Positions 1 to 64,000 of a stretch of 64,000 bases of DNA are shown here, piece by piece (the first letter of the stretch is position 1; every line of letters begins with the position of its first letter). Source of the DNA: Mesorhizobium sp. L2C084A000 (GTDB lineage: Bacteria > Pseudomonadota > Alphaproteobacteria > Rhizobiales > Rhizobiaceae); assembly GCF_000502875.1 (NCBI RefSeq), contig NZ_AYWX01000001.1, positions 1 through 64,000 of the forward strand, written 5' to 3'. A program made the position numbers and the translations under genes. The notes under the pieces were generated by a model. It saw only the letters and a list, made by a program, of their open reading frames with translations. It made no database searches and was not told where the DNA came from.

Positions 1-103
1 TTACCCGCGCCAAACGGCGTAACAGAAATGGTCGCGGCTCTAATCGCCACTGGATGACAGTTCAGTGGCAGGTCACCTCTAGGCATCATCAGTTGCAAGT
101 TGG

Positions 104-325
104 TTGCGCAAATCGGTCTGTCGTGCGCCAAGGCGAACGTGTGGCCAGATTAGCTCATGCGACGAGGCCCAGTGGTATCTCCACAACTGCTCGCGGGGCG
201 GCAAGCTGGACCGTGACGCCGACGGCATGGCCTGCGAGCCTTTGCTGAGACCGCGCTGGGCTTGTCCCAATGCCCATGGTCGAACGTCACCACAGCAACA
301 ACTAGGGTTGTCCCTCAACATGTAG
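104..325 (+). pseudogene. Excalibur-domain protein fragment
   Basis: Residues 13-47 of this short frame match an Excalibur-type Ca-binding module: a first Cys pair, the run SCDEAQWYLHNC, then the acidic loop LDRDADGMACE. Such modules usually sit at the C-terminus of secreted nucleases or in small exported proteins. Here the frame opens only with TTG, has an in-frame stop about 25 bp upstream and encodes no signal peptide. I therefore read it as the 3' remnant of a decayed or frameshifted gene rather than an intact one. Codons after the module run on without recognisable sequence. It lies at the left edge of the window inside the mobile element. A short intact cytoplasmic protein cannot be excluded. 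Confidence 0.45.
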
Positions 326-1315
326 CGGAAAAGTGGAGGCAATCTCGGGGCTGATCGGATGTTGGCCCATGCTACCCCCGGGTGCCGGCACGGATAAAAT
401 AGAGAAGGAGGGGCGCAACGCAGCTGCGCCTTCCCCAAAAAACCAGCGAAGTGACAGGTCACCAGCTGGAACTGCCCCGTACTACCTTACGTGCTTCGGT
501 TGATCCATTTTGTTCAAATACCGGGTGTCACGGCCACGTTGCTGAACCGGTTGCCTTGAGATCATTCTTTGAACGTCCTCTGTGAGTTCCTGAAGATCCC
601 TTTCGAACCTTCCATCATCATCTTCATCCCCCATTTCGTTGTGGATTTGAATTCACTCCAGACCTTTTCTCTGTTTAGCGTGTGGAAGGGCACTTGGCAC
701 TGATGTGCTACCTGGAGCGCGTTTGCTTCGCTGCCCACACCTCATCGAAACCGGCGCACATTGCGGCTCCAGCACCACGACATTGCTCTAACGCAACAAC
801 GCTCACTCAGGTATATTTTTCATGGGAATTATCTGAGAAAGAGGAATCCTCTTTCGCCTATTTTTTCAGTTTCCTGCACTACATATCTGATGGCAATCCC
901 ATCAATGTTAGAGTTTACATAGAGGAAATTACAATCCCACCTGTGTTCAAAAAAATTATCTGCGAGCGATACATATTCACGAAATTTCATCGACATCCTT
1001 TCGAGTTCGCCGCCAACACGCTTGCCGCGCCGGCTCGAGCTGTGAAATAGTCACCGCTGTCTCGCCTTTCGATGGGCAGATTAGACTTACCCTATAGTAT
1101 CGGCCAGAAAGGCCGAGCCCAGTCAGCTTGATACGCCGAATGTTGCCGCGAAAGACCTGTAGGCAGGAATCATCGCCTCGCAGTTGGGCCTAGGTCGCTG
1201 AACTGGGGTTGATACGACGAAGCCAGTCGGCGGTTGCACTGGTCCACTAGCTTTCTGCGAGATGCGCTGCCGAACGTGAGTGTTCCTCGCGTTCCGTACT
1301 ATTATTTCACGTGGC
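326..1315. other. Gene-poor 1 kb segment of the mobile element
   Basis: I see no convincing gene here. A 122-residue frame at 682-1050 (+) has irregular composition, no ribosome binding site and no domain. The part at about 800-1000 is clearly more AT-rich than its surroundings. A small hairpin (CGGCC, loop AGAAA, GGCCG) lies at 1101-1115. The stretch is downstream of the minus-strand replication genes and may contain their terminator or decayed DNA. Confidence 0.4.
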
Positions 1316-1801
1316 CTAGGCTGCCTCGACCTCTCTGAAATTCCGCCAGAGCCGATTGACTGCCGGAAATAGGTTGCTCACGCCCTCCAGCTGGGCGATA
1401 CGATCGCGTACGGCATCCTCGCTGATCACATCGAGCGGCATGCCCATGTGCTGGAGCCACAAAGCCGAGAACTGCCAGTCGCAACATTTCCCACCAGAGA
1501 GCCACTCGGCGATCTTGTCAGGGCGATAGTATATTCGATTGCCCTGCCCCCGACGCATCGGCTCGGTTGCGGGCCCCAAATCGCGCATTCTCCAATTCGC
1601 TAAGCTCTGGAGGCTGGCGCCAAGAAACCTTGCCGCGAGGCGAGATGGTATCGGGCGCCATGGAGGAAGGTTTGTCGTCATGGCAACCGAGAAGAAGTGC
1701 TTTACGTCGAGGTGTTTGGCGATCCCCTTCGGTGTCCAGCTGTCCAACTGTCCAACCTCTTTTTCTTCAAAGTGATAGCTAGAAGAGATACAAGTCTGCA
1801 T
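1316..1801 (-). CDS. Small helix-turn-helix protein of the mobile element
   Basis: 161 residues. The central part (about 52-100) reads like a MerR/excisionase-type DNA-binding helix-turn-helix: IPSRLAARFLGASLQSLANW followed by a basic wing ending in IYYRPDKIAEWL. The C-terminal 60 residues match no domain I recognise. It lies 23 bp downstream of the primase-helicase gene on the same strand, so it is probably the last gene of that operon. The ATG at 1801 has GGAG 9 nt upstream. A second ATG at 1681 would give 121 residues that still contain the whole DNA-binding part. Likely roles are excision factor or operon regulator; this is inferred from fold and position only. Confidence 0.65.
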   Translation of the reverse strand: MQTCISSSYHFEEKEVGQLDSWTPKGIAKHLDVKHFFSVAMTTNLPPWRPIPSRLAARFLGASLQSLANWRMRDLGPATEPMRRGQGNRIYYRPDKIAEWLSGGKCCDWQFSALWLQHMGMPLDVISEDAVRDRIAQLEGVSNLFPAVNRLWRNFREVEAA

Positions 1802-1824
1802 GGTCCGTTGCTCCGCGCACCTGG

Positions 1825-4218
1825 TCAGTTGGCCACTTGGACAGCCGCCGCGACAATCGGCATCAATCCCGATGTCATGACATCCACGTCTCTAGCCACC
1901 AGAGCAGTTCTGACCTCGTCGCTCGAAGCGTTTAGCCACCTTTCCACCTCCTGCCACGCCCAGACGTAGCCACGCGGCGATCTTCCAAGGCGCGGGACTG
2001 ATGTCTTAGTGCTCCGCTTGCAGTCACCGAGCTTTTTCAGGATCGGAGTGATCTGCTGCACGGTTACCGTTCGCCTCATGCGCTCTTCAACGGCGCTGGC
2101 CACATCTTCTGCCAGGTACACCTGACGATTGAACGGCGCCGAACCCGTTTCCCGAAGCTCAGTGATAACCTGTTCCAGAAGGGATGCGCTGGCCCGGATC
2201 AACTCTTCTTTGGCACCGGTAAGCGGCGGCTCTGCATTCGCGTCGAAGTCTGATAGATCGAGGTGGAGGAGATAGTGCTTGAAGGCCGCAACACTCTCGT
2301 CTGACATGCCTCCCTGCCAAAGTTCACTGTAGTATGCGTCCTCCCGTTTAGCGGCTTCCACCTTGCACACGAAGAGCCGCCGGTCGTCATGCTCGATGGC
2401 CATGGGCTTGTCGCTGTTGGTCATGATGATGATGCCGCGCGGCGTTCTCACGTTGAACGCATCAACCCCCTTGCGCTCGACGGACTGGATCTCCTCCGTG
2501 GTCCATCTCTTCAGGCGATTGTAAGCGGTCTTCAGCTCGTCGATCTGCAGTTCGTCGAGGGCTAGCAGACGAGTGTTTCCCAGCTCCGCCTGCCAACGCT
2601 CGCCTAGGATGCCACCGTACACCTCGCGAACATCGTTCTCATGAAACATGCGCTTTACGGCGCGCACCAAGAGGTTTTTGCCGACGCCTTGTTTAGATTG
2701 CAGCACGATAGCCGACTTGATCTTAGCAGCCGGCCGCTGGACGAGATGAGCAAGGTATTGGAGAACCCATTTCCTCTCGCCCTCGCCAGGCAAAAGATAG
2801 CGAAAATGGTCATGCCAGATCGAGGCGTCACCTTCCACCGCGGCGACGCCTCCGTCCTGCCAGGTGTTGAATGTCCGGATGCCATTTTCCTCGACGATGA
2901 GCTTGTCATTCCCAACCAGGAAGTCGTGTTCATCGGCCAAGCATGAGAGTGCCGAATTGCGGAAAGTGGTGCTGGCCAGCCGCTTCTTCTGCATATTCCG
3001 CGTGAAGGAGCGATCGAAATCGTCCTTCGTCTTGTCCCGTCCCGTCGAGATGTCAAAGAACAAACCAGTTTTGGCGTCGAGCACATATCGCCCCTGCAGT
3101 GGCACAAGCCCCGGTTCCGATTTTGCCAGCTGCACCGCGGTGCGAATCACCATTCCTTCACGGAACAGGCAGCCGTTGCACTCGGAGTTTGTTTCGGCAA
3201 TCGTCTCGCATAGCTTCGGGCGGTATTTACTGGCGTGATCCAGTTTGGCCTCCGCTTCGCGATATGAGTAGCGGGGATCACGGCTGGACAGATTGTGAAA
3301 ATACCGCCTCCCTTCCGGAATGTGCGCCAGAAGGTCCGCAGCATCCTTCCACTGCGGTTCTGTTAGGCGTTCGCTGCCCTCGTCACACCCTTTGAGAAAA
3401 CTACATCCGGAGATCATCGCCAGAGCTCCAGCAGCATTCTTGCAGGCATCTTCGTCGCCCGACATCATTTCCTGACGAAGCGTGTCGGCTAGTTGGTGCT
3501 CGCCGGAACGCGGCGAATTGTTGGAACTCGAAGCAACCCGATCCGCGACAACGTCTTCCAGTTGCTCAAGGGTCCAGAGCCGATCACTTGACGTGCCCAA
3601 GATGCGGACAGGCTTGGCCGGCTTAGTCTTAGGATTGAAAGTGCCGGGGACCCTCAGGACACGCGCGAGATCTGCGATAGGGTCCAACTTGAGGCCATGC
3701 CGTTCCCAAGTTATTCGGGCCTGCTCATACCACGCTGACCAGAGCCGCTGAATGCGGCTCCGATCGTCCTTGCTTTCCAAAAGCAGCGGCTGCTGAAACT
3801 GCCAGATCGGGTAGAGCCCTCCCCCAGAATGGATGACCAGAGTCGGCTCGGGCAGATCGGCTTCATTTAGCAGACCGAGCGCCTGTTCCTCGGTTTTGGG
3901 GAGGTTCGTGGCAGCGTGGACCCCCGTAGCCAGGTCGATGTCGAGCGCCAAGAAGGCGAGGGCACAGGCCGTGTCCCCTCGGCGCGTCTGTTCCTCAAAG
4001 GCTTGCTCGTCGTGGAGGGCCACCGCGAGATACCGATGAACGTTATCGGGCTGCGCTGCCAGGAAGTCGAAGACGATTTCCCGATCGGCGTATGGGAAGA
4101 CCGCATGCCGTCTACGTTCCCCCGACAGATCGCGTTCGAAGACAACCAGGTTTCCCCCGCTGTCCTGCCCGAACATCCGCTCGACGTAGTTCTTAATTTG
4201 TTTCCTGTCGGACTGCAT
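1825..4218 (-). CDS. Primase / SF3 helicase-like replication protein
   Basis: 797 residues with a two-part architecture. The N-terminal part has primase-polymerase features: an acidic motif ALDIDLATG at about 91-99, HSGGGLYPIW at 130-139 and a basic segment PGTFNPKTK near 191-199. The C-terminal part is a superfamily 3 (D5/DUF5906-like) helicase: Walker A QSKQGVGKN near residue 506, Walker B LLALDEL near 552 and the motif IIIMTNSDKP near 597 that carries the sensor Asn. Proteins of this design start replication of phages, plasmids and satellites by priming and unwinding at their own origin. It begins 6 bp after the preceding small gene and is followed by the HTH gene at 1801, so it sits mid-operon. 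I see no frameshift or loss of key residues, so it is probably functional. Confidence 0.85.
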   Translation of the reverse strand: MQSDRKQIKNYVERMFGQDSGGNLVVFERDLSGERRRHAVFPYADREIVFDFLAAQPDNVHRYLAVALHDEQAFEEQTRRGDTACALAFLALDIDLATGVHAATNLPKTEEQALGLLNEADLPEPTLVIHSGGGLYPIWQFQQPLLLESKDDRSRIQRLWSAWYEQARITWERHGLKLDPIADLARVLRVPGTFNPKTKPAKPVRILGTSSDRLWTLEQLEDVVADRVASSSNNSPRSGEHQLADTLRQEMMSGDEDACKNAAGALAMISGCSFLKGCDEGSERLTEPQWKDAADLLAHIPEGRRYFHNLSSRDPRYSYREAEAKLDHASKYRPKLCETIAETNSECNGCLFREGMVIRTAVQLAKSEPGLVPLQGRYVLDAKTGLFFDISTGRDKTKDDFDRSFTRNMQKKRLASTTFRNSALSCLADEHDFLVGNDKLIVEENGIRTFNTWQDGGVAAVEGDASIWHDHFRYLLPGEGERKWVLQYLAHLVQRPAAKIKSAIVLQSKQGVGKNLLVRAVKRMFHENDVREVYGGILGERWQAELGNTRLLALDELQIDELKTAYNRLKRWTTEEIQSVERKGVDAFNVRTPRGIIIMTNSDKPMAIEHDDRRLFVCKVEAAKREDAYYSELWQGGMSDESVAAFKHYLLHLDLSDFDANAEPPLTGAKEELIRASASLLEQVITELRETGSAPFNRQVYLAEDVASAVEERMRRTVTVQQITPILKKLGDCKRSTKTSVPRLGRSPRGYVWAWQEVERWLNASSDEVRTALVARDVDVMTSGLMPIVAAAVQVAN

Positions 4219-4224
4219 GCGGAC

Positions 4225-4590
4225 CTACCATGCCTTCCGAGAAAACAAGGTAGTCAGAAACCTGCGCGGATCTGCGTTGTCATAGTGTTCGAACTCACGA
4301 ATGCGCCGAGTGCGATCGTCTTTCAGAATGATATCGGCCGCTTGCCTTATATCGTCGTCACCTGCTTCCCGAGCTGCCCAGGATTTCCAGCTTGGAACGA
4401 ACGCCTTCGAAAACCAGTAATGTCCAGACGCAAAGGCGGGATGGGGCTTCGGGCCCAACCCTGCCTGTACCAGTTCGATGAGCGCTTGCTTGGTGATGTG
4501 AAGTTTTAGAGCTACCTTGTGGTCGACCATAAGATGTCTTTCGTACTTAGCCAAATATGGGAAGAGGTCTATGGGATTTTGTTCTTTCAT
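4225..4590 (-). CDS. Hypothetical small protein upstream of primase
   Basis: 121 residues from the ATG at 4590, which has AAGGCGG about 6 nt upstream; a longer frame to 4776 has no such signal. The segment at about residues 30-65 (VALKLHITKQALIELVQAGL) looks like a helix-turn-helix, suggesting DNA binding, but I do not recognise the family. The rest is charged and soluble, with no membrane segment. It ends 6 bp before the primase-helicase start, which strongly suggests co-transcription and perhaps an accessory role in origin recognition or control. The 215 bp upstream (4591-4805) contain no gene and may hold the promoter. Confidence 0.55.
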   Translation of the reverse strand: MKEQNPIDLFPYLAKYERHLMVDHKVALKLHITKQALIELVQAGLGPKPHPAFASGHYWFSKAFVPSWKSWAAREAGDDDIRQAADIILKDDRTRRIREFEHYDNADPRRFLTTLFSRKAW

Positions 4591-4805
4591 GTATTCCGCC
4601 TTTCGGTTCACCTGGCCGCTGCCAGTGGCGAACAGATGTTGACTACCGATGAGGGGAACAACCGAAGTGTGCTGCGTCGTGCTGCAGTCAGATCTCACCA
4701 CGAGGCGCGTGATGTGCGCAGGCCGCGAACCACACAAGTGCAGCCTTTTGGACGCCGAGCATTTGAAACTCGGCATCCATGACGCGCTACTAATGCTTGC
4801 TGGGA

Positions 4806-5306
4806 TCAGTGGCTCACATTTGGAGCTGCGACCATCACATCCAAATCGTACCGTCCGGCCCAGCTATATCCCCAGGCGATTGAAGTGGGCTTTGGAAGAT
4901 CCTCCAAACTGACCTCAGGGACACTTGCGTCCTCACAGGAAAGCAAGATGGTCTCGTGATCGGGAAGATCATCGACCAAGTGTGTGAGCCATGGGCGAAT
5001 GTGAAGGCTTTTGTCCCAGAGACTGAAAACTGCGAATGGACAGTTTTTGTAGACAAGCATGTGGCTGGCCTTCACCACCCTATGATAGAAAAAATCTTCG
5101 CCCGTCGAGAGGTAGACGCCTGCAGAGGGGATAGCGTCGTCCTCCTCCTCACGTCGACGCAAGATAGGCTCCTCAGGAAAGTGTGGTTCACCGTTTGTCG
5201 TGACCGGAGGTGGGAGCGCCCCATGCTCAGCCATTCGCAAAACGTTTTCTTTGAGCACACCAAGCAAGTCGGCAACTTCTGAGACTGTCAAATATTTGTC
5301 GGACAT
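4806..5306 (-). CDS. Excisionase/AlpA-like HTH protein with unknown C-terminus
   Basis: 166 residues. The first 35 form a typical MerR/Xis-type helix-turn-helix (YLTVSEVADLLGVLKENVLR, then a PPP wing), as in small excisionases and AlpA-like regulators. Residues 60-166 are acidic and tryptophan-bearing, and I do not recognise them. The start ATG at 5306 has AAAGGA 5 nt upstream. It is on the same strand as the primase operon, 215 bp upstream of the next gene. AlpA-like proteins in satellites regulate integrase or excision; whether this protein does so is inference. Confidence 0.6.
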   Translation of the reverse strand: MSDKYLTVSEVADLLGVLKENVLRMAEHGALPPPVTTNGEPHFPEEPILRRREEEDDAIPSAGVYLSTGEDFFYHRVVKASHMLVYKNCPFAVFSLWDKSLHIRPWLTHLVDDLPDHETILLSCEDASVPEVSLEDLPKPTSIAWGYSWAGRYDLDVMVAAPNVSH

Positions 5307-5542
5307 TGGTTTCCTTTCAATGGATGGTCCGACCCATTTGGTCCCGCCAAGCTCGTTCCGCTAGGCGCGTAATCCGCGATACTCTAGGGGAAGAGAACTC
5401 CGTCGAGATCGTCTCCGAGTGACCAATCCCGCCTGCGCCAAAACTTGAGCCAGGTCCAAGGGCCCAAACCCGACTGGTCAACTAGCCGCGGTAGCTGTGT
5501 CTATATCACTGCATGGACCAGGCGCCGGCGCCCCCACAAAAG

Positions 5543-5764
5543 TCAGTCGAGCTTCAGCCTCTTCGACCCTATCGCGTGAAGACACTGCGCTAGGAAGACA
5601 GCGCTGAAGCGTCCGCGTGACAGTTTGTTGCGGATGTTCGGCACCTTCTCCTCGACGCCGATGACAGCCAACTTCTCGGCCAAGTCGGCGTAGCTCAGAC
5701 CCTGAAGCTTTAGCTCGGCTTTCAACACCCCGCTGATCAGTCGCTCCCACTCGGCTTCGGTCAT
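5543..5764 (-). CDS. DUF6471-type small protein
   Basis: 73 residues from the ATG at 5764, with GGAG 9 nt upstream; a TTG 18 bp further upstream is less likely because it overlaps that ribosome site. The sequence ELKLQGLSYADLAEKLAVIG, followed by a central NKLSRGRF and FLAQCLHAIG, fits the DUF6471 family as I recall it. This is a small helical, phage-repressor-like fold found in mobile DNA of Proteobacteria. The spacing of helices suggests an XRE-like DNA-binding protein. It is divergent from the gene at 5888, with 123 bp between them, as for a switch regulator. The regulatory role is inferred. Confidence 0.7.
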   Translation of the reverse strand: MTEAEWERLISGVLKAELKLQGLSYADLAEKLAVIGVEEKVPNIRNKLSRGRFSAVFLAQCLHAIGSKRLKLD

Positions 5765-5818
5765 CCGAACATTCTCCAGCAAAAAATCTTTGGCGGCCTA
5801 TTGAAGGCAATTTTGCGC

Positions 5819-5840
5819 CACTTATGTATCGCATATAGTG
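5819..5840. promoter_or_regulatory. Imperfect palindrome between divergent element genes
   Basis: A 22-bp dyad (CACTTAT... to ...ATATAGTG) lies in the 123 bp between the DUF6471-like gene and the plus-strand gene at 5888. A -10-like CATATAG overlaps it. This is where an operator for a small repressor would be expected. The dyad is short and imperfect, so confidence is low. Confidence 0.25.
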
Positions 5841-5887
5841 CAAACACACCGTATACGATCAACTACCAATCCCAAGGAACTCACAAC

Positions 5888-6106
5888 ATGACCATCGACC
5901 AGACAACGGCAAAAGTGCTGACCGACCTTCTTCGCGAACTCTCCTCGGAACTGGACCTTCATCACGAAGATGAAGAGTTTACAGCCCTTAAATCAACGAT
6001 TGAAACGCTGCGAAGCGCTGCCACCCTGATGACGGACGCCGGCCACAAGACCCCTGAAGTCTATCACCATGTCATGCGCCGCTTCGAACGGGCGACTCGT
6101 TCCTAA
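5888..6106 (+). CDS. Hypothetical 72-residue protein
   Basis: The ATG at 5888 is preceded by AAGGAACTCACAAC, giving an AAGGA ribosome site at suitable spacing; the longer frame from 5801 lacks one. The protein is short, acidic and predicted helical (EDEEFTALKSTIETL), with no Cys, membrane segment or known motif. It is divergent from the DUF6471-like gene and 54 bp upstream of a second hypothetical gene on the same strand, so the two may form a small operon. I do not recognise the family. Confidence 0.6.
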   Translation: MTIDQTTAKVLTDLLRELSSELDLHHEDEEFTALKSTIETLRSAATLMTDAGHKTPEVYHHVMRRFERATRS

Positions 6107-6160
6107 CATAGCCGAAGCCAAACTTCACGGCGTCCAGCCTTCCTCCTCAAAGGACTTTCA

Positions 6161-6847
6161 ATGACCAAACTGTTCGACCCGTTCATCTCGAGCTCCGACT
6201 ATCTGGCCCTGGCGCGTGATCGCGACCGGACCGGAACATCCAGACTACACGAGGATCTCTCCCAAATGCTCGACAACGACTACGCCTGCGGCCTAAACCA
6301 AGAACACGTCGATGTCCTTATCTATCCCGCCAACTGGAGCTCCGCCGTACGCGATGAGAACAGGAAACCGCGGGCCTATCTCCACGCAAGGGTTAACCAA
6401 AAGGGAAACGCGGAGGTTAACTGGGCGCGAGGCGACCACGAAGTCGTTTATGAAAATGACTTTCTGGCCAGGTACGTGAGCGCGGCTCAGTCCGCCGCCT
6501 CGGTCACAGGGCGAGGCATCGGGGAACTGATGTGGTGGAAGGGCTTCGAGCTTCTGGTCAGCAATGCAATTATCCGCAGATCGCCTGTAGCCACCGCGCT
6601 CCTGTACGCCCACGCCGCCAGCCTCAACGAGCTCGCATCCGTCCTTGCCCAACACGTCAATCTGGTCGGCGCAATGGCGCTCAAGTTCACCTATCAGGAT
6701 GGCGAAATAACCTCGGCGGACTTCATGTCGACCATCCCGCCTGATCGGCTCCGAGAGATAATCCAGGAGCGGGGCCGGCGGAAGGCGGCAATGCTTCGAG
6801 AGGCCGTCGCACGCATCGCGAAGTTTGATCCTGAGGATCCTGAATGA
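6161..6847 (+). CDS. Hypothetical element protein, 228 residues
   Basis: A soluble protein starting MTKLFDPFISSSDYLALA; AAAGGAC lies just upstream of the ATG. It contains aromatic-rich segments (ELMWWKGFELL near 126-136), an Ala-rich helix (about 145-165) and a charged C-terminal helix ending IAKFDPEDPE. No catalytic motif or transmembrane region is visible and I do not recognise the family. It follows the 72-residue gene by 54 bp, probably in one transcript, and precedes a gene-free stretch before the recombination genes. As an unrecognised accessory gene of a satellite-like element it could carry a cargo function, but nothing in the sequence shows one. Confidence 0.6.
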   Translation: MTKLFDPFISSSDYLALARDRDRTGTSRLHEDLSQMLDNDYACGLNQEHVDVLIYPANWSSAVRDENRKPRAYLHARVNQKGNAEVNWARGDHEVVYENDFLARYVSAAQSAASVTGRGIGELMWWKGFELLVSNAIIRRSPVATALLYAHAASLNELASVLAQHVNLVGAMALKFTYQDGEITSADFMSTIPPDRLREIIQERGRRKAAMLREAVARIAKFDPEDPE

Positions 6848-7402
6848 TCCTCTGCCACCTCTTCCTCCTTCTTCAGGCACCCGATGTTTTTCCAATGGCT
6901 TCGGTGTCACGTCCGCCCCCGGCTCTCGCAGCGTTCTTCGAATCTGCCGATTGACAGTCGTACCTAAAAAGCTCCACCGACATCACGTGGGCGACACCTT
7001 CTCGGCCGAGCTTTCCCAATGCAGGCCCGAGGAGCGATGGCACAACCAGCTGGATTTTGGGCTGGCATTTCCGTGCTGCAGCTCGGCCGCCGGCCTGAAC
7101 GTTTTGGAACCAGCTAGGCCGCAGATCTTTCGATCACCTGCGCGCCTGGTACCGGACAGGGGAAGGTGTACACGATATCCTGTGCTGATCGGTCGGGTTT
7201 GCTTGGGAATGGACCTATCTATGGCCCGCAAAAATTTTTGCTTTTTCGGGTAATAGCACTCGCCGCCGGACGGTCCGGGGCAAAGAAAAGCACTCCCCCT
7301 ATAGTACCACGCCCAAGGCCCATAGAACCGTATTGTCCAACGAACTAGATCAGGCTGGCCCCGCCATCAATGGCCTCCACACACCAGCGTGTTTTCTGAT
7401 CT
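6848..7402. other. Gene-free stretch before the recombination module
   Basis: No gene is supported here. A 142-residue frame at 6825-7253 (+) overlaps the end of the preceding gene and has the Pro/Arg/Ser-rich composition of a chance frame. A short AT-rich run (AAAAATTTTTGC) occurs at about 7229-7240. The stretch may hold the promoter for the xis/int pair; I found no clear -35/-10 set. Confidence 0.35.
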
Positions 7403-7840
7403 GTGACCAACCGCATTTTTGAGAATAGCCATCACCCCGACCAAAGCGCCCCGCTCCGGCTGGACATAGCCGCTCGCATCGCTTTCCCCGACGGTACGAT
7501 GGGGGCACCAGGGCTGCGCAAGGAGCGGGATGCTGGCCGACTTGTAACAGAGATGATCGCGGGGAAGGAGTATGTCACCTTGGCCGCGATCGCCGAGATG
7601 AGGGAAAGATGTCGAGGACTTCGAAAGGGGCACGCCTCGTCTGGCGGGACGAAAGCAGGAAGCAGGACGGATCCCTACGGAGCCGCGCCGGCTGGTTCAT
7701 TCGTGACGGCAACACCTTCGTCAGCGCTTGCGGCGGCACTGGCAACCGCGAACGCGCTGAAAAACGGCTTGCCAGCTACATCACCGAAAAGTACGAGCCG
7801 GTCCGCGAGCGCAGTCGTGATCCCGCTACGGTCGCAATAG
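7403..7840 (+). CDS. Excisionase-like small protein overlapping integrase
   Basis: 145 residues; about residues 17-72 (RLDIAARIAFPDG, then GLRKERDAGRLVTEMIAGKE, then a second helix ending EMRERCR) resemble the small xis-like proteins commonly encoded just upstream of tyrosine recombinases in Rhizobiales. The pattern is a short helix-turn-helix followed by a basic wing. The frame then continues for 232 bp inside the integrase gene in another phase, giving a low-complexity Ala/Ser/Arg tail that is probably a by-product of integrase coding. The start is a GTG with no strong ribosome site seen. Expected role: directing excision or regulating int. The homology statement rests on memory of the family pattern, not a search. 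Confidence 0.6.
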   Translation: MTNRIFENSHHPDQSAPLRLDIAARIAFPDGTMGAPGLRKERDAGRLVTEMIAGKEYVTLAAIAEMRERCRGLRKGHASSGGTKAGSRTDPYGAAPAGSFVTATPSSALAAALATANALKNGLPATSPKSTSRSASAVVIPLRSQ

Positions 7841-8946
7841 CCGACGCCATTAGTGTCTACCTAACTGACGTCGCGCCAAATCACGCCAAGCCCAAGGAAA
7901 CCGGTGGCCGTATGGTCTCAGTGCTGAACTGGTTCGGCAATATGATGATCGGCGACATCGACGGCAAGATCTGCCGCGACTATGCTAAAGCACACGGCGG
8001 CGGTGCAGCCGCTCGGCGGCAGTTGGAGGACTTGCGGGCAGCGCTGAACAACTATCATCGAGAGGGCTACATAACCTCAGCGCCGGCCATCGTGCTGCCA
8101 CCTAAGTCCTTGCCCAGAGATCGCTGGCTGACACGAAACGAAGCGGCGGCTTTGATCCGCGCTGCGTGGCGCATGCGTCAGTCGTGGAAAGGTCGGGCTA
8201 GCGACCGTCGCACAGGGCGCCACGTCGCGCGCTTTATCCTTGTCGCGCTCTACACCGGCACGCGCTCGGCGGCGATCTGTGGTGCCGCCGTCCGACCTAC
8301 CGAAGGGGCGGGCCATTTGGACCTGGAGCGCGGCGTTTTCTATCGTCGCGCAGCTGGTCGCCTCGAGACCAAGAAGCGCCAGCCGCCGGTACGTCTGCCC
8401 GATCGTCTGCTTGCCCATGTACGGCGATGGGCCGTCACTCCGCTGGAGATCAAGACCAAGGGTCGCGGCAAGAGCTCAAACGTCGGTCGAATGATCGCCC
8501 ACGACTACGTCGTTGAGTGGAACGGGAAACCCGTCCAGTCAATCAAGAAGGCGTTCCGCTCAGTGGTCGAGGCAGCCGGATTGGGCTGGTACGACGATGT
8601 TGAAGCTCCGGATGGAGGCGTCAGACGCATATTCCGTACCGATGTGACTCCTCACATCTTCCGCCACACCGCTGCAACATGGCTAATGCAACAAGGCTCC
8701 GACCCTTGGGCAGCCGCTGGCTTCCTCGGCATGACCGTCGAGATGCTGATCCAGACGTATGGCCACCATCATCCAGACTTCCAGGCAGAGGCGGCCGAGG
8801 CGATTGTCTCCAAGTCGCGCTACAGGAGCCTTCCAAAAAATGTGGTACGCATGCCGGAGGCACAGACGACGAACGCCCCCACAGCTCCCCACAGAAACCC
8901 CACAGGTATGCTAGAAACAAAGGTGAACAAAGGTCGCCGACCGTGA
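7609..8946 (+). CDS. int: Tyrosine recombinase (integrase)
   Basis: 445 residues. The catalytic domain shows the expected residues: first Arg in LYTGTRSAAICGA (about residue 224), HxxR as HIFRHTAATW (about residue 350), and the nucleophile Tyr in IQTYGHHHPD (about residue 384). The N-terminal half supplies a SAM-like core-binding domain. It integrates and excises the element by site-specific recombination at att sites. The gene ends about 40 bp from a 3' fragment of tRNA-Pro, the usual int/att arrangement for genomic islands. The start at 7609 lies inside the upstream xis-like frame, and the N-terminus (ARLVWRDES..., then AGWFIRDGN) looks like genuine coding sequence, so the overlap seems real. 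No truncation is visible. Confidence 0.93.
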   Translation: MSRTSKGARLVWRDESRKQDGSLRSRAGWFIRDGNTFVSACGGTGNRERAEKRLASYITEKYEPVRERSRDPATVAIADAISVYLTDVAPNHAKPKETGGRMVSVLNWFGNMMIGDIDGKICRDYAKAHGGGAAARRQLEDLRAALNNYHREGYITSAPAIVLPPKSLPRDRWLTRNEAAALIRAAWRMRQSWKGRASDRRTGRHVARFILVALYTGTRSAAICGAAVRPTEGAGHLDLERGVFYRRAAGRLETKKRQPPVRLPDRLLAHVRRWAVTPLEIKTKGRGKSSNVGRMIAHDYVVEWNGKPVQSIKKAFRSVVEAAGLGWYDDVEAPDGGVRRIFRTDVTPHIFRHTAATWLMQQGSDPWAAAGFLGMTVEMLIQTYGHHHPDFQAEAAEAIVSKSRYRSLPKNVVRMPEAQTTNAPTAPHRNPTGMLETKVNKGRRP

Positions 8947-8987
8947 TGAGGAATGGCGGAAATCCGGGTTTTCGCTGGCAGACCCCG

Positions 8988-9035
8988 TCGTTCGGGACGA
9001 GGGGGTCGCAGGTTCAAATCCTGCCACTCCGACCA
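8988..9035 (+). other. Attachment site: 3' fragment of tRNA-Pro(CGG)
   Basis: This stretch reads as the 3' half of a proline tRNA. It has the anticodon loop TTCGGGA (8991-8997, anticodon CGG), the variable region, a perfect T arm (GCAGG, TTCAAAT, CCTGC at 9008-9024), the acceptor strand CACTCCG (9025-9031), discriminator A and an encoded CCA ending at 9035. The 5' half is missing: nothing upstream pairs with the acceptor strand, and the anticodon stem is already mismatched at 8986-8987. This is the classic scar of an element integrated in the 3' end of a tRNA gene. The intact copy should lie beyond the left end of the window. The core boundaries are approximate. Confidence 0.8.
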
Positions 9036-9272
9036 GAGAAAACAAAGAGTTAACGCATCCCGACTTCGGCGCTCCACCTGCCCCTCAAGCGAGATTACTC
9101 GCGTCCCCCGCCAGTCGGATGGGCGAATTTCTATTCGCCGTGCCTCTGTGACCCGGCCGACAGCGATGCCTGTTGCACTGGACAGTAACCAGTCAACCGG
9201 CCGCCTGATGCCTTCATGCGTGCGCTCGCGGACAGTTTCGGGTAAACATCCCGACTGGTACGCGCGTCCCCC

Positions 9273-9347
9273 TCAGCGGAGGCCAAAAAAGCTCAAGATC
9301 GCTATCACGATGACCACAGCTCCAACGAGCCAAATGATATTGTTCAT
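9273..9347 (-). CDS. 24-residue single-pass membrane microprotein
   Basis: The minus strand encodes a 24-residue peptide starting MNNIIWLVGAVVIVIAIL and ending FFGLR: one hydrophobic helix with a positively charged C-terminus. A strong ribosome site, AGGAGAG, is centred about 8 nt before the ATG at 9347, and the stop is TGA. Small inner-membrane peptides of this kind are frequent in Rhizobiales and often stress-induced. About 115 bp upstream is an EcfG-like promoter motif (9463-9487), which supports expression in the general stress response. Short length makes chance coding possible, but the hydrophobicity, ribosome site and promoter together argue for a gene. Confidence 0.7.
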   Translation of the reverse strand: MNNIIWLVGAVVIVIAILSFFGLR

Positions 9348-9462
9348 GATCTCTCTCCTGTTGCCTGGGAAGCCCGCGCCTCTGGCAGAGAACGCGGGCC
9401 GACCAGCCTTTGCCGACTGATCCGCAGCAGACACCAAATCGTGATCCCGGCTGCGGGAAATA

Positions 9463-9487
9463 AACCATCAGGCACGCCTAATGTTCC
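9463..9487 (-). promoter_or_regulatory. EcfG-like promoter for the microprotein
   Basis: On the minus strand GGAAC is followed after exactly 16 nt by GGTT, close to the alphaproteobacterial general-stress sigma EcfG consensus GGAAC-N16/17-cGTT. It lies upstream of the microprotein gene, giving a leader of about 110 nt. Confidence 0.45.
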
Positions 9488-9544
9488 GCCGTTTGACGAG
9501 ATCCAGCGATGACCAGTGAACGTTCGGGTCGATGCCGGACGACC

Positions 9545-9569
9545 GGAACCAAAGCGATCAGGGGCAGTT
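9545..9569 (+). promoter_or_regulatory. EcfG-like promoter for the His-rich protein
   Basis: GGAAC (9545-9549), 16 nt, then AGTT (9566-9569), close to the EcfG consensus. It would give a leader of about 35 nt for the gene at 9610. It is divergent from the similar motif at 9463-9487. Confidence 0.45.
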
Positions 9570-9609
9570 TATCCAATGAAGGGCTAATTAAGAAAATGGA
9601 GAAACTGCA

Positions 9610-9900
9610 ATGAAAACAATGATCATGTGCGCGTTGGCGCTTTCCCTTGGACTGCCCGTTGTGGCTTCGGCAGCCGAAGCCGATGTGGTTGTTAGAACCC
9701 ATCATCGACATCACGAAAGCGTCAAGATCATCAACGAAGACGGTCAGCGCTTGCACCACCGCCGCCATGGTACCGTAGCGTTCTATGACCATGGGCGCCG
9801 GCATCATCACCGCGATACTGTTGTCGTGACAGGTTCCGTCTCCACCCACCGTCACCACCATCGACACCATCCCGTTGTGATCGAAAACGACGGGTACTGA
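9610..9900 (+). CDS. Histidine-rich secreted protein
   Basis: 96 residues. Residues 1-22 form a signal peptide (MKTMIMCALALSLGLPVVAS, then AAEA), so the mature protein is periplasmic or exported. The mature part has 17 His in clusters such as THHRHH, RRHHHRD and HRHHHRHH, alternating with short beta-prone segments (VKIINEDGQ, TVVVTGS). Such clusters could bind Zn, Cu or Ni, but no defined family is recognised. GGAG lies 8 nt before the ATG, and an EcfG-like promoter sits about 40 nt upstream. A G/C hairpin follows the stop. Metal buffering in the envelope under stress is a reasonable guess only. Confidence 0.7.
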   Translation: MKTMIMCALALSLGLPVVASAAEADVVVRTHHRHHESVKIINEDGQRLHHRRHGTVAFYDHGRRHHHRDTVVVTGSVSTHRHHHRHHPVVIENDGY

Positions 9901-9912
9901 TCGCAGATCTCC

Positions 9913-9937
9913 GGCCCGATTCTTGATGAGTCGGGCC
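9913..9937 (+). terminator. Hairpin after the His-rich gene
   Basis: GGCCCGA and TCGGGCC form a 7-bp stem with an 11-nt loop, starting 12 nt after the stop codon. It is followed by a short CCTTTTGG run rather than a perfect U-tract, so it is a moderate terminator candidate. Confidence 0.45.
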
Positions 9938-10109
9938 ACGAAAGGCCTTTTGGCACGCATCCTGGGTCATGCTTTGGCGGCGCCGTCGGCAAGACCATTG
10001 CGGCCCACGACCAGACTTAGGTCCGACCCCTCCCCGACCGAAGTCCAGGGTTGGAAACGTTTGCCCTTGCCCCAAATTCGAGTGGCGGGCAAAAAATGAT
10101 CAATGAACT

Positions 10110-10337
10110 ATGAGCAGCAGCATGTCGAACCGTGAGACCAAGAAATCCTATGCCCTGAGCATGCGCATGACAGAGATCAAAGCCAGGATGCCGGAAGCCC
10201 AGATTACCGAAGACGAGATGAAGACCTTCCAGAAGGTCGCAGCCATCATGGAGGGCGGCGAGGGCCCAATCGAGGTTGACGATCTGATTGCCGCGTCATT
10301 CCTCACCGAGACGACGCTGAACAGCCAGAAGCGTTAA
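10110..10337 (+). CDS. Hypothetical 75-residue protein
   Basis: A small soluble protein of mixed charge, predicted mainly helical (SMRMTEIKARMPEAQITEDE, then MKTFQKVAAIMEGGEG). There are no membrane segments or metal motifs. Two in-frame ATGs (10110 and 10122) are possible starts and neither has a clear ribosome site. It is 6 bp upstream of the next gene, so the two are probably co-transcribed. I do not recognise the family. Codon use is like the rest of the chromosome, which supports it as real. Confidence 0.55.
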   Translation: MSSSMSNRETKKSYALSMRMTEIKARMPEAQITEDEMKTFQKVAAIMEGGEGPIEVDDLIAASFLTETTLNSQKR

Positions 10338-10343
10338 GCGACC

Positions 10344-10784
10344 ATGCCGACGATTTGCAGACTTTTTGATTCCCCCGTCGATGCGGCGCGGGTCGCCAGC
10401 GACTTGGTGGCAGCCGGAATTCCTCGCGTACAGATCGCGATCATCGGGCCTTACAATGACGAGGCGGGATCTCTTCGGGTTTCCGCTTTGGGATCGTTAT
10501 TTGGCGCTGCCGCCGGCGGGTTGGTCTGCCTGAGTGCCGTTGCGGCCTATGGCATCAATCCTGTTGCTGCGGGCGTATTGCCAACAGCGGTGGCTGGCGC
10601 GGTCTGTGGCGGCGTTGCCGGTCTGTTTGGAACATTCGCCACGGCCGCCATAAAGGCGGATGATCAGGAGGTTGCCGAAGGGGTCGTTCTGGTGACGGCG
10701 CATGTCGATGAAAATGACGCCGACATCGCTCAGACAGTGCTCGGCGGTTGCCCCCCGTCGAGGTTCGTGGCCGAGGCAGCGTAG
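10344..10784 (+). CDS. Glycine-zipper membrane protein, stress-protein-like
   Basis: 146 residues. The N-terminal 45 residues (MPTICRLFDSPVDAARVASD, then LVAAGIPRVQIAII) have the betaalphabeta start seen in heat-induced YflT/DUF1269-type proteins. Residues 50-110 form two Gly/Ala-rich hydrophobic segments with GxxxG spacing (LGSLFGAAAGGLV, VCGGVAGLFGTFA) that look like a membrane hairpin. The C-terminal 30 residues return to a soluble strand-helix pattern (GVVLVTAHVDENDADIAQ). Related proteins are linked to general stress responses in Rhizobiales, though I see no EcfG motif directly upstream; expression probably comes with the preceding gene. The biochemical function is unknown. Confidence 0.65.
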   Translation: MPTICRLFDSPVDAARVASDLVAAGIPRVQIAIIGPYNDEAGSLRVSALGSLFGAAAGGLVCLSAVAAYGINPVAAGVLPTAVAGAVCGGVAGLFGTFATAAIKADDQEVAEGVVLVTAHVDENDADIAQTVLGGCPPSRFVAEAA

Positions 10785-11007
10785 GAAAGGCCGCCCCGAC
10801 GTCGCCGGAACCGGTACTCTCCGTTTGCCAGCGATTGAGCCCAACACTCGGCAGATAGCAATTCCAGTGACTGAGATGTTCCTGCGTCGGCCGCAAAGGC
10901 CGGGCCCAGTGGGAGGTTTCTTCGAGGCCGCATATTTTGACGAAAAGGTCTGTCGGTCTTAGGGTCGTGAACTTGATGGAGTCAGTGAACGGCGGGCCGA
11001 GTGCGAC

Positions 11008-11352
11008 ATGAATTTGAATTCAACCACAGCCTCGCCCTTGATTCTCGTGATGACGCTGGTTCTCGTCGCTGGCTGTTCATCGCTCGGCAGAACCGTCGAT
11101 CCAGCGAAATACGATTCGATGACGTGCACCGACCTCAACAGGGCGATGGGAGACGTCGCCCGTGACATCTCGCAAACGGCAATCACGCGCGGCAAGGTCG
11201 CCAACACCAATGTTCCACGCTGGCTGCTCGGCGGCTCACGCGTGAAGACCGCGGTGGCCAACCGTGAAACAGCCAGGATCGACCGGCTCAAGCAGCAACA
11301 GGATGCCATTGCCGCTGTGCGAGCACGCAAGTGCCCGAGCTCCACAAATTGA
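11008..11352 (+). CDS. Small lipoprotein
   Basis: 114 residues with a lipoprotein signal peptide: hydrophobic LILVMTLVLVAGC with the lipobox LVAGC placing the acylated Cys at about residue 23. The mature part is soluble and charged (KYDSMTCTDLNRAMGDVARD), with two further Cys (about residues 39 and 109) that could form a disulfide, and a helical segment near 88-104. It was probably exported and anchored to the outer membrane. I do not recognise the family. It stands alone and is convergent with the opp operon, with only 33 bp between the stops. Confidence 0.7.
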   Translation: MNLNSTTASPLILVMTLVLVAGCSSLGRTVDPAKYDSMTCTDLNRAMGDVARDISQTAITRGKVANTNVPRWLLGGSRVKTAVANRETARIDRLKQQQDAIAAVRARKCPSSTN

Positions 11353-11385
11353 GCGGACAGCCAGTGTATCGGTGCGAAGCCTGGT

Positions 11386-13020
<1,635 letters not shown>

Positions 13021-13021
13021 C

Positions 13022-14146
13022 TTAGCGATCCCTTGGGTCAAGTGCGTCGCGCAGGCCGTCGCCGACGAAATTCAGCGCGAACAGCGTCGAGACGAGGAAG
13101 AAGGCGGGGAACAGGAGCAGCCAGTTGGCGGTGCCGATGTTCTTGGCGCCGACCGAGATCAGCACGCCCCAGCTGGTCATCGGCTCCTGCACGCCGAGCC
13201 CCAGGAATGACAGGAAACTCTCCAGGATGATGACCTGCGGCACCAGCAGCGTCATGTAGATGACCACCGGGCCGAGCAGATTGGGAATGACGTGGCGCAG
13301 CAGGATACCGCGCTGGCCGACACCCATGGCTTCCGCCGCCTGGACATACTCCTGCCGGCGGATCGACAGCGCCTGGCCGCGCACGATCCGCGCCATGTCG
13401 AGCCACAGCACGGCGCCGACCGCCAGGAACATCAGCACGAAGTTGCGGCCGAAGAACACCACCAGCATGATGACGAAGAAGATGAAGGGCAAGGAATAGA
13501 GCACGTCGACGATGCGCATCATCACCTCGTCGATTTTGCCGCCGGCAAAGCCGGCCGCGGCCCCGTAGACCACGCCGATGACCACCGCCACGACACCCGC
13601 GAGCAGGCCGATGGCCAGCGATATGCGCCCGGCCATCAGCGTGCGCGACAATAGGTCCCGGCCGGTGTTGTCGGTGCCGAACAGGAAATATTGCTGCTTG
13701 ATCGAGGCGCTCATCGTCGCTTCAAGACCGTCGGGCGACTTGCTCTCGATCTTGGTGCCGTCAAAGGCATCGGAACGGTCGAGATAACGGATGTTGCGAT
13801 CGTCGATCGGCCTGGTCGACTTGACGGTGACGAAGACCTGGTTGCCTTCCTGCCGCCACTCCTTGATCTCAACCCGCATGCGCTTGATCGCTTCGGTAAG
13901 CGCCGTCTCGACCATGTCGGCCTTCGGATAGGCTGACAGGCTTGGCGGCATGCGCACATAGTCGGCATAGATGGTAGTGTATTGATGTGGCACGAACCAC
14001 GGCCCGAATACGCTGACGACACCGATCAGGGCAAGGTAGTACAGGCTGAACATGGCGGCGCGATTGGCCTTGAGACGCGCCCAGGCATCCCCCCAGAGTG
14101 AACGGGCGATGACGGCGGGGGCGGCTGTGGCTGCGATGTCAGTCAT
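13022..14146 (-). CDS. oppC: Oligopeptide ABC transporter permease OppC-type
   Basis: 374 residues. The N-terminal membrane helix (about 30-55) is followed by a long periplasmic segment (about 60-160) and then the binding-protein-dependent transport domain with five helices. The EAA loop reads EAMGVGQRGILLRHVIPN. The C-terminus ends GDGLRDALDPR, the hallmark of the OppC/DppC family. It pairs with OppB to form the transmembrane channel for oligopeptides. It is longer than typical OppC (about 300) because of the periplasmic insert, as in YejE-like members. It overlaps the end of oppB by 8 bp, so translation is coupled. Confidence 0.92.
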   Translation of the reverse strand: MTDIAATAAPAVIARSLWGDAWARLKANRAAMFSLYYLALIGVVSVFGPWFVPHQYTTIYADYVRMPPSLSAYPKADMVETALTEAIKRMRVEIKEWRQEGNQVFVTVKSTRPIDDRNIRYLDRSDAFDGTKIESKSPDGLEATMSASIKQQYFLFGTDNTGRDLLSRTLMAGRISLAIGLLAGVVAVVIGVVYGAAAGFAGGKIDEVMMRIVDVLYSLPFIFFVIMLVVFFGRNFVLMFLAVGAVLWLDMARIVRGQALSIRRQEYVQAAEAMGVGQRGILLRHVIPNLLGPVVIYMTLLVPQVIILESFLSFLGLGVQEPMTSWGVLISVGAKNIGTANWLLLFPAFFLVSTLFALNFVGDGLRDALDPRDR

Positions 14147-15062
14147 AGCGCACCCTCGGATCGACGACCGCGTACATGACGTCGACGATCAGGTTGAAGA
14201 CAATGGTAAAGATGGCGATCACCACCACCGTTCCCATCACCAGCGTGTAGTCACGATTGAGCGCGGCATCGACGAAATAGCGGCCAACGCCTGGAATGGA
14301 GAAGATCGTCTCGACAATGACCGAGCCGGTCAGCAATGCCGCCGCCGCCGGACCGGTGAGGGAGACGATCGGCAGGATGGCGCCGCGCAGCGCGTGCTTG
14401 ACCACCACCGACCAATCGGACAGGCCGAGCGCGCGCGCCGTGCGGATGTGATGGGACCGCAAGGATTCGATCATCGAGCCACGCATCAGCCGGGCGACGA
14501 TGGCGATCTGCGGCAGAGCGAGCGTCAACACCGGACCGACCTTGTTGATGAAAGCGCCATCGCCCCACCCACCGATCGGCAGCAGCCTCCAGGTCAGCCC
14601 GAACAGGAGTTGGATCACCGGCGCGATGACGAAGGTTGGGATGGTGCTGCCGGCCGTCGCCAGCGCGATCACCGTATAGTCGCCAAGCTTGTTCTGGTTA
14701 AGCGCCGCAATGGTGCCGAGCACACAACCGAGCAGCAGCGCCAGGACGAGCGCCGAGGCGCCGAGCTGAACCGATATAGGCAGGCCCTTGGCGAAGAGTT
14801 CGGTGACGGTGAAGTCCGGCATGTTGTAGCTCGGGCCGAAATTGCCGCGCAGCAGATTGCCGAGATAATGGACGAATTGCAGCCAGAGCGGGTCGTTGAG
14901 GCCGAACTGGGCTTCGAGATTGGCCTTGATCTCGGGGCTCAGCCCCCGCTCTTGGTTGAATGGGCCGCCCGGCGCGACGCGCATCAGGAAAAACGCCATG
15001 GTCACAATGACGAACAGCGTCGGGATGGCGGTCAGAAGCCGCCGTAATACGTATCGCAGCAT
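14139..15062 (-). CDS. oppB: Oligopeptide ABC transporter permease OppB-type
   Basis: 307 residues, the normal length for OppB. The N-terminus MLRYVLRRLLTAIPTLFVIV is the family signature, six membrane helices follow, and the EAA motif lies in ARALGLSDWSVVVKHALRG. The C-terminus ends in YAVVDPRVRYD as in family members. Together with OppC it forms the inner-membrane pore for peptides delivered by OppA. It is separated from oppA by 164 bp holding a strong hairpin, which probably lowers permease expression relative to the binding protein. It overlaps oppC by 8 bp. Confidence 0.93.
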   Translation of the reverse strand: MLRYVLRRLLTAIPTLFVIVTMAFFLMRVAPGGPFNQERGLSPEIKANLEAQFGLNDPLWLQFVHYLGNLLRGNFGPSYNMPDFTVTELFAKGLPISVQLGASALVLALLLGCVLGTIAALNQNKLGDYTVIALATAGSTIPTFVIAPVIQLLFGLTWRLLPIGGWGDGAFINKVGPVLTLALPQIAIVARLMRGSMIESLRSHHIRTARALGLSDWSVVVKHALRGAILPIVSLTGPAAAALLTGSVIVETIFSIPGVGRYFVDAALNRDYTLVMGTVVVIAIFTIVFNLIVDVMYAVVDPRVRYD

Positions 15063-15188
15063 CGGTGCCCCGCTTGATCCAGAGCAACGCGCGTCCAGCC
15101 GGACGGTTGCGCTCTAGCCTTCAAATCTTCGCACCGACATACCGAAAATCGATTCCGGTTTCCGGACCGATGCGATGGCCAACCAGCA

Positions 15189-15214
15189 CCGCCGCGCATT
15201 GAGTTGCGCGGCGG
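15189..15214 (-). terminator. Intercistronic hairpin after oppA
   Basis: CCGCCGCGCA and TGCGCGGCGG form a perfect 10-bp stem with a 6-nt loop, starting 12 nt downstream of the oppA stop on the minus strand. There is no U-tract, so it is more likely an RNA-stabilising or attenuating hairpin than a full terminator. Such hairpins commonly raise binding-protein mRNA over permease mRNA. Confidence 0.6.
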
Positions 15215-15226
15215 CCCGGCTAAGGA

Positions 15227-16819
15227 TCAGTCCTTACTGATGAAGCGGGACGGATGGATATCCATCACATTGTCGTCGAAGCCATGCAGCTTCGAGGAAA
15301 CGATGTCGTGGAAGCTGTAGTAGAGAAGCGGAATGTTACCGACGTCATCGACAAGGATGCGCTCGGCCTCAGCGAGGTCCTTCATGCGCTCTTCCGGCTT
15401 ACCGCCGGCAGCCGCCGCCTTGTCCATGGCCGCTTCATATGCCGGGCTGACATAGCTCGAATAGTTGTTACCGCTGGCCTTGCGGGTGATGCCGAGGAAG
15501 GTCTCCGGATCCTTGTAGTCGGCGATCCAGGCGGCACGCGCCACGTCGTAGTCGCCCTTCTGCTCGAGGAAGGAGTAGTGGGTCTTGGTGTCGGTGTTGA
15601 CGAGCGAGACGTCGACGCCGAGCGGCTTCAACTGTTCCTGGATGGCGACGGCCGTGTTCTTGTGGTTTTCCGACGTGTTGTAGCGGATCTCCATCTTCAA
15701 GGGATGCTCGGGCGTATAGCCGAGTTTCTCGAGGGTCTTCTTGGCAGCGTCCTCGCGGTCGATCTGCGACATGTCGGCGTATTTGGCCGTTGCCGGCGAG
15801 TAGCCCGCGATGCCCGGAGGCACCATCGAATAGCCAGGCAGCATCGAGTTCTGCCAGACCTTCTCGGCGAGGAAGTCGCGGTCGATCGCCATCGAGATGG
15901 CGTTGCGCAGTTCGACATTGTCCCACGGCGCCTTGTCGGTCTTGATCGCATAATAATAGGTGCCGAGATAAGGTCCGACGCGGACCTGGTCGCCGAACTT
16001 GGTCTTGAGGTCAGCGAGCTGTTCGGTCGGCAGGTCGCCGTAGCTGTCGAGTTCGCCGGCCTCGAAGCGCTTCATCGCCGATGAGCGGTCTTCGGTCGGG
16101 ATATAGTTGACGACGTCCATCTTGACGGTCGCGGCGTCCCAGAATTTCGGATTCTTGACCAGCTTCATGTGGTCGTTGGGAATCCACTCGGCCAGCGTAT
16201 AGGCGCCGTTCGAAACGAGATTACCCGCCTTGATCCAGTCGGCGCCGAGCTTGTCGATCGAAGCCTTGTTGACCGGATAGGTGGCCTGATGGGTCAGCAT
16301 CTCCAGGAAGTAAGGCGTCGGCGCCTTCAGCGTGACTTCGAGGGTATTTGCATCAATCGCTTTGACACCCATATCCTCCGGCTTGCCCTTCTTGGTGTTG
16401 ACGTCCTCCGCACCCTTCACCGGGTACAGCATCGAGGCGTATTCGGCAGCGGTGGCCGGGTCTTCCAGCCGACGAAACGAATAGACGAAGTCGTCCGCCG
16501 TCACCGGGCTGCCATCCGACCAGAGGCCATCCTTGCGCAGCTTGAAGGTGTAGACAGTGCCGTCGTCGGACACTGTCCAGCTTTCGGCCGCGCCCGGAAT
16601 GAGGTTCGTCTTCTGGTCATGCATGACCAGGCCCTGGAACAGGTCGCGTATGATATCGGCTTCGTAGACTGTCGAGGTCTTGTGCGGATCGACCGTCTCC
16701 GCTTCGGCGGCGCTGCCTCTGTTATAGACGGTCTCGGCGAAAGCCGGCGTGTAGAACGTGCCGGCGGCCAGCGCCATGGTCGTGGCGAGCACCGTCGCCT
16801 TCAGCATGTTTTTCAGCAT
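15227..16819 (-). CDS. oppA: Oligopeptide-binding periplasmic protein
   Basis: 530 residues. Residues 1-28 are a Sec signal peptide with cleavage after TPAFA. The mature protein is a class C (SBP_bac_5) solute-binding protein: AETVDPHKTSTVYEADIIRD near the N-terminus, AESWTVSDDGTVYTFKLR at about residues 80-97, and the late motif YDVARAAWIADYKDPETFL near 428-446, typical of OppA/MppA. It captures oligopeptides in the periplasm and delivers them to OppBC. First gene of the operon; the start ATG at 16819 has GGGAGAA upstream. Whether it prefers general oligopeptides or murein peptides cannot be told from sequence alone. Confidence 0.93.
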   Translation of the reverse strand: MLKNMLKATVLATTMALAAGTFYTPAFAETVYNRGSAAEAETVDPHKTSTVYEADIIRDLFQGLVMHDQKTNLIPGAAESWTVSDDGTVYTFKLRKDGLWSDGSPVTADDFVYSFRRLEDPATAAEYASMLYPVKGAEDVNTKKGKPEDMGVKAIDANTLEVTLKAPTPYFLEMLTHQATYPVNKASIDKLGADWIKAGNLVSNGAYTLAEWIPNDHMKLVKNPKFWDAATVKMDVVNYIPTEDRSSAMKRFEAGELDSYGDLPTEQLADLKTKFGDQVRVGPYLGTYYYAIKTDKAPWDNVELRNAISMAIDRDFLAEKVWQNSMLPGYSMVPPGIAGYSPATAKYADMSQIDREDAAKKTLEKLGYTPEHPLKMEIRYNTSENHKNTAVAIQEQLKPLGVDVSLVNTDTKTHYSFLEQKGDYDVARAAWIADYKDPETFLGITRKASGNNYSSYVSPAYEAAMDKAAAAGGKPEERMKDLAEAERILVDDVGNIPLLYYSFHDIVSSKLHGFDDNVMDIHPSRFISKD

Positions 16820-17187
16820 GAAGTTCTCCCTGTCGGCGCTGCCGTTGGCGCGCCTATTAAGTGTTGACGCCCTGGAGCCGATATCTGACCCCTTTGAGCG
16901 CGCCGCTGGTTCCCGTCCTGCGGCTCGTGCCCAGACACTAACGCGGAGAATTTGTATTTCAACAGACTCTCTGGGTCACCCAAAGTAAGGCGGACGAAAG
17001 CTATGGCGTGGCCGCTGAAACACCAGCCGAAACCAGAAGCTTGACTTGGTTTCTTCACCTCGACGCCATTTTTCACCGCGAATCGGAGCCACGCCAGTTT
17101 GCCGGAATGTCTTAATGCGTTCTTAAGCAACCACAGGTTACATTACGATTGCCTTCTATACAGTTCGATCTCAGACGCGTGGCGGCT
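16820..17187. other. Divergent intergenic region oppA / tadE
   Basis: 368 bp without a supported gene. It must hold the promoters for the opp operon (minus) and the TadE/TadG pair (plus). The part nearest tadE is AT-rich. A 105-residue minus-strand frame (16813-17130) runs through it but has no ribosome site or recognisable sequence. I did not identify a defined operator. Confidence 0.35.
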
Positions 17188-17643
17188 ATGAGCAACGGAG
17201 CAAGTAAATTGCCCAAAGTCTTTCATTTGGTGCGAAAATTTCAAGAAGAACGTGGAACTTCAGCGGTTGAATTTGCCTTACTCTCGCCGATCTTCATTCT
17301 TCTTCTACTCGGAATGGTTGCATACGGTATATATTTCGGCGCCGCCAACTCGATCCAGCAGATCGCAGCGGATGCGGCCCGCACGGCCATTGCCGGGCTG
17401 AACCAGACCGAGCGCCAGACGCTCGTGGCCAGCTTCGTCACCAACAATGCCGGCGGATATCCCTTCGTGGATGTCAGCAAGTTGACCTACCAGGCCAACG
17501 ACAGCGCGGCCGATGGAAGCCAGTTCGTGGTGGCCATCCAGTACGATGCCCGCAACCTGCCGATCTGGAACCTTTTCCCGGGCATAGCCATGCCCGGGAC
17601 CACCATCAAGCGCCAGTCAACGATTAGGGTCGGGGGCATTTAA
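17188..17643 (+). CDS. TadE-like pilus assembly protein
   Basis: 151 residues from the ATG at 17188; an upstream TTG (17149) is possible but unlikely. The N-terminal region carries the TadE signature ERGTSAVEFALLSPIFILLL, a prepilin-like cleavage context (G, then E five residues into the hydrophobic segment) and a single membrane helix. The rest is a small extracytoplasmic domain ending in STIRVGGI. TadE-type minor pseudopilins are processed by TadV-like peptidase and assist Flp/Tad pilus or matrix secretion. It is directly followed by a TadG-like gene with no gap (TAA then ATG). The rest of a tad locus is not in this window. Confidence 0.8.
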   Translation: MSNGASKLPKVFHLVRKFQEERGTSAVEFALLSPIFILLLLGMVAYGIYFGAANSIQQIAADAARTAIAGLNQTERQTLVASFVTNNAGGYPFVDVSKLTYQANDSAADGSQFVVAIQYDARNLPIWNLFPGIAMPGTTIKRQSTIRVGGI

Positions 17644-19398
17644 ATGCTGCTGCATGCGTGCAATGGGATCGGTCGGCTTGCCCGGTTGATGCTGGGTGAC
17701 AGGAAAGCGAACTTCACCGTCATGGCGGCATTGAGCGCGCCGGTGGCGCTGGCGCTGGCCGCGGTGGCCATCGACGAAGCCTCGATCTACACCGAGCGCC
17801 GCGAAGCACAGGCAATGGTGGATCTGGCGGCGATCACCGCCGCCTCGAACATGACCAAAGTCAACACCGCGGTTGTCACCACGCTGACCGACAACGGCAT
17901 GCCAGGGGTTGTCGTTCAAAGCTCGGGACAGACGATCGAGCCGGCGGCCGGCAAAACCGTCGTGACGGTCACACCCGGGCGATATGTGGCATCCGGCGCC
18001 AATGTGGGCCAGCGTTTCCAGGCCAGCGTAACACCCTACAATGCCGTCCGTGTCACCCTGAAGAAGATCCCGGCCCGCTATTTCGCGAGTTCGCTGATCC
18101 CCACTCCCGTCATCGGCACCCAAGCCATCGCCAGCATGACGCCGCAGGCGACGTTCTCGGTCGGATCGAGGCTCGCCAGCCTCGATGGCGGTATCCTCAA
18201 CGCGCTTCTCGGCGGACTTCTCGGCAGCAACATCTCGCTCAGCGTCATGGACTACAACGCGCTGCTCTCTGCGGATGTGAGCGTGCTCTCCTTCGTCGAC
18301 GGCCTTGCCACACAGTTGAACCTGACCGGCGTATCGTATACGGATGTGCTGGCATCGAAGGCGACCGTCGGCCAAATCGCCACGGCCATGGCCAATGTGC
18401 CGGGGCTTGGCAACACGGCCAAGGTCGCCCTGCAGACGATCGCTTCCAAGTCGACCAGCACGGTCAAGATCCCGCTCAGTCATCTGGTCGATCTCGGCTC
18501 CGTCGGCAAGTTGGGCCTCGGCCAAAAGCCGGCCGGCCTTGGCGTCGATGCCAGTGCGATGGGCATGCTGACCGCCGCCGCCGGACTGGCAAACGGTTCG
18601 AAGCAGGTCGACGTCGCGCTCGGCGCCGCCATTCCGGGGGTGCTGTCGACCACGCTCGCCATCGCTATCGGCGAACCGCCGCAATCCTCGCCATGGCTGG
18701 CGGTTGGCGAGGTCGGCGCCATTGTGCGGACGGCGCAGACCCGCATCAAGCTAATAGTGAAGATCGGGGGCGGCAACAAAAATGTCGGAGGCGGTATCAC
18801 CTTGGTATCGGTCAGTTTGCCCCTGCATGTCGAAGTCGCCTATGCCGAGGCCAAGCTCATGGACATAAGTTGTCCAACAGGCCCTGACAGTATCAAGGTC
18901 ACCGTTGCTACACGTCCCGGTATCGTCGAAGGACATCTCGGTGACAGCAGCAGCGCCGGCTTTGCCGATTTCACCAATAAGGAGACGTTTTCCAACACCG
19001 AAATCGCGGCCGTGAAACTTCTGCTCATCCCCGTGGTGTCCGTAGTGGGCTCGGCGGCGTTTAACATGGCCAATAACCCCGCGACGACGCTGACTTTCAA
19101 CAAGGCCGACATCGATGCCAAGACGATAAGGACCGCTTACACGCAAAACTTTACCCAATCGTTGACTACGTCGCTGGTCAGCGGCCTGTCGCTGACGGCG
19201 AATTTACTCGGCCTGCCGCTGAATCTGGACGCCCTTCTGGGATTTGTGAAGCCGCCGGTGGTGGCACTTCTGAACAGCGTGGCAGCCCCGATCGATACCT
19301 TGCTTGCCAACCTGCTTGGAGCCCTTGGCGTGCGTCTCGGCGAGGCGGATGTCCGGGTCACCGGTGCGACTTGTGGACGCTCCGTGCTGGTGCAGTAG
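17644..19398 (+). CDS. TadG-like (Tad_N domain) envelope protein
   Basis: 584 residues. Residues 20-70 form the Tad_N/TadG-like N-terminal domain: KANFTVMAALSAPVALALAA, then a membrane helix, then YTERREAQAMVDLAAITAA, the conserved post-helix motif. The long remainder is extracytoplasmic, Gly/Ala/Val/Leu-rich with few Cys, and looks like a repetitive beta-rich domain; a pair of Cys occurs near 413 and 578. TadG-type proteins are anchored in the membrane and act in Flp pilus assembly. The start immediately follows the upstream TAA, so translation is probably coupled with the TadE-like gene. It converges on the GH13 gene with only 13 bp between. Confidence 0.75.
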   Translation: MLLHACNGIGRLARLMLGDRKANFTVMAALSAPVALALAAVAIDEASIYTERREAQAMVDLAAITAASNMTKVNTAVVTTLTDNGMPGVVVQSSGQTIEPAAGKTVVTVTPGRYVASGANVGQRFQASVTPYNAVRVTLKKIPARYFASSLIPTPVIGTQAIASMTPQATFSVGSRLASLDGGILNALLGGLLGSNISLSVMDYNALLSADVSVLSFVDGLATQLNLTGVSYTDVLASKATVGQIATAMANVPGLGNTAKVALQTIASKSTSTVKIPLSHLVDLGSVGKLGLGQKPAGLGVDASAMGMLTAAAGLANGSKQVDVALGAAIPGVLSTTLAIAIGEPPQSSPWLAVGEVGAIVRTAQTRIKLIVKIGGGNKNVGGGITLVSVSLPLHVEVAYAEAKLMDISCPTGPDSIKVTVATRPGIVEGHLGDSSSAGFADFTNKETFSNTEIAAVKLLLIPVVSVVGSAAFNMANNPATTLTFNKADIDAKTIRTAYTQNFTQSLTTSLVSGLSLTANLLGLPLNLDALLGFVKPPVVALLNSVAAPIDTLLANLLGALGVRLGEADVRVTGATCGRSVLVQ

Positions 19399-19411
19399 AG
19401 CAGTCGAGGCA

Positions 19412-21037
19412 TCAGTCGAGCCTACCGAGGAAGCATCCAAGTCCCGGCAGCAAAAGCTCGACCTCCCTGGTTAGCGAGGCATCGCCGTCAAGTTCCGTAA
19501 CCACTCCGATGTCCCCCGGCAACGGCCAATTGGCCGATCCCCCGCCGAAATTGAAGACACAGAGCAGTCTTTCGCCGCCGCCCTCGCGAATGAAAGCAAG
19601 CAGGTCACCCTCGGCGTCGAGAAATCGGATCGAGCCTGACACCAGCGCCTCATGCTTCCCGCGCAAGGCCAGCGTGGTCCGATAGGACTTCAGCACCGAG
19701 GCCGTGTCGGCATTCTGGACGTCGACCGCGCGGGCGCGATGGCTGGCCGGTATCGGCAGCCACGGCCTGGCCGTGGAGAAGCCCGCATTGTCGGCGCCGG
19801 CCTCCCAGACCATTGGCGTGCGACACCCATCCCTGCCCTTGACGCCTGGCCAGAAGCGGATGCCGACGGGATCGCGCAGATCCTCATAGGCCAGCTCCGC
19901 CTCCTCCAGGCCCAACTCCTCGCCCTCATAGAGGCAGATCGAGCCGCGCAGGCAGGCGAGCAGCATGATCGAGAATCTTGCGACCGCATCGGGATCGCTG
20001 TCCGGCCTTGTCCAGCGGCTGACATGGCGCACCACATCATGGTTGGAGAACGCCCAACAGACCCAGCCGTCGGAGACGGCCGCCTCGAAGGCTGCGACGC
20101 AGCCACGCACATGCGCGGCCGAGAACTGCGGACCGAGCAGGTCGAAGGTGTAACACATATGCAGCTTGTCGCCGCCTGAGGTGTAGGCGGCGAGCGTCTG
20201 CAACGAGCGGCCTTCATCGCCGATTTCGCCGACCGCGGCGCGGTCGTCATATTCATCGAGCAGCGCCCTGAAGCGGCGCAGGAACGCCAGGTTTTCGGGC
20301 TGCGTCTTGTCGAACAGATGCTCCTGGTAGAGGTAGGTGTTGGTCTCGCCGTTGGTGCCGGCGACGCTCGACGCCAGGGGCGGATTGCTGCGCAGCCAGC
20401 GGTCGTGGACATAGTAATTGACCGTATCGAGCCGGAAGCCATCGACGCCGCGCTCCAGCCAGAACCGCACCGTGTCGAGAAGCGCGTCCTGGACCTCCGG
20501 ATTGTGGAAATTCAGGTCGGGCTGCGAGGCAAGGAAATTGTGCATGTAATACTGCCGGCGGGTCGAATCCCATTCCCAGGCCGGGCCACCGAACACGGAG
20601 AGCCAGTTGTTGGGCGCCCCGCCATCGGGCTTGGTATCGGCCCAGACATACCAGTCCGACTTGGGGTTATCGCGGCTGGCGCGGCTTTCGGCAAACCAGT
20701 CGTGCTTGTCGGACGAATGCGACAGCACCTGGTCGATGACGATCTTCAGGCCGAGGCGATGCGCCTCGGCGACCAGCGCATCGAAGTCCTCGAGCGTGCC
20801 GAACATCGGATCGACATCGCAGTAATCCGACACGTCGTAGCCCATATCGGCCATCGGCGACTTGAAGAAAGGCGACAGCCAGACTGCGTCGACACCAAGC
20901 GAAGCGACATGAGCGAGCCTCGACGTAATGCCGGCGAGATCGCCGCTGCCGTTGCCGGTCGTGTCCTGGAAGGAGCGCGGATAGATCTGGTAGATGACGC
21001 AACCGCGCCACCATCCGGTCTTGTCACCTGCCGCCAT
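19412..21037 (-). CDS. GH13 alpha-glucosidase
   Basis: 541 residues, a complete GH13 glycosidase. The barrel starts with WWRGCVIYQIYPRSFQD; catalytic regions include the nucleophile Asp in GVDGFRLDTVNYY (about residue 202), the acid/base Glu in AVGEIGDE (about residue 272) and the transition-state Asp in FSNHDVVRH (about residue 334). Together with GNGSGDLAGI these fit the alpha-glucosidase/oligo-1,6-glucosidase branch (AglA-like). It probably hydrolyses short alpha-glucans or maltose released by GlgX. No signal peptide is present, so it is cytoplasmic. It overlaps the end of glgX by 14 bp and is the last gene of the glycogen cluster. Exact linkage specificity cannot be read from motifs. Confidence 0.88.
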   Translation of the reverse strand: MAAGDKTGWWRGCVIYQIYPRSFQDTTGNGSGDLAGITSRLAHVASLGVDAVWLSPFFKSPMADMGYDVSDYCDVDPMFGTLEDFDALVAEAHRLGLKIVIDQVLSHSSDKHDWFAESRASRDNPKSDWYVWADTKPDGGAPNNWLSVFGGPAWEWDSTRRQYYMHNFLASQPDLNFHNPEVQDALLDTVRFWLERGVDGFRLDTVNYYVHDRWLRSNPPLASSVAGTNGETNTYLYQEHLFDKTQPENLAFLRRFRALLDEYDDRAAVGEIGDEGRSLQTLAAYTSGGDKLHMCYTFDLLGPQFSAAHVRGCVAAFEAAVSDGWVCWAFSNHDVVRHVSRWTRPDSDPDAVARFSIMLLACLRGSICLYEGEELGLEEAELAYEDLRDPVGIRFWPGVKGRDGCRTPMVWEAGADNAGFSTARPWLPIPASHRARAVDVQNADTASVLKSYRTTLALRGKHEALVSGSIRFLDAEGDLLAFIREGGGERLLCVFNFGGGSANWPLPGDIGVVTELDGDASLTREVELLLPGLGCFLGRLD

Positions 21038-23039
21038 TGCGCTTCTCCCCTTTGCCGGCTTGCGCTCGTTCGATCATGAAGATCACCGCCCGTCCCGATA
21101 TCGGTCGCGAGCTGTCCGCTGGCTCGGCGGTTTCGAGGGCTGGCACCCAGCAAAATCCTTCACGCTCAGGCAAGGTGAACATGCAGGCCCGACGATCGCC
21201 GTTGACGAGCACCGCAAGACGGCGCTCGTCGTCGCTGGCGCCACCCAGGATCATGACAAGACGGTGCTGCTGCGGATCTTGCCAGCCTTGTCCATCGAGC
21301 GGCGTGCCCGTTTCGGTCAGCCATGCGACGTCCGGCGTCCCCGAACCTGCCTGCGGCTGGCCAGTTAGGAAGCTTGTATCGAAGAGCGCCGGCATCGACC
21401 GGCGCAGCCTCGAGAGTTCCACCGTGTAGCGCTCCAGCGCCTGGTCACGGCCGGCCCAGACGAGCCAGGTGATCTCGTTGTCCTGCGCATAGGCGTTGTT
21501 GTTGCCTTGCTGGGTGCGGCCGAATTCGTCGCCCGCGGTCAGCATGATGGTGCCGCGTGAGGCAAACAGCGTGGCGAGCAGCGCGCGCTGATCGTTCAGG
21601 CGAGCAGTTGGTACGGCCGGATCGTCCGCATCCCCTTCGACGCCGTTGTTCCAGGACAGGTTTTCATTGTGGCCGTCGCGGTTCTGCTCGCCATTGGCTT
21701 CGTTGTGCTTGCGCTCGTAGCGCACGATATCGGCGAGCGTCATGCCGTCATGGGCGGCGATGAAATTGACGGTCCGACTGGCGTTTTGCCTGTTCGTTGC
21801 GAACACATCGGACGAACCGGCAAGCCGGGTCGCCAGCGCACCGACCATGCCGGCGTCGCCGCGCCAGAAGCGTCTGACATCGTCGCGATACTTGTCGTTC
21901 CATTCGAGGAAGGGCGGCGGGAAATTACCGAGCTGATAGCCGTCGGAACCGATGTCCCACGGCTCGGCGATCAACACCCGATCGGCCAGCAGCGGGTCGT
22001 CGCGCATCGCTCTCAGCAACGACGCCTCGGCATCGAATGTTCCTTCGACCCTGCCCAAAATGGGCGCCAGGTCGAAGCGGAAGCCGTCGACGCCGGCATC
22101 CCTGACGAAATGGCGAAGCGTGTCGAGGACCATCTCCTGGACGACAGGATGGTCGCAAGCGACCGTGTTGCCGGTGCCGGTATCGTTGGCCAGCCCGCCG
22201 TCTGATGAGTGCCGGTAGTAGGCCTGGTTGTCCAGACCGCGCAGCGACAACGTCGGGCCAAGCCAGTCGCTCTCGCCGGTGTGGTTGAAGACGAGGTCGA
22301 GGATGACGCCGATGCCAGCCTCGCGCAGCACGGCGACCGTGTTTCGCAACTCCATGATGCCGCCCGGCGCCAAACGCGGATCGAGGGCCATGAAAGTCAC
22401 GGGATTGTAGCCCCAGGCATTGCGCAGCCCGAGCGGCGGCAAATGTCGCTCATCGATCGACGCGGTCACCGGCATCAGTTCGACCGCGCCAACCCCGAGT
22501 TTTTTCAGATGCTCGATAACCGCCGGGTGAGCAAGTGCGGCGACTGTTCCGCGCAATTTTTCGGGAATGTCCGGATGCAGCATGGTGAAGGCGCGCACCG
22601 GCACTTCGTAAATAAGGCCGCCCGGCTGGAATAGCGGCGGGGCAGCCTGCACCGGCTTCGGCAGCGCAGCGGCAATCGCCTTCGGCATCAGCGGTGCGGT
22701 ATCGGCGCCCTCGCCCCGGCGCTGGGCCAGCCGCCAGTCATAGACATAGGACCTGTCGATCTCGACGGCGTAAGGATCGGTCAGGAGCTTGGCAGGGTCG
22801 AACCACAGCCCGCGCTCCGGCGCGTAGTCGCCATCGGCGCGAAAGCCGTAGCGGATGCCCTGGCCAAGGCCCGCAACGAACAGCGCATGGACGCCCTCAC
22901 CTTCCGGCTGCAGTTCGAGCCGTTCGATTTCCCGATTGCCCTGCTCGTCGAAGATCGAGAGCCAGAGCCGACGGGCGGCCTGCGACCAAGCGGCAAAGCG
23001 GATGCCTTCGCGGGTGACGGTGGCGCCGAGCTGGGTCAC
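21024..23039 (-). CDS. glgX: Glycogen debranching enzyme GlgX
   Basis: 671 residues, normal length for GlgX/isoamylase-type enzymes. An N-terminal CBM48-like domain (about 1-120, with [20 protein letters not shown]) precedes the GH13 barrel: [12 protein letters not shown], nucleophile Asp in [10 protein letters not shown] (about residue 335), acid Glu in LIAEPWD (about residue 371) and the third Asp in [12 protein letters not shown] (about residue 444). It hydrolyses alpha-1,6 branches of phosphorylase-limit glycogen. It is downstream of pgm, separated by 255 bp that hold a palindromic repeat, so it may have a partly separate transcript. It overlaps the GH13 gene by 14 bp. Confidence 0.93.
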
Positions 23040-23067
23040 TGGAAAATACCGCCAAGGTTAGCGCGAG

Positions 23068-23226
23068 GCACCCCCCTCTGCCCTGCCGGGCATCTCCCCC
23101 TCAAGGGGGGAGATCGGACCGTCGCATCGCTTTCGCCAACGGCCAACGCAGCATGAGGAACGAGGCGCTGAAACTGCCGATCTCCCCCCTTGAGGGGGAG
23201 ATGGCCGGCAGGCCAGAGGGGGGTGC
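23068..23226. repeat. 159-bp palindromic repeat element
   Basis: Two near-identical 50-bp arms in inverted orientation (23068-23117 and 23177-23226) flank a 59-bp unique centre. Each arm begins GCACCCCCCTCTG and contains a self-complementary core, CTCCCCCTCAAGGGGGGAG. The two arms differ at only a few positions (for example CCCTGCCGGGC against GCCTGCCGGCC). The whole can fold as one long hairpin or as two small ones. It is not coding and carries no transposase. It resembles the dispersed palindromic or MITE-like intergenic repeats of rhizobia. It lies between pgm and glgX and could act as terminator or RNA stabiliser. Confidence 0.85.
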
Positions 23227-23294
23227 AGCGCCATACGCCCGTCATTATCTAACCTGGCGCTCTGCGAGAGCTATGGGCGCGTGCAGCGCCACCC

Positions 23295-24926
<1,632 letters not shown>

Positions 24927-26372
24927 TCAGGCAACCCTTTTCGAAAGCAGAGAGCGATAGAGTTCGACATATTTTTCCGCGCTCTTGTCCCATGACACAT
25001 CGGCCTTCATGCCCTGGCGCTGCAACGATTCCCAGACCGCCGGACTGGCATGTGCGTCGACGAGGCGGCGGATGGCGTGCAGCAAGGCACCGCCATTGTT
25101 GGGCGCGAACTGGAAGCCGGTGGCGACGCCGGCCGAAACGGCAGCCTCATTGGCGTCGATTACCGTGTCGGCAAGGCCGCCGGTGCGGGCAACCACGGGT
25201 ACGCAGCCATAGCGCAGGCCGTAAAGCTGCGTCAGCCCGCACGGTTCGAAGCGCGAGGGAATGACGATGGCGTCGCAGCCGCCTTGCATGATGTGCGACA
25301 GCCCCTCGTCGTAGCCGACGACGACCCCAATGCGGCCGCGATGCCGGGCGGCGGCGGCGAGCAGCGCGCCTTCGAGGCCGGCATCGCCCGAGCCGAGGAT
25401 GGCCAGGCGCGCGCCGGTCGCAACAATGCCGTCGACCGCTGTCGCCAAGGTATCCATGCCCTTTTGCCAGGTCAGGCGGCTGACGACGCAGACGATCGGG
25501 CTGTCGTCGCGCTCAAGGCTGAAGCGGTCTTCCACGGCAACCCTGTTGGGCGCGCGCGCCTTCAGCGTGCTAGCCGTATAGGTGGACACCAGGTGCTTGT
25601 CGGTTTCCGGATCCCAGATGTCGGTGTCGATGCCGTTGACTATGCCATAGAGATCGCTGGAGCGCATGTTGATGAGGCCGTCGAGGCCCATGCCGAATTC
25701 CGCCGAGCGGATCTCCTGCGCGTAGGTCGGACTGACCGTGGTGATCGCCCAGGCGGCCTGCAGGCCGGCCTTGAGGAAGCCGACACCGCCATAATATTCG
25801 ACGCCGTCGAGCGCCATCGCCGCTGCCGGCAGGCCGAGTTCGCCAAAGATGGCGGCGCCGAACTGGCCCTGGAAAGCGAGGTTGTGGACAGTCATCATCG
25901 ATGGCACGCCGACCGCCTTGCCGTAGCGCATATAGGCCAGCGTCATCGCCGACTGCCAGTCATGGGCGTGGACGATGTCGGGCTGGTAGCCCGAGATGGC
26001 GCCACCGGCAATGTCGCCGCCGACCTGGCTCAACGCCGCGAAACGCCGCCAATTGTCTGGCCAGTCCACGCCGGTGGCGTTGCCGTAGGGACCGCCGGGA
26101 CGGTCGAACAGATGCGGCGCATCGAGCACGAACAGTTCGAGCCCGGCAAGCTGGACGGAATGGACGGCAGCCTTGCCACCCTGCAGCAAGGGATATTGCA
26201 GAACCGCCCGCTTCTTCTTGAAGGCAGCCATGACGGTCGGAAAACCGGGAATGAGCGTGCGCATGGTCACGCCCTTGGCGGCAAGCGCGATGGGCAGCGC
26301 GCCGGTCACGTCGGCAAGCCCTCCGGTCTTGATCAGCGGAAAGATCTCGGGCGTGACCGACAGAACCTGCAT
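24927..26372 (-). CDS. glgA: Glycogen synthase
   Basis: 481 residues, a GT5 ADP-glucose-dependent glycogen synthase. The N-terminal motif [16 protein letters not shown] (about residues 13-28) carries the KTGGL ADP-glucose-binding lysine. The C-terminal Rossmann domain contains [10 protein letters not shown] (about 304-313) and the E-X7-E-like region [18 protein letters not shown] (about 379-396). It transfers glucose from ADP-glucose onto growing alpha-1,4-glucan. It is 3 bp downstream of glgC and 3 bp upstream of pgm, so it is in a compact operon. No anomalies are seen. Confidence 0.95.
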
Positions 26373-26375
26373 GCG

Positions 26376-27641
26376 TTAGAGCCCCAGCTTGTCGATCATG
26401 TCCTGGGTGACCAGGCAGATGCCTTTCTCCGAGACCCGAAAGCGCTTGGCGTCGAGGACGGGATCTTCGCCGACCACCAGGCCTTCCGGTATCCTAACAC
26501 CATGGTCGATGACCACGCGCTTCAACTTTGCGTTCCGGCCGACATGAACGTCGGGCAGCATGACGACTTCTTCCAGCGTCGAAAAGGAATTGATGCGCGC
26601 GCCGGTGAAGATCAGGCTTCTTTTGAGCGACGCACCGGAGACGATGCAGTCGCCCGAGACAAGCGAGGACACGGCCGAACCGCGGCGGCCATCCTCGTCA
26701 TGCACGAACTTTGCCGGCGGCTTCAATTCGGCATAGGTCCAGATCGGCCAGTCGCGGTCGTAGAGGTCGAGTTCAGGCGTGATGTCGGTCAGGTCGATAT
26801 TGGCTTCCCAATAGGCGTCGACCGTTCCGACGTCGCGCCAGTAGGCCTCGTTCTCGGCGGTCGAGCGGACGCAGGATTTGGCGAAGCGATGCGCGATCGC
26901 CTTACCGTGCTGGACGATATAGGGGATGATGTCCTTGCCGAAGTCGCGACTTGAGCCCGGCTCGGCCGCATCGCGGCGCAATTGCTCCATCAGGAATTTG
27001 GTCTTGAACACGTAGATGCCCATCGAAGCCAGCGCGAATTCCGGCTTATCGGGAATGCCGGGCGGATCGGCGGGTTTTTCGACAAAGGCGATGATGTTGT
27101 CCTTGGCATCGACATGCATGACGCCGAAGCCGGTGGCTTCCATGCGCGGCACTTCGAGGCAGCCGACGGTGACATCGGCATTGGCGTCGACGTGCTGGCG
27201 AAGCATCATCTCGTAGTCCATCTTGTAGATGTGGTCGCCGGCCAAGATCACCATGTATTCGGGCCCGTAGGCCTCGATGATGTCGATGTTCTGATAAACG
27301 GCGTCGGCGGTGCCTTCATACCACTGCGTTTCCGAGACGCGCTGGCTGGCCGGCAGGATGTCGAAACTCTCGTTTCGCTCGGGCCGCAGGAAGTTCCAGC
27401 CGCGCTGCAGATGACGGATCAGCGAATGCGCCTTGTACTGGGTGGCAACGCCAAGGCGGCGAATGCCGGAATTCAGAGCATTGGAGAGCGCGAAGTCGAT
27501 AATGCGCGTCTTGCCGCCGAAATATACGGCCGGCTTGGCACGCCGGTCGGTCAGTTCCCTGAGGCGGCTCCCACGGCCGCCGGCCAATACATAGGCCATG
27601 GCATCGCGCGCCAGCGGCTGGGTCCGTTTCAAGTCTGCCAT
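26376..27641 (-). CDS. glgC: ADP-glucose pyrophosphorylase
   Basis: 421 residues, typical of bacterial GlgC. The nucleotidyltransferase motif is [20 protein letters not shown] (about 17-36), followed by [19 protein letters not shown]. The catalytic Asp lies in [13 protein letters not shown] (about 134-146), and the sugar-phosphate Lys in [12 protein letters not shown] (about 192-203). The C-terminal part is a left-handed beta helix with [13 protein letters not shown]. It makes ADP-glucose from ATP and glucose-1-P and is the usual regulated step. Rhizobial enzymes are activated by fructose-6-P and pyruvate; this is family knowledge, not read here. It is 52 bp downstream of glgB. Confidence 0.95.
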
Positions 27642-27693
27642 TTCTACCCTCCCAAGTTACTCGATATCGCCGTTTTACTCAGTCTCGACGGGC

Positions 27694-29907
27694 TCAGTCG
27701 GCAACGAGCTCGAGCATGATCGTCGACAGCGGCGGCAAAAGCATCGTCGCGGAGATGCTTCCTCCCTCCGCCCGTGCCTCGACCATGCCGCCATTGCCCT
27801 TGCCGGACCCGCCATATTCGGAAGCGTCGGTGTTGATGATTTCGCGCCATTTGCCTGATATCGGCAACGGCACGCGATAATTGTCACGCGGCACCGGCGT
27901 GAAATTGGAAATGACGGCCACCGGGCTGCCGCCCGGTGCACTGCGCAGCCAGGCAAAAACCGAATTCTGGCTGTCATCGACGATCAGCCAGGAAAACCCT
28001 TCCGGCTCACAATCACGGCCATGCAGGGCCGGGCGCGAACGGTAGAGATAGTTGAGATCGCGCACCGTCTGCCAGACGCCGCGATGCGGCCGGAATTCAA
28101 GCAGGTTCCAGTCGAGCGCGCGCGCCTCGCTCCATTCGCGGCGCTGCGCGAACTCCTGCCCCATGAAAAGCAGCTTCTTGCCGGGATAGCCCCACATGAA
28201 AGCGTAGTAGGCGCGCAGCGTCGCAAACTTCTGCCAATCGTCGCCGGCCATCTTGCCAAGCAACGTGCCTTTGCCGTGCACGACCTCGTCATGCGAGAGC
28301 GGCAGCACGAAATTCTCGGAGAAGGCGTAAGTCAGGCCGAAGGTGAGGTCGTTGTGGTGGTGCTTTCGGAAGATCGGTTCCTTGGAGAAATACTCCAGCG
28401 TGTCGTGCATGAAGCCCATATTCCACTTGAAGCCGAAGCCCAGCCCGCCTTCATGCACCGGTGCCGAGACCTTCGGCCAAGAGGTCGATTCCTCGGCGAT
28501 GGTCATCACGCCCGGATGGTGGCCGTAGACCTCCTTGTTCATCTTCTGCAGGAAGCTGACCGCCTCAAGGTTCTCGCGGCCGCCTTTCTCGTTGGGGATC
28601 CATTCGCCGGCCTTGCGCGAATAGTCGAGGTATAGCATCGAGGCGACCGCATCGACGCGAAGTCCGTCGACATGGTATTTCTCGGCCCAGAACAACGCAT
28701 TGTTGACTAGGAACGACACCACCTCGCGGCGGCCGAAATTGTAGATCGCGGTGTTCCAGTCGGGATGAAACCCCTTGCGCGGATCGGCATGTTCATAGAG
28801 CGCGGTGCCATCGAAATTGGCCAGGCCGTGCTCATCGACCGGGAAATGCGCCGGCACCCAGTCGAGAATAACGCCGACGCCGGCACGGTGGGCGCCGTCG
28901 ACGAAGCGGGCAAAGCCGTCCGGATCGCCAAAGCGGGCCGATGGCGCGTAGAGCCCGGTCGTCTGGTAGCCCCAGGACGGGTCATAGGGATGTTCAGAGA
29001 TCGGCATGAATTCGATATGGGTGAAGCCGGTCTCGACCACATAGGGGATGAGCCGGTCGGCCAGTTCGTCCCATGACAGGAACGTACCGTCGTCGCGAAG
29101 CTGCCAGGAACCGGCATGGACCTCATAGATCGAAATGGCTTCGCGCCGGTGATCGGCATTGCGCCAGAAATTGCGATGCGCCTCATCGCCCCACTCATGC
29201 GCCGGCGGCACAGCAACGACCGAAGCGGTGGCCGGACGCAGTTCGGATTTGAAGGCGAACGGATCGGCCTTCAGCGGCAGCCTGACGCCGTCGGGGCCGA
29301 TGATCTCGTATTTGTAGGGCCGGCCAGCACCGATATCGGGAATGAACACCTCCCAGATGCCGGTGTCGCGGCGGTCGCGCATCGAGTGCCGGCGGCCGTC
29401 CCATTCGTTGAAATCGCCGACCACAGAGACACGCCGCGCATTGGGAGCCCAGACGGCGAAATGCACGCCGGTGGCGCCTTCGTGCTCGATGACATGAGCG
29501 CCGAGCTTGTCGAACAGCCTGAGATGCGATCCCTCGGCGATGTAGTAGTCGTCCATCGGCCCGAGCACCGGACCGAACGAATAGGGATCGGTCAGCCACC
29601 AGTCGCCGCCGGCATTGCGCGCGTGATAGCGAAGCGGTTGCCGCTTCTTGATCGAGAGCTTGCCTTCGAAAAAGCCGCCATCGTCGCGCCTGGACAATTC
29701 ACCCGCGATGGTGCCGGTCAGCGTATAAGCGGTGACGAATTCGGCATTCGGAACAAAGCAGCGGGCCACAAAACCCTTCCCAGCCTCCTGAACACCGAGA
29801 ACGGCAAACGGATCGCCATGCGTACCGGCAACAATCGCCGCAACATCGCTGGCTGCCGCCAGTCCGTCCGGCCCGCTTGTCGCAGCGGTCGCGCGCGGCT
29901 TCTTCAT
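27694..29907 (-). CDS. glgB: 1,4-alpha-glucan branching enzyme
   Basis: 737 residues. I chose the ATG at 29907 because GGGGAGGGA lies 8 nt upstream; an in-frame GTG at 29931 is inside that ribosome site. An N-terminal domain and CBM48 (about 120-220, with VHFAVWAPNARRVSVVGDFN) precede the GH13_9 barrel: DGLRVDAVASMLYLDYSR supplies the nucleophile Asp, MTIAEESTSWP the acid Glu and LSHDEVVHGKG the third Asp. It forms alpha-1,6 branches in glycogen. It is 107 bp downstream of glgP, a gap holding an inverted repeat, and upstream of glgC. All catalytic regions are intact. Confidence 0.95.
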   Translation of the reverse strand: MKKPRATAATSGPDGLAAASDVAAIVAGTHGDPFAVLGVQEAGKGFVARCFVPNAEFVTAYTLTGTIAGELSRRDDGGFFEGKLSIKKRQPLRYHARNAGGDWWLTDPYSFGPVLGPMDDYYIAEGSHLRLFDKLGAHVIEHEGATGVHFAVWAPNARRVSVVGDFNEWDGRRHSMRDRRDTGIWEVFIPDIGAGRPYKYEIIGPDGVRLPLKADPFAFKSELRPATASVVAVPPAHEWGDEAHRNFWRNADHRREAISIYEVHAGSWQLRDDGTFLSWDELADRLIPYVVETGFTHIEFMPISEHPYDPSWGYQTTGLYAPSARFGDPDGFARFVDGAHRAGVGVILDWVPAHFPVDEHGLANFDGTALYEHADPRKGFHPDWNTAIYNFGRREVVSFLVNNALFWAEKYHVDGLRVDAVASMLYLDYSRKAGEWIPNEKGGRENLEAVSFLQKMNKEVYGHHPGVMTIAEESTSWPKVSAPVHEGGLGFGFKWNMGFMHDTLEYFSKEPIFRKHHHNDLTFGLTYAFSENFVLPLSHDEVVHGKGTLLGKMAGDDWQKFATLRAYYAFMWGYPGKKLLFMGQEFAQRREWSEARALDWNLLEFRPHRGVWQTVRDLNYLYRSRPALHGRDCEPEGFSWLIVDDSQNSVFAWLRSAPGGSPVAVISNFTPVPRDNYRVPLPISGKWREIINTDASEYGGSGKGNGGMVEARAEGGSISATMLLPPLSTIMLELVAD

Positions 29908-29947
29908 CAGGCAGTGTCCCTCCCCAGGCACCGAGTGTTTGTTTCTA

Positions 29948-29979
29948 GTGGTGTGATCCGACTTTTAAGTTCACACCAC
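29948..29979. repeat. Inverted repeat between glgP and glgB
   Basis: GTGGTGTGA and TCACACCAC form a perfect 9-bp inverted repeat with a 14-nt AT-rich spacer. It lies between the glgP stop (30015) and the glgB start (29907). It could be an operator or a stem-loop in the mRNA. It has no U-tract, so a simple terminator is less likely. Confidence 0.6.
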
Positions 29980-30014
29980 CGGGACCACATTGTTTGCGGC
30001 CTCATGCAATCACA

Positions 30015-32477
30015 TCAGGCAGGCACGTTCCAGATTTCTTTCGCATATTGGCGGATCGTGCGATCGGAGGAGAACCAGCCGACACGCGCCACATTGCGGA
30101 TTGCCCTGGCGTACCAGTCGGGACTGTTGCGCCAGACCGCATCGACCTCGCGCTGGGCGGTGGCATAGGCATCGAAATCGGCGGCGACCATGAACCAGTC
30201 GCTGTTGTAGAGACCGTTGACGAGGTCGCGGTAACGCTCCGGATCATCCGGCGAGAAGACGCCTGACGAAACAGCCGCGACCGCTTGCGCCAGCTCGGGC
30301 GATCCTTCGATGACGGCGCGCGGATCGTAGCCGTTGTTGCGCCGCTCGGCGACCTCGGCGGTGGTCAGGCCGAAGATGAAGATGTTGTCGTCACCGACGC
30401 ATTCCTTGATCTCGACATTGGCACCGTCGAGCGTGCCGATGGTCAGCGCGCCGTTCAGCGCGAACTTCATGTTGCCGGTGCCCGACGCTTCCATGCCGGC
30501 GGTCGAGATCTGCTCGGAAAGGTCGGCAGCCGGCATCATGATCTCGGCAAGGCTGACATTGTAGTTCGGCACGAACACGACCTTCAGCAAACCGCGCACG
30601 GCCGGGTCGCGGTTGATGACCTTGGCGACGTCGTTGGCGAGTTTGATGATCAGCTTGGCGTTGTGATAGCTGGGCGCCGCCTTGCCGCCGAAGAATTTCA
30701 CGCGCGGCATCCAGTCGCGCTCGGGGTGCGAGCGGATCTGGTCATAGAGGGCGATCGCCTCGAGGATGTTCAGAAGCTGGCGCTTGTATTCGTGGATGCG
30801 TTTGATCTGGATGTCGAAAAGCGCCGAAGGATCGACCTTGATGCCGAGCCGGTCGGCGACGAGGTTGGCCAATCGCGCCTTGTTGGCGCGCTTGACGGCG
30901 GCGAACTTGTCGCGAAAGACGGCATCGCCGGCGAAACCGTCGAGATCCTTGATGGCGTCGATGTCATCGAGAAAACGGTCGCCGATCGCCTCGCGGGCGA
31001 GCGACGTCAGTCCGGGATTGCATTGGATCAGCCAGCGCCGCGGCGTGATGCCGTTGGTCTTGTTGTTGATGCGATCGGGATAGAGCTTGTGCAGATCGGC
31101 AAACACCGTCTCCTTCATCAGGTCGGTGTGAAGCGCCGAAACGCCGTTGATCGAGTGCGAGCCGACAAAGGCCAGATTGCCCATGCGCACCCGGCGGTCG
31201 CCATTTTCCTGGATCAGCGAGATGCGGCCGATCTGCTCGTCCGAGAACTGGTTGGAGGCACGAGCCTCCAGAAGCACTTCAGCGTTGATGGCATAGACGA
31301 TCTGCATGTGGCGCGGCAAAAGCCGCTCGAACAGCGGCACCGGCCAGCTTTCCAGTGCCTCGGGCAACAGCGTGTGGTTGGTGTAGCCGAAGGTGCGCTT
31401 GGTGATATCCCAGGCCTGATCGAAATCCATGCCGTGGACGTCCATCAACAGGCGCATCAACTCCGGCACGGCGATGGCGGGATGGGTGTCGTTCAAGTGG
31501 ATCGCAGCCTTGTCGGGCAGCGACTTCAGGTCGCCATATTGGCTCAGATGGCGCTGGACGATGTCCTGCAGCGAGGCGGTGGAGAAGAAGTACTCTTGCC
31601 TGAGCCGCAATTCCTGCCCGGCCTTGTGGGAGTCGGCGGGATAGAGCACGCGCGACAAGGCATCTGCCTTGTTGCTTTCGGCAAGCGCGCCGATGTGATC
31701 GCCGGCGTTGAACTTGTCCAGCAGGATCGGATCGATCGGCATGCCCGACCACAGCCGTAGCGTGTTGACGCGGTTTGCCCGCCAGCCGACGACAGGCGTG
31801 TCGTAGGCGACGGCCAGCACATGCTCGGTCGGCTTCCAGACATGGCGTTCGAGGCGCCCATCCTTGGAGGTGATCGATTCCACCGAACCGCCGAAACCAA
31901 CCTCGAAGGAGCGTTCGCGACGTTCGAACTCCCACGGGTTACCGTGATCAAGCCAGGTCTCTGGCAGTTCGACCTGCCAGCCGTCGTGAATCTCCTGCCG
32001 GAACATGCCGTTGGCATAGCGGATGCCGTAGCCATGCGCGGGAATGTCGACGGTCGCCATGCTTTCCATGAAGCAGGCGGCGAGCCGGCCGAGGCCGCCA
32101 TTGCCGAGCGCCGCATCCGGTTCGAGCCCGGCGATAAGGTCGAGGTCGACGCCAAGGGATTTCAGCGCTTCGCGCATATTGTCCATCAGGCCGAGATTGG
32201 AGAAGGCATCACGCATCAGCCGGCCGATGAGGAATTCGAGCGACAGGTAATAGACGCGCTTTTCCTGCTGGGCGTAGGCCTCCTGCGTCGCCTGCATCCA
32301 GTGATCGACGATGCGGTCTCGCACGACCTTGATCGAGGCCGTCAGCCAATCATGTTGCGTGGCGACGTTGGTGCCCTTGCCTACCCGGTATTTGAGGGCC
32401 TTCAAGACTTCGTCGGCGAGCGTCTTGGGATCGGGGGTTTCGAGAACGGGAGCTTTGGATGTCATCGCGTTTGCCAT
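30015..32477 (-). CDS. glgP: Glycogen phosphorylase
   Basis: 820 residues from the ATG at 32477, which has AGAAGG 5 nt upstream; three in-frame starts up to 32522 are possible and would add at most 15 residues. It is a GT35 enzyme with EFLIGRLMRDAFSNLGL and LGNGGLGRLAACFMESMAT in the N-terminal half. The PLP-binding lysine lies in EASGTGNMKFALNGALTIGT near residue 660. It releases glucose-1-P from glycogen chain ends. It is the first gene of the glycogen cluster, so breakdown is encoded ahead of synthesis. It is 142 bp downstream of frcA, with a possible terminator hairpin between. Confidence 0.95.
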   Translation of the reverse strand: MANAMTSKAPVLETPDPKTLADEVLKALKYRVGKGTNVATQHDWLTASIKVVRDRIVDHWMQATQEAYAQQEKRVYYLSLEFLIGRLMRDAFSNLGLMDNMREALKSLGVDLDLIAGLEPDAALGNGGLGRLAACFMESMATVDIPAHGYGIRYANGMFRQEIHDGWQVELPETWLDHGNPWEFERRERSFEVGFGGSVESITSKDGRLERHVWKPTEHVLAVAYDTPVVGWRANRVNTLRLWSGMPIDPILLDKFNAGDHIGALAESNKADALSRVLYPADSHKAGQELRLRQEYFFSTASLQDIVQRHLSQYGDLKSLPDKAAIHLNDTHPAIAVPELMRLLMDVHGMDFDQAWDITKRTFGYTNHTLLPEALESWPVPLFERLLPRHMQIVYAINAEVLLEARASNQFSDEQIGRISLIQENGDRRVRMGNLAFVGSHSINGVSALHTDLMKETVFADLHKLYPDRINNKTNGITPRRWLIQCNPGLTSLAREAIGDRFLDDIDAIKDLDGFAGDAVFRDKFAAVKRANKARLANLVADRLGIKVDPSALFDIQIKRIHEYKRQLLNILEAIALYDQIRSHPERDWMPRVKFFGGKAAPSYHNAKLIIKLANDVAKVINRDPAVRGLLKVVFVPNYNVSLAEIMMPAADLSEQISTAGMEASGTGNMKFALNGALTIGTLDGANVEIKECVGDDNIFIFGLTTAEVAERRNNGYDPRAVIEGSPELAQAVAAVSSGVFSPDDPERYRDLVNGLYNSDWFMVAADFDAYATAQREVDAVWRNSPDWYARAIRNVARVGWFSSDRTIRQYAKEIWNVPA

Positions 32478-32573
32478 GTCGCCTTCTCGTGCATTTGCCA
32501 TGATCATACCGGCTTTCACCATTCCTCCCAGTCCATGCTAGCTGATCTCGGCATATCTTCAATCGATTTAAAC

Positions 32574-32601
32574 TGCCGCGAGGCCGGCTGACCCTGCGGC
32601 A
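32574..32601 (-). terminator. Hairpin downstream of frcA
   Basis: On the minus strand TGCCGC and GCGGCA form a 6-bp stem with a 16-nt loop that itself contains the palindrome GCCGGC, followed by GTTTAAAT. It lies about 20 nt after the frcA stop and could end the frcBCA transcript before glgP. The T-run is short. Confidence 0.35.
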
Positions 32602-32619
32602 ATTTGGGCCATCGGAGCC

Positions 32620-33408
32620 TCAAGCCGCCAACGCTGCCTCGGGCGGAACCTTTGCTCCGGTCATGAAGGCCACGGCATCGGACATCGTATATTGCTTGGG
32701 ATCGATGACGCAGAGACGACGGCCCAGCCGGTGGATGTGAATGCGGTCGGCCACTTCGAAGACATGCGGCATGTTGTGCGAGATCAGCACGATCGGCAGG
32801 CCCCGTTTCTTGACGTCGAGGATCAACTCGAGCACGCGGCGGCTTTCCTTGACGCCAAGCGCGGCCGTCGGCTCATCCATGATCACCACACGACTGCCAA
32901 AGGCGGCCGCACGCGCCACGGCAACGCCCTGCCTTTGGCCGCCCGAGAGCGTCTCCACAGCCTGGCTGATGTTCTGGATGGTCATCAGGCCAAGTTCGGT
33001 AAGCTTGTCGCGAGCGCGCTTTTCCATTGCCGGACGGTCGAGCATGCGAAGCCAGTCGCCCAGAAAACCCGGTTTGCGGATTTCGCGACCAAGGAACATG
33101 TTGTCGGCGATCGAGAGCGCCGGCGACAGCGCCAGATTCTGATAGACGGTCTCGATGCCGGCTTCGCGGGCCTCCATCGGCGATTTGAAGGCGACGGGCT
33201 TGCCTTCAAGCCGGATCTCGCCTTCGTCGGGTACGGCCGCGCCGGAAATCGCCTTGATGAGCGACGACTTGCCGGCTCCATTGTCGCCGATGACGGCAAG
33301 GATTTCGCCGGGGTAGAGGTCGAAGTCGGCGTTGTCGAGGGCCGTGACGCGGCCATAGCGCTTGACCAGGCCACGCGCGGTGAGGATGGGTTCCTGGGTC
33401 GTGGTCAT
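32620..33408 (-). CDS. frcA: Fructose-type ABC transporter ATPase
   Basis: 262 residues, a single ABC domain, as for FrcA of Sinorhizobium rather than the double ATPases of the ribose (RbsA) type. Walker A is GDNGAGKSS (about 41-49), the signature LSGGQRQGV and Walker B VVIMDEPTAALG. The true start is the ATG at 33408, where ATGA overlaps the frcC stop by 4 bp; the longer frame continuing upstream is a shadow of frcC. It powers uptake through FrcC. The assignment to fructose (with possible ribose or mannose uptake) follows the gene set frcBCA plus ROK regulator and kinase; substrate is inferred. Confidence 0.88.
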   Translation of the reverse strand: MTTTQEPILTARGLVKRYGRVTALDNADFDLYPGEILAVIGDNGAGKSSLIKAISGAAVPDEGEIRLEGKPVAFKSPMEAREAGIETVYQNLALSPALSIADNMFLGREIRKPGFLGDWLRMLDRPAMEKRARDKLTELGLMTIQNISQAVETLSGGQRQGVAVARAAAFGSRVVIMDEPTAALGVKESRRVLELILDVKKRGLPIVLISHNMPHVFEVADRIHIHRLGRRLCVIDPKQYTMSDAVAFMTGAKVPPEAALAA

Positions 33409-34466
33409 GCCGAAACCTTTCTGATCCATTGATCGACCGCCACGGCGCCGATGATCAGCACACCGGTGAGCAGCACCTTCCATTGCGGATCGGCGCCCAG
33501 CATGTTGAGGCCCATGGAGACGACGCCGACGATCATCGCGCCGAACAGCGTGCCCAGGATCGAGCCGCGTCCGCCGAACAGGGAAATACCGCCGATCACC
33601 GTCGCGGTGATCGCCTGCAGGTTGTAGTCGGTGACGGCGGCGGACGGCGAGATCGAGCCGTTGCGGCCGATGGAGACCCAGGCAGCGAAAGCGGCGATCA
33701 GCCCGGCAAGGGTGTAGACCGTCATCAGCACCTTCTTGGTCTGGATGCCCGACAGCTTCGCCGCCTCCTGATCGTCGCCAACGGCATAGACATGGCGGCC
33801 CCATGCCGTGTGATTGAGCACGTACCACAGGACCATAACGAGCACGACCGTGGCAATGACACCAAGCGTCAGCACCGCCGTGCCGACCTTGAAACTGATG
33901 GCAAAGAGATGCAGCAGCGGCGCTTGGGTGTCGACGTCGGTGTCGCGGATCGTCTCGTTGGCCGAATAGATGAAGTTCGTGGCCATGACGATGTTCCAGG
34001 TGCCAAGCGTCACGATGAAGGGCGGCAGTTTCATGTAGGCGACAAGCACCCCGTTGAGCAGCCCGCAGGCCGCGCCGGCGGCAAGCCCGATCGCCACGGC
34101 GAGCGCGCTCGGCATGCCGTAGCTGACCGCGCAATTGCCCATGATCACCGCTGAAATCACCATGATCACGCCGATCGACAGGTCGATGCCGGCGGTCAGG
34201 ATGACCAATGTCTGTGCGGCACCCAGAATGCCGATGATGGCGATCTGCTGCAGGATAAGCGTCAGCGTATAGGACGAAAAGAACCGCCCTCCGATGGTGA
34301 TGCCGAAGACGATGATCGCCAGAACCAGCACGATCAGCGGCACCGCGGCCGGCGTCGAATGCAGGAAATGCTGGATGCGCTTGACGGCCGATTTGTGCTC
34401 GTCAAAAGCAGCAACGCTGGTGTCGCTGCTCGAGAGAACCTTCTCGAATTCCTGAGCTTGAGCCAT
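33405..34466 (-). CDS. frcC: Fructose-type ABC transporter permease
   Basis: 353 residues, a BPD_transp_2 family permease with eight to ten membrane helices. The conserved segment ILTAGIDLSIGVIMVIS (about 90-106) and the later IGRNGSISPSAAVTDYNLQA, then TVIGGISLFGGRGSILGT, are hallmarks of the RbsC/FrcC/XylH family. It forms the inner-membrane channel as a homodimer. The start ATG at 34466 has GGGGAG 7 nt upstream. It is separated from frcB by 160 bp with a strong hairpin, and it overlaps frcA by 4 bp. Substrate assignment rests on operon context. Confidence 0.88.
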   Translation of the reverse strand: MAQAQEFEKVLSSSDTSVAAFDEHKSAVKRIQHFLHSTPAAVPLIVLVLAIIVFGITIGGRFFSSYTLTLILQQIAIIGILGAAQTLVILTAGIDLSIGVIMVISAVIMGNCAVSYGMPSALAVAIGLAAGAACGLLNGVLVAYMKLPPFIVTLGTWNIVMATNFIYSANETIRDTDVDTQAPLLHLFAISFKVGTAVLTLGVIATVVLVMVLWYVLNHTAWGRHVYAVGDDQEAAKLSGIQTKKVLMTVYTLAGLIAAFAAWVSIGRNGSISPSAAVTDYNLQAITATVIGGISLFGGRGSILGTLFGAMIVGVVSMGLNMLGADPQWKVLLTGVLIIGAVAVDQWIRKVSA

Positions 34467-34568
34467 GTTTACTCCCCGTAGGCTTCAGCCAAACGCCGAC
34501 GCCAGTCCACGCCTTTCCGGTCTGCTGCCGGGATTGTTCGCGGTCACGCGAGCCATCGTCCACCCGAA

Positions 34569-34594
34569 GCGGCCGGGGATCAAGCCCCGACCGC
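34569..34594 (-). terminator. Intercistronic hairpin after frcB
   Basis: GCGGCCGGGG and CCCCGACCGC pair in a 10-position stem with one internal mismatch and a 6-nt loop, about 33 nt after the frcB stop. There is no U-tract. As with the oppA hairpin, it probably protects the binding-protein mRNA or reduces read-through into the permease gene. Confidence 0.55.
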
Positions 34595-34626
34595 TCAGGT
34601 TCCGTAGATGCCTTGTCAGACCGGCA

Positions 34627-35661
34627 TCAGCCCCAGCACTTGGCGAGGCCTTCCTTGGTGTCGATGGACTTCACGCCGGTGGCCGGCTTGTCGGTCACGA
34701 GGTTGACGCCGGTGTCGAAGAAGTTCTTGCCTTCGGTCGGCTTCGGCTTGGTTCCGTCCTTGGCAAAAGCGGCGATCGCCTCGATGCCGAGCGCTGCCAT
34801 CTGCAGCGGATATTGCTGCGAAGTGGCGCCGATGACACCTTCGGCCACCGACTTCACGCCGGGGCAGCCGCCGTCGACGGAGACGATCAGCACCTGGCTT
34901 TCGAGGCCGACAGCCTTGAGCGCCTGGTAGGCGCCGACAGCAGCAGGCTCGTTGATGGTGTGGATGACGTTGATGGTGTTGTCCTTCTGCAGGAGGTTCT
35001 CCATCGCCTTGCGGCCGCCCTCTTCATTGCCGTTGGTGACGTCGTGGCCGACGATGCGCGCATCGTCCTCATCGCCGATCTTGTTGGGATCCTTCACGTC
35101 GATGCCGTAGCCCATCATGAAGCCCTGGTCGCGAAGCACGTCGACGGTCGGCTGCGAAGGCGTCAGGTCGAGGAAGCCGATCTTGGCGTCCTTGGCCTTG
35201 TCGCCGAGCGTGGCGGCTGCCCAGGCACCGATCAGCTTGCCGGCTTCGAGATTGTCCGTCGCAAAGGTCGCGTCGGCGGCGTCGATCGGATCGAGCGGCG
35301 TGTCGAGCGCGATCACCAGCAGGCCCGCATCGCGCGCCTTCTTCACGGTAGGCACGATGCCCTTGGTGTCGGATGCAGTGATCAGGATACCCTTGGCGCC
35401 GTCGGCGATGCAACTCTCGATCGCCGCGACCTGGCTCTCGCTGTCGCCGTCGATCTTGCCGGCATAGGTCTTGAGGTCGACGCCGAGTTCCTTGGCCTTC
35501 GCGGTGGCGCCTTCCTTCATCTTGACGAAGAAGGGATTGGTGTCGGTCTTGGTGATCAGGCAGGCACCGACACCGGCCGCGGATGCGGACGATGCGAACG
35601 CCATCAGCCCCAGAGCCGCGGCGGCAAACACGGTCGATTTCAACAGTTTTGTATTGGTCAC
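34627..35661 (-). CDS. frcB: Fructose-type periplasmic binding protein
   Basis: 344 residues from the GTG at 35661, chosen because GGGAGG lies 6 nt upstream and the protein then begins directly with a signal peptide (about residues 1-28, ending SASA-AG). The mature part is a periplasmic-binding-protein fold of the RbsB/FrcB type: [20 protein letters not shown] at the start, [20 protein letters not shown] in the middle and [19 protein letters not shown] later. It binds a sugar in the periplasm and delivers it to FrcC. The sequence strongly resembles rhizobial FrcB as I remember it. First gene of the minus-strand operon, divergent from the ROK regulator. Confidence 0.9.
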
Positions 35662-35772
35662 GATTTCCTCCCAGTGGAACCATTCCGGATGCCGGCCAAC
35701 CGGCACCTGCAGCGCGTCCAACGAAATTCTCCCAGCGTGGACGCTGCTTCAACAGACACCAGCACAAAGCCC

Positions 35773-35810
35773 CTGTCAATAATTAAATCACTCTTATTTA
35801 TTATTGACAG
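35773..35810. promoter_or_regulatory. Palindromic operator in the frc divergent promoter
   Basis: The 38-bp site starts CTGTCAATAA and ends TTATTGACAG, with perfectly complementary 10-bp ends and an AT-rich centre that continues the dyad imperfectly. Both arms contain TTGACA, reading outwards, so each could serve as the -35 of one of the two divergent promoters (frcB minus, ROK gene plus). A repressor binding here would block both. The ROK protein encoded at 35871 is the obvious candidate. Confidence 0.65.
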
Positions 35811-35870
35811 CCTTGCTTCGTTGACCCATTCTGGCCCAAAAGCATTGAGGGGAACGACGGGAGGAACAGG

Positions 35871-37097
35871 GTGGAAACGGCCATTGCGAGGCACGGTTCG
35901 CCCGAGGTGAATGACAGTCTCATTCACCGCGGCACCAACCAGAGCGGCATGCGCGACCACAACGAGCGGTTGGTGCTGTCGCTGGTGCGCCAGCATGGCA
36001 GCCTGGCAAAATCCGACATCGCCCGCATGACCGGCCTTTCGGCGCAGACGGTTTCGGTCATCATGCGCGAGTTGGAGGAAGAAAGCCTCCTGCTGCGCCA
36101 GGCGCCGTTGCGCGGCAAGATCGGCCAGCCTTCCATCCCGATGGCGCTCAACCCCGAAGGCGCTTTCTTCATCGGCCTGAAGATCGGCCGCCGCAGCGCC
36201 GAACTGGTATTGATAGATTTCCTTGGCCATGTCCGTTCGATGCTGCAGCATTCCTATCGCTACCCGGCGCCGCGCGAGACGGTGGACTTCGTCACCAACG
36301 GCATGCGGCAGATGCGCGGCGAGCTGACGCCCGCGCAAGACAAGCGCATCGCCGGGCTCGGCATCGCCATGCCGTTCGAATTGTGGAACTGGGCCGATAC
36401 CGCCGGCGCCCCGCGCGATGTCATGGACGAATGGCGTCACCGCGACATCAGGGCCGACATCCAGGCGCAATGCGATTTTCCGGTCTATTTGCAGAACGAT
36501 GCCACGTCGGCCTGCGGCGCCGAGCTCGTCTTCGGCCAGGCGGGCGCCGCGCGTGACTTCGTCTATTTCTATATCGGCGCCTTTGCCGGTGGCGGCATCG
36601 TGCTGAATGGCCGGCTTTTTGGCGGCCCGACCGGCAATGCCGGAGCGCTCGGCTCCATGCCGGTGCCCGGGCCGGACGGCAAGCCGACCCAACTGATCGA
36701 TGTCGCTTCCATCGCCATGCTCGAAAAGGCGCTCAATGCGCGCGGCATCGAGGCCTCGCATCTGTGGACCTCGCCGGAAGACTGGGGCGAGATCGGATCC
36801 GAACTCGACGACTGGATCGCCAGCGCCTCAACGGCGCTCGCTTACGCCATCGTCGCCGCATCCTCGATCATCGATTTCGAAGCGGCGGTGATCGACGGTT
36901 GGATGCCGAAGGCGGTGCGCCGCCGGCTGGTCGACGCCATCATTGCGGCCATCGCCACGATCGACGGCGAAGGCTTGAAGCTGCCCGCCATTCGTGAGGG
37001 AACCGTCGGCATTCACGCCCGGGCGCTCGGCGGCGCCAGTCTGCCCCTTTCCGAACGCTTCCTGATCGGCTCGACGACAATTTCCAGGAGCGCCTGA
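35871..37097 (+). CDS. ROK-family transcriptional regulator
   Basis: 408 residues starting at a GTG with GGGAGGA 6 nt upstream. Residues 25-70 form a winged helix-turn-helix (LVRQHGSLAKSDIARMTGLS, then AQTVSVIMREL) followed by the ROK domain with an altered phosphate loop (FFIGLKIGRRSAEL) and YIGAFAGGGIVLNGRLFGG. The usual ROK zinc motif CxCGxxGC is absent; the matching region reads GALGSMPVPGPDGK, so it is a Zn-less variant. It probably represses frcBCA and its own operon in the absence of sugar, binding the palindrome at 35773-35810. It overlaps the next gene by one base. Confidence 0.88.
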   Translation: METAIARHGSPEVNDSLIHRGTNQSGMRDHNERLVLSLVRQHGSLAKSDIARMTGLSAQTVSVIMRELEEESLLLRQAPLRGKIGQPSIPMALNPEGAFFIGLKIGRRSAELVLIDFLGHVRSMLQHSYRYPAPRETVDFVTNGMRQMRGELTPAQDKRIAGLGIAMPFELWNWADTAGAPRDVMDEWRHRDIRADIQAQCDFPVYLQNDATSACGAELVFGQAGAARDFVYFYIGAFAGGGIVLNGRLFGGPTGNAGALGSMPVPGPDGKPTQLIDVASIAMLEKALNARGIEASHLWTSPEDWGEIGSELDDWIASASTALAYAIVAASSIIDFEAAVIDGWMPKAVRRRLVDAIIAAIATIDGEGLKLPAIREGTVGIHARALGGASLPLSERFLIGSTTISRSA

Positions 37098-37543
37098 TGC
37101 TGATCGGAATTCCGGCGCTGCTCGGTCCGGAGCTTCTGGCGATCCTGCGCGGCATGGGCCATGGCGACGAAATCGCCCTTGTCGACGGAAATTATCCGGC
37201 GGAACAGCAGGCAACCCGGCTGGTACGCGCCGATGGCCACCCTCTTATCCCGGTACTCGACGCGATACTAAGCGTCTTGCCGGTGGACGACGCCGTGCCG
37301 GAGGCGCTGTTTCGCGCCTCGGTCAAGGGCGATCCTTCGCTTGCCGATCCCGTCCATCATGAGATCGAGGCGATCTGCGCCAAACGCGCGCCTGGCCGCA
37401 AGGTGGTTGCGCTGGCCGGCGCCGACTTCTATGCACGGGTCAAATCGGCGCATGCCATCGTCGCGACCAGCGAGCCGCGGCTCTACGCCAACATCATCAT
37501 CCGCAAGGGCGTGATCCATCCGCCGGAGACCAGGAAGCCATGA
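37097..37543 (+). CDS. RbsD/FucU-family sugar mutarotase-like protein
   Basis: 148 residues. The N-terminal motif ILRGMGHGDEIALVDGNYPA carries the His and Asp typical of the RbsD/FucU family, and the C-terminal ETRKP end follows the ANIIIRKGVI segment expected for FucU-like members. These decamer-forming enzymes interconvert anomers of sugars such as L-fucose or ribose. It is coupled by overlap to the ROK regulator (1 bp) and the kinase (4 bp), so it acts in the same sugar pathway, perhaps presenting the right anomer to the kinase. Its true substrate is not evident; in a fructose operon such a gene is not obligatory. Confidence 0.82.
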   Translation: MLIGIPALLGPELLAILRGMGHGDEIALVDGNYPAEQQATRLVRADGHPLIPVLDAILSVLPVDDAVPEALFRASVKGDPSLADPVHHEIEAICAKRAPGRKVVALAGADFYARVKSAHAIVATSEPRLYANIIIRKGVIHPPETRKP

Positions 37544-38463
37544 TCCTCTGCTGCGGCGAAGCCCTGATCGACATGCTGCCGCGCACGACGACAGCAGGCG
37601 AGCCGGCCTTTGCGCCTTATGTCGGCGGCGCCGTGTTCAACACGGCGATCGCGCTTGGCCGGCTCGGCGCGCCGGCAGGCTTCTTTTCGGGCCTATCGTC
37701 GGATCTGTTCGGCGGCCAATTCCGGGATGCGCTGGGGGCAAGCAAGGTCAGCTCCACCTATGCGCACACCTCACCACGGCCAACGACGCTGGCCTTCGTC
37801 AAGCTCACCAACGGCCAGGCGACCTACACTTTCTATGACGAGAACACCGCCGGCCGCATGCTGACCGTCGACGACCTGCCGCAGCTTGGCAGCGAGATCG
37901 AAGCCATGCTGTTCGGTGCCATCAGCCTGATTTCGGAGCCCGCCGGCAGTGCCTATGAGGAATTCATGAGGCGCGAGCATGAAAGTCGAGTCATGATGCT
38001 CGATCCCAACATCCGGCCGAACTTCATCCCGGACAAGGCCAAGCACCTCAGGCGCATCCGCGCCATGATGGCGATGGCCGACATCGTGAAACTGTCGGAC
38101 GAAGATCTGAACTGGTTCGGCGAAGCCGGCTCGCACGAGGATGTCATCCGCAACTGGCTGGATCGAGGCCCGAAGCTGATCGTCGTCACCCATGGCAGCG
38201 AAGGCGCCGTCGGCTATACCAGGGAACATGCCGTCACCGTCATGCCGGAAAAGGTCGAGGTGGTCGACACGGTCGGTGCCGGCGATACCTTCAACGCCGG
38301 CATCCTCGCCTCCTTGCATGAGCAGGGCCTGCTGACCAAGGCGGCGATTTCCGGCTTGTCGAAAGACGCCATCCACAAGGCGCTGGCGCTCGGCGCGAAG
38401 GCGGCGGCAGTGACCGTGTCGCGGGCCGGCGCCAATCCACCCTGGCGACATGAAATCGCCTGA
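37540..38463 (+). CDS. frcK: PfkB-family fructokinase
   Basis: 307 residues, a PfkB/ribokinase-fold sugar kinase. The N-terminal part ILCCGEALIDMLPR and YVGGAVFNTAIALGRLG gives the first PfkB signature, and the C-terminal VDTVGAGDTFNAGILASL (about 240-257) contains the catalytic Asp in GAGDTF. It phosphorylates fructose (or a related sugar) with ATP in the cytoplasm. Operon position after the ROK and FucU-like genes, and divergence from frcBCA, support the fructokinase assignment. It overlaps the previous gene by 4 bp (ATGA). Confidence 0.88.
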   Translation: MILCCGEALIDMLPRTTTAGEPAFAPYVGGAVFNTAIALGRLGAPAGFFSGLSSDLFGGQFRDALGASKVSSTYAHTSPRPTTLAFVKLTNGQATYTFYDENTAGRMLTVDDLPQLGSEIEAMLFGAISLISEPAGSAYEEFMRREHESRVMMLDPNIRPNFIPDKAKHLRRIRAMMAMADIVKLSDEDLNWFGEAGSHEDVIRNWLDRGPKLIVVTHGSEGAVGYTREHAVTVMPEKVEVVDTVGAGDTFNAGILASLHEQGLLTKAAISGLSKDAIHKALALGAKAAAVTVSRAGANPPWRHEIA

Positions 38464-38711
38464 GCAACGCTCAACATAAGCTGAGCCCAATCGATCACTT
38501 TATGTTTCGCAGGGGCTCTTTCCAGGGCTATGAGGGCGGGATGGCGCCCGACGAAGCCCGGATTTCCGGCATCTGGCTGACATTCGCCGGGAAATACTGG
38601 TAACGGACTGCGACACTTGGGCAATTTAGCGCTCTGCCTGCCCGGCTTTCTCGGCAAGCGCAACTCTGGTACCAGCGGCCGATTATCTGGCTAACCCGTT
38701 TTGAGGCCGAC

Positions 38712-39854
38712 ATGCAGTTCATCGATCTTGGCGCGCAGCGCGAACGAATCCGCGACCGGCTGAAGGCCGCGATCGACCGTGTCGTCGACGAAGGCCGTTA
38801 TATTCTTGGCCCGCAAGTCACCGAATTCGAGAATAAGCTTGCCGCCTATATCGGCACCAAGCATGTCGTGGCCTGCGCCAACGGCACCGACGCGCTGCTG
38901 TTGCCGCTGTTTGCGGCCGGCATCGGCCCGGGTGACGCGGTGTTCGTGCCGAGCTTCACTTTCGCCGCCACCGCCGAAGTGGTGGCGCTGGCCAAGGCCG
39001 AGCCGGTGTTCGTCGATGTCGACCCGCATAGCTACAACATCGACATTGCCAGCCTCGAAGCGGCCATCGCCATGATCAAGAAGCAAGGCCGGCTGAAGCC
39101 GAAGGCAATCATTCCCGTCGATCTGTTCGGCCTTGCCGCCGACTACGAGGCGATCATGGCGATCGCCAACCGCGAAGGGCTGATGGTGATCGAGGATGCC
39201 GCCCAGTCGATGGGCGGTTCGCTCGACGGCAAGATGTGCGGTGCTTTCGGCCATGTCGGATCGACCAGCTTCTATCCGGCCAAGCCGCTTGGCTGCTACG
39301 GCGATGGCGGCGCGATGTTCACCAATGATGATGCGCTGGCCGAGCAGCTCAGATCCTTCGCCTTCCACGGCAAGGGCGAAACGCAATATGACAATGTCCG
39401 CGTCGGCATCAATTCGCGGCTCGACACGATACAGGCGGCGATCCTGATCGAGAAGCTGGCCATCCTCGAAGACGAGATGGTTGCGCGCCAGGTGGTGGCA
39501 AAGCGCTATGCCGACGGGCTTGGCGACATCGTCACCGCGGCCCGCAATCTGGACGGCAGCCGTTCGGCCTGGGCGCAGTACGCCATCGAGACACCCAAGC
39601 GCGACGGGCTGAAGGCGCATCTCGGCGATAAGGGCATTCCGTCGGTCATCTACTATGTGAAGCCGCTGCATGCCCAGGTCGCCTATCGCGACTACCCGCG
39701 CACGCCGACCGGCCTGGCCGTTTCGGAAGACCTGCCGAAGCGTATCCTCTGCCTGCCGATGCACCCCTATCTCAGCGAAGCCGACCAGGACCAAATCATC
39801 GAGACGATCCGCAACTATATCGGCTCGAATTCAGCGCAGGCCGCAGCGGAGTAA
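38712..39854 (+). CDS. DegT/DnrJ/EryC1 sugar aminotransferase
   Basis: 380 residues, a PLP-dependent nucleotide-sugar aminotransferase. GTDALLLPLFAAGIGPGDAV is the N-terminal signature, VIEDAAQSMGG binds PLP phosphate, and the Schiff-base lysine lies in SFYPAKPLGCYGDGG near residue 190. Its start MQFIDLGAQRERIRDRLKAA resembles WbpE/WlbC-type enzymes acting on UDP-3-keto-GlcNAcA, but no matching wbpA, wbpB or wbpD is nearby, so the substrate is open. GAGG lies 5 nt before the ATG. It converges with cysQ, with 15 bp between stops. It probably makes an amino sugar for surface polysaccharide. Confidence 0.85.
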   Translation: MQFIDLGAQRERIRDRLKAAIDRVVDEGRYILGPQVTEFENKLAAYIGTKHVVACANGTDALLLPLFAAGIGPGDAVFVPSFTFAATAEVVALAKAEPVFVDVDPHSYNIDIASLEAAIAMIKKQGRLKPKAIIPVDLFGLAADYEAIMAIANREGLMVIEDAAQSMGGSLDGKMCGAFGHVGSTSFYPAKPLGCYGDGGAMFTNDDALAEQLRSFAFHGKGETQYDNVRVGINSRLDTIQAAILIEKLAILEDEMVARQVVAKRYADGLGDIVTAARNLDGSRSAWAQYAIETPKRDGLKAHLGDKGIPSVIYYVKPLHAQVAYRDYPRTPTGLAVSEDLPKRILCLPMHPYLSEADQDQIIETIRNYIGSNSAQAAAE

Positions 39855-39869
39855 GCTGCCGAGCCTTTC

Positions 39870-40658
39870 TCAGCCGGGGCCCGCAGCCCTGCCGCTGGCA
39901 ATGAAATGCGGATTGGCAAAATCCTCGTCGTCGCTTTGCCTGCGCTTGCCATAAACCAGAGGCTGGCCATCGAGCGTGCGCGTCATGCCGCCGGCGGCGC
40001 GCAGGATGGCGTCGCCCGCCGCTGTGTCCCATTCCATGGTGCGGCCGAAGCGCGGATAGACATCGGCCTCGGCACTGGCGAGAAGGCAGAATTTCAAGGA
40101 CGAACCGACCGAAACGATTTCGGCGGCACCCAGGTCGCGAATATAGGCCTCGGTTTCCGGTGTGTTGTGAGACCGACTGGCGACGACGGCCAGCGGCGTC
40201 GCGGCCGTTCTCGCCGCGATCGACCGGCGGCCGACGACCTGGTAATCGCCATCGATTTCGAGTGATTCCGCCCTGCCCGGCTGGCCGGAAAAGAAGCGCC
40301 CCGTACAGGGCGCAAAGACGACGCCGACTTCCGGCACGCCATCGCGAACCAGCGCTATGTTGACGGTGAAATCGGTGCGGCGGTTAACGAACTCCTTGGT
40401 CCCATCGAGCGGATCGATCAGAAAAAAAGCCCCGTCCAGGTCGGGCGGCACGATCCCGGCGGAAGCTTCTTCCTCGGCCACGCAGGGGATATCGGGAAAT
40501 GCGGCACGCAGTCCGGCGAGAATGATCTTTTCGCTCTCGCGGTCCGCCTCGGTCACCGGCGAGGCGTCGGACTTGCGGTCAACCGCACAGCCGGCGTGGA
40601 ATACGCGCATCACCTCGCGCCCGGCCGACAAGGCCAGGCGCTCGAAGATTTCGAGCAT
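39870..40658 (-). CDS. cysQ: 3'(2'),5'-bisphosphate nucleotidase
   Basis: 262 residues, an IMPase-superfamily phosphatase. Metal-binding motifs are CVAEEEAS (about 68-75) and DPLDGTKEFV (about 88-97), and MEWDTAAGDAIL in the C-terminal half completes the active site. It converts PAP, the by-product of PAPS use, to AMP. I chose the ATG at 40658, 10 nt after the cysNC stop; a TTG at 40706 would overlap cysNC by 38 bp and has no ribosome site. It is the third gene of cysD-cysNC-cysQ, consistent with PAPS recycling. Confidence 0.9.
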   Translation of the reverse strand: MLEIFERLALSAGREVMRVFHAGCAVDRKSDASPVTEADRESEKIILAGLRAAFPDIPCVAEEEASAGIVPPDLDGAFFLIDPLDGTKEFVNRRTDFTVNIALVRDGVPEVGVVFAPCTGRFFSGQPGRAESLEIDGDYQVVGRRSIAARTAATPLAVVASRSHNTPETEAYIRDLGAAEIVSVGSSLKFCLLASAEADVYPRFGRTMEWDTAAGDAILRAAGGMTRTLDGQPLVYGKRRQSDDEDFANPHFIASGRAAGPG

Positions 40659-40668
40659 CAGCCTGTCG

Positions 40669-42606
40669 TCAGATGCCGCCGCCGCTATCGTATTGGTCTT
40701 CGGCAATGTCGCGCTCGTTCAGCCAGTGTTCCAGGGCGTCGACCATCTCTTCGGCCGACTTGCCGAGTGTCCGCAGATGGATCTCCGGGGTTTCCGGCGC
40801 TTCATAAGGGGAATCGACGCCGGTGAAATTCTTGATCTCGCCATTCAGTGCGCGCGCATAGAGGCCCTTGGGATCACGCCTGGCGCATTCCTCGAACGGC
40901 GTATCGACAAACACCTCGATGAACTCGCCATCGGCCATCAATTCGCGCGCCATGCGCCGTTCGGCGCTGAACGGCGAAATGAACGACACGATGACGACCA
41001 ACCCGGCATCGGCCATCAAACGCGCCACTTCGGCGACGCGGCGGATGTTTTCGACGCGATCAGCGTCGGTGAAACCAAGATCGCGGTTGAGACCGTGACG
41101 GACGTTGTCGCCGTCCAGGATATAGGTATGGCGGCCGGTAGCGAACAGCTTCTTTTCGAACAGGTTGGCGATGGTCGACTTGCCGGATCCCGACAGCCCA
41201 GTGAACCAGAACACGGCGGGCCGCTGGTTCTTCATGTCGGCGCGCACGCGCTTGCCCACATCGAGCGACTGCCAATGAATGTTTTCGGCACGGCGCAACG
41301 AGTGCAGGATCATGCCGGCGCCGACCGTGGCGTTGGAGATGCGGTCGATCAAGATGAAGGCGCCGGTAGTGCGGTTTTCGGCGAAGGGATCGAAGGCGAT
41401 CGGCGTCCGCGTCGAGATGTTGCAGATGCCGACTTCGTTCATTTCGAGCGACTTGGCCGCTTCATGGGCAAAGTCATTGACGTTGATCCGATATTTCAGG
41501 TCGGTGACGGTGGCGCTGGTCTGGTCGGTCTCGGTGCGCAGGATGTAAGAGCGGCCTGGTAGCAACGCATGCTCGTCGAACCAGACGATGTTGGCGGCGA
41601 ACTGGTCGGCGACTTGCGGCCGTGCGGCAGGCGAAACCAGCATGTTGCCGCGCGAGATTTCGACTTCGTCATCGAGGACGAGCGTGACGGCCTGGCCGAC
41701 GGCCGCCTGGGCGAGATCGCCGCCATACGAGACGATCCGCTTGACGCGCGAGGATTTGCCGGACTTGGCGACAACGACCTCGTCGCCGGGCGCAACCGAG
41801 CCGGAGGCGACCGTGCCGGCAAAGCCGCGAAAGTCGAGATTGGGACGATTGACATACTGGACCGGGAAACGGAACGGCAGTTCGACCATCGCTTCGTCGA
41901 CCGACACGGTTTCGAGATGCTCGATCAGCGTCGGGCCGGAATACCATTCCATGCTTTCCGACCGGCGGCTGACATTGTCGCCATAACGGGCCGACATTGG
42001 GATCGGCACAATGGTCTGGAAGCCGAGATCGCGTGAGAATTGCCCGTAGTCTTCGACGATCCGGTCGAAAACCGCCTGATCGAAATCGACAAGATCGATC
42101 TTGTTGACGGCCAGCACGACGTGGCGGATGCCGAGCAGCGAGGCGATGATCGAATGCCGCCTTGTCTGGCGAAGCACCCCCTGCCGGGCATCGATCAGCA
42201 CGATTGCCAGGTCGGCGGTCGAGGCGCCGGTGGCCATGTTGCGGGTGTATTGCTCGTGGCCAGGTGTGTCGGCAACGATGAATTTGCGTTTCGGTGTGGC
42301 GAAGAAGCGGTAAGCGACGTCGATGGTGATGCCTTGCTCGCGCTCGGCCTCCAGACCGTCGACCAGCAGCGCGAAATCGATGTCGTCGCCCGTCGTGCCA
42401 TGCTTGCGCGAATCGCGTTCGAGCGCGGCGAGTTGATCCTCGAAAATCTGCTTGGTGTCGGACAGCAGGCGCCCGATCAGCGTCGACTTGCCGTCATCGA
42501 CCGAGCCGCAGGTCAGGAAGCGCAGCAGCGACTTTTTCTCCTGCGCAGCCAGATAGTCGCGAACGTCGTCGGTGGGAGCGAGGCTCTTTGCCATGATGTG
42601 GCGCAT
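40669..42606 (-). CDS. cysNC: Sulfate adenylyltransferase subunit 1 / APS kinase fusion
   Basis: 645 residues, a CysN-CysC fusion like rhizobial CysNC/NodQ. The N-terminal GTPase has G1 [14 protein letters not shown] (about 33-46), G3 [13 protein letters not shown] and G4 NKIDL. The C-terminal APS kinase begins near residue 467 with the P-loop [10 protein letters not shown] and contains [11 protein letters not shown]. With CysD it forms ATP sulfurylase and then phosphorylates APS to PAPS. The ATG at 42606 follows the cysD stop by 2 nt; an overlapping TTG at 42612 is also possible. It is adjacent to the O-antigen region, so PAPS could serve sulfation as well as cysteine synthesis; that is inference. 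Confidence 0.94.
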
Positions 42607-42608
42607 GG

Positions 42609-43514
42609 TCAAAAGTACCCCTCGCGCTTCTTCTTTTCCATCGAGCCGGCTTCATCGCGGTCGATCAGGCGACCCTGCCGTTCGGACGTGCGTGCCGTCA
42701 GCATTTCGCCGACGATGGCTTCCAGCGTGTCGGCATCCGATTCGATGGCGCCGGTCAGCGGATAGCAACCCAGCGTGCGGAACCGCACCAGCCTGTTCTC
42801 CACTGTCTCGCCGGGGCGCAGTTTCATGCGGTCGTCGTCCCGCAGGATCAGCATGCCGTCGCGTTCCACCACCGGCCGTTCCTTCGCGAAATAGAGCGGC
42901 ACGATCGGGATACTTTCCTGCAGGATGTACTGCCAGATATCGAGTTCGGTCCAGTTCGACAGCGGAAAGACGCGGATCGATTCACCCGATGCGATGCGGG
43001 TGTTGAATATCTTCCACATTTCGGGGCGCTGGTTCTTCGGATCCCACACATGCTGAGCGTTGCGGAACGAAAAGATGCGCTCCTTGGCGCGCGATTTCTC
43101 CTCGTCGCGACGAGCGCCGCCAAAGGCCGCATCGAAACCGTATTTGTCGAGCGCCTGGCGCAGCGCCACGGTCTTCATGACATGGGTGTGGGTGTTCGAA
43201 CCATGGTCGAACGGATTGATGTTGTCGCGCACGCCGTCTTCGTTGACATGAACCAGGAGATCGAAGCCGAGTTTCTGCGCCATCTGATCGCGAAAGGCGA
43301 TCATCTCGCGGAACTTCCACGTCGTGTCGACGTGAAGAAAGGGGAACGGCGGCTTGGCGGGATAAAACGCCTTCATCGCCAGATGCATCAACACGGATGA
43401 ATCCTTGCCGACCGAATAGAGCATGACCGGCTTGGCAAAAGCGGCCGCAACCTCACGGAATATATGGATGGACTCGGCTTCAAGCCGCTGAAGATGCGTA
43501 AGCGCTGTTGTCAT
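42609..43514 (-). CDS. cysD: Sulfate adenylyltransferase subunit 2
   Basis: 301 residues from the ATG at 43514 ([20 protein letters not shown]), the usual length for CysD; the reading frame continues 31 codons upstream without a plausible start. The PP-loop-like motif is [15 protein letters not shown] (about 30-44), followed by [11 protein letters not shown] and [15 protein letters not shown]. It is the catalytic subunit that makes APS from ATP and sulfate, activated by the CysN GTPase. The C-terminus ends in EKKKREGYF as in family members. First gene of the operon; no cysH is present in the window. Confidence 0.94.
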
Positions 43515-44002
43515 GGGCCGTGGGCGTTCTTTCGTATCTTCCAACAGAAGACCTTGCCTCAAATCATCGAGCTCTTCGCGCCCGGTTCGAGCCTTGTTTC
43601 CGGACAATCTTTCTCGTGCCGGCGTTCTAGCAGATCGCCATTGTCAAGAACAATGCAAGACTGGCCCAGCCGCACATGGTTCGAGAATGAATTTTCCACA
43701 GATGCCGGCAAACCCGGAAATTCCTGCCCGCAAGCTCAACGGCCCAGAAAACGCGGGGAAAATATTGCTTGAATGGACCAGTGTGCGGCTTTCAAGTGAC
43801 TTCCTCTGGTCGGCCCGCGCCTGCCGCCGATTTTCGGTGGCAATCTGCCCTATACACTATCGAAAATGGGGGGCAGCCGCTATACCAGCCTCGGGAAGCG
43901 GGCAAGTGCATCATGAGGCATGGGCAATTTCGAGGCGAGCGCATTCAACTTCGCTAAACAGATCCGCCGCATGAAACTTGCCGAAGACAGCGAGCCCGAA
44001 AA
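43515..44002. other. Divergent intergenic region cysD / O-antigen ligase
   Basis: 488 bp. Short plus-strand frames here (for example 43464-43772, 43513-43974) have no ribosome site and a chance-like composition, and I do not support them as genes. The stretch should contain the cys promoter on the minus strand and the promoter for the ligase/SDR pair on the plus strand. I found no recognised riboswitch or tRNA. Confidence 0.4.
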
Positions 44003-45319
44003 TTGACCCGGCTTTCATCCCTGAGACAGCAATTCACGCCTTCGCGGATCAACAACTACTTCTCCATCCTTTGCTTCTTTTTTCCACCGGTTCTGGGATC
44101 GGTGGTCAGCTTCGTATTCAATGGCGGAGGCCTTTCGTCAGTCCTGCTGATTGCTTTACGGAAAAGGCGCTTCAACGCCGACCGGCCCATGATCTGGATG
44201 ACGGTCGCGATCTATGCCTACTGCGCCTCCAATCTCCTGGCTTCCATCGTCAACAATTCGTTCGCCCGGGATGCGCCGCATCTTATCCCGCTGGTGACCT
44301 TCCTGTTTTTCCCCGTGTCCTATTCGACCTGGAGCATCACGCAGAAAACCACGCTTGCCCGCATCATCGTGCTTTCCAGCATGGCCGCCTGCTTTGTCGC
44401 GCTGCTCATAGCCGTCATCCAGCAATATTGGATTGGCGTCAGGGCCGAGGGGGGAGCTGGAAATCCGATCGTGTTCGCAACCGTCGTCTGCCTTGCCGTG
44501 GTCATGTGTGTGGCTGGCGCCTTGTCCGGTATTGAGCAAGCCCGGACACCCCTCTTCTACGCGGCACTGGCCGGGACGATCGCCGTCATCTATTCCGGCT
44601 CGCGTATCGTCTGGCTGGCACTGCTGATCACCGGTATCGCCGTCATGCTGATCAACCGGCACAGGCTCAGAGGCAGGAATGCCGTTCGCCTGCTGCTGCT
44701 GCTGGCGGCGGTCGGCGTCGTGATCGCCGCTTCCAGCTTCCAGGCGATATCCGGGCGGGTCGACTTTTTGCGCTCCGATTGGGGTGCGCTTGGAGCCAGC
44801 GGCAACTACGACACCTCGCTGGGAATACGTGTTGCGCTTTGGGAGATCGGACTCAAAGCATTCCATGACATGCCACTGTTCGGGCACGGTGTGGGTGCAA
44901 CCCAGCTTCTGATCAACCAGGGCTTTCATGAGCAGTTCGCGATGGACACAGGCTTCAACCATTTTCACAACGGCTTCCTGACCGCCTTGGTGCAAGCGGG
45001 AATTCTGGGCGCCGTGACGCTGGCGGCGATCTTTATCGTTGCCGCTGGAAATGCCGTCCGGGTCTTGCGAAACAGCAGCGATCCGAGCGAGCGGTTCGGC
45101 GCGACCATGATTGTCGTCGTGGTGATCACCTATCTGACGGCCGGAATGACAGGCATCCTGATCGGCCATGACATTCTGGACTCGGTGCTGATGGTCTTCC
45201 TGGTGAGCGGAACATATCTCGCCTCCGGCCGCCAGGTTCCGTTGTTGGAAGAGCAGGCACCTGCGCCAGTGATGGAAGAGCGAGTAGTCAGCAAAGAGCT
45301 GTTTCGGGCAAGCCCATGA
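44003..45319 (+). CDS. O-antigen ligase / polymerase-family membrane protein
   Basis: 438 residues with about ten to eleven membrane helices and a large periplasmic loop. The loop region carries GHGVGATQLLINQGF, then FNHFHNGFLTALVQAGILG (about 315-333), the Wzy/WaaL family pattern with its conserved His. It would ligate O-antigen to lipid A-core or polymerise repeats at the periplasmic face. In an ABC-exporter locus (wzm/wzt at 50168-51815), ligation is the more likely role. The start is a TTG at 44003, the first plausible in-frame start, and is uncertain. It overlaps the SDR gene by 4 bp (ATGA). Confidence 0.82.
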   Translation: MTRLSSLRQQFTPSRINNYFSILCFFFPPVLGSVVSFVFNGGGLSSVLLIALRKRRFNADRPMIWMTVAIYAYCASNLLASIVNNSFARDAPHLIPLVTFLFFPVSYSTWSITQKTTLARIIVLSSMAACFVALLIAVIQQYWIGVRAEGGAGNPIVFATVVCLAVVMCVAGALSGIEQARTPLFYAALAGTIAVIYSGSRIVWLALLITGIAVMLINRHRLRGRNAVRLLLLLAAVGVVIAASSFQAISGRVDFLRSDWGALGASGNYDTSLGIRVALWEIGLKAFHDMPLFGHGVGATQLLINQGFHEQFAMDTGFNHFHNGFLTALVQAGILGAVTLAAIFIVAAGNAVRVLRNSSDPSERFGATMIVVVVITYLTAGMTGILIGHDILDSVLMVFLVSGTYLASGRQVPLLEEQAPAPVMEERVVSKELFRASP

Positions 45320-46251
45320 AGGTTCTGGTCACGGGAGCGACAGGTTTCATCGGGCGTCTTGTCGTGCGCCACCTTCGCGAAGCCGGTGCCGAGCTTCGCC
45401 TCGCCTCCCGCCATCCCGAGAGGCTGGGTTCGGAAAACGAGACTGTGCCGATGCCCGGTTTCGACGCGCCGGCCGCCGCCTTCCTGGAACTGACCCGGGA
45501 TATGACTGACGTGGTCCATTGCGCCGGCCTCAACAATGATCAGGGAAATGCAACCGAAGCCGATTACAGGGCGGTCAATGTGGAATTGAGCGCGCGGCTG
45601 GCGCATGCAGCGGCGGCACAGGCCAGCGGACGCTTCATCCATCTCTCCTCGATCCGAGCGGTGATCGGCGCGCACGTCAGCGCAACGATCTACGAGGACA
45701 CGCTTCCTGCCCCACAATGCGCCTATGGACGCTCGAAGCGCGAAGGCGAGATCAAGGTTTTGGACGCTTACGCGTTACACGGCCGCTCGGACGCCGCCGT
45801 GTTGCGCCTGCCTCCGGTTTATGGAAGCGGCATGAGGGGAAATCTGGCGACGCTGATGCGCCTGGCCGATACGGCACTGCCGCTGCCGACCGGCGCCTTG
45901 ACGGGAATCCGCTCGCTGATGTCTGCCGGGGCCGCAGTGCGAGCGGTGTCGCACCTGCTGAGCCATTCGGGGTCACTTTGCCCGATCTATGTCGGCGCCG
46001 ATGTACCGCCGGTCACCGTCGAGACCGTTATCGTCGCCTTTCGCGGAGGTTTGGGGCGGCCTGTGCGTCTGATGGCTGTGCCGGCCGGCCTGATACGGCC
46101 GGTCGTGGCCGCGCTCGGCAGGCGGGCGTTCTGGGACAGCCTGACTGCGACACAGATATGCGACCCCGCCCTGCTGGTATCGCAGGGGTGGACGCCTGAA
46201 GCTCGCACGGTCGAGCGGCTGGCCGAGCTGGCGCGGCTCGGTAGATCCTGA
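45316..46251 (+). CDS. NAD-dependent sugar epimerase/reductase (WbpV/WreQ-like)
   Basis: 311 residues, an extended SDR. The dinucleotide motif is VTGATGFIGRLVVRHL (about 5-20), and the catalytic Tyr/Lys pair is YGRSK (about 136-140), with Ser in HLSSIRAV. It overlaps the ligase gene by 4 bp and converges with a sugar-phosphate transferase. With the membrane 4,6-dehydratase at 47893 and that transferase, it matches the rhizobial module for UDP-QuiNAc synthesis and initiation (WreV, WreQ, WreU of Rhizobium etli). I therefore suggest 4-reduction of UDP-4-keto-6-deoxy-GlcNAc. A plain 4-epimerase is the alternative. Confidence 0.8.
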   Translation: MKVLVTGATGFIGRLVVRHLREAGAELRLASRHPERLGSENETVPMPGFDAPAAAFLELTRDMTDVVHCAGLNNDQGNATEADYRAVNVELSARLAHAAAAQASGRFIHLSSIRAVIGAHVSATIYEDTLPAPQCAYGRSKREGEIKVLDAYALHGRSDAAVLRLPPVYGSGMRGNLATLMRLADTALPLPTGALTGIRSLMSAGAAVRAVSHLLSHSGSLCPIYVGADVPPVTVETVIVAFRGGLGRPVRLMAVPAGLIRPVVAALGRRAFWDSLTATQICDPALLVSQGWTPEARTVERLAELARLGRS

Positions 46252-46263
46252 CTCCCTGGTGAC

Positions 46264-46806
46264 CTATCCGCTTCGGTAGAGCGTTCCAAACAGGATCCGA
46301 AAATCGAGCCAGAACGACGCAGTGCGGAGGTAGGCAGCATCCGTTTCGGCCAAAAGCTCCGGGTTCGACATGTCGATGCCCCTGATCTGGGCCAGGCCGG
46401 TTATGCCCGGCAGCGCCGCCAAAACCCCCAGCCGCCTGCGACACTCGATCAACTCCGTTTGGGTCGGCAGGCAGGGGCGCGGCCCGACCAGGCTCATTTC
46501 GCCCTTCAGGACGTTCCAGAATTGTGGCAGCTCGTCGAGCTTGAACTTCCGTAAGACCTTCCCGACCGATGTCACGGAATCCACCGGCGCCTCATGCGAG
46601 GGCAGTGACGGCGTCCCGACATACATCGTGCGCAACTTGTGGCAGCGAAAAAGCCGACCGTCACGGCCGACCCGCACCTGTGAAAAAATAGCCGGGCCCG
46701 GCGACGATGCCCGAACGGCAAGGACGGTGAGCGCCAAGACAGGAGATGTGGCCACCAGCAGCAGAGCCGCACCGGCAATATCGAAGATTTGCTTGGCTGC
46801 CTTCAT
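46264..46806 (-). CDS. Initiating sugar-phosphate transferase (WreU/WbaP-like)
   Basis: 180 residues from the ATG at 46806 (MKAAKQIFDIAGAALLLVAT); an upstream TTG (46857) is less likely. One N-terminal membrane hairpin is followed by the bacterial sugar transferase domain: FRCHKLRTMY, then KLDELPQFWNVLKGEMSLVG and PRPCLPTQ, then PGITGLAQIRG. These monotopic enzymes move a sugar-1-phosphate from UDP-sugar to undecaprenyl phosphate, starting chain synthesis. Its short form (no WbaP-like five-helix domain) is that of PglC/WreU. By context the sugar would be QuiNAc. It converges with the SDR gene, 12 bp apart. Confidence 0.88.
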   Translation of the reverse strand: MKAAKQIFDIAGAALLLVATSPVLALTVLAVRASSPGPAIFSQVRVGRDGRLFRCHKLRTMYVGTPSLPSHEAPVDSVTSVGKVLRKFKLDELPQFWNVLKGEMSLVGPRPCLPTQTELIECRRRLGVLAALPGITGLAQIRGIDMSNPELLAETDAAYLRTASFWLDFRILFGTLYRSG

Positions 46807-46928
46807 GAACGGCCGATAGTGCTCCCTGCCGAAGTCCCGAGGCAACGCCGCAGGCAAATGCCGTCAATCCGGTCGACGTAGCATGAGCCGATCTTTTGGC
46901 CAAGCGTGCCACGCACTCGTGCCAATGT

Positions 46929-47864
46929 TCAGATGCGCCCCAGGACGAAAGCGAGATAGAGCCCTAGGTTTCCGGAAACTGTCTGCCTATAGACGCCGCT
47001 TTGGCGCAAGCCCGCCAAACGCCGGAAAAGACCGCCGTTGCGCCCGCGGGTGAAAAGGTCGAGGCACGCCGTCGCGTCCTCGGTCAGGAGGTCGCGATTG
47101 AGGGCGAGACCGTCGAGGTTAAGGTCTGTCCAGCCGGCGAATTCCCCCTTGAACAGGCGGCCAAGCCGGGAGAACCTTGCTTTCCAGGACACGTTGGCGC
47201 CGACCAGGTTCGCCGCGTGCTGCCGGTAGCGCACCAGCGGCCGCGGATCGTAGCGGACGATGCCGCCGGCGGCGGTCACGATGAGATAGGCCCACCAGTC
47301 ATGGCTGACGAACCCGGTCCGCGTGGAGGCCCTGGCCAGCAGGTCGCGTGCCGCAGCGTTGAGCAGGATTGTGTTGCCGCCGGCGATGCTTTGCACAAGC
47401 GCGTTGCGAAAGGTTGGCGGCCGGGCAAACAGCGGCGAATGGCCGACAAGACTTCCTGTTTCCGTCATGGTGGCGGTTCGCGAACAAAACATCAGCGGGG
47501 TTTTCGCATCCTGGGTCCGCATCCAGCTGATGGCGCTCTCCAGCCTCTCGGTCTCCCAGATATCGTCCTGGTCGCAGAAGGCATAGCAGTCCGCCTCGAT
47601 GCGTCGGTCGACGATCATGGAGCGGAAATTGGCGGCGAAGCCTTGCCGCGGCCCCTCTACCAGCGTCATCCGACCTTTGGGCCGCCAGCGGGATTTCCAT
47701 GTCTCGATGATGGCGGTCGTGCCGTCGACGGAGCCATCGTCTGAAATCCACAGGTCGACCAGAGGGTGCGACTGCGCGAGCAGGGACTGCAGCTGTTCAT
47801 CGATGAAGGCCGCGCCATCCTTCGTGCCCATCAGGACCGCTATGCGCAGATCTGCTTTGCTCAC
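46929..47864 (-). CDS. Family 2 glycosyltransferase
   Basis: 311 residues from a GTG at 47864 (VSKADLRIAVLMGTKDGAAF); the frame upstream overlaps the dehydratase gene and has no suitable start. GT-A fold motifs: the nucleotide part WISDDGSVDGT (about 39-49), and the metal-binding region CYAFCDQDDIWE (about 91-102). These match rhamnosyltransferase-like GT2 enzymes (RfbF/WbbL type). The C-terminal 100 residues contain SHDWWAYLI and a basic amphipathic part. It lies 28 bp downstream of the 4,6-dehydratase gene on the same strand. Donor and acceptor are not known; dTDP-rhamnose is available from the rml genes in this window. Confidence 0.8.
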   Translation of the reverse strand: MSKADLRIAVLMGTKDGAAFIDEQLQSLLAQSHPLVDLWISDDGSVDGTTAIIETWKSRWRPKGRMTLVEGPRQGFAANFRSMIVDRRIEADCYAFCDQDDIWETERLESAISWMRTQDAKTPLMFCSRTATMTETGSLVGHSPLFARPPTFRNALVQSIAGGNTILLNAAARDLLARASTRTGFVSHDWWAYLIVTAAGGIVRYDPRPLVRYRQHAANLVGANVSWKARFSRLGRLFKGEFAGWTDLNLDGLALNRDLLTEDATACLDLFTRGRNGGLFRRLAGLRQSGVYRQTVSGNLGLYLAFVLGRI

Positions 47865-47892
47865 GACCAAGATCGCTTTCTGAATTCTGAAC

Positions 47893-49869
47893 CTAGCTCG
47901 CCTGCCCGGCCGTTTTCGGGATCGCGTCTTGACGTGCACTCTCCCTGGCCTTCTTGGCGCGGTCGAGACCTGCCAATGCGGCGAGCGCGGCAGCCTTGTC
48001 CTGGTTTTTCGCCGACTGCTGCAGCGCCGTGAGCGCGACCTGGACATCCGACCATTCCACGACGTCCGTGCTGAGGCCGAAAACCTTCGAGATGCCGAGT
48101 TCTACGAGTTCCTCGTCTTCGCCATGCAGCGTTTCGTGAAGTTTTTCGCCCGGCCTGATGCCGGTGAACCGGATCGCGATGTCCTTGTATGGGCTCTTTC
48201 CGGACAAGCGGATCATCGTTTCGGCCACTTCAAGGATCGGCACCGGCTTGCCCATGTCGAGCATATAGACGGCATAATCGTGTCCGCTCTGCCGCGACGC
48301 GGCATCGGCCGCCGACATGATGACGAGATCGACGGCTTCGGCCACGGTCATGAAATAGCGCGTCATGCGCCGGTCGGTGATGGTGACGGGCCCCCCAGCC
48401 TCGATTTGCGCCTGGAATATGGTCGCCACCGAACCATTGCTGCCGAAGACATTGCCGAACCGCACTGCAATGAACTTGGTGGCCGGGTCACGCCCGCCCG
48501 TCTGGCCATGCAAGGCGCTGATGATCTGTTCGGCGGCCCGCTTCGTCATGCCGAGCACTGATGAGGGATCCACCGCCTTGTCGCTCGATATCAGGACAAA
48601 TTGCGCAACCCCGCACTTGGCGGCAACTTCGGCGCAGACGAGCGTTCCGAAAATGTTGGTTTGAACGGCTGAATCCCAGTTTTCCTCGAGCAGCGGAACG
48701 TGCTTGAGCGCCGCGGCATGAAAGATGATGTCCGGCCGGAATTCCGTGACGACACGCGTTATCTGGCGCCGGTCCGCGACATCGACGATGCGGACCTTGA
48801 GCCGGTCATGGTCCTTCTCGTCAACATACTGGCTCAACTGGAAAATGCCGAACTCGGAGTTGTCGGCGACCAACACCGCCTCGGCTCCCAGTTCCAGCGA
48901 CCGCTTGACCAGCGTCTGGCCGATCGAACCGGCGCCGCCGGTCACCAGAACGCGTTTGCCGCTGACAAAGGCGCCGATGCGCTGGATGTCGGACGCGACC
49001 GCCGGACGGCGCAGGATCGTTTCCATCTCAACGGTGTCGAGAACCAGCTTTCCGTGCTGTTCCAGCTCCGAAAGGCCTGAGAACTGCACCACATTTATGT
49101 CGCCGTGCCGGGCAATGCGCACGAGTTCCGAATAGTCCTCGATTTCGTGCTCGGCGCCGCTGCCGAAAATCAGCAAGTCCAGGCTTTTGGTGCCGGTCGC
49201 ATAGTCTTCCAGGACATCGATCAGGCGCGGCATGGTCGCCACCACGGGAACACCTTGAATCCGCGTGCCCAACGGTGCGCCGCGCTCGGTCGCCATGATG
49301 CCGGCGATGGAATAGTCCGCCGGTTGCGCCGTGCGCGTGAAGCGAATGATCAGGTCGGCCTCGTCGAGCCGGCCGACGAACAGAGCGCGCTTGGCCTGCC
49401 TGATGTCGGTCTTGCGGCTCAGAATCCCCCAGCTCGCGCCGTCACGCAGGAAGCGGTAGAATAGCCGGGGTGCCGATATTATGGTGAAGGAGACGAGGAA
49501 GAAGACGATGAACTGACGCTCGTTGAGCCCCGCGACCGGCCGGTAAAACCGCAGCAGCAGCGACGCCACATAAAGAGTGAACGTCAAGATCGCGCAGCTC
49601 TTCAGGATGTTGAAAAAGTCCGGCGTCGAGGCGAAGCGCCAGACGGTGGTGTAGAGGCCACTGTAGCGGAACAGCAAATGGCTGATGACGACAATGCCCG
49701 CCCATGTCGCCAGACCCTCCTCGGAGAGCGCGTCGAACGAAAGATTCGACCGCGAAAGCACGAGGCTGAGTGCCACGGCGACCAGGACCATGACCACGTC
49801 CTGGACCATGATGAAGGCGCGCCGCATCTGTGGCCTGAGCCCGAACACAGCTTCGAGGTGGGAATTCAT
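47893..49869 (-). CDS. Membrane NDP-GlcNAc 4,6-dehydratase (WbpM/WreV-like)
   Basis: 658 residues. The N-terminal 150 residues contain four membrane helices, then a first Rossmann-like region and the SDR catalytic domain. The dinucleotide motif is VTGGAGSIGQTLVKRS near residue 308, and the active-site segment SSDKAVDPSSVLGMTKR near 426-442 has Met where classical SDRs have Tyr, which is normal for the WbpM/FlaA1 group. It converts UDP-GlcNAc to UDP-4-keto-6-deoxy-GlcNAc, the precursor of QuiNAc or FucNAc. It is followed 28 bp downstream by a GT2 gene. Together with the SDR at 45316 it would make UDP-QuiNAc. Confidence 0.9.
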   Translation of the reverse strand: MNSHLEAVFGLRPQMRRAFIMVQDVVMVLVAVALSLVLSRSNLSFDALSEEGLATWAGIVVISHLLFRYSGLYTTVWRFASTPDFFNILKSCAILTFTLYVASLLLRFYRPVAGLNERQFIVFFLVSFTIISAPRLFYRFLRDGASWGILSRKTDIRQAKRALFVGRLDEADLIIRFTRTAQPADYSIAGIMATERGAPLGTRIQGVPVVATMPRLIDVLEDYATGTKSLDLLIFGSGAEHEIEDYSELVRIARHGDINVVQFSGLSELEQHGKLVLDTVEMETILRRPAVASDIQRIGAFVSGKRVLVTGGAGSIGQTLVKRSLELGAEAVLVADNSEFGIFQLSQYVDEKDHDRLKVRIVDVADRRQITRVVTEFRPDIIFHAAALKHVPLLEENWDSAVQTNIFGTLVCAEVAAKCGVAQFVLISSDKAVDPSSVLGMTKRAAEQIISALHGQTGGRDPATKFIAVRFGNVFGSNGSVATIFQAQIEAGGPVTITDRRMTRYFMTVAEAVDLVIMSAADAASRQSGHDYAVYMLDMGKPVPILEVAETMIRLSGKSPYKDIAIRFTGIRPGEKLHETLHGEDEELVELGISKVFGLSTDVVEWSDVQVALTALQQSAKNQDKAAALAALAGLDRAKKARESARQDAIPKTAGQAS

Positions 49870-50167
49870 TGGACGGCACTAGACTCCAGGCTCAGGGGCA
49901 TCGACACCAGCGAGGTGCGACACGAAGATACTTCGCGACCGATCACCTTACTCAAGTGCCATCCCCGGCCCCCGCCGTGCTGTATCGCATACTGCGGGGG
50001 CGAGGGCATAGCCAGAGTTTTTTTCGGACAAGAAGCGTCCAGTGGAGAACATGGATCTTGCTCGGGCGGTTGCCGCAAAGTCAACATTATCAAAAGCTAA
50101 AGTAAGCTAGACAGCATGCGTTCAGTTTTGCCGCAGTTGACTCTGCTCCCCACCGCGTTACGACGCA
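49870..50167. other. Divergent intergenic region dehydratase / wzm
   Basis: 298 bp, less GC-rich near wzm. Frames within it are short and unsupported. It should carry divergent promoters; I could not define them. Confidence 0.35.
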
Positions 50168-51067
50168 ATGCGTTGCCATATGCCCATCGAAATGGCTATT
50201 AGAGACGGGCTTGGTGGTTCGCTATGGCCAGCGAAGAATAATGCGCCAGAACAACGGATTGCGATACTCCCAGCTATGATTGCGGCACTAAACGGCGCTT
50301 TTGACGACATCTCAAAGGCCATGAGATTACACCGGGTCTGGATTGCGCTTGCCCATGAGGACATCGGCGACCAGCACAGACGCACGACGCTCGGCCCGCT
50401 TTGGATGCTGGTCAATTATCTGGCATTCATCGGCACTTTCATCTTCGTTTTCAAGACCAAGGACACGGATTCGGCCGGATACACGGCCTATGCCTCGATC
50501 GGCCTAGTTGTCTGGTTCTACCTTATGGAGATGATCAGCCTGAGCGTGCCCCTGTTCTCGCGCGAAGCCAGTTTCATTCAAGGTACGAGGCTGCCACTCT
50601 TCGTGTATGTGATGCGGCTGACGGTGCAATGTATCATCCGAGCGAGCTATTCGGTCGCGGGTTGCATCGTCATCCTGCTGCTGAGCGGTTTGGGAATCAG
50701 CGCTGAGTGGCTTTTGTCGATCCCGGGGTTGTTGCTGATTGTGCTCGCGACCCCTGCAATCGTAATGGTTTTCGCATTCCTGGGCGCATTCTTTCCCGAT
50801 GCTCAGTTCATCGTCGGCAACATCATGCGAGTCGGCACGTTTCTTACGCCAGTCTTCTGGGCCTATCATGGGCAAGGCGGTATACAGAACTATGCCTATC
50901 ATTGGAATCCGTTCACATATTTCCTGGAAGTGGTGCGTGCGCCAATCGCGAGCGGCGAATTCCCAACCCATCCCTTTGTTGTGACAGCCTACATCTCCTT
51001 GGCTTTCTGGGCGGTTGCGTTGCTGCTGCTGGGCGGATATCGCAAGCGCGTCGTTTTCCTGATCTGA
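50168..51067 (+). CDS. wzm: Polysaccharide ABC exporter permease Wzm-type
   Basis: Up to 299 residues, with six predicted membrane helices. The family opening HEDIGDQHRRTTLGPLWML (about 62-80) and the closing NPFTYFLEVVRAPIASGEF, as in KpsM/Wzm/RfbA, are clear. It forms the inner-membrane channel that exports lipid-linked O-antigen or capsule. The N-terminus is uncertain: ATGs at 50168, 50180, 50192 and 50276 are in frame and none has a strong ribosome site; the last gives 263 residues, close to family length. It is followed 7 bp later by the ATPase gene. Confidence 0.9.
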   Translation: MRCHMPIEMAIRDGLGGSLWPAKNNAPEQRIAILPAMIAALNGAFDDISKAMRLHRVWIALAHEDIGDQHRRTTLGPLWMLVNYLAFIGTFIFVFKTKDTDSAGYTAYASIGLVVWFYLMEMISLSVPLFSREASFIQGTRLPLFVYVMRLTVQCIIRASYSVAGCIVILLLSGLGISAEWLLSIPGLLLIVLATPAIVMVFAFLGAFFPDAQFIVGNIMRVGTFLTPVFWAYHGQGGIQNYAYHWNPFTYFLEVVRAPIASGEFPTHPFVVTAYISLAFWAVALLLLGGYRKRVVFLI

Positions 51068-51074
51068 GCTCAAA

Positions 51075-51815
51075 ATGATTTCCATCAAGCTGGACAATGT
51101 CAGCCTCGCCTACCGCCTCTACGAAAAATTGACGCTTACGGCGCCTGACCGGCGCCTGGGTGGTCTTGGAGGCAAAATCGGACGATCCGGCGGCAAGCAG
51201 GTCGTGCAGGCGCTGGAAGATGTCAGCTTTGAACTCAAAGCGGGCGACCGTTTGGGCTTGGTCGGCCCAAACGGGGCCGGCAAGACGACACTGCTCAAGG
51301 TGTTGTACGGCATCTATCAGCCATCGGCCGGCACAGTAGCCATTGAAGGCAAAGTCGACGCTTTGTTCAACATCAACATAGGATTTCGCCCCGAAGCGAC
51401 GGGGCGGCGAAACATTGTTCTGAGGGGTTTGATCAGCGGGTGGACCGAGGCCGAGATCCAAGAAAAAATGCCGGAGATCATCGCCTTCAGCGAACTTGGC
51501 GACTTTATCGATGTCCCCTTCAAAACCTATAGCCAGGGTATGGCCGCTCGCCTTGCTTTCTCAGCGGCTACAGCCCTTGACCCCGAAATTCTGCTGATGG
51601 ACGAGTGGATCGGCGCCGGCGACGCCCAATTTCAAGAAAAAGCCAAGCGACGCATGGATGAACTGGCAGAGAAGGCAGGCATCATCGTCCTGGCGACCCA
51701 CAATGAGAGCCTGCTCGAAAGCGTATGTACGAAGAGAATGACGCTTAAGAACGGAAGGGTCGAAGCCTTCACGACGAAACCTGCAGAGAGGGCTGGAACG
51801 CGAGCTAAGTCTTAA
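51075..51815 (+). CDS. wzt: Polysaccharide ABC exporter ATPase Wzt-type
   Basis: 246 residues. Walker A GPNGAGKTT (about 67-75), the signature region TYSQGMAARLAFSAATA and Walker B EILLMDEWIGAGD fit the polysaccharide-export ATPases (Wzt/KpsT). The first 40 residues include a segment before the ABC core (LGGLGGKIGRSGGKQVVQAL) typical of this subfamily. It lacks the C-terminal carbohydrate-binding domain found in O9a-type Wzt (about 400 residues), so it is a short form not expected to need a terminal chain tag. Energises export through Wzm. Co-transcribed with wzm (7-bp gap). Confidence 0.92.
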   Translation: MISIKLDNVSLAYRLYEKLTLTAPDRRLGGLGGKIGRSGGKQVVQALEDVSFELKAGDRLGLVGPNGAGKTTLLKVLYGIYQPSAGTVAIEGKVDALFNINIGFRPEATGRRNIVLRGLISGWTEAEIQEKMPEIIAFSELGDFIDVPFKTYSQGMAARLAFSAATALDPEILLMDEWIGAGDAQFQEKAKRRMDELAEKAGIIVLATHNESLLESVCTKRMTLKNGRVEAFTTKPAERAGTRAKS

Positions 51816-51938
51816 GGTACTCTTCCCGGATACTATATGCTCGCAGTTCAGATTCCCAATTCGTCGCACCTGCTGCGGTTGAGTATGCCAACGTTGCGCC
51901 CTGTGGACGTTACTAAAATGAATTGCGCGCGCGATTGG

Positions 51939-53057
51939 TCAACTGCCTGCTAGAGATCGCCTGGACAAGCGTTTCGCGAGGCCCATGCCGGGCCGCTCGA
52001 TGTATCGATAGCTCACCAGCGCCAAAGGAATCAATACAGCAAGAGTGCAGATGGTCGAGACGAAGAACGGGACGGATGCGCCGCTGAATGCTGAATAGAT
52101 CGTGCGATACAGGCCGCACCTCTCCAAGCCGACCAGAACAACAGGGTGCCAGAGATAGAGGCTGAAGCTGGCGTTCCCGAGGGTCATTGCAACTCGGTTC
52201 ACGAACCATCTTGCCGGATGAAGAGAAACTCCGACTACTGCTCCAGCTAGAGCGACCGCCCACGCTACGCGCCCGCCTAAACCAGGGATGTAGGCAGAAA
52301 AGTCGATCAGGCCGATGACCGCCAATAAACTGACGCCAAATACTGCCTGACCGGCCAGAGGGGAGGTTTGACGAAGCTTAAGCCAAACGTGATATCCGGC
52401 TATGCCGGCTGCAAAATTCACCATGTGGCCAACCAGCGAATATCCACCAAATGCCGCGATTGGCCCTGTTGTCCCTTGGAACGCAGCATCCCAGCTAACT
52501 GTGACGAACACGACCACGGCTAGGAAGACCAGTGAGCGCGTAAGATCGGTCACTGCAAAAACCAGCAATGGCAGAATGGCATAGAAGGCCATTTCGATGC
52601 CGATCGTCCACGAGGCCATGACGTAGCCGGTCACATACTGGGGCGTCAGATTGAAGATGAACAGTGCAGAGCTGACGACGTACCCGAGAGCAAACGGCGA
52701 GGTGGGAAACTGCGCGGCGCCAAACATCCAGTAGAGTGGGAAATAGAACGCCATCATGAAATAAAACAGCGGCGCAATCCGAAGGAAGCGGCGCAAGTAG
52801 TATTCCCGCAGATCATCCCGCGAGCCAATCTTGCTGCTATAACCGACAAACAATCCGAAAGCGCTGACGATAAAGAACAGCGGCACGCCATAGCCAAAGT
52901 GCGATCGGACGAATCCTAGATAATGGGGAATCTCCAGCTTCGTGAGCCAGACCATGTGAAAGAGTACAATCGATAGCGCCGCGTAGCAGCGCATTGCAAG
53001 AAGGCCTGGCAGATCAATCCGCGCGGTCTTGTTTTCGGGGCGTATCTCCGTATTCAT
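51939..53057 (-). CDS. Acyltransferase 3 family membrane protein
   Basis: 372 residues from the ATG at 53057 (MNTEIRPENKTARIDLPGLL); an upstream frame to 53162 has no ribosome site. About ten membrane helices. Family marks are LLAMRCYAALSIVLFHMVW with the catalytic-type His in LFHM, then FFIVSAFGLFVGY and the arginine-rich EYYLRRFLRIAPLFYFMM; the end reads YRYIERPGM. OafA/ExoZ-type proteins add acetyl or other acyl groups to polysaccharide from cytoplasmic donors. It converges with wzt. Lower GC than the rml genes suggests exchange within the O-antigen region. Confidence 0.85.
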   Translation of the reverse strand: MNTEIRPENKTARIDLPGLLAMRCYAALSIVLFHMVWLTKLEIPHYLGFVRSHFGYGVPLFFIVSAFGLFVGYSSKIGSRDDLREYYLRRFLRIAPLFYFMMAFYFPLYWMFGAAQFPTSPFALGYVVSSALFIFNLTPQYVTGYVMASWTIGIEMAFYAILPLLVFAVTDLTRSLVFLAVVVFVTVSWDAAFQGTTGPIAAFGGYSLVGHMVNFAAGIAGYHVWLKLRQTSPLAGQAVFGVSLLAVIGLIDFSAYIPGLGGRVAWAVALAGAVVGVSLHPARWFVNRVAMTLGNASFSLYLWHPVVLVGLERCGLYRTIYSAFSGASVPFFVSTICTLAVLIPLALVSYRYIERPGMGLAKRLSRRSLAGS

Positions 53058-53390
53058 TCCGTCTCGCTTGTAACTCAAACCAACTCGTCCTACTGTCTGT
53101 CTGGGGTACCCGCGACCATTCGCTTTTCTTCGGCTCCGACCTAAGCTTTCACCGATCCCCATACACTCGCTGCCTCAACCGCCGCCGGCTTATTACCTCG
53201 GCACGTTCACGGCCTTTCGCAAGCTTGCATGAAAGCCGTCGCTGCCGCATGTCGCCATGTAATCGGGCTCCCGAAGATCGTTGGCAAGAGGTAGGTGTCC
53301 GAGGCCTTCCAATTGGGCTGTCCTTCCCGACCGAGTGCGAGAGCTACTTCAAAGCTGTAGAGTATAACACCGACTAAGCAGAAAAATTCT
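53058..53390. other. Intergenic stretch upstream of the acyltransferase
   Basis: 333 bp with no supported gene. It is flanked by two minus-strand genes, so it holds the acyltransferase promoter region and the 3' end of the methyltransferase transcript. The 127-residue plus-strand frame (52994-53377) has no coding signal. Confidence 0.35.
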
Positions 53391-54122
53391 TTAGCGGGCG
53401 TGTTTCCGTGCCAAATATACTTCTGTAAATTCGCCTACTATTCCGTGCCAGTGATCGTGAAAACGGCACACCTCGACGTCCATTCCTGACCACCGGTGGA
53501 TCAGTTCTGGAAGGTCATAGCCGTAGTGAAATGTTACCAGCGAACCAGCATCGCTAACCGGATTCCCATGATATTCCGGCTCGCCGGTGTGCTGGATCGT
53601 TCCGTCCGGCCTGTAGAGCGCACGGCGCTCACTGTCGATCTTGCCCTTGTAGGTGGGAACGGTGAACAGGTAAGCGCCGCCTGGTTTCAGGGTGCGGACA
53701 ATCTCCTTTGTCACCCGCTCCGGCATATTCACATGCTCCATGACATCAAGTGTAACGACGACATCGAAAGTCGCATCACCAAATGTCTGCGCCTCCAAGT
53801 TCTCGTTTCGGAAGCCCTTGACGGACGAGCCCAAACGCTCTCCGGGAAAGTACTGCGATTCAACATACCCGGCACATTCCCGCTTCAACTTCGGAGAAAT
53901 CCCGCGGGGAGTGGGAGAGGATTCATGAATAACAAGGTTGCGCCAACGAGGGATATGTCGCGTGAGCGTAAGAGCCAAAGCGCGCTCGCGCGGGATCGAT
54001 CCACATCTGGAGCAGAGCAGATGATCACGATACCAATCATAGTTGGCGGAAAACTCGACATTGGCTTCACAGATTGGGCAGTAACCTGCCCGGCGGTAAA
54101 CTGGATGAGAATCGGAATTCAT
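53391..54122 (-). CDS. Zn-ribbon class I SAM methyltransferase
   Basis: 243 residues. The N-terminus is a zinc-ribbon-like unit: CPIC at about 15-18 and CSRCG at about 37-41, followed by RERALALTLTRHI. The methyltransferase core is reduced at motif I, but ATFDVVVTLDVMEHVNMPE (about 117-135) and LKPGGAYLFTVPTYKG (about 144-159) are classic Methyltransf_11 elements. The C-terminal part has several His and Trp (FHDHWHG). It would methylate a sugar or lipid in polysaccharide synthesis; the substrate is unknown. It lies 75 bp downstream of the pyruvyltransferase-like gene on the same strand. Confidence 0.8.
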   Translation of the reverse strand: MNSDSHPVYRRAGYCPICEANVEFSANYDWYRDHLLCSRCGSIPRERALALTLTRHIPRWRNLVIHESSPTPRGISPKLKRECAGYVESQYFPGERLGSSVKGFRNENLEAQTFGDATFDVVVTLDVMEHVNMPERVTKEIVRTLKPGGAYLFTVPTYKGKIDSERRALYRPDGTIQHTGEPEYHGNPVSDAGSLVTFHYGYDLPELIHRWSGMDVEVCRFHDHWHGIVGEFTEVYLARKHAR

Positions 54123-54197
54123 GGAGCACCATCAGGATTTTCAAAAAACGAAGCCGTAAGCAGAATGCTGCTTCGGTACGAGCTCAGCTTCACGGTG

Positions 54198-55310
54198 CTA
54201 CTCTAGCCGGTGGGCAACCCCATTTTCCGAAAGGAATTGGGCAAAACGATCATATAGAACAGTGTACTTGCGCTGAAACTCATCATAGTTACCAGCCTGC
54301 ACAAGCTCGTGGACGTCCAATTGTCCCACTTTATCGACCGGGATGTGCGGGATGCTCATAAGTTCCGCCATTTCCGTCGTCCTCGAATCATGGGAAATTA
54401 TGGTTGCAGGAACACCGTTGGTTAATGCGATCAGGTTTCCATGGAAGCGCGTTCCTACCGAATAGTCAAACTTCGAGATGTACGCATCCCACTCTGCCAG
54501 ATCAAAGAACATTTTTGCGTCCTCTTTGACGTGCTTTACATAGAGCGACGGATCCATTTCCATGTTCATCTGCCCGAGCACTGCCTGGGCGACCTCAAAA
54601 TCATCTTCTCTCCCATCTCTGGAAAGTAGCATTTTCATTTCCGGTTCTTCGTTCTGAAGAACATATGGATATTTTTTATGAGCGGATAATTTCAAAAGAT
54701 CAGCTTCAACGCGCCGGGCAGCTTCGGGATTGGCCGAATGAAGAAATACGTTGCGTGATCCGTTCACTGCAACTCTCAGTTCGGCGTCTCTTCCTGGCCT
54801 CTTTATCTTCAAGTCCGGACGCAATTTGCGAAACAAACTTGGGCATCCAACCTCTTTGACGTTCTTTATCGCAAAGTCATTCATGACTTCAGCCGTAAAA
54901 TGGCCACGCACGCCCACGGTCTTGCTGCGTTCCGATATGATACGAAGGAAGCGTTTACTGCCCTCTGGGATATCTGTGACTTTGTCACCGATGATAGAAG
55001 CTTGCGCCCCGAGGCCGGCAACCAGGCATGGCAGCTTGGTCGGCTCGATAAAGTCAGCCAAATAGGACAAATCAAAATTTTTGAAAATGAAATTCGCTGC
55101 GGCGATAGCAATGATGTCGAAACGTTCGTTTGCTTCTTGCGGGGAATAGCCCAACCCCTGACCGAACTCTTCAAAGCGAAGTTCCTCGAATAGAGACTGC
55201 CCTATCAGAAGGTTTCCGGTGTTGTATCCAATGATTTCGAATTTCTTTTCAAAAGCAATCTGCGGATCAGGATGCGGAGCTATTGGCGCTCCCAGAAAAA
55301 GAACTCTCAC
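54198..55310 (-). CDS. Polysaccharide pyruvyltransferase family protein
   Basis: 370 residues starting at GTG (55310) with GAGGAG 6 nt upstream. The domain of the PS_pyruv_trans family is recognised by GYNTGNLLIGQSLFEEL near the N-terminus, SERSKTVGVRGHFTAEVM in the middle and the late motif DYSVGTRFHGNLIALTNGVP (about 281-300) with the conserved RFHG. These GT-B fold enzymes transfer pyruvate from PEP as a ketal to sugars. Many members are divergent, so the exact reaction is uncertain. GC content is visibly lower than in the flanking rml genes. It is 54 bp downstream of the giant gene. Confidence 0.85.
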   Translation of the reverse strand: MRVLFLGAPIAPHPDPQIAFEKKFEIIGYNTGNLLIGQSLFEELRFEEFGQGLGYSPQEANERFDIIAIAAANFIFKNFDLSYLADFIEPTKLPCLVAGLGAQASIIGDKVTDIPEGSKRFLRIISERSKTVGVRGHFTAEVMNDFAIKNVKEVGCPSLFRKLRPDLKIKRPGRDAELRVAVNGSRNVFLHSANPEAARRVEADLLKLSAHKKYPYVLQNEEPEMKMLLSRDGREDDFEVAQAVLGQMNMEMDPSLYVKHVKEDAKMFFDLAEWDAYISKFDYSVGTRFHGNLIALTNGVPATIISHDSRTTEMAELMSIPHIPVDKVGQLDVHELVQAGNYDEFQRKYTVLYDRFAQFLSENGVAHRLE

Positions 55311-55364
55311 TAAAATCTCCTCGACGCTCTGTAGACATCTAATTCTCCACAGCCACCAACGTCG

Positions 55365-58300
55365 TCATTCTTGAATTGGGATACCAAATCGTTCACTGAG
55401 TTCACGGGCGTAGACGCTCGCCCGTTCAAGCGCGGCAGATCCAAGATCGTGGCTGCGGATTGTGTTGGCCTGTACCTGCCTGATCTCCTGTAGATGCCTG
55501 AGATCGAAATTTCCTATGGTTACGCTCGACTGATGCCGCCGGTGTGAATTGAGCGAACGCGGGGAAAAAGCGATCGAACCATTTTCGAGCAGACGCAAAT
55601 ATGTCACCCAATCCCCGGCGTTGCGCAACGACATGATCTCTTCGCTGTGTTTGGCCAGTGCATTCCTGAGCGCCTCCCTTCGAAACAAGACGCCACTGAC
55701 GTTCGGAATGGTGTTCTTAAGGTAAAGCGCCTCGGCGATTTCCTGGCGGCCGTCCACGACGTAGGGTTTCGTCCAGCGAGACCGGTCGATGTCCGACACA
55801 TAGTCGAGATAGTGTTCGGACAGAACCCGGCCGGCGCCGTCCATCTGGCGCGACTGGCAGTAGCTCATCACCACCTCCTCACGTTCGAAGGCGGGCAGAA
55901 GCTCGGCCAGAAAATCGGGATCGGCGAGGTCGTCGGCTTCGGCGATCCAGACATAATCGCCGCGCGCCATTTCGACCCCCCGCATCCATTGGCGGAATAC
56001 CGAGCCTGAATTCTGCGCATTGACGACCAGCCGGTATGGGATGTCGCAACCGGCCAGAAATTCCTCGATGACTTCTACGCTTTCATCGGTCGAAGCATCG
56101 TCAAGCACGATCAACTCGTAGGGCTTTATCGTCTGATCGACGATGGAGCCTAGACGTGCGCCCAGGTATGGGGCGTAGTTGTAGTTCGGCACGATGACCG
56201 ACACCCGCGGCAGCGGCCTTTCGGCGTAAATCAGCAGGTCATGTAGGTATTGGCTGAAGCTGAATTCCTGGCGGACAATATCCCGGCCAACGCTGGCGAG
56301 ACGCCGGGCTTCACTTGGATTGTCGAGCAGATTGCCAATGACCTCGGCCATCGCATCGGTGTCGAATGCCTGCACGAGGATTCCGCAATCCCGCTTCAGC
56401 AGATCCTGGAAGCCACCAGCGCCCTCAAAGGCAACGACCGGCACTGTGGCATCCAGCGCCTCAAGCACCACCGAAGGGAACGGATCTTCACGCGAGGTCA
56501 AGGCGTAGATATCAGCGGCGAAATAGTATTCCTGCGGATTTTCCACCAATCCGACAAAGACGAAGCGGCCCTCCAGTCCCGCTTCCTTCACACGCCGCAT
56601 TTGCTTGGCGTGAAAGACAGTATCGACATGACCGACCCAGACTGCAACCGCATCCGGCCTGGATGCCATCACCTTGAGGCAAGCATCAACGAAAAGATCG
56701 AGGCCCTTGCGATGGTCGGCATAGCCCGCGCACAGTATGATGCTTGCGTTGGTCGAAAGCCCTAATCTTGCGCGGACCGCCTCGCGGACCTGCTGGCGAT
56801 CATCGGCGAGATAGGGCGTACGCAGATAGAGTCCTTGCGGCCTGACTACCGACTGGCTGACCGGTTGGCCAACAAACTCTTCGAATCCGGCTTTGACGAT
56901 CTCGGCTGGGAAAACGACCGTGTCAGCGCTCTCAGCAATGGCTGCGGCTGCGTCAGCAAGACCGTAGGACGCCAATATTCCGGGCAGTTCGTGGACGAGG
57001 CAAACGGTGCGGAACCCCGCCTGCTTCAGCAGCGGGACGAGCTTTCCGGATACGGTGGTATTCACGACGGCGACCTCGGCACCGTTGTTTCTAATGGTGG
57101 CCAGGCGTTTCAACACATCGGCATCGCCTTGTTCAGGCAAGTCGATCCTGTGCACGGTCGCGGCGTGGGCGAAACGGCCGAGCAGCGGCCCGTCGCCCAG
57201 CACGATGAGATCGGGCTCAAAACCAAGCCGCTTAAATCCCTTGGCCACATTGAGAGCCAGCAATTGCGCCCCATGCGGGTGGGCGTCGTGGGAAACGATT
57301 GCAATCCTTGCCTTGGAGATCCCCTTCGCCGCCTCCAAAGCGTCGCGGGTCGCTTGCAGATAGGCGTGGCCGTTAACGCTATCGGGCTCCAGGTGAGCGC
57401 CTTCCGCCCACTCGTTCCAGGCATTGACGAAAACCAGCCGCTCGGATGGCTCGCTAATATGGGCCAAGGTGTCCTCAATAGCATTGTCCAGCCATCTGCG
57501 ATACAGCGCGGGGGTGTTGTTGATGAACACCGTGCCACCGCGCTTGCGGCGTGCGGTATTGTCCCAGCCCGGGCAAACCGAACGGAAGAGCTTGTATTTG
57601 CGGGATGAATAGGTTTCGCTGCGTTGTGGGAATACCGACCAGTCATAGACGGTCGTGGCAAAATCCTCATGCAGCGGCGTCACTGTATGCGTGACATTTG
57701 GCGGCGCGGAATTGTTTGGCGGAAATTCCACTGCGGCATCGAACCCGTAGCGGTGGGGAGGCACAGATTCGAAGGACTGGGTGTAGGCTAGGAAAATCTC
57801 GCCAACACCATTCTCCCGGCACCAGGTCCGCCAGCGCCGCGCTGTCTCACCCGCCGCCGGGAGCAGGCTTGGTCGGTAGACCAGCAACAGCGGCTTGCCA
57901 TCGATGCGGATGTAGCGAGGGTCACGGAGATAAGGCGCGACCTCGGCGATAAAGGCGAGGTCGTCCTGGGGGGAGTGATCCTGCGCGATGAGGATTTCCT
58001 GGTCCATCCCGTCCCAGCGACGCGACCAGTTCTCGTTGGCCCAGCAGACGCAGAACGGCATGTCGAGGCTCTTGTCCCCGAGCCAGTTCTCAAGCGGCTT
58101 TTCCAGAAGCCGCTTGCCGGCGAACCAATAAAAATAGAAGCAGAAACCTTCCACGCCATAGAGCTTTGCCAGCTCTATCTGGCGGCGCTGAACTGCAGTG
58201 TCGCGCAGATCATAATACCCGAGCGCATCCGGCACGTGCGGCTGGTGATGGCCGATAAATTGCGGCTCAGCGGGCCTCACATTGGTCCATTCGGTGAAGC

Positions 58301-59948
58301 CCTGCCCCCACCATTCATCGTTTTCGGGGATCGGGTGGAATTGCGGCAGGTAGAACGCGATGACGCGCACCGGCTTCTGGAGCAGTGGCGGCGCCTTGAG
58401 AACCGGCACATAGACGGGTTCGGGCGCAAAGATCGGACCGGAACTGACCAGCGCCCCGCGCAAGACCATCTCGTTGCTGCCCAAAGGCGTTTGGGGTGCC
58501 TCCATGCTTCTCCAGGCGCGGTAGGCATTTGTAACGCCAAACAGCGAAGGAAAGGTCGAAAACGCTGCTCTCTTCAATTTTCGCTTGAGGTCGATGGAGA
58601 GCGGCAGATTGTGCCAACAAGCGTAAGCGCCGCGAATTGCCAAGCGGCGGATCGTCATGCGAGCGGTGCCGATAGCGTGGACGCGGCTCCCAATCCCGCG
58701 CAGAGGCTTGGTCACTCGCCAGGATGTGCTGGCATAAACGGCATCGAGAACCTCATGCAACCGGATTTCCTCGGATCGCGCCTCGTCGCGATCCGCAAGC
58801 AGCGCACTCGTCGCCCTGTGCGCCATCGACAAATTTTGTTGCAGGAGCTCGATCTCCTTGTCTCTCGCAATGATCTGTGTCCGCCCTTGAGCAATCTCGT
58901 CGTCTCTTGCGCTGACTTGTGTCCTTGCGCTTGAGATCTCGTCTTTGTAGGTCCGGATTTGTTCTCGCATTTCAGCCATCTCGCTGGAGAAAGCCTCGAT
59001 ACGCGCCCCATGATGCCCCACCAATTTCCGGTTGGTTTCGATCTCCTCCTCCATCGTTGTTGACTTCAACGACCATGGATTTCCGGTTTGATCGATCGCC
59101 TTGCTCTTCGTCTCGTCGAGAAGAACCACGCTCCCGTCGGCGAGCGCGACCCGCCCGTGCACGTTGCGCGCGCCCAGGACGTTTTCCGGAATTGGCAGCT
59201 TCGTTACAATGCAAAGCGAGTTCAAGAACTCGACGGAATGAACCGATGCGAGAGAAGCTTCATCAAATGCGACTTGGTGCCTGTCGGCGAAAATCGCCAA
59301 GGCATCGACCCGACGGCGATCCAGCCCCCAATGCTCATGGTTGACCACATCAAGCAGACGCTTGAAAAACGACATCGAGGAAAGCGGATCGTAGAGACCG
59401 CCCTCGAACTCCTGCCAGTAACTGCAATGCAAATCCTCGGCGAGGTACATGCCCCCTTCGGAAAGATGGGGGAAATATCGTGCGAACGAGCGTATTATAT
59501 CCGAGGATAGGTGCGATCCGTCATCAATTATAATATCATACTTTTCCGACATCGAGATGATGTCGCGCTCTGTTTCATCAGTATTGGCGTCACCTACGGA
59601 GATCTTTATCTTCCGGCTGTCGAAAACGAGATTCCCGCAAGCCAGATTGACGTCACAACCAACGATTATTTCAGCATTGGGGAAATATTTCTGCCATATC
59701 TCCAGGGATCCGCCATTCTGAACTCCGATTTCCAGGATTCGAACCGGCCTGTCTCGATACTCTGAAAAAATATGGTCGTAGGTGCTGAGATAGATCGACC
59801 ATTTATCCGACACTTTGCCGCGATGCGCGTCGTACAGGTCACGAAGTGAAAGAGCCTGCTTTGCAGGCCTTGCCGTTTTGGCTTTGGCGCGTGCCTTGCC
59901 GGCAGGCATCGCATCGCGCGTGTTTTCCGCTGAAGGGTGCTTGTTCAT
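55365..59948 (-). CDS. 1527-residue multidomain MTase-coil-GH99-GT4-GT2 protein
   Basis: A very large cytoplasmic protein with five recognisable parts. Residues about 35-260 form a class I methyltransferase of the CmcI/rhamnosyl-O-methyltransferase kind (RILEIGVQNGGSLEIW, then IIIDDGSHLSSDI). About 295-400 is a coiled coil with a 14-residue repeat (GRTQIIARDKEI preceded by ARTQVSARDDEI). About 527-870 is a GH99/WbsX-like domain (VIAFYLPQFHPIPENDEWWG, ending FVNAWNEWAEGAHLEPD). About 880-1235 is a GT-B family 4 transferase (GYADHRKGLDLFV, SREDPFPSVVLEALD). About 1245-1500 is a GT-A family 2 transferase (VSVIVPNYNYAPYL, EADDLADPDF). It is translationally coupled to rmlD by a 4-bp overlap, so dTDP-rhamnose is a plausible donor. 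No frameshift is seen. Confidence 0.88.
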   Translation of the reverse strand: MNKHPSAENTRDAMPAGKARAKAKTARPAKQALSLRDLYDAHRGKVSDKWSIYLSTYDHIFSEYRDRPVRILEIGVQNGGSLEIWQKYFPNAEIIVGCDVNLACGNLVFDSRKIKISVGDANTDETERDIISMSEKYDIIIDDGSHLSSDIIRSFARYFPHLSEGGMYLAEDLHCSYWQEFEGGLYDPLSSMSFFKRLLDVVNHEHWGLDRRRVDALAIFADRHQVAFDEASLASVHSVEFLNSLCIVTKLPIPENVLGARNVHGRVALADGSVVLLDETKSKAIDQTGNPWSLKSTTMEEEIETNRKLVGHHGARIEAFSSEMAEMREQIRTYKDEISSARTQVSARDDEIAQGRTQIIARDKEIELLQQNLSMAHRATSALLADRDEARSEEIRLHEVLDAVYASTSWRVTKPLRGIGSRVHAIGTARMTIRRLAIRGAYACWHNLPLSIDLKRKLKRAAFSTFPSLFGVTNAYRAWRSMEAPQTPLGSNEMVLRGALVSSGPIFAPEPVYVPVLKAPPLLQKPVRVIAFYLPQFHPIPENDEWWGQGFTEWTNVRPAEPQFIGHHQPHVPDALGYYDLRDTAVQRRQIELAKLYGVEGFCFYFYWFAGKRLLEKPLENWLGDKSLDMPFCVCWANENWSRRWDGMDQEILIAQDHSPQDDLAFIAEVAPYLRDPRYIRIDGKPLLLVYRPSLLPAAGETARRWRTWCRENGVGEIFLAYTQSFESVPPHRYGFDAAVEFPPNNSAPPNVTHTVTPLHEDFATTVYDWSVFPQRSETYSSRKYKLFRSVCPGWDNTARRKRGGTVFINNTPALYRRWLDNAIEDTLAHISEPSERLVFVNAWNEWAEGAHLEPDSVNGHAYLQATRDALEAAKGISKARIAIVSHDAHPHGAQLLALNVAKGFKRLGFEPDLIVLGDGPLLGRFAHAATVHRIDLPEQGDADVLKRLATIRNNGAEVAVVNTTVSGKLVPLLKQAGFRTVCLVHELPGILASYGLADAAAAIAESADTVVFPAEIVKAGFEEFVGQPVSQSVVRPQGLYLRTPYLADDRQQVREAVRARLGLSTNASIILCAGYADHRKGLDLFVDACLKVMASRPDAVAVWVGHVDTVFHAKQMRRVKEAGLEGRFVFVGLVENPQEYYFAADIYALTSREDPFPSVVLEALDATVPVVAFEGAGGFQDLLKRDCGILVQAFDTDAMAEVIGNLLDNPSEARRLASVGRDIVRQEFSFSQYLHDLLIYAERPLPRVSVIVPNYNYAPYLGARLGSIVDQTIKPYELIVLDDASTDESVEVIEEFLAGCDIPYRLVVNAQNSGSVFRQWMRGVEMARGDYVWIAEADDLADPDFLAELLPAFEREEVVMSYCQSRQMDGAGRVLSEHYLDYVSDIDRSRWTKPYVVDGRQEIAEALYLKNTIPNVSGVLFRREALRNALAKHSEEIMSLRNAGDWVTYLRLLENGSIAFSPRSLNSHRRHQSSVTIGNFDLRHLQEIRQVQANTIRSHDLGSAALERASVYARELSERFGIPIQE

Positions 59949-60847
59949 GCCGTCAATGCCTGTTTCGTCTCACCGGCTAGGAGCCGGTGCACCACCGCCC
60001 CCGTCGATTGACGCCAGTCCGGCGCCCTCCACCCGAACACGTCGGCGAATTTCGCGCTCGACAGCCGGGAATTGGCGGGGCGGCGCGCCTTGGTCGGATA
60101 ATCCATCGTAGCAATGTCCCGTACCCGCGCCCAAGGACCACCCAACACGCGGCTTGTGTCCAGGATATGGCGGGCAAAGCCGCTCCAGTTGGCCTCGCCG
60201 GTTCCGGTCAGATGATAGATGCCGGATGTGGCGGCGCCGTCGTGCAGCTGTGCCGCCGCATGCAGGATCGCGTCGGCGATATCAAGTGCCGATGTCGGAT
60301 TTCCCCACTGATCGGCCACCACCGCGATCTCGTCGCGGTCGGCGGCCAGCCGCAGCATGGTTTTCACGAAATTCTTGCCGAACGGACTGTAGACCCATGC
60401 CGTGCGCAGGATCAGATGGCGCGGATTGGCTGATGCAACCGCCTGTTCGCCGGCAAGCTTGGAGGCGCCATAGACGCTGGCTGGTGCGGTCGCGTCGGTC
60501 TCGACATAGGCGGCGTCCTTGGTGCCGTCGAAGACATAGTCAGTCGATAGATGGATGACGGGAACGCCAAGCAGCGCCGCCGCTTGCGCCACCTTGCCGG
60601 CGCCGACGGCGTTCACCGCGAATGCCAGATCGGGCTCGTCCTCGGCCTGATCCACCGCCGTGTAGGCGGCAGCCGACACGACGATACCCGGCTTCGCGGC
60701 CGCGATGGCTTCGATCACCGTGTCAGGTCTTGCAAGGTCGAGTTGCGGACGGCCAATGGCTATGACCTCAACGCCGTCGGCCGCCTGGCCGGCCTCCGCA
60801 AGGCTCGCCGCGACCTGTCCGTCGCGTCCGGTGACAACCAGCCTCAC
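59945..60847 (-). CDS. rmlD: dTDP-4-dehydrorhamnose reductase
   Basis: 300 residues. SDR dinucleotide motif [16 protein letters not shown] (about 4-19); catalytic region [13 protein letters not shown] and [12 protein letters not shown] (Tyr and Lys at about 126-130). It reduces dTDP-4-keto-L-rhamnose to dTDP-L-rhamnose with NAD(P)H. Fourth gene of the rmlACBD cluster; it overlaps rmlB by 4 bp and the giant glycosyltransferase gene by 4 bp. Length is typical and no residues are missing. Confidence 0.95.
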
Positions 60848-61914
60848 GCCGCCCCCTTGCGTGCTTCGCCCAGCCGTTCACCGGCATAGCGCTGCTCGCG
60901 GATCGGTCCCCACCACCATGTGTTGTCGAGAAACCAGTCGACGGTCTTGGCGAGGCCGCTGTCGAAATTCTCATTGGGCGCCCAGCCCAGGTCCCGGCCT
61001 ATCTTCGAGGCGTCGATGGCATAGCGGCGATCGTGACCGGGGCGGTCGGTGACGAAGGAAATCAGGTCGCGATAGCTCTTGCCCCCTGCCCGCGGCCGCC
61101 TGCTGTCGAGCAGATCGCAGATCGTCTCGACGACGCCAAGGTTCGTCCGCTCGGAATTGCCGCCGACATTGTAGCTTTCGCCGGGCAGTCCCCTGGTCGC
61201 GACAAGTTCCAGCGCGCGTGCGTGATCCTCGACGAACAGCCAGTCGCGCACATTGGCGCCGGCGCCATAGACCGGCAGCGGCTTTTCATCGAGCGCATTG
61301 AGGATGACCAGCGGGATCAGCTTTTCGGGAAAGTGATAGGGTCCGTAATTGTTCGAGCAATTGGAAAGCACGACCGGCAGGCCATAGGTTTCGTGCCAGG
61401 CCCGCACCAGATGGTCCGAGGCCGCTTTCGAGGCGGAATAGGGCGAGGATGGGGCGTAGGGCGTTTCCTCGACGAACATGCCGCCATCGAAGGGAAGATC
61501 GCCGAACACCTCATCAGTCGAGACATGATGGAAGCGGAAATGGCTCTTCCTGTCTTCGGGCAGGCCGCGCCAGTATTCCAGCGCGGCATTGAGCATCTTG
61601 TAGGTGCCGACGATGTTGGTTTCGATGAAGGTGCCCGGCCCATCGATCGAGCGGTCGACATGGCTCTCGGCGGCAAGGTTCATGACGATGTCGATATCGT
61701 CGCGCCGGAGGATGTCGAGCACCGCCTTTTCGTCGCAGATATCGGCCTGCGCGAAGCGATAATTGTGTGCGTTCTCGATCGGCCGCAGCGAGGCCAGGTT
61801 TCCCGCATAGGTAAGCTTGTCGAGATTGGTCACCCGATAGGCCGGGTTGGCGCATAGATGCCGGCACACCGCGGAACCGATAAAGCCAGCACCGCCCGTC
61901 ACCAGAAAATTCAT
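60844..61914 (-). CDS. rmlB: dTDP-glucose 4,6-dehydratase
   Basis: 356 residues. It has [16 protein letters not shown] (about 5-20), [15 protein letters not shown] with the active-site Asp/Glu pair, and [14 protein letters not shown] with the catalytic Tyr/Lys. [11 protein letters not shown] is typical of RmlB. It converts dTDP-glucose to dTDP-4-keto-6-deoxyglucose using bound NAD. It overlaps rmlD by 4 bp and is 22 bp downstream of rmlC. Confidence 0.96.
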
Positions 61915-61936
61915 GCCGCTGTCCTCACGTAACCCA

Positions 61937-62488
61937 TCAGGCGAACACCTCGGCGGCAGCCAGTAGCGGCGCCTTGAGGTCCTTGTCCGAGAGTTGGAAC
62001 CCGCCGGTCAATGACGGCCATTCGATGCCGATGTCGGGATCGTCGAAACGGATCGACCGATCATGCGCCTGCGAATAGGTGTCGGTCACCTTATACAGGA
62101 CCTCGGTGTCAGGCACGAGCGTCACGAAGCCGTGCGCGAAGCCTTTCGGCACCAGAATCTGGTTGCCCTTTTCGGCCGACACTTCGAGAGCGACCCATTT
62201 TCCGAATGTTTTCGAACCGCGGCGAATGTCGACGGCCACATCGAGAATGCTGCCCCGGATGACGCGCAGCAGCTTGTCCTGCGCGCGCGGCGCAAGCTGA
62301 TAATGAAGCCCTCGCAAGACGCCCGCCGCGGCGGAATAGGAATGATTGTCCTGCACGAAAGCCAGGTCTATGCCGGCCTGCGAAAAGCGCTCGGCATTGT
62401 AGGTTTCCACGAAGAAGCCGCGCGCGTCGCCATGTCGCTTCGGCACGATTTCCAGCACGCCATCGATGCCAAGGGGCCTGACCTCCAA
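61937..62488 (-). CDS. rmlC: dTDP-4-dehydrorhamnose 3,5-epimerase
   Basis: 183 residues, a cupin-fold epimerase. Typical motifs: [18 protein letters not shown] (about 18-35), [20 protein letters not shown] with the catalytic His in the next HYQL, and [14 protein letters not shown]. It epimerises C3 and C5 of the 4-keto intermediate. It follows rmlA by 3 bp. The start is an ATG at 62488. All active-site residues seem present. Confidence 0.95.
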
Positions 62489-62491
62489 CGC

Positions 62492-63373
62492 CTAGCCCTC
62501 CGACAGGTCGACGACACGCCGGCGCAGATAGGCGGCATATTCATTCTTGCCCAGGTGGTCGGCGCGACGCAGAACCTGGTCCACTGTCAGCCAACCCTGT
62601 TCAAAGGCGATCTCTTCGGGACAGGCGACCTTGATGCCCTGGCGGTGCTCGATGGTGCGCACGAATGACGAGGCCTCATGCAGGCTGTCATGCGTGCCGG
62701 TGTCGAGCCAGGCAAAGCCGCGCCCCAACCGATGCACATGCAACTGGCCGCGCTCGAGGTAGACGTTGTTGACCGCCGTGATCTCGAGCTCGCCGCGCGC
62801 CGAGGGACGGATGGCAGGGGCGATGTCGACGACGTCGTTGTCATAAAAGTAGAGACCGGTGACCGCCCAGTTGGATTTCGGCACCTGCGGCTTTTCCTCG
62901 ATCGTCAGCGCCGTTCCCGTGGCCTTGTCGAAGGAAACCACGCCATAACGCTGGGGATCCTCGACATGATAGGCGAACACCGAAGCGCCCTTTTCGCGCG
63001 AGGCAGCGTCGCGGCAAAGCTGCGACAGCCCATCGCCGAAATAGATGTTGTCGCCGAGGATCATCGACACGTTGTCCTTGCCGATGAAATTGCGGCCGAT
63101 GATGAAGGCCTCCGCCAGCCCGTTGGGCTGCGGTTGCTCGGCATAGGACAGGTCGAGGCCGAACTCCGATCCATCGCCAAGCAGATCGCGAAAAATCGGC
63201 AGGTCACGCGGCGTCGAAATGATCAGAATTTCACGGATACCCGCGAGCATCAGAACGCTCAGCGGATAATAGATCATCGGCTTGTCGTATATCGGCAGAA
63301 TTTGCTTAGAGACTGCTAATGTTAGTGGATAAAGACGCGTTCCACTGCCTCCAGCAAGGATAATTCCTTTCAA
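62492..63373 (-). CDS. rmlA: Glucose-1-phosphate thymidylyltransferase
   Basis: 293 residues. The nucleotidyltransferase motif is [20 protein letters not shown] (about 3-22), then [20 protein letters not shown], with the product-binding [12 protein letters not shown] at about 106-117 and [20 protein letters not shown] near 158-177. It makes dTDP-glucose from dTTP and glucose-1-P, the first step to dTDP-rhamnose, and so depends on Pgm (gene at 23295). First gene of rmlACBD; the 144 bp upstream up to the partial ligase gene should contain the promoter or be transcribed through. Confidence 0.96.
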
Positions 63374-63517
63374 GAAGCTCTCCTTGACATGCCTGAACCC
63401 CCCGGCCCCAGCCGCCCGTGCTTAGGTTCCATGCAATGGCTTGTCAATCTCGGCGTTCGGCAAACGACCGGGTCACGGTCCAGCGCCAATCCATGGCCAA
63501 TTCCAGGCGACGCATTG

Positions 63518-64000
63518 CTATCGTCTTGCCAAGGCCGGCCTGACGGGAACAAGCAGATTGTCATCATGGGCCTCGGTCGACTCGCCTCTCTGGCTTAACC
63601 GCCCAGCGAATCCCTTGTGAAAGATGATGCCATTCATATAGGCGAAAGTCATCGCAAGCGCCGCCGTTCGCATGGGATAATCGACCAGGGAATGAACGAG
63701 CAGAAACGATACTGAGAGAAATGCCATTTTCTGCAGCGGATCTCGCCGTGCCGCAAGGGAAAACGCAAAAAGCAATACCGAGTAGGCCGCGACCAGAAAG
63801 ACAACAGGCGCGCCACCTTCAAGTGCCAACTCCAGATAATCATTGTGGGCGTGATTGACGTAGGGCTTGAAGATCATCTCTCCCTTTTCGTAAATCTGGT
63901 AGACTTTCGGAAAACTCCCAAAGCCGACGCCCGTCGCCCAGTTCTCTTCAATTCCCGCGATCGTCGTGCGAGCAAATTCGGCCCGTCCAAAGGCCGGATC
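63518..64000 (-). CDS. O-antigen ligase/polymerase family protein, 5' end cut
   Basis: The 3'-terminal 160 residues of a membrane protein whose start lies beyond the right edge. The readable part begins DPAFGRAEFARTTIAGIEEN, continues GVGFGSFPKVYQIYEKGEMI and then NHAHNDYLELALEGGAP, the Wzy_C signature with conserved His, followed by three membrane helices and a charged tail of about 30 residues. This is the second ligase/polymerase-type gene of the region and differs clearly from that at 44003. It could polymerise a separate polysaccharide or be a second ligase. It is on the same strand as rmlA and 144 bp upstream of it. Confidence 0.85.
   Translation of the reverse strand, partial: DPAFGRAEFARTTIAGIEENWATGVGFGSFPKVYQIYEKGEMIFKPYVNHAHNDYLELALEGGAPVVFLVAAYSVLLFAFSLAARRDPLQKMAFLSVSFLLVHSLVDYPMRTAALAMTFAYMNGIIFHKGFAGRLSQRGESTEAHDDNLLVPVRPALARR

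What the first reader, a model, noticed from the sequence alone, without database searches (positions are those of the whole stretch)
55365..59948. Giant protein that joins a methyltransferase, coiled coil, GH99-like domain and two glycosyltransferases
One polypeptide seems able to add two sugars, modify a chain and perhaps trim it. The methyltransferase plus coiled coil recalls WbdD, in which a coiled coil acts as a molecular ruler for O-antigen length, but here the domains are different and fused to the polymerising enzymes. The coil has a near-exact 14-residue repeat that could change length by slippage. It is coupled to rmlD, suggesting rhamnose use.
Basis: partly seen in the sequence, partly recalled or inferred. 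Interest (0 to 1): 0.7.

Follow-up and report, generated by a model that had tools for sequence, protein, structure and literature searches.

The report
Sugar-chain synthase with adjustable built-in ruler
A soil bacterium of the genus Mesorhizobium makes one very large protein that appears to build a surface sugar chain, cap it with a methyl group and set its length with a rod-like coil, and in related species that coil is mostly longer or shorter by whole structural steps, which gives a ready-made natural test of how such rulers work.

Summary
One 1527-aa protein (window 55365-59948, minus strand) joins a sugar O-methyltransferase, a 108-residue coil helix, a GH99-fold WbsX domain, a GT4 and a GT2, and overlaps rmlD by ATGA. 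The genus is Mesorhizobium.

The methyltransferase is MycE/SpnK-like (VIA Z 25), a family that methylates 6-deoxysugars; three of four published active-site residues are kept. Known relatives in design are WsaE, WbbB and Klebsiella O7 ORF6. Best reading: a fused polymerase, ruler and methyl-capping enzyme for a rhamnose-type O-chain.

New here: (1) in 11 Mesorhizobium proteins of this architecture, coil spacing is 103, 117, 131 or 152 residues, whole heptads apart, with one outlier at 121. Recent 42-bp and 84-bp tandem duplications are visible; methyltransferase and WbsX segment lengths are constant in all 10 intact proteins. (2) The genome has one detected Wzm and no cap-reading Wzt_C domain, although 18 of 27 loci from other groups have a long Wzt tail. 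(3) GT4-GT2 changes between lineages as one block.

The window's own 14-residue repeat is real but 9/14 identical, not near-exact. Function is inferred; no chemistry was tested. Verdict: new variant of a known kind, interest 0.6.

The parts
55365..59948 (-). Giant gene, 1527 aa: methyltransferase, coil, basic linker, WbsX, GT4, GT2
59094..59858 (-). MycE/SpnK-type SAM- and metal-dependent sugar O-methyltransferase, residues 31-285
   Evidence: phmmer 3ssm 1.7e-24; VIA Z 25.1 over 203 residues, rmsd 1.9
59511..59525 (-). DDGSH motif, residues 142-146; D143 and H146 align with MycE D275 (metal) and H278
   Evidence: alignment (numbering by my count), position; invariant in the 40-sequence alignment; MycE-family residues from PMC9275233
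59433..59438 (-). ED, residues 171-172; D172 aligns with MycE D304 (metal)
58731..59054 (-). Coil, residues 299-406, one predicted helix of 108 residues holding 14 heptads in one phase
   Evidence: AlphaFold2 helix; heptad phase test. Oligomer not predicted
58860..58943 (-). Two 14-residue (42-bp) repeat units in the coil, residues 336-363
   Evidence: 9/14 aa and 28/42 nt identical; 0 of 3000 shuffles reach it
58389..58730 (-). STSWRVTKPLR motif and basic linker, residues 407-520 (16 K/R against 3 D/E in 407-500), possible membrane contact
   Evidence: membrane role is inference
57348..58364 (-). WbsX domain, GH99-type barrel, residues 529-867
   Evidence: PF14307 2.8e-136
57402..57413 (-). 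EWAE, residues 846-849; E846 and E849 align with the GH99 pair E333/E336
   Evidence: weak profile alignment (numbering by my count); E333Q and E336Q variants named in PDB titles; invariant in 10 sequences
56229..57323 (-). GT4 glycosyltransferase module, residues about 876-1240
   Evidence: PF00534/PF13692; allele classes
55368..56222 (-). GT2 glycosyltransferase module, residues about 1243-1527
   Evidence: PF00535 3.2e-28; DD, EADD and GDW motifs kept in 10 of 10 proteins
59945..60847 (-). rmlD, overlaps the giant gene by ATGA
   Evidence: TIGR01214 315.2 bits, cut-off 224.05
60844..61914 (-). rmlB
   Evidence: TIGR01181 480.2 bits, cut-off 365.1
61937..62488 (-). rmlC
   Evidence: TIGR01221 213.5 bits, cut-off 155.75
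62492..63373 (-). rmlA
   Evidence: TIGR01207 485.9 bits, cut-off 360.65
50168..51067 (+). Wzm exporter membrane subunit; the only match to it in the genome
51075..51815 (+). Wzt exporter ATPase, 246 aa, without the C-terminal cap-reading domain
54198..55310 (-). Polysaccharide pyruvyl transferase family gene, next downstream
   Evidence: PF04230 5.4e-21
53391..54122 (-). Second methyltransferase gene, of another Pfam family
   Evidence: PF08241 1.5e-10
46264..46857 (-). Initiating sugar-phosphate transferase family gene (PF02397)
47893..49869 (-). CapD/PseB-like nucleotide-sugar dehydratase
   Evidence: PF02719 3.7e-95; PseB model under its cut-off

Best explanation
The protein is a one-piece assembly machine for a rhamnose-type (6-deoxyhexose) O-polysaccharide of the ABC-transporter pathway. 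GT4 and GT2 at the C-terminus work as one polymerase unit that lengthens a lipid-linked chain at the membrane. The basic segment after the coil holds the protein near the membrane. The coil holds the N-terminal methyltransferase about 16 nm away. When the chain is long enough to reach it, the methyltransferase puts a methyl group on a hydroxyl of the terminal sugar and stops growth, so coil length sets the modal chain length. The GH99-fold WbsX domain keeps both GH99 catalytic glutamates and probably acts on the shared part of the chain, as a transferase, transglycosidase or trimming enzyme. Shown by computation: domain order, folds, catalytic residues, one heptad phase through the coil, heptad-step length differences in relatives, block change of GT4-GT2, Wzt without a cap-reading domain. 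Inferred: substrates, capping, membrane contact, coil oligomer and the ruler function.
For: Methyltransferase: MycE 3ssm E 1.7e-24; VIA Z 25.1 to MycE and 24.6 to SpnK against 17.0 for the next protein, a tRNA methyltransferase. MycE relatives methylate 6-deoxysugars, and ThnM1 of this family methylates the 2-OH of L-rhamnose (passages of PMC9275233). Locus: all four rml genes, Wzm and Wzt. Coil: one predicted helix of 108 residues, with the same best heptad phase in 10 of 10 coils tested. Coil spacing 103, 117, 131 or 152 residues in 10 of 11 proteins of this architecture, while the methyltransferase and WbsX segments have one length in 10 of 10. The same methyltransferase-coil part is joined to other polymerase sets (GT2-GT2, GT2-GT4, RgpF-GT2-GT2) or stands alone. 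In 18 of 27 loci from outside Alphaproteobacteria where a Wzt-like frame was found, it has a tail of 181-223 aa; five of five such tails tested are Wzt_C, so this methyltransferase family often sits in cap-and-reader loci elsewhere. GT4-GT2 changes as one block between sister lineages, as expected of a polymerase unit. Precedents: Klebsiella O12 and O7 (PMC11231755) and WsaE (PMC2943079). Phage-resistant isolates of Burkholderia gladioli carry truncating mutations in a large O-antigen gene called wbsX (PMC13391952).
Against: Wzt here is 246 aa with no Wzt_C, and the genome has none. According to PMC9445017, export of capped O antigens needs that domain, so a cap would not be read in the known way. 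Nine of the 27 Wzt frames outside Alphaproteobacteria also lack a long tail. MycE Tyr208 lies in a loop that the window protein lacks. WsaE, with a methyl-rhamnose cap, methylates regardless of chain length in vitro. No O-chain structure is known to me for this strain. One protein of the 11 (G430) has a coil of 121, off the heptad series, and the one with 152 (G325) has a broken gene. The heptad steps could be a by-product of repeat slippage in a coil that is only a stalk. The control for heptad steps is weak: 7 of the 10 gaps outside the coil are single residues.
Confidence: 0.6

Rival explanations
1. The methyltransferase decorates the chain (internal or random O-methylation) and the coil is only an oligomerising stalk. 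Coil length is then neutral and varies by repeat slippage, with heptad steps kept only because other steps would break the coil.
For: Wzt has no cap-reading domain. Tandem repeats with a 7- or 14-residue period would slip in whole units by themselves. [quoted passage not shown] In an M. loti mutant the share of 2-O-methyl-6-deoxytalose rises to about 2 per 15, which looks more like decoration than one cap per chain (PMC6274867).
Against: The same methyltransferase family is found with long-tailed Wzt in 18 of 27 loci outside Alphaproteobacteria, the known sign of a terminal cap. In the Klebsiella systems discussed, terminators sit at the far end of the coil (PMC11231755).
Confidence: 0.25
2. 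The WbsX domain is a working glycoside hydrolase of GH99 type that trims the chain, so that length is set by cutting and not by the ruler.
For: GH99 fold and both catalytic glutamates kept. WbsX is the most conserved part of the protein, 82-96% identity in all pairs of 10.
Against: Pfam names the family a glycosyltransferase. WbsX is fused to rhamnan-synthesis modules (RgpF) in two same-family genomes (L044, L049). GH99 enzymes act on mannosides (entry titles), and no mannose genes were looked for here.
Confidence: 0.1
3. The product is not the O-chain of LPS but another exported polysaccharide, with the same enzymology.
For: The window also holds two Wzy_C-type genes (44003-45319 and 63518-64000), so more than one polysaccharide may be made from this region.
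Against: One Wzm match in the genome and an initiating transferase in the locus, an arrangement usual for ABC-dependent O-chains (recalled).
Confidence: 0.15

Closest known systems
WsaE of Geobacillus stearothermophilus (S-layer glycan)
   Same: One protein with an N-terminal O-methyltransferase that caps rhamnose (2-O-methyl) and two rhamnosyltransferase domains, in a cluster with wzm, wzt and rml genes (PMC2943079, passages)
   Different: No ruler coil or WbsX domain is mentioned in the passages read; [quoted passage not shown] Homology of the methyltransferases was not tested
Klebsiella pneumoniae O7 ORF6
   Same: Terminator, coiled coil and two C-terminal TDP-rhamnose glycosyltransferase modules in one protein (PMC11231755, first parts of sections 11 and 13)
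   Different: Terminator is a methyltransferase-kinase giving methylphosphate, with CgnL and not MycE as closest structure; both GTs are GT2; no WbsX mentioned
WbbB of Klebsiella pneumoniae O12
   Same: Polymerase, coil ruler and terminator in a single polypeptide (PMC11231755)
   Different: Its three modules are glycosyltransferases of families GT99, GT102 and GT103; Kdo cap recalled
WbdD of E. coli O9a and O8
   Same: N-terminal methyltransferase; in O9a on a long coil that sets chain length (PMC5082667, PMC3482155, passages)
   Different: Separate from the polymerase WbdA. O9a has a kinase; the window protein has no room for one between methyltransferase and coil. O8 WbdD is a simple methyltransferase
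MycE / SpnK / ThnM1 sugar O-methyltransferases
   Same: Fold and sequence relation to MycE and SpnK; metal aspartates and the active-site histidine
   Different: Free-standing enzymes of natural-product pathways; MycE loop with Tyr208 is absent here. ThnM1 itself was not compared
GH99 endo-alpha-mannosidases
   Same: Barrel fold and the E-W-x-E catalytic pair
   Different: About 16% identity; substrate and even reaction type of WbsX unknown

Membership tests
Coiled-coil ruler and terminator of ABC-dependent glycan assembly (WbdD/WbbB/O7 ORF6 kind) | Long continuous coiled coil between terminator and membrane/polymerase part | tested here: met
   108-residue helix, one heptad phase; oligomer not modelled
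[quoted passage not shown]
   Methyltransferase 31-285 directly before the coil; GT modules after it. That it terminates is not shown
Coiled-coil ruler and terminator of ABC-dependent glycan assembly (WbdD/WbbB/O7 ORF6 kind) | Coil length sets chain length | not testable with these tools
   Needs LPS length profiles
Coiled-coil ruler and terminator of ABC-dependent glycan assembly (WbdD/WbbB/O7 ORF6 kind) | Wzm/Wzt exporter present | tested here: met
Capped O-antigen system of the classical type | Wzt carries a C-terminal carbohydrate-binding domain that reads the cap | tested here: not met
   Wzt 246 aa; no PF14524 in the whole genome; absent in 24 of 29 genomes tried
WbdD (E. coli O9a) itself | Kinase domain between methyltransferase and coil | tested here: not met
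   Methyltransferase ends near 285 and the helix begins at 299; no kinase in the Pfam list
MycE-type sugar O-methyltransferase | Fold and sequence relation | tested here: met
   E 1.7e-24; Z 25.1
MycE-type sugar O-methyltransferase | Active-site Asp275, His278 and Asp304 | tested here: met
   D143, H146 and D172 by alignment; invariant in 40 sequences; residues from PMC9275233
MycE-type sugar O-methyltransferase | Active-site Tyr208 | tested here: not met
   Falls in a MycE loop absent from the window protein (alignment; numbering minus 20 for the tag is my own count)
WsaE-like capping polymerase | Methyltransferase and two GT modules in one chain, with rml and wzm/wzt | tested here: met
WsaE-like capping polymerase | Sequence homology to WsaE | not tested
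   No WsaE sequence was fetched
Pfam WbsX (PF14307) | Profile above curated cut-off | tested here: met
   455.6 bits, cut-off 25.1
GH99 | Both catalytic glutamates in place | tested here: met
   E846/E849 by a weak profile alignment (E 0.17 to 4ad1); fold agrees
GH99 | Hydrolase activity on alpha-mannosides | not testable with these tools
   No assay

The most novel reading that the evidence does not exclude
Mesorhizobium has a third kind of ABC-dependent O-chain system: a methyl-capping ruler fused to its polymerase but without the exporter's cap reader, in which chain length is tuned in evolution by tandem duplication of whole-heptad blocks of the ruler, and in which a GH99-fold enzyme has become part of the synthase.
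Probability: 0.3. Interest if true: 0.8.

Novelty: new variant of a known kind. Interest (0 to 1): 0.6.

Why it matters
The ruler model for O-antigen length has been established in two systems, E. coli O9 and Klebsiella O12 (PMC11231755), for WbdD through insertions and truncations of the coil (PMC5082667). Here nature seems to have made the same experiment: closely related strains with the same class of polymerase carry coils of 103, 117 and 131 residues. If their O-chains are stepped in the same order, ruler length becomes an evolvable dial, and the increment per heptad can be read directly. The absence of the cap reader in the same loci asks how such chains are released and exported. The WbsX domain, whose reaction I found assigned in none of the papers seen, is placed in a defined machine where its role can be tested.

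Tried and rejected
Tandem Repeats Finder on the window found no repeat in the coil; the repeat shows only in a direct comparison. A WbsX phmmer search of PDB sequences gave nothing; the GH99 link came from fold and a weak profile match. WbdD was not seen in the rows shown by phmmer, Foldseek or VIA for the methyltransferase (best 60, 50 and 50 rows); this is told as absence only. I considered the Mesorhizobium loti NZP2213 O-chain (6-deoxytalose with about one 2-O-methyl-6-deoxytalose per 33 residues in the wild type, but about 2 per 15 in an oatB mutant; PMC6274867 passages) as chemistry for this protein. The wild-type ratio would fit one cap per chain, the mutant ratio less so, and no locus titled M. 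loti is among the 80 kept of 458, so it is only a parallel within the genus. The rmlD gene scores as RmlD, so a 6-deoxytalose enzyme is not indicated, but the model may not separate the two. Literature searches bearing on natural coil-length variation in such rulers listed no paper with that topic by title or start of abstract in the rows shown; most subscription papers are not held, and the 2015 WbdD ruler paper itself was not held. The LPS searches listed no structure that I could tie to a strain with this protein; only one of the listed rhizobial papers was opened. A test of heptad steps as events on a tree was not done; events are told apart by the position of the duplications only, and slippage of an already heptad-periodic repeat would favour such steps without selection. 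The first family-level search (297 genomes) sampled only five genomes of the genus and was superseded.
Full report
What is there. The reported ORF is real: 55365-59948, minus strand, 1527 aa, overlapping rmlD by ATGA. From the N-terminus it holds a methyltransferase, a long helix, a basic linker, a WbsX domain (PF14307, 455.6 bits against a cut-off of 25.1), a GT4 and a GT2. In NCBIfam, the 25 rows shown of 48 are all far below their curated cut-offs. WbsX occurs once in the genome. Upstream on the same strand lie rmlD, rmlB, rmlC and rmlA, each over the cut-off of one equivalog model. Downstream are a pyruvyl-transferase family gene and a second methyltransferase. Wzm and Wzt lie at 50168-51815, and an initiating sugar-phosphate transferase and a CapD/PseB-like dehydratase between 46264 and 49869.

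Organism. The genus is Mesorhizobium. Genomes that the tool calls the same genus (G271, G073, and later G355, G349, G332, G309) have contigs whose lengths equal named Mesorhizobium records: G073 is Mesorhizobium sp. B2-4-15, G355 is Root102, G349 is LNHC252B00, G332 is M. norvegicum 10.2.2 and G309 is M. erdmanii USDA 3471.

Methyltransferase. The best solved relatives are MycE and SpnK: phmmer E 1.7e-24 and 3.2e-19, Foldseek E 9.2e-16, VIA Z 25.1 and 24.6, with the next protein, a tRNA methyltransferase, at 17.0. The AlphaFold2 model has mean pLDDT 78.9 and is above 90 over most of this domain. In MycE the metal is held by Asp275 and Asp304; Tyr208, Asp275, His278 and Asp304 are named as the conserved active site, and ThnM1 methylates the 2-OH of L-rhamnose (PMC9275233, passages). 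D143, H146 and D172 of the window protein align with the last three and are invariant in 40 relatives. Tyr208 falls in a MycE loop that is missing here. There is no space for a kinase between this domain and the coil, unlike O9a WbdD.

Coil. AlphaFold2 gives a single helix over model residues 269-376, which are residues 299-406; pLDDT is 90 to 97 in about 70 of these 108 residues and falls to 59-84 towards the end. All 10 coils tested (window, eight intact relatives and G325; G430 was not in this test) have the same best heptad phase, and shuffles reach it in 0 to 0.55% of 2000 trials. The window's 14-residue repeat is 9/14 identical.

Coil length in relatives. A search of 146 genomes of the genus found the methyltransferase-coil part in 28 at E at most 1e-40. 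Eleven of these 28, the window included, have the full order methyltransferase, coil, WbsX, GT4, GT2; 15 were dissected and show no WbsX in the same frame; two (G421, G342) were not dissected. Residues from NPWSL (NPWSP in G430) to STSW are 103 in G349, G309, G297 and G347; 117 in the window, G271 and G355; 131 in G332 and G073; 152 in G325; 121 in G430. Ten of eleven are the same length modulo 7. In the heptad display these are 12, 14, 16 and 19 heptads, about 14.0, 16.0, 18.1 and 21.2 nm at 0.1485 nm per residue (my arithmetic). Two expansions are recent at DNA level: a 42-bp tandem duplication in Root102, 40/42 identical, and an 84-bp one in B2-4-15, 81/84 identical. G325 has an exact 21-bp repeat and a 42-bp repeat at 40/42, but its gene is broken over three frames, so it may be an error or a decaying gene. 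The duplicated blocks of the window, Root102 and B2-4-15 lie at different places in the coil, so I infer at least three independent expansions. Control: in the 10 intact proteins the methyltransferase segment (window residues 40-285) is 246 aa and the WbsX segment (521-870) 350 aa in every one; the linker varies by up to 3, GT4 by 10 and GT2 by 1; none of the 10 distinct pairwise gaps outside the coil is a multiple of 7, but 7 of them are single residues, so this is a weak control for the heptad rule. The coil is the part whose length moves most. A mechanical cause (slippage of a repeat that already has heptad period) is not excluded.

WbsX. The model has mean pLDDT 66 and pTM 0.75, so it is moderate. 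Foldseek ranks GH99 first (4acz, E 2.1e-9, TM-score 0.53); VIA gives Z 21.9 to 5ngw, a glycoside hydrolase-like protein, and 19.2 to GH99. A profile search reaches GH99 only weakly (E 0.022 and 0.17) but aligns NEWAEG with NEWHEG of GH99, the site of the E333/E336 pair by my count. Both glutamates are invariant in the 10-sequence alignment. What the domain does is open.

Exchange of parts. WbsX is 82-96% identical in all pairs of the 10 intact proteins. GT4 and GT2 fall into two classes, A (window, G271, G355, G349, G332, G073, G347) and B (G309, G297, G430), about 47-56% identical between classes. The methyltransferase tree joins G309 with G073 at 100/100 and holds G297, G347 and G430 in one 100/100 clade, unresolved inside, where G297 and G347 are 88% identical; the GT4-GT2 tree joins G309 with G297 (99/97) inside class B (100/100); the WbsX tree has no well-supported branch. 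So the GT4-GT2 block and the methyltransferase have different histories, which suits a polymerase unit exchanged as one piece. The methyltransferase-coil part is also found with GT2-GT2, GT2-GT4 and RgpF-GT2-GT2, or alone in a 445-aa frame. WbsX is also found with RgpF, with another methyltransferase type, and with a weak sulfotransferase match (below its cut-off).

Export. In capped systems the Wzt has a C-terminal domain that reads the cap and is needed for export (PMC9445017, passages). The Wzt here is 246 aa; the genome has no Wzt_C and a single Wzm match. Of 29 genomes tried, 24 have no Wzt_C match; among the 11 with the full architecture, G430 has a strong one elsewhere in its genome and G349 one below the cut-off. 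Of 96 loci examined, 44 (three of them duplicates) showed a Wzt-like frame: 14 of 14 distinct loci from Mesorhizobium and other alphaproteobacterial records have tails of 23 aa or less, while 18 of the 27 others (none labelled alphaproteobacterial, two labelled only Proteobacteria) have tails of 181-223 aa and 9 do not. Five of five long tails tested are Wzt_C. This supports a capping role by descent and counts against the classical scheme here. In E. coli O101, isolates with a disrupted coil methyltransferase still make a polysaccharide of altered composition (PMC13168486, abstract), so such an enzyme need not be essential for export.

Comparison. Known machines of this design are WbdD (separate from its polymerase), Klebsiella O12 WbbB and O7 ORF6 (fused; PMC11231755, first parts of the Discussion and of section 11), and WsaE (methyl cap on rhamnose plus two rhamnosyltransferases; PMC2943079, passages). 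E. coli O101 has a methyltransferase with a coil proposed as ruler (PMC13168486, passages). The window protein is closest to WsaE in chemistry and to O7 ORF6 in layout. The combination with a MycE-type enzyme and WbsX, the heptad-stepped natural lengths and the missing cap reader are not described in the passages and listings seen. In Burkholderia gladioli, truncating mutations in a large wbsX gene of phage-resistant isolates fit a role in O-antigen synthesis (PMC13391952, passages).

Verdict. The ruler reading is likely but untested. New variant of a known kind; interest 0.6.

Noticed in passing
L173 (G325): The orthologous gene is split over three frames, while its coil is the longest seen (152 residues). 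It may be assembly error or decay.
   Followed up: partly
L066, L067, L073: Between coil and two GT2 modules lies a stretch with no Pfam match at the threshold used; it could be a carbohydrate-binding domain like that reported in Klebsiella O7 ORF6.
   Followed up: no
L132: A Deltaproteobacteria MAG frame of 587 aa carries two MycE-type methyltransferase domains in tandem.
   Followed up: no
L068, L069: Mesorhizobium sangaii and M. sophorae have the methyltransferase-coil part as a free-standing frame of 445 aa, like a WbdD-style separate ruler.
   Followed up: partly
L047, L048, L057: Two WbsX matches lie in each of these loci of same-family genomes.
   Followed up: no
window 1825-8946: A VapE/DUF5906-type gene and a phage-integrase family gene suggest an integrated element; no tRNA was found in the window.
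   Followed up: partly
window 44003-45319 and 63518-64000: Two Wzy_C-type genes flank the cluster, so a second polysaccharide pathway or the O-antigen ligase may be nearby.
   Followed up: no
window 38712-39854: DegT-type sugar aminotransferase gene near the cluster.
   Followed up: no
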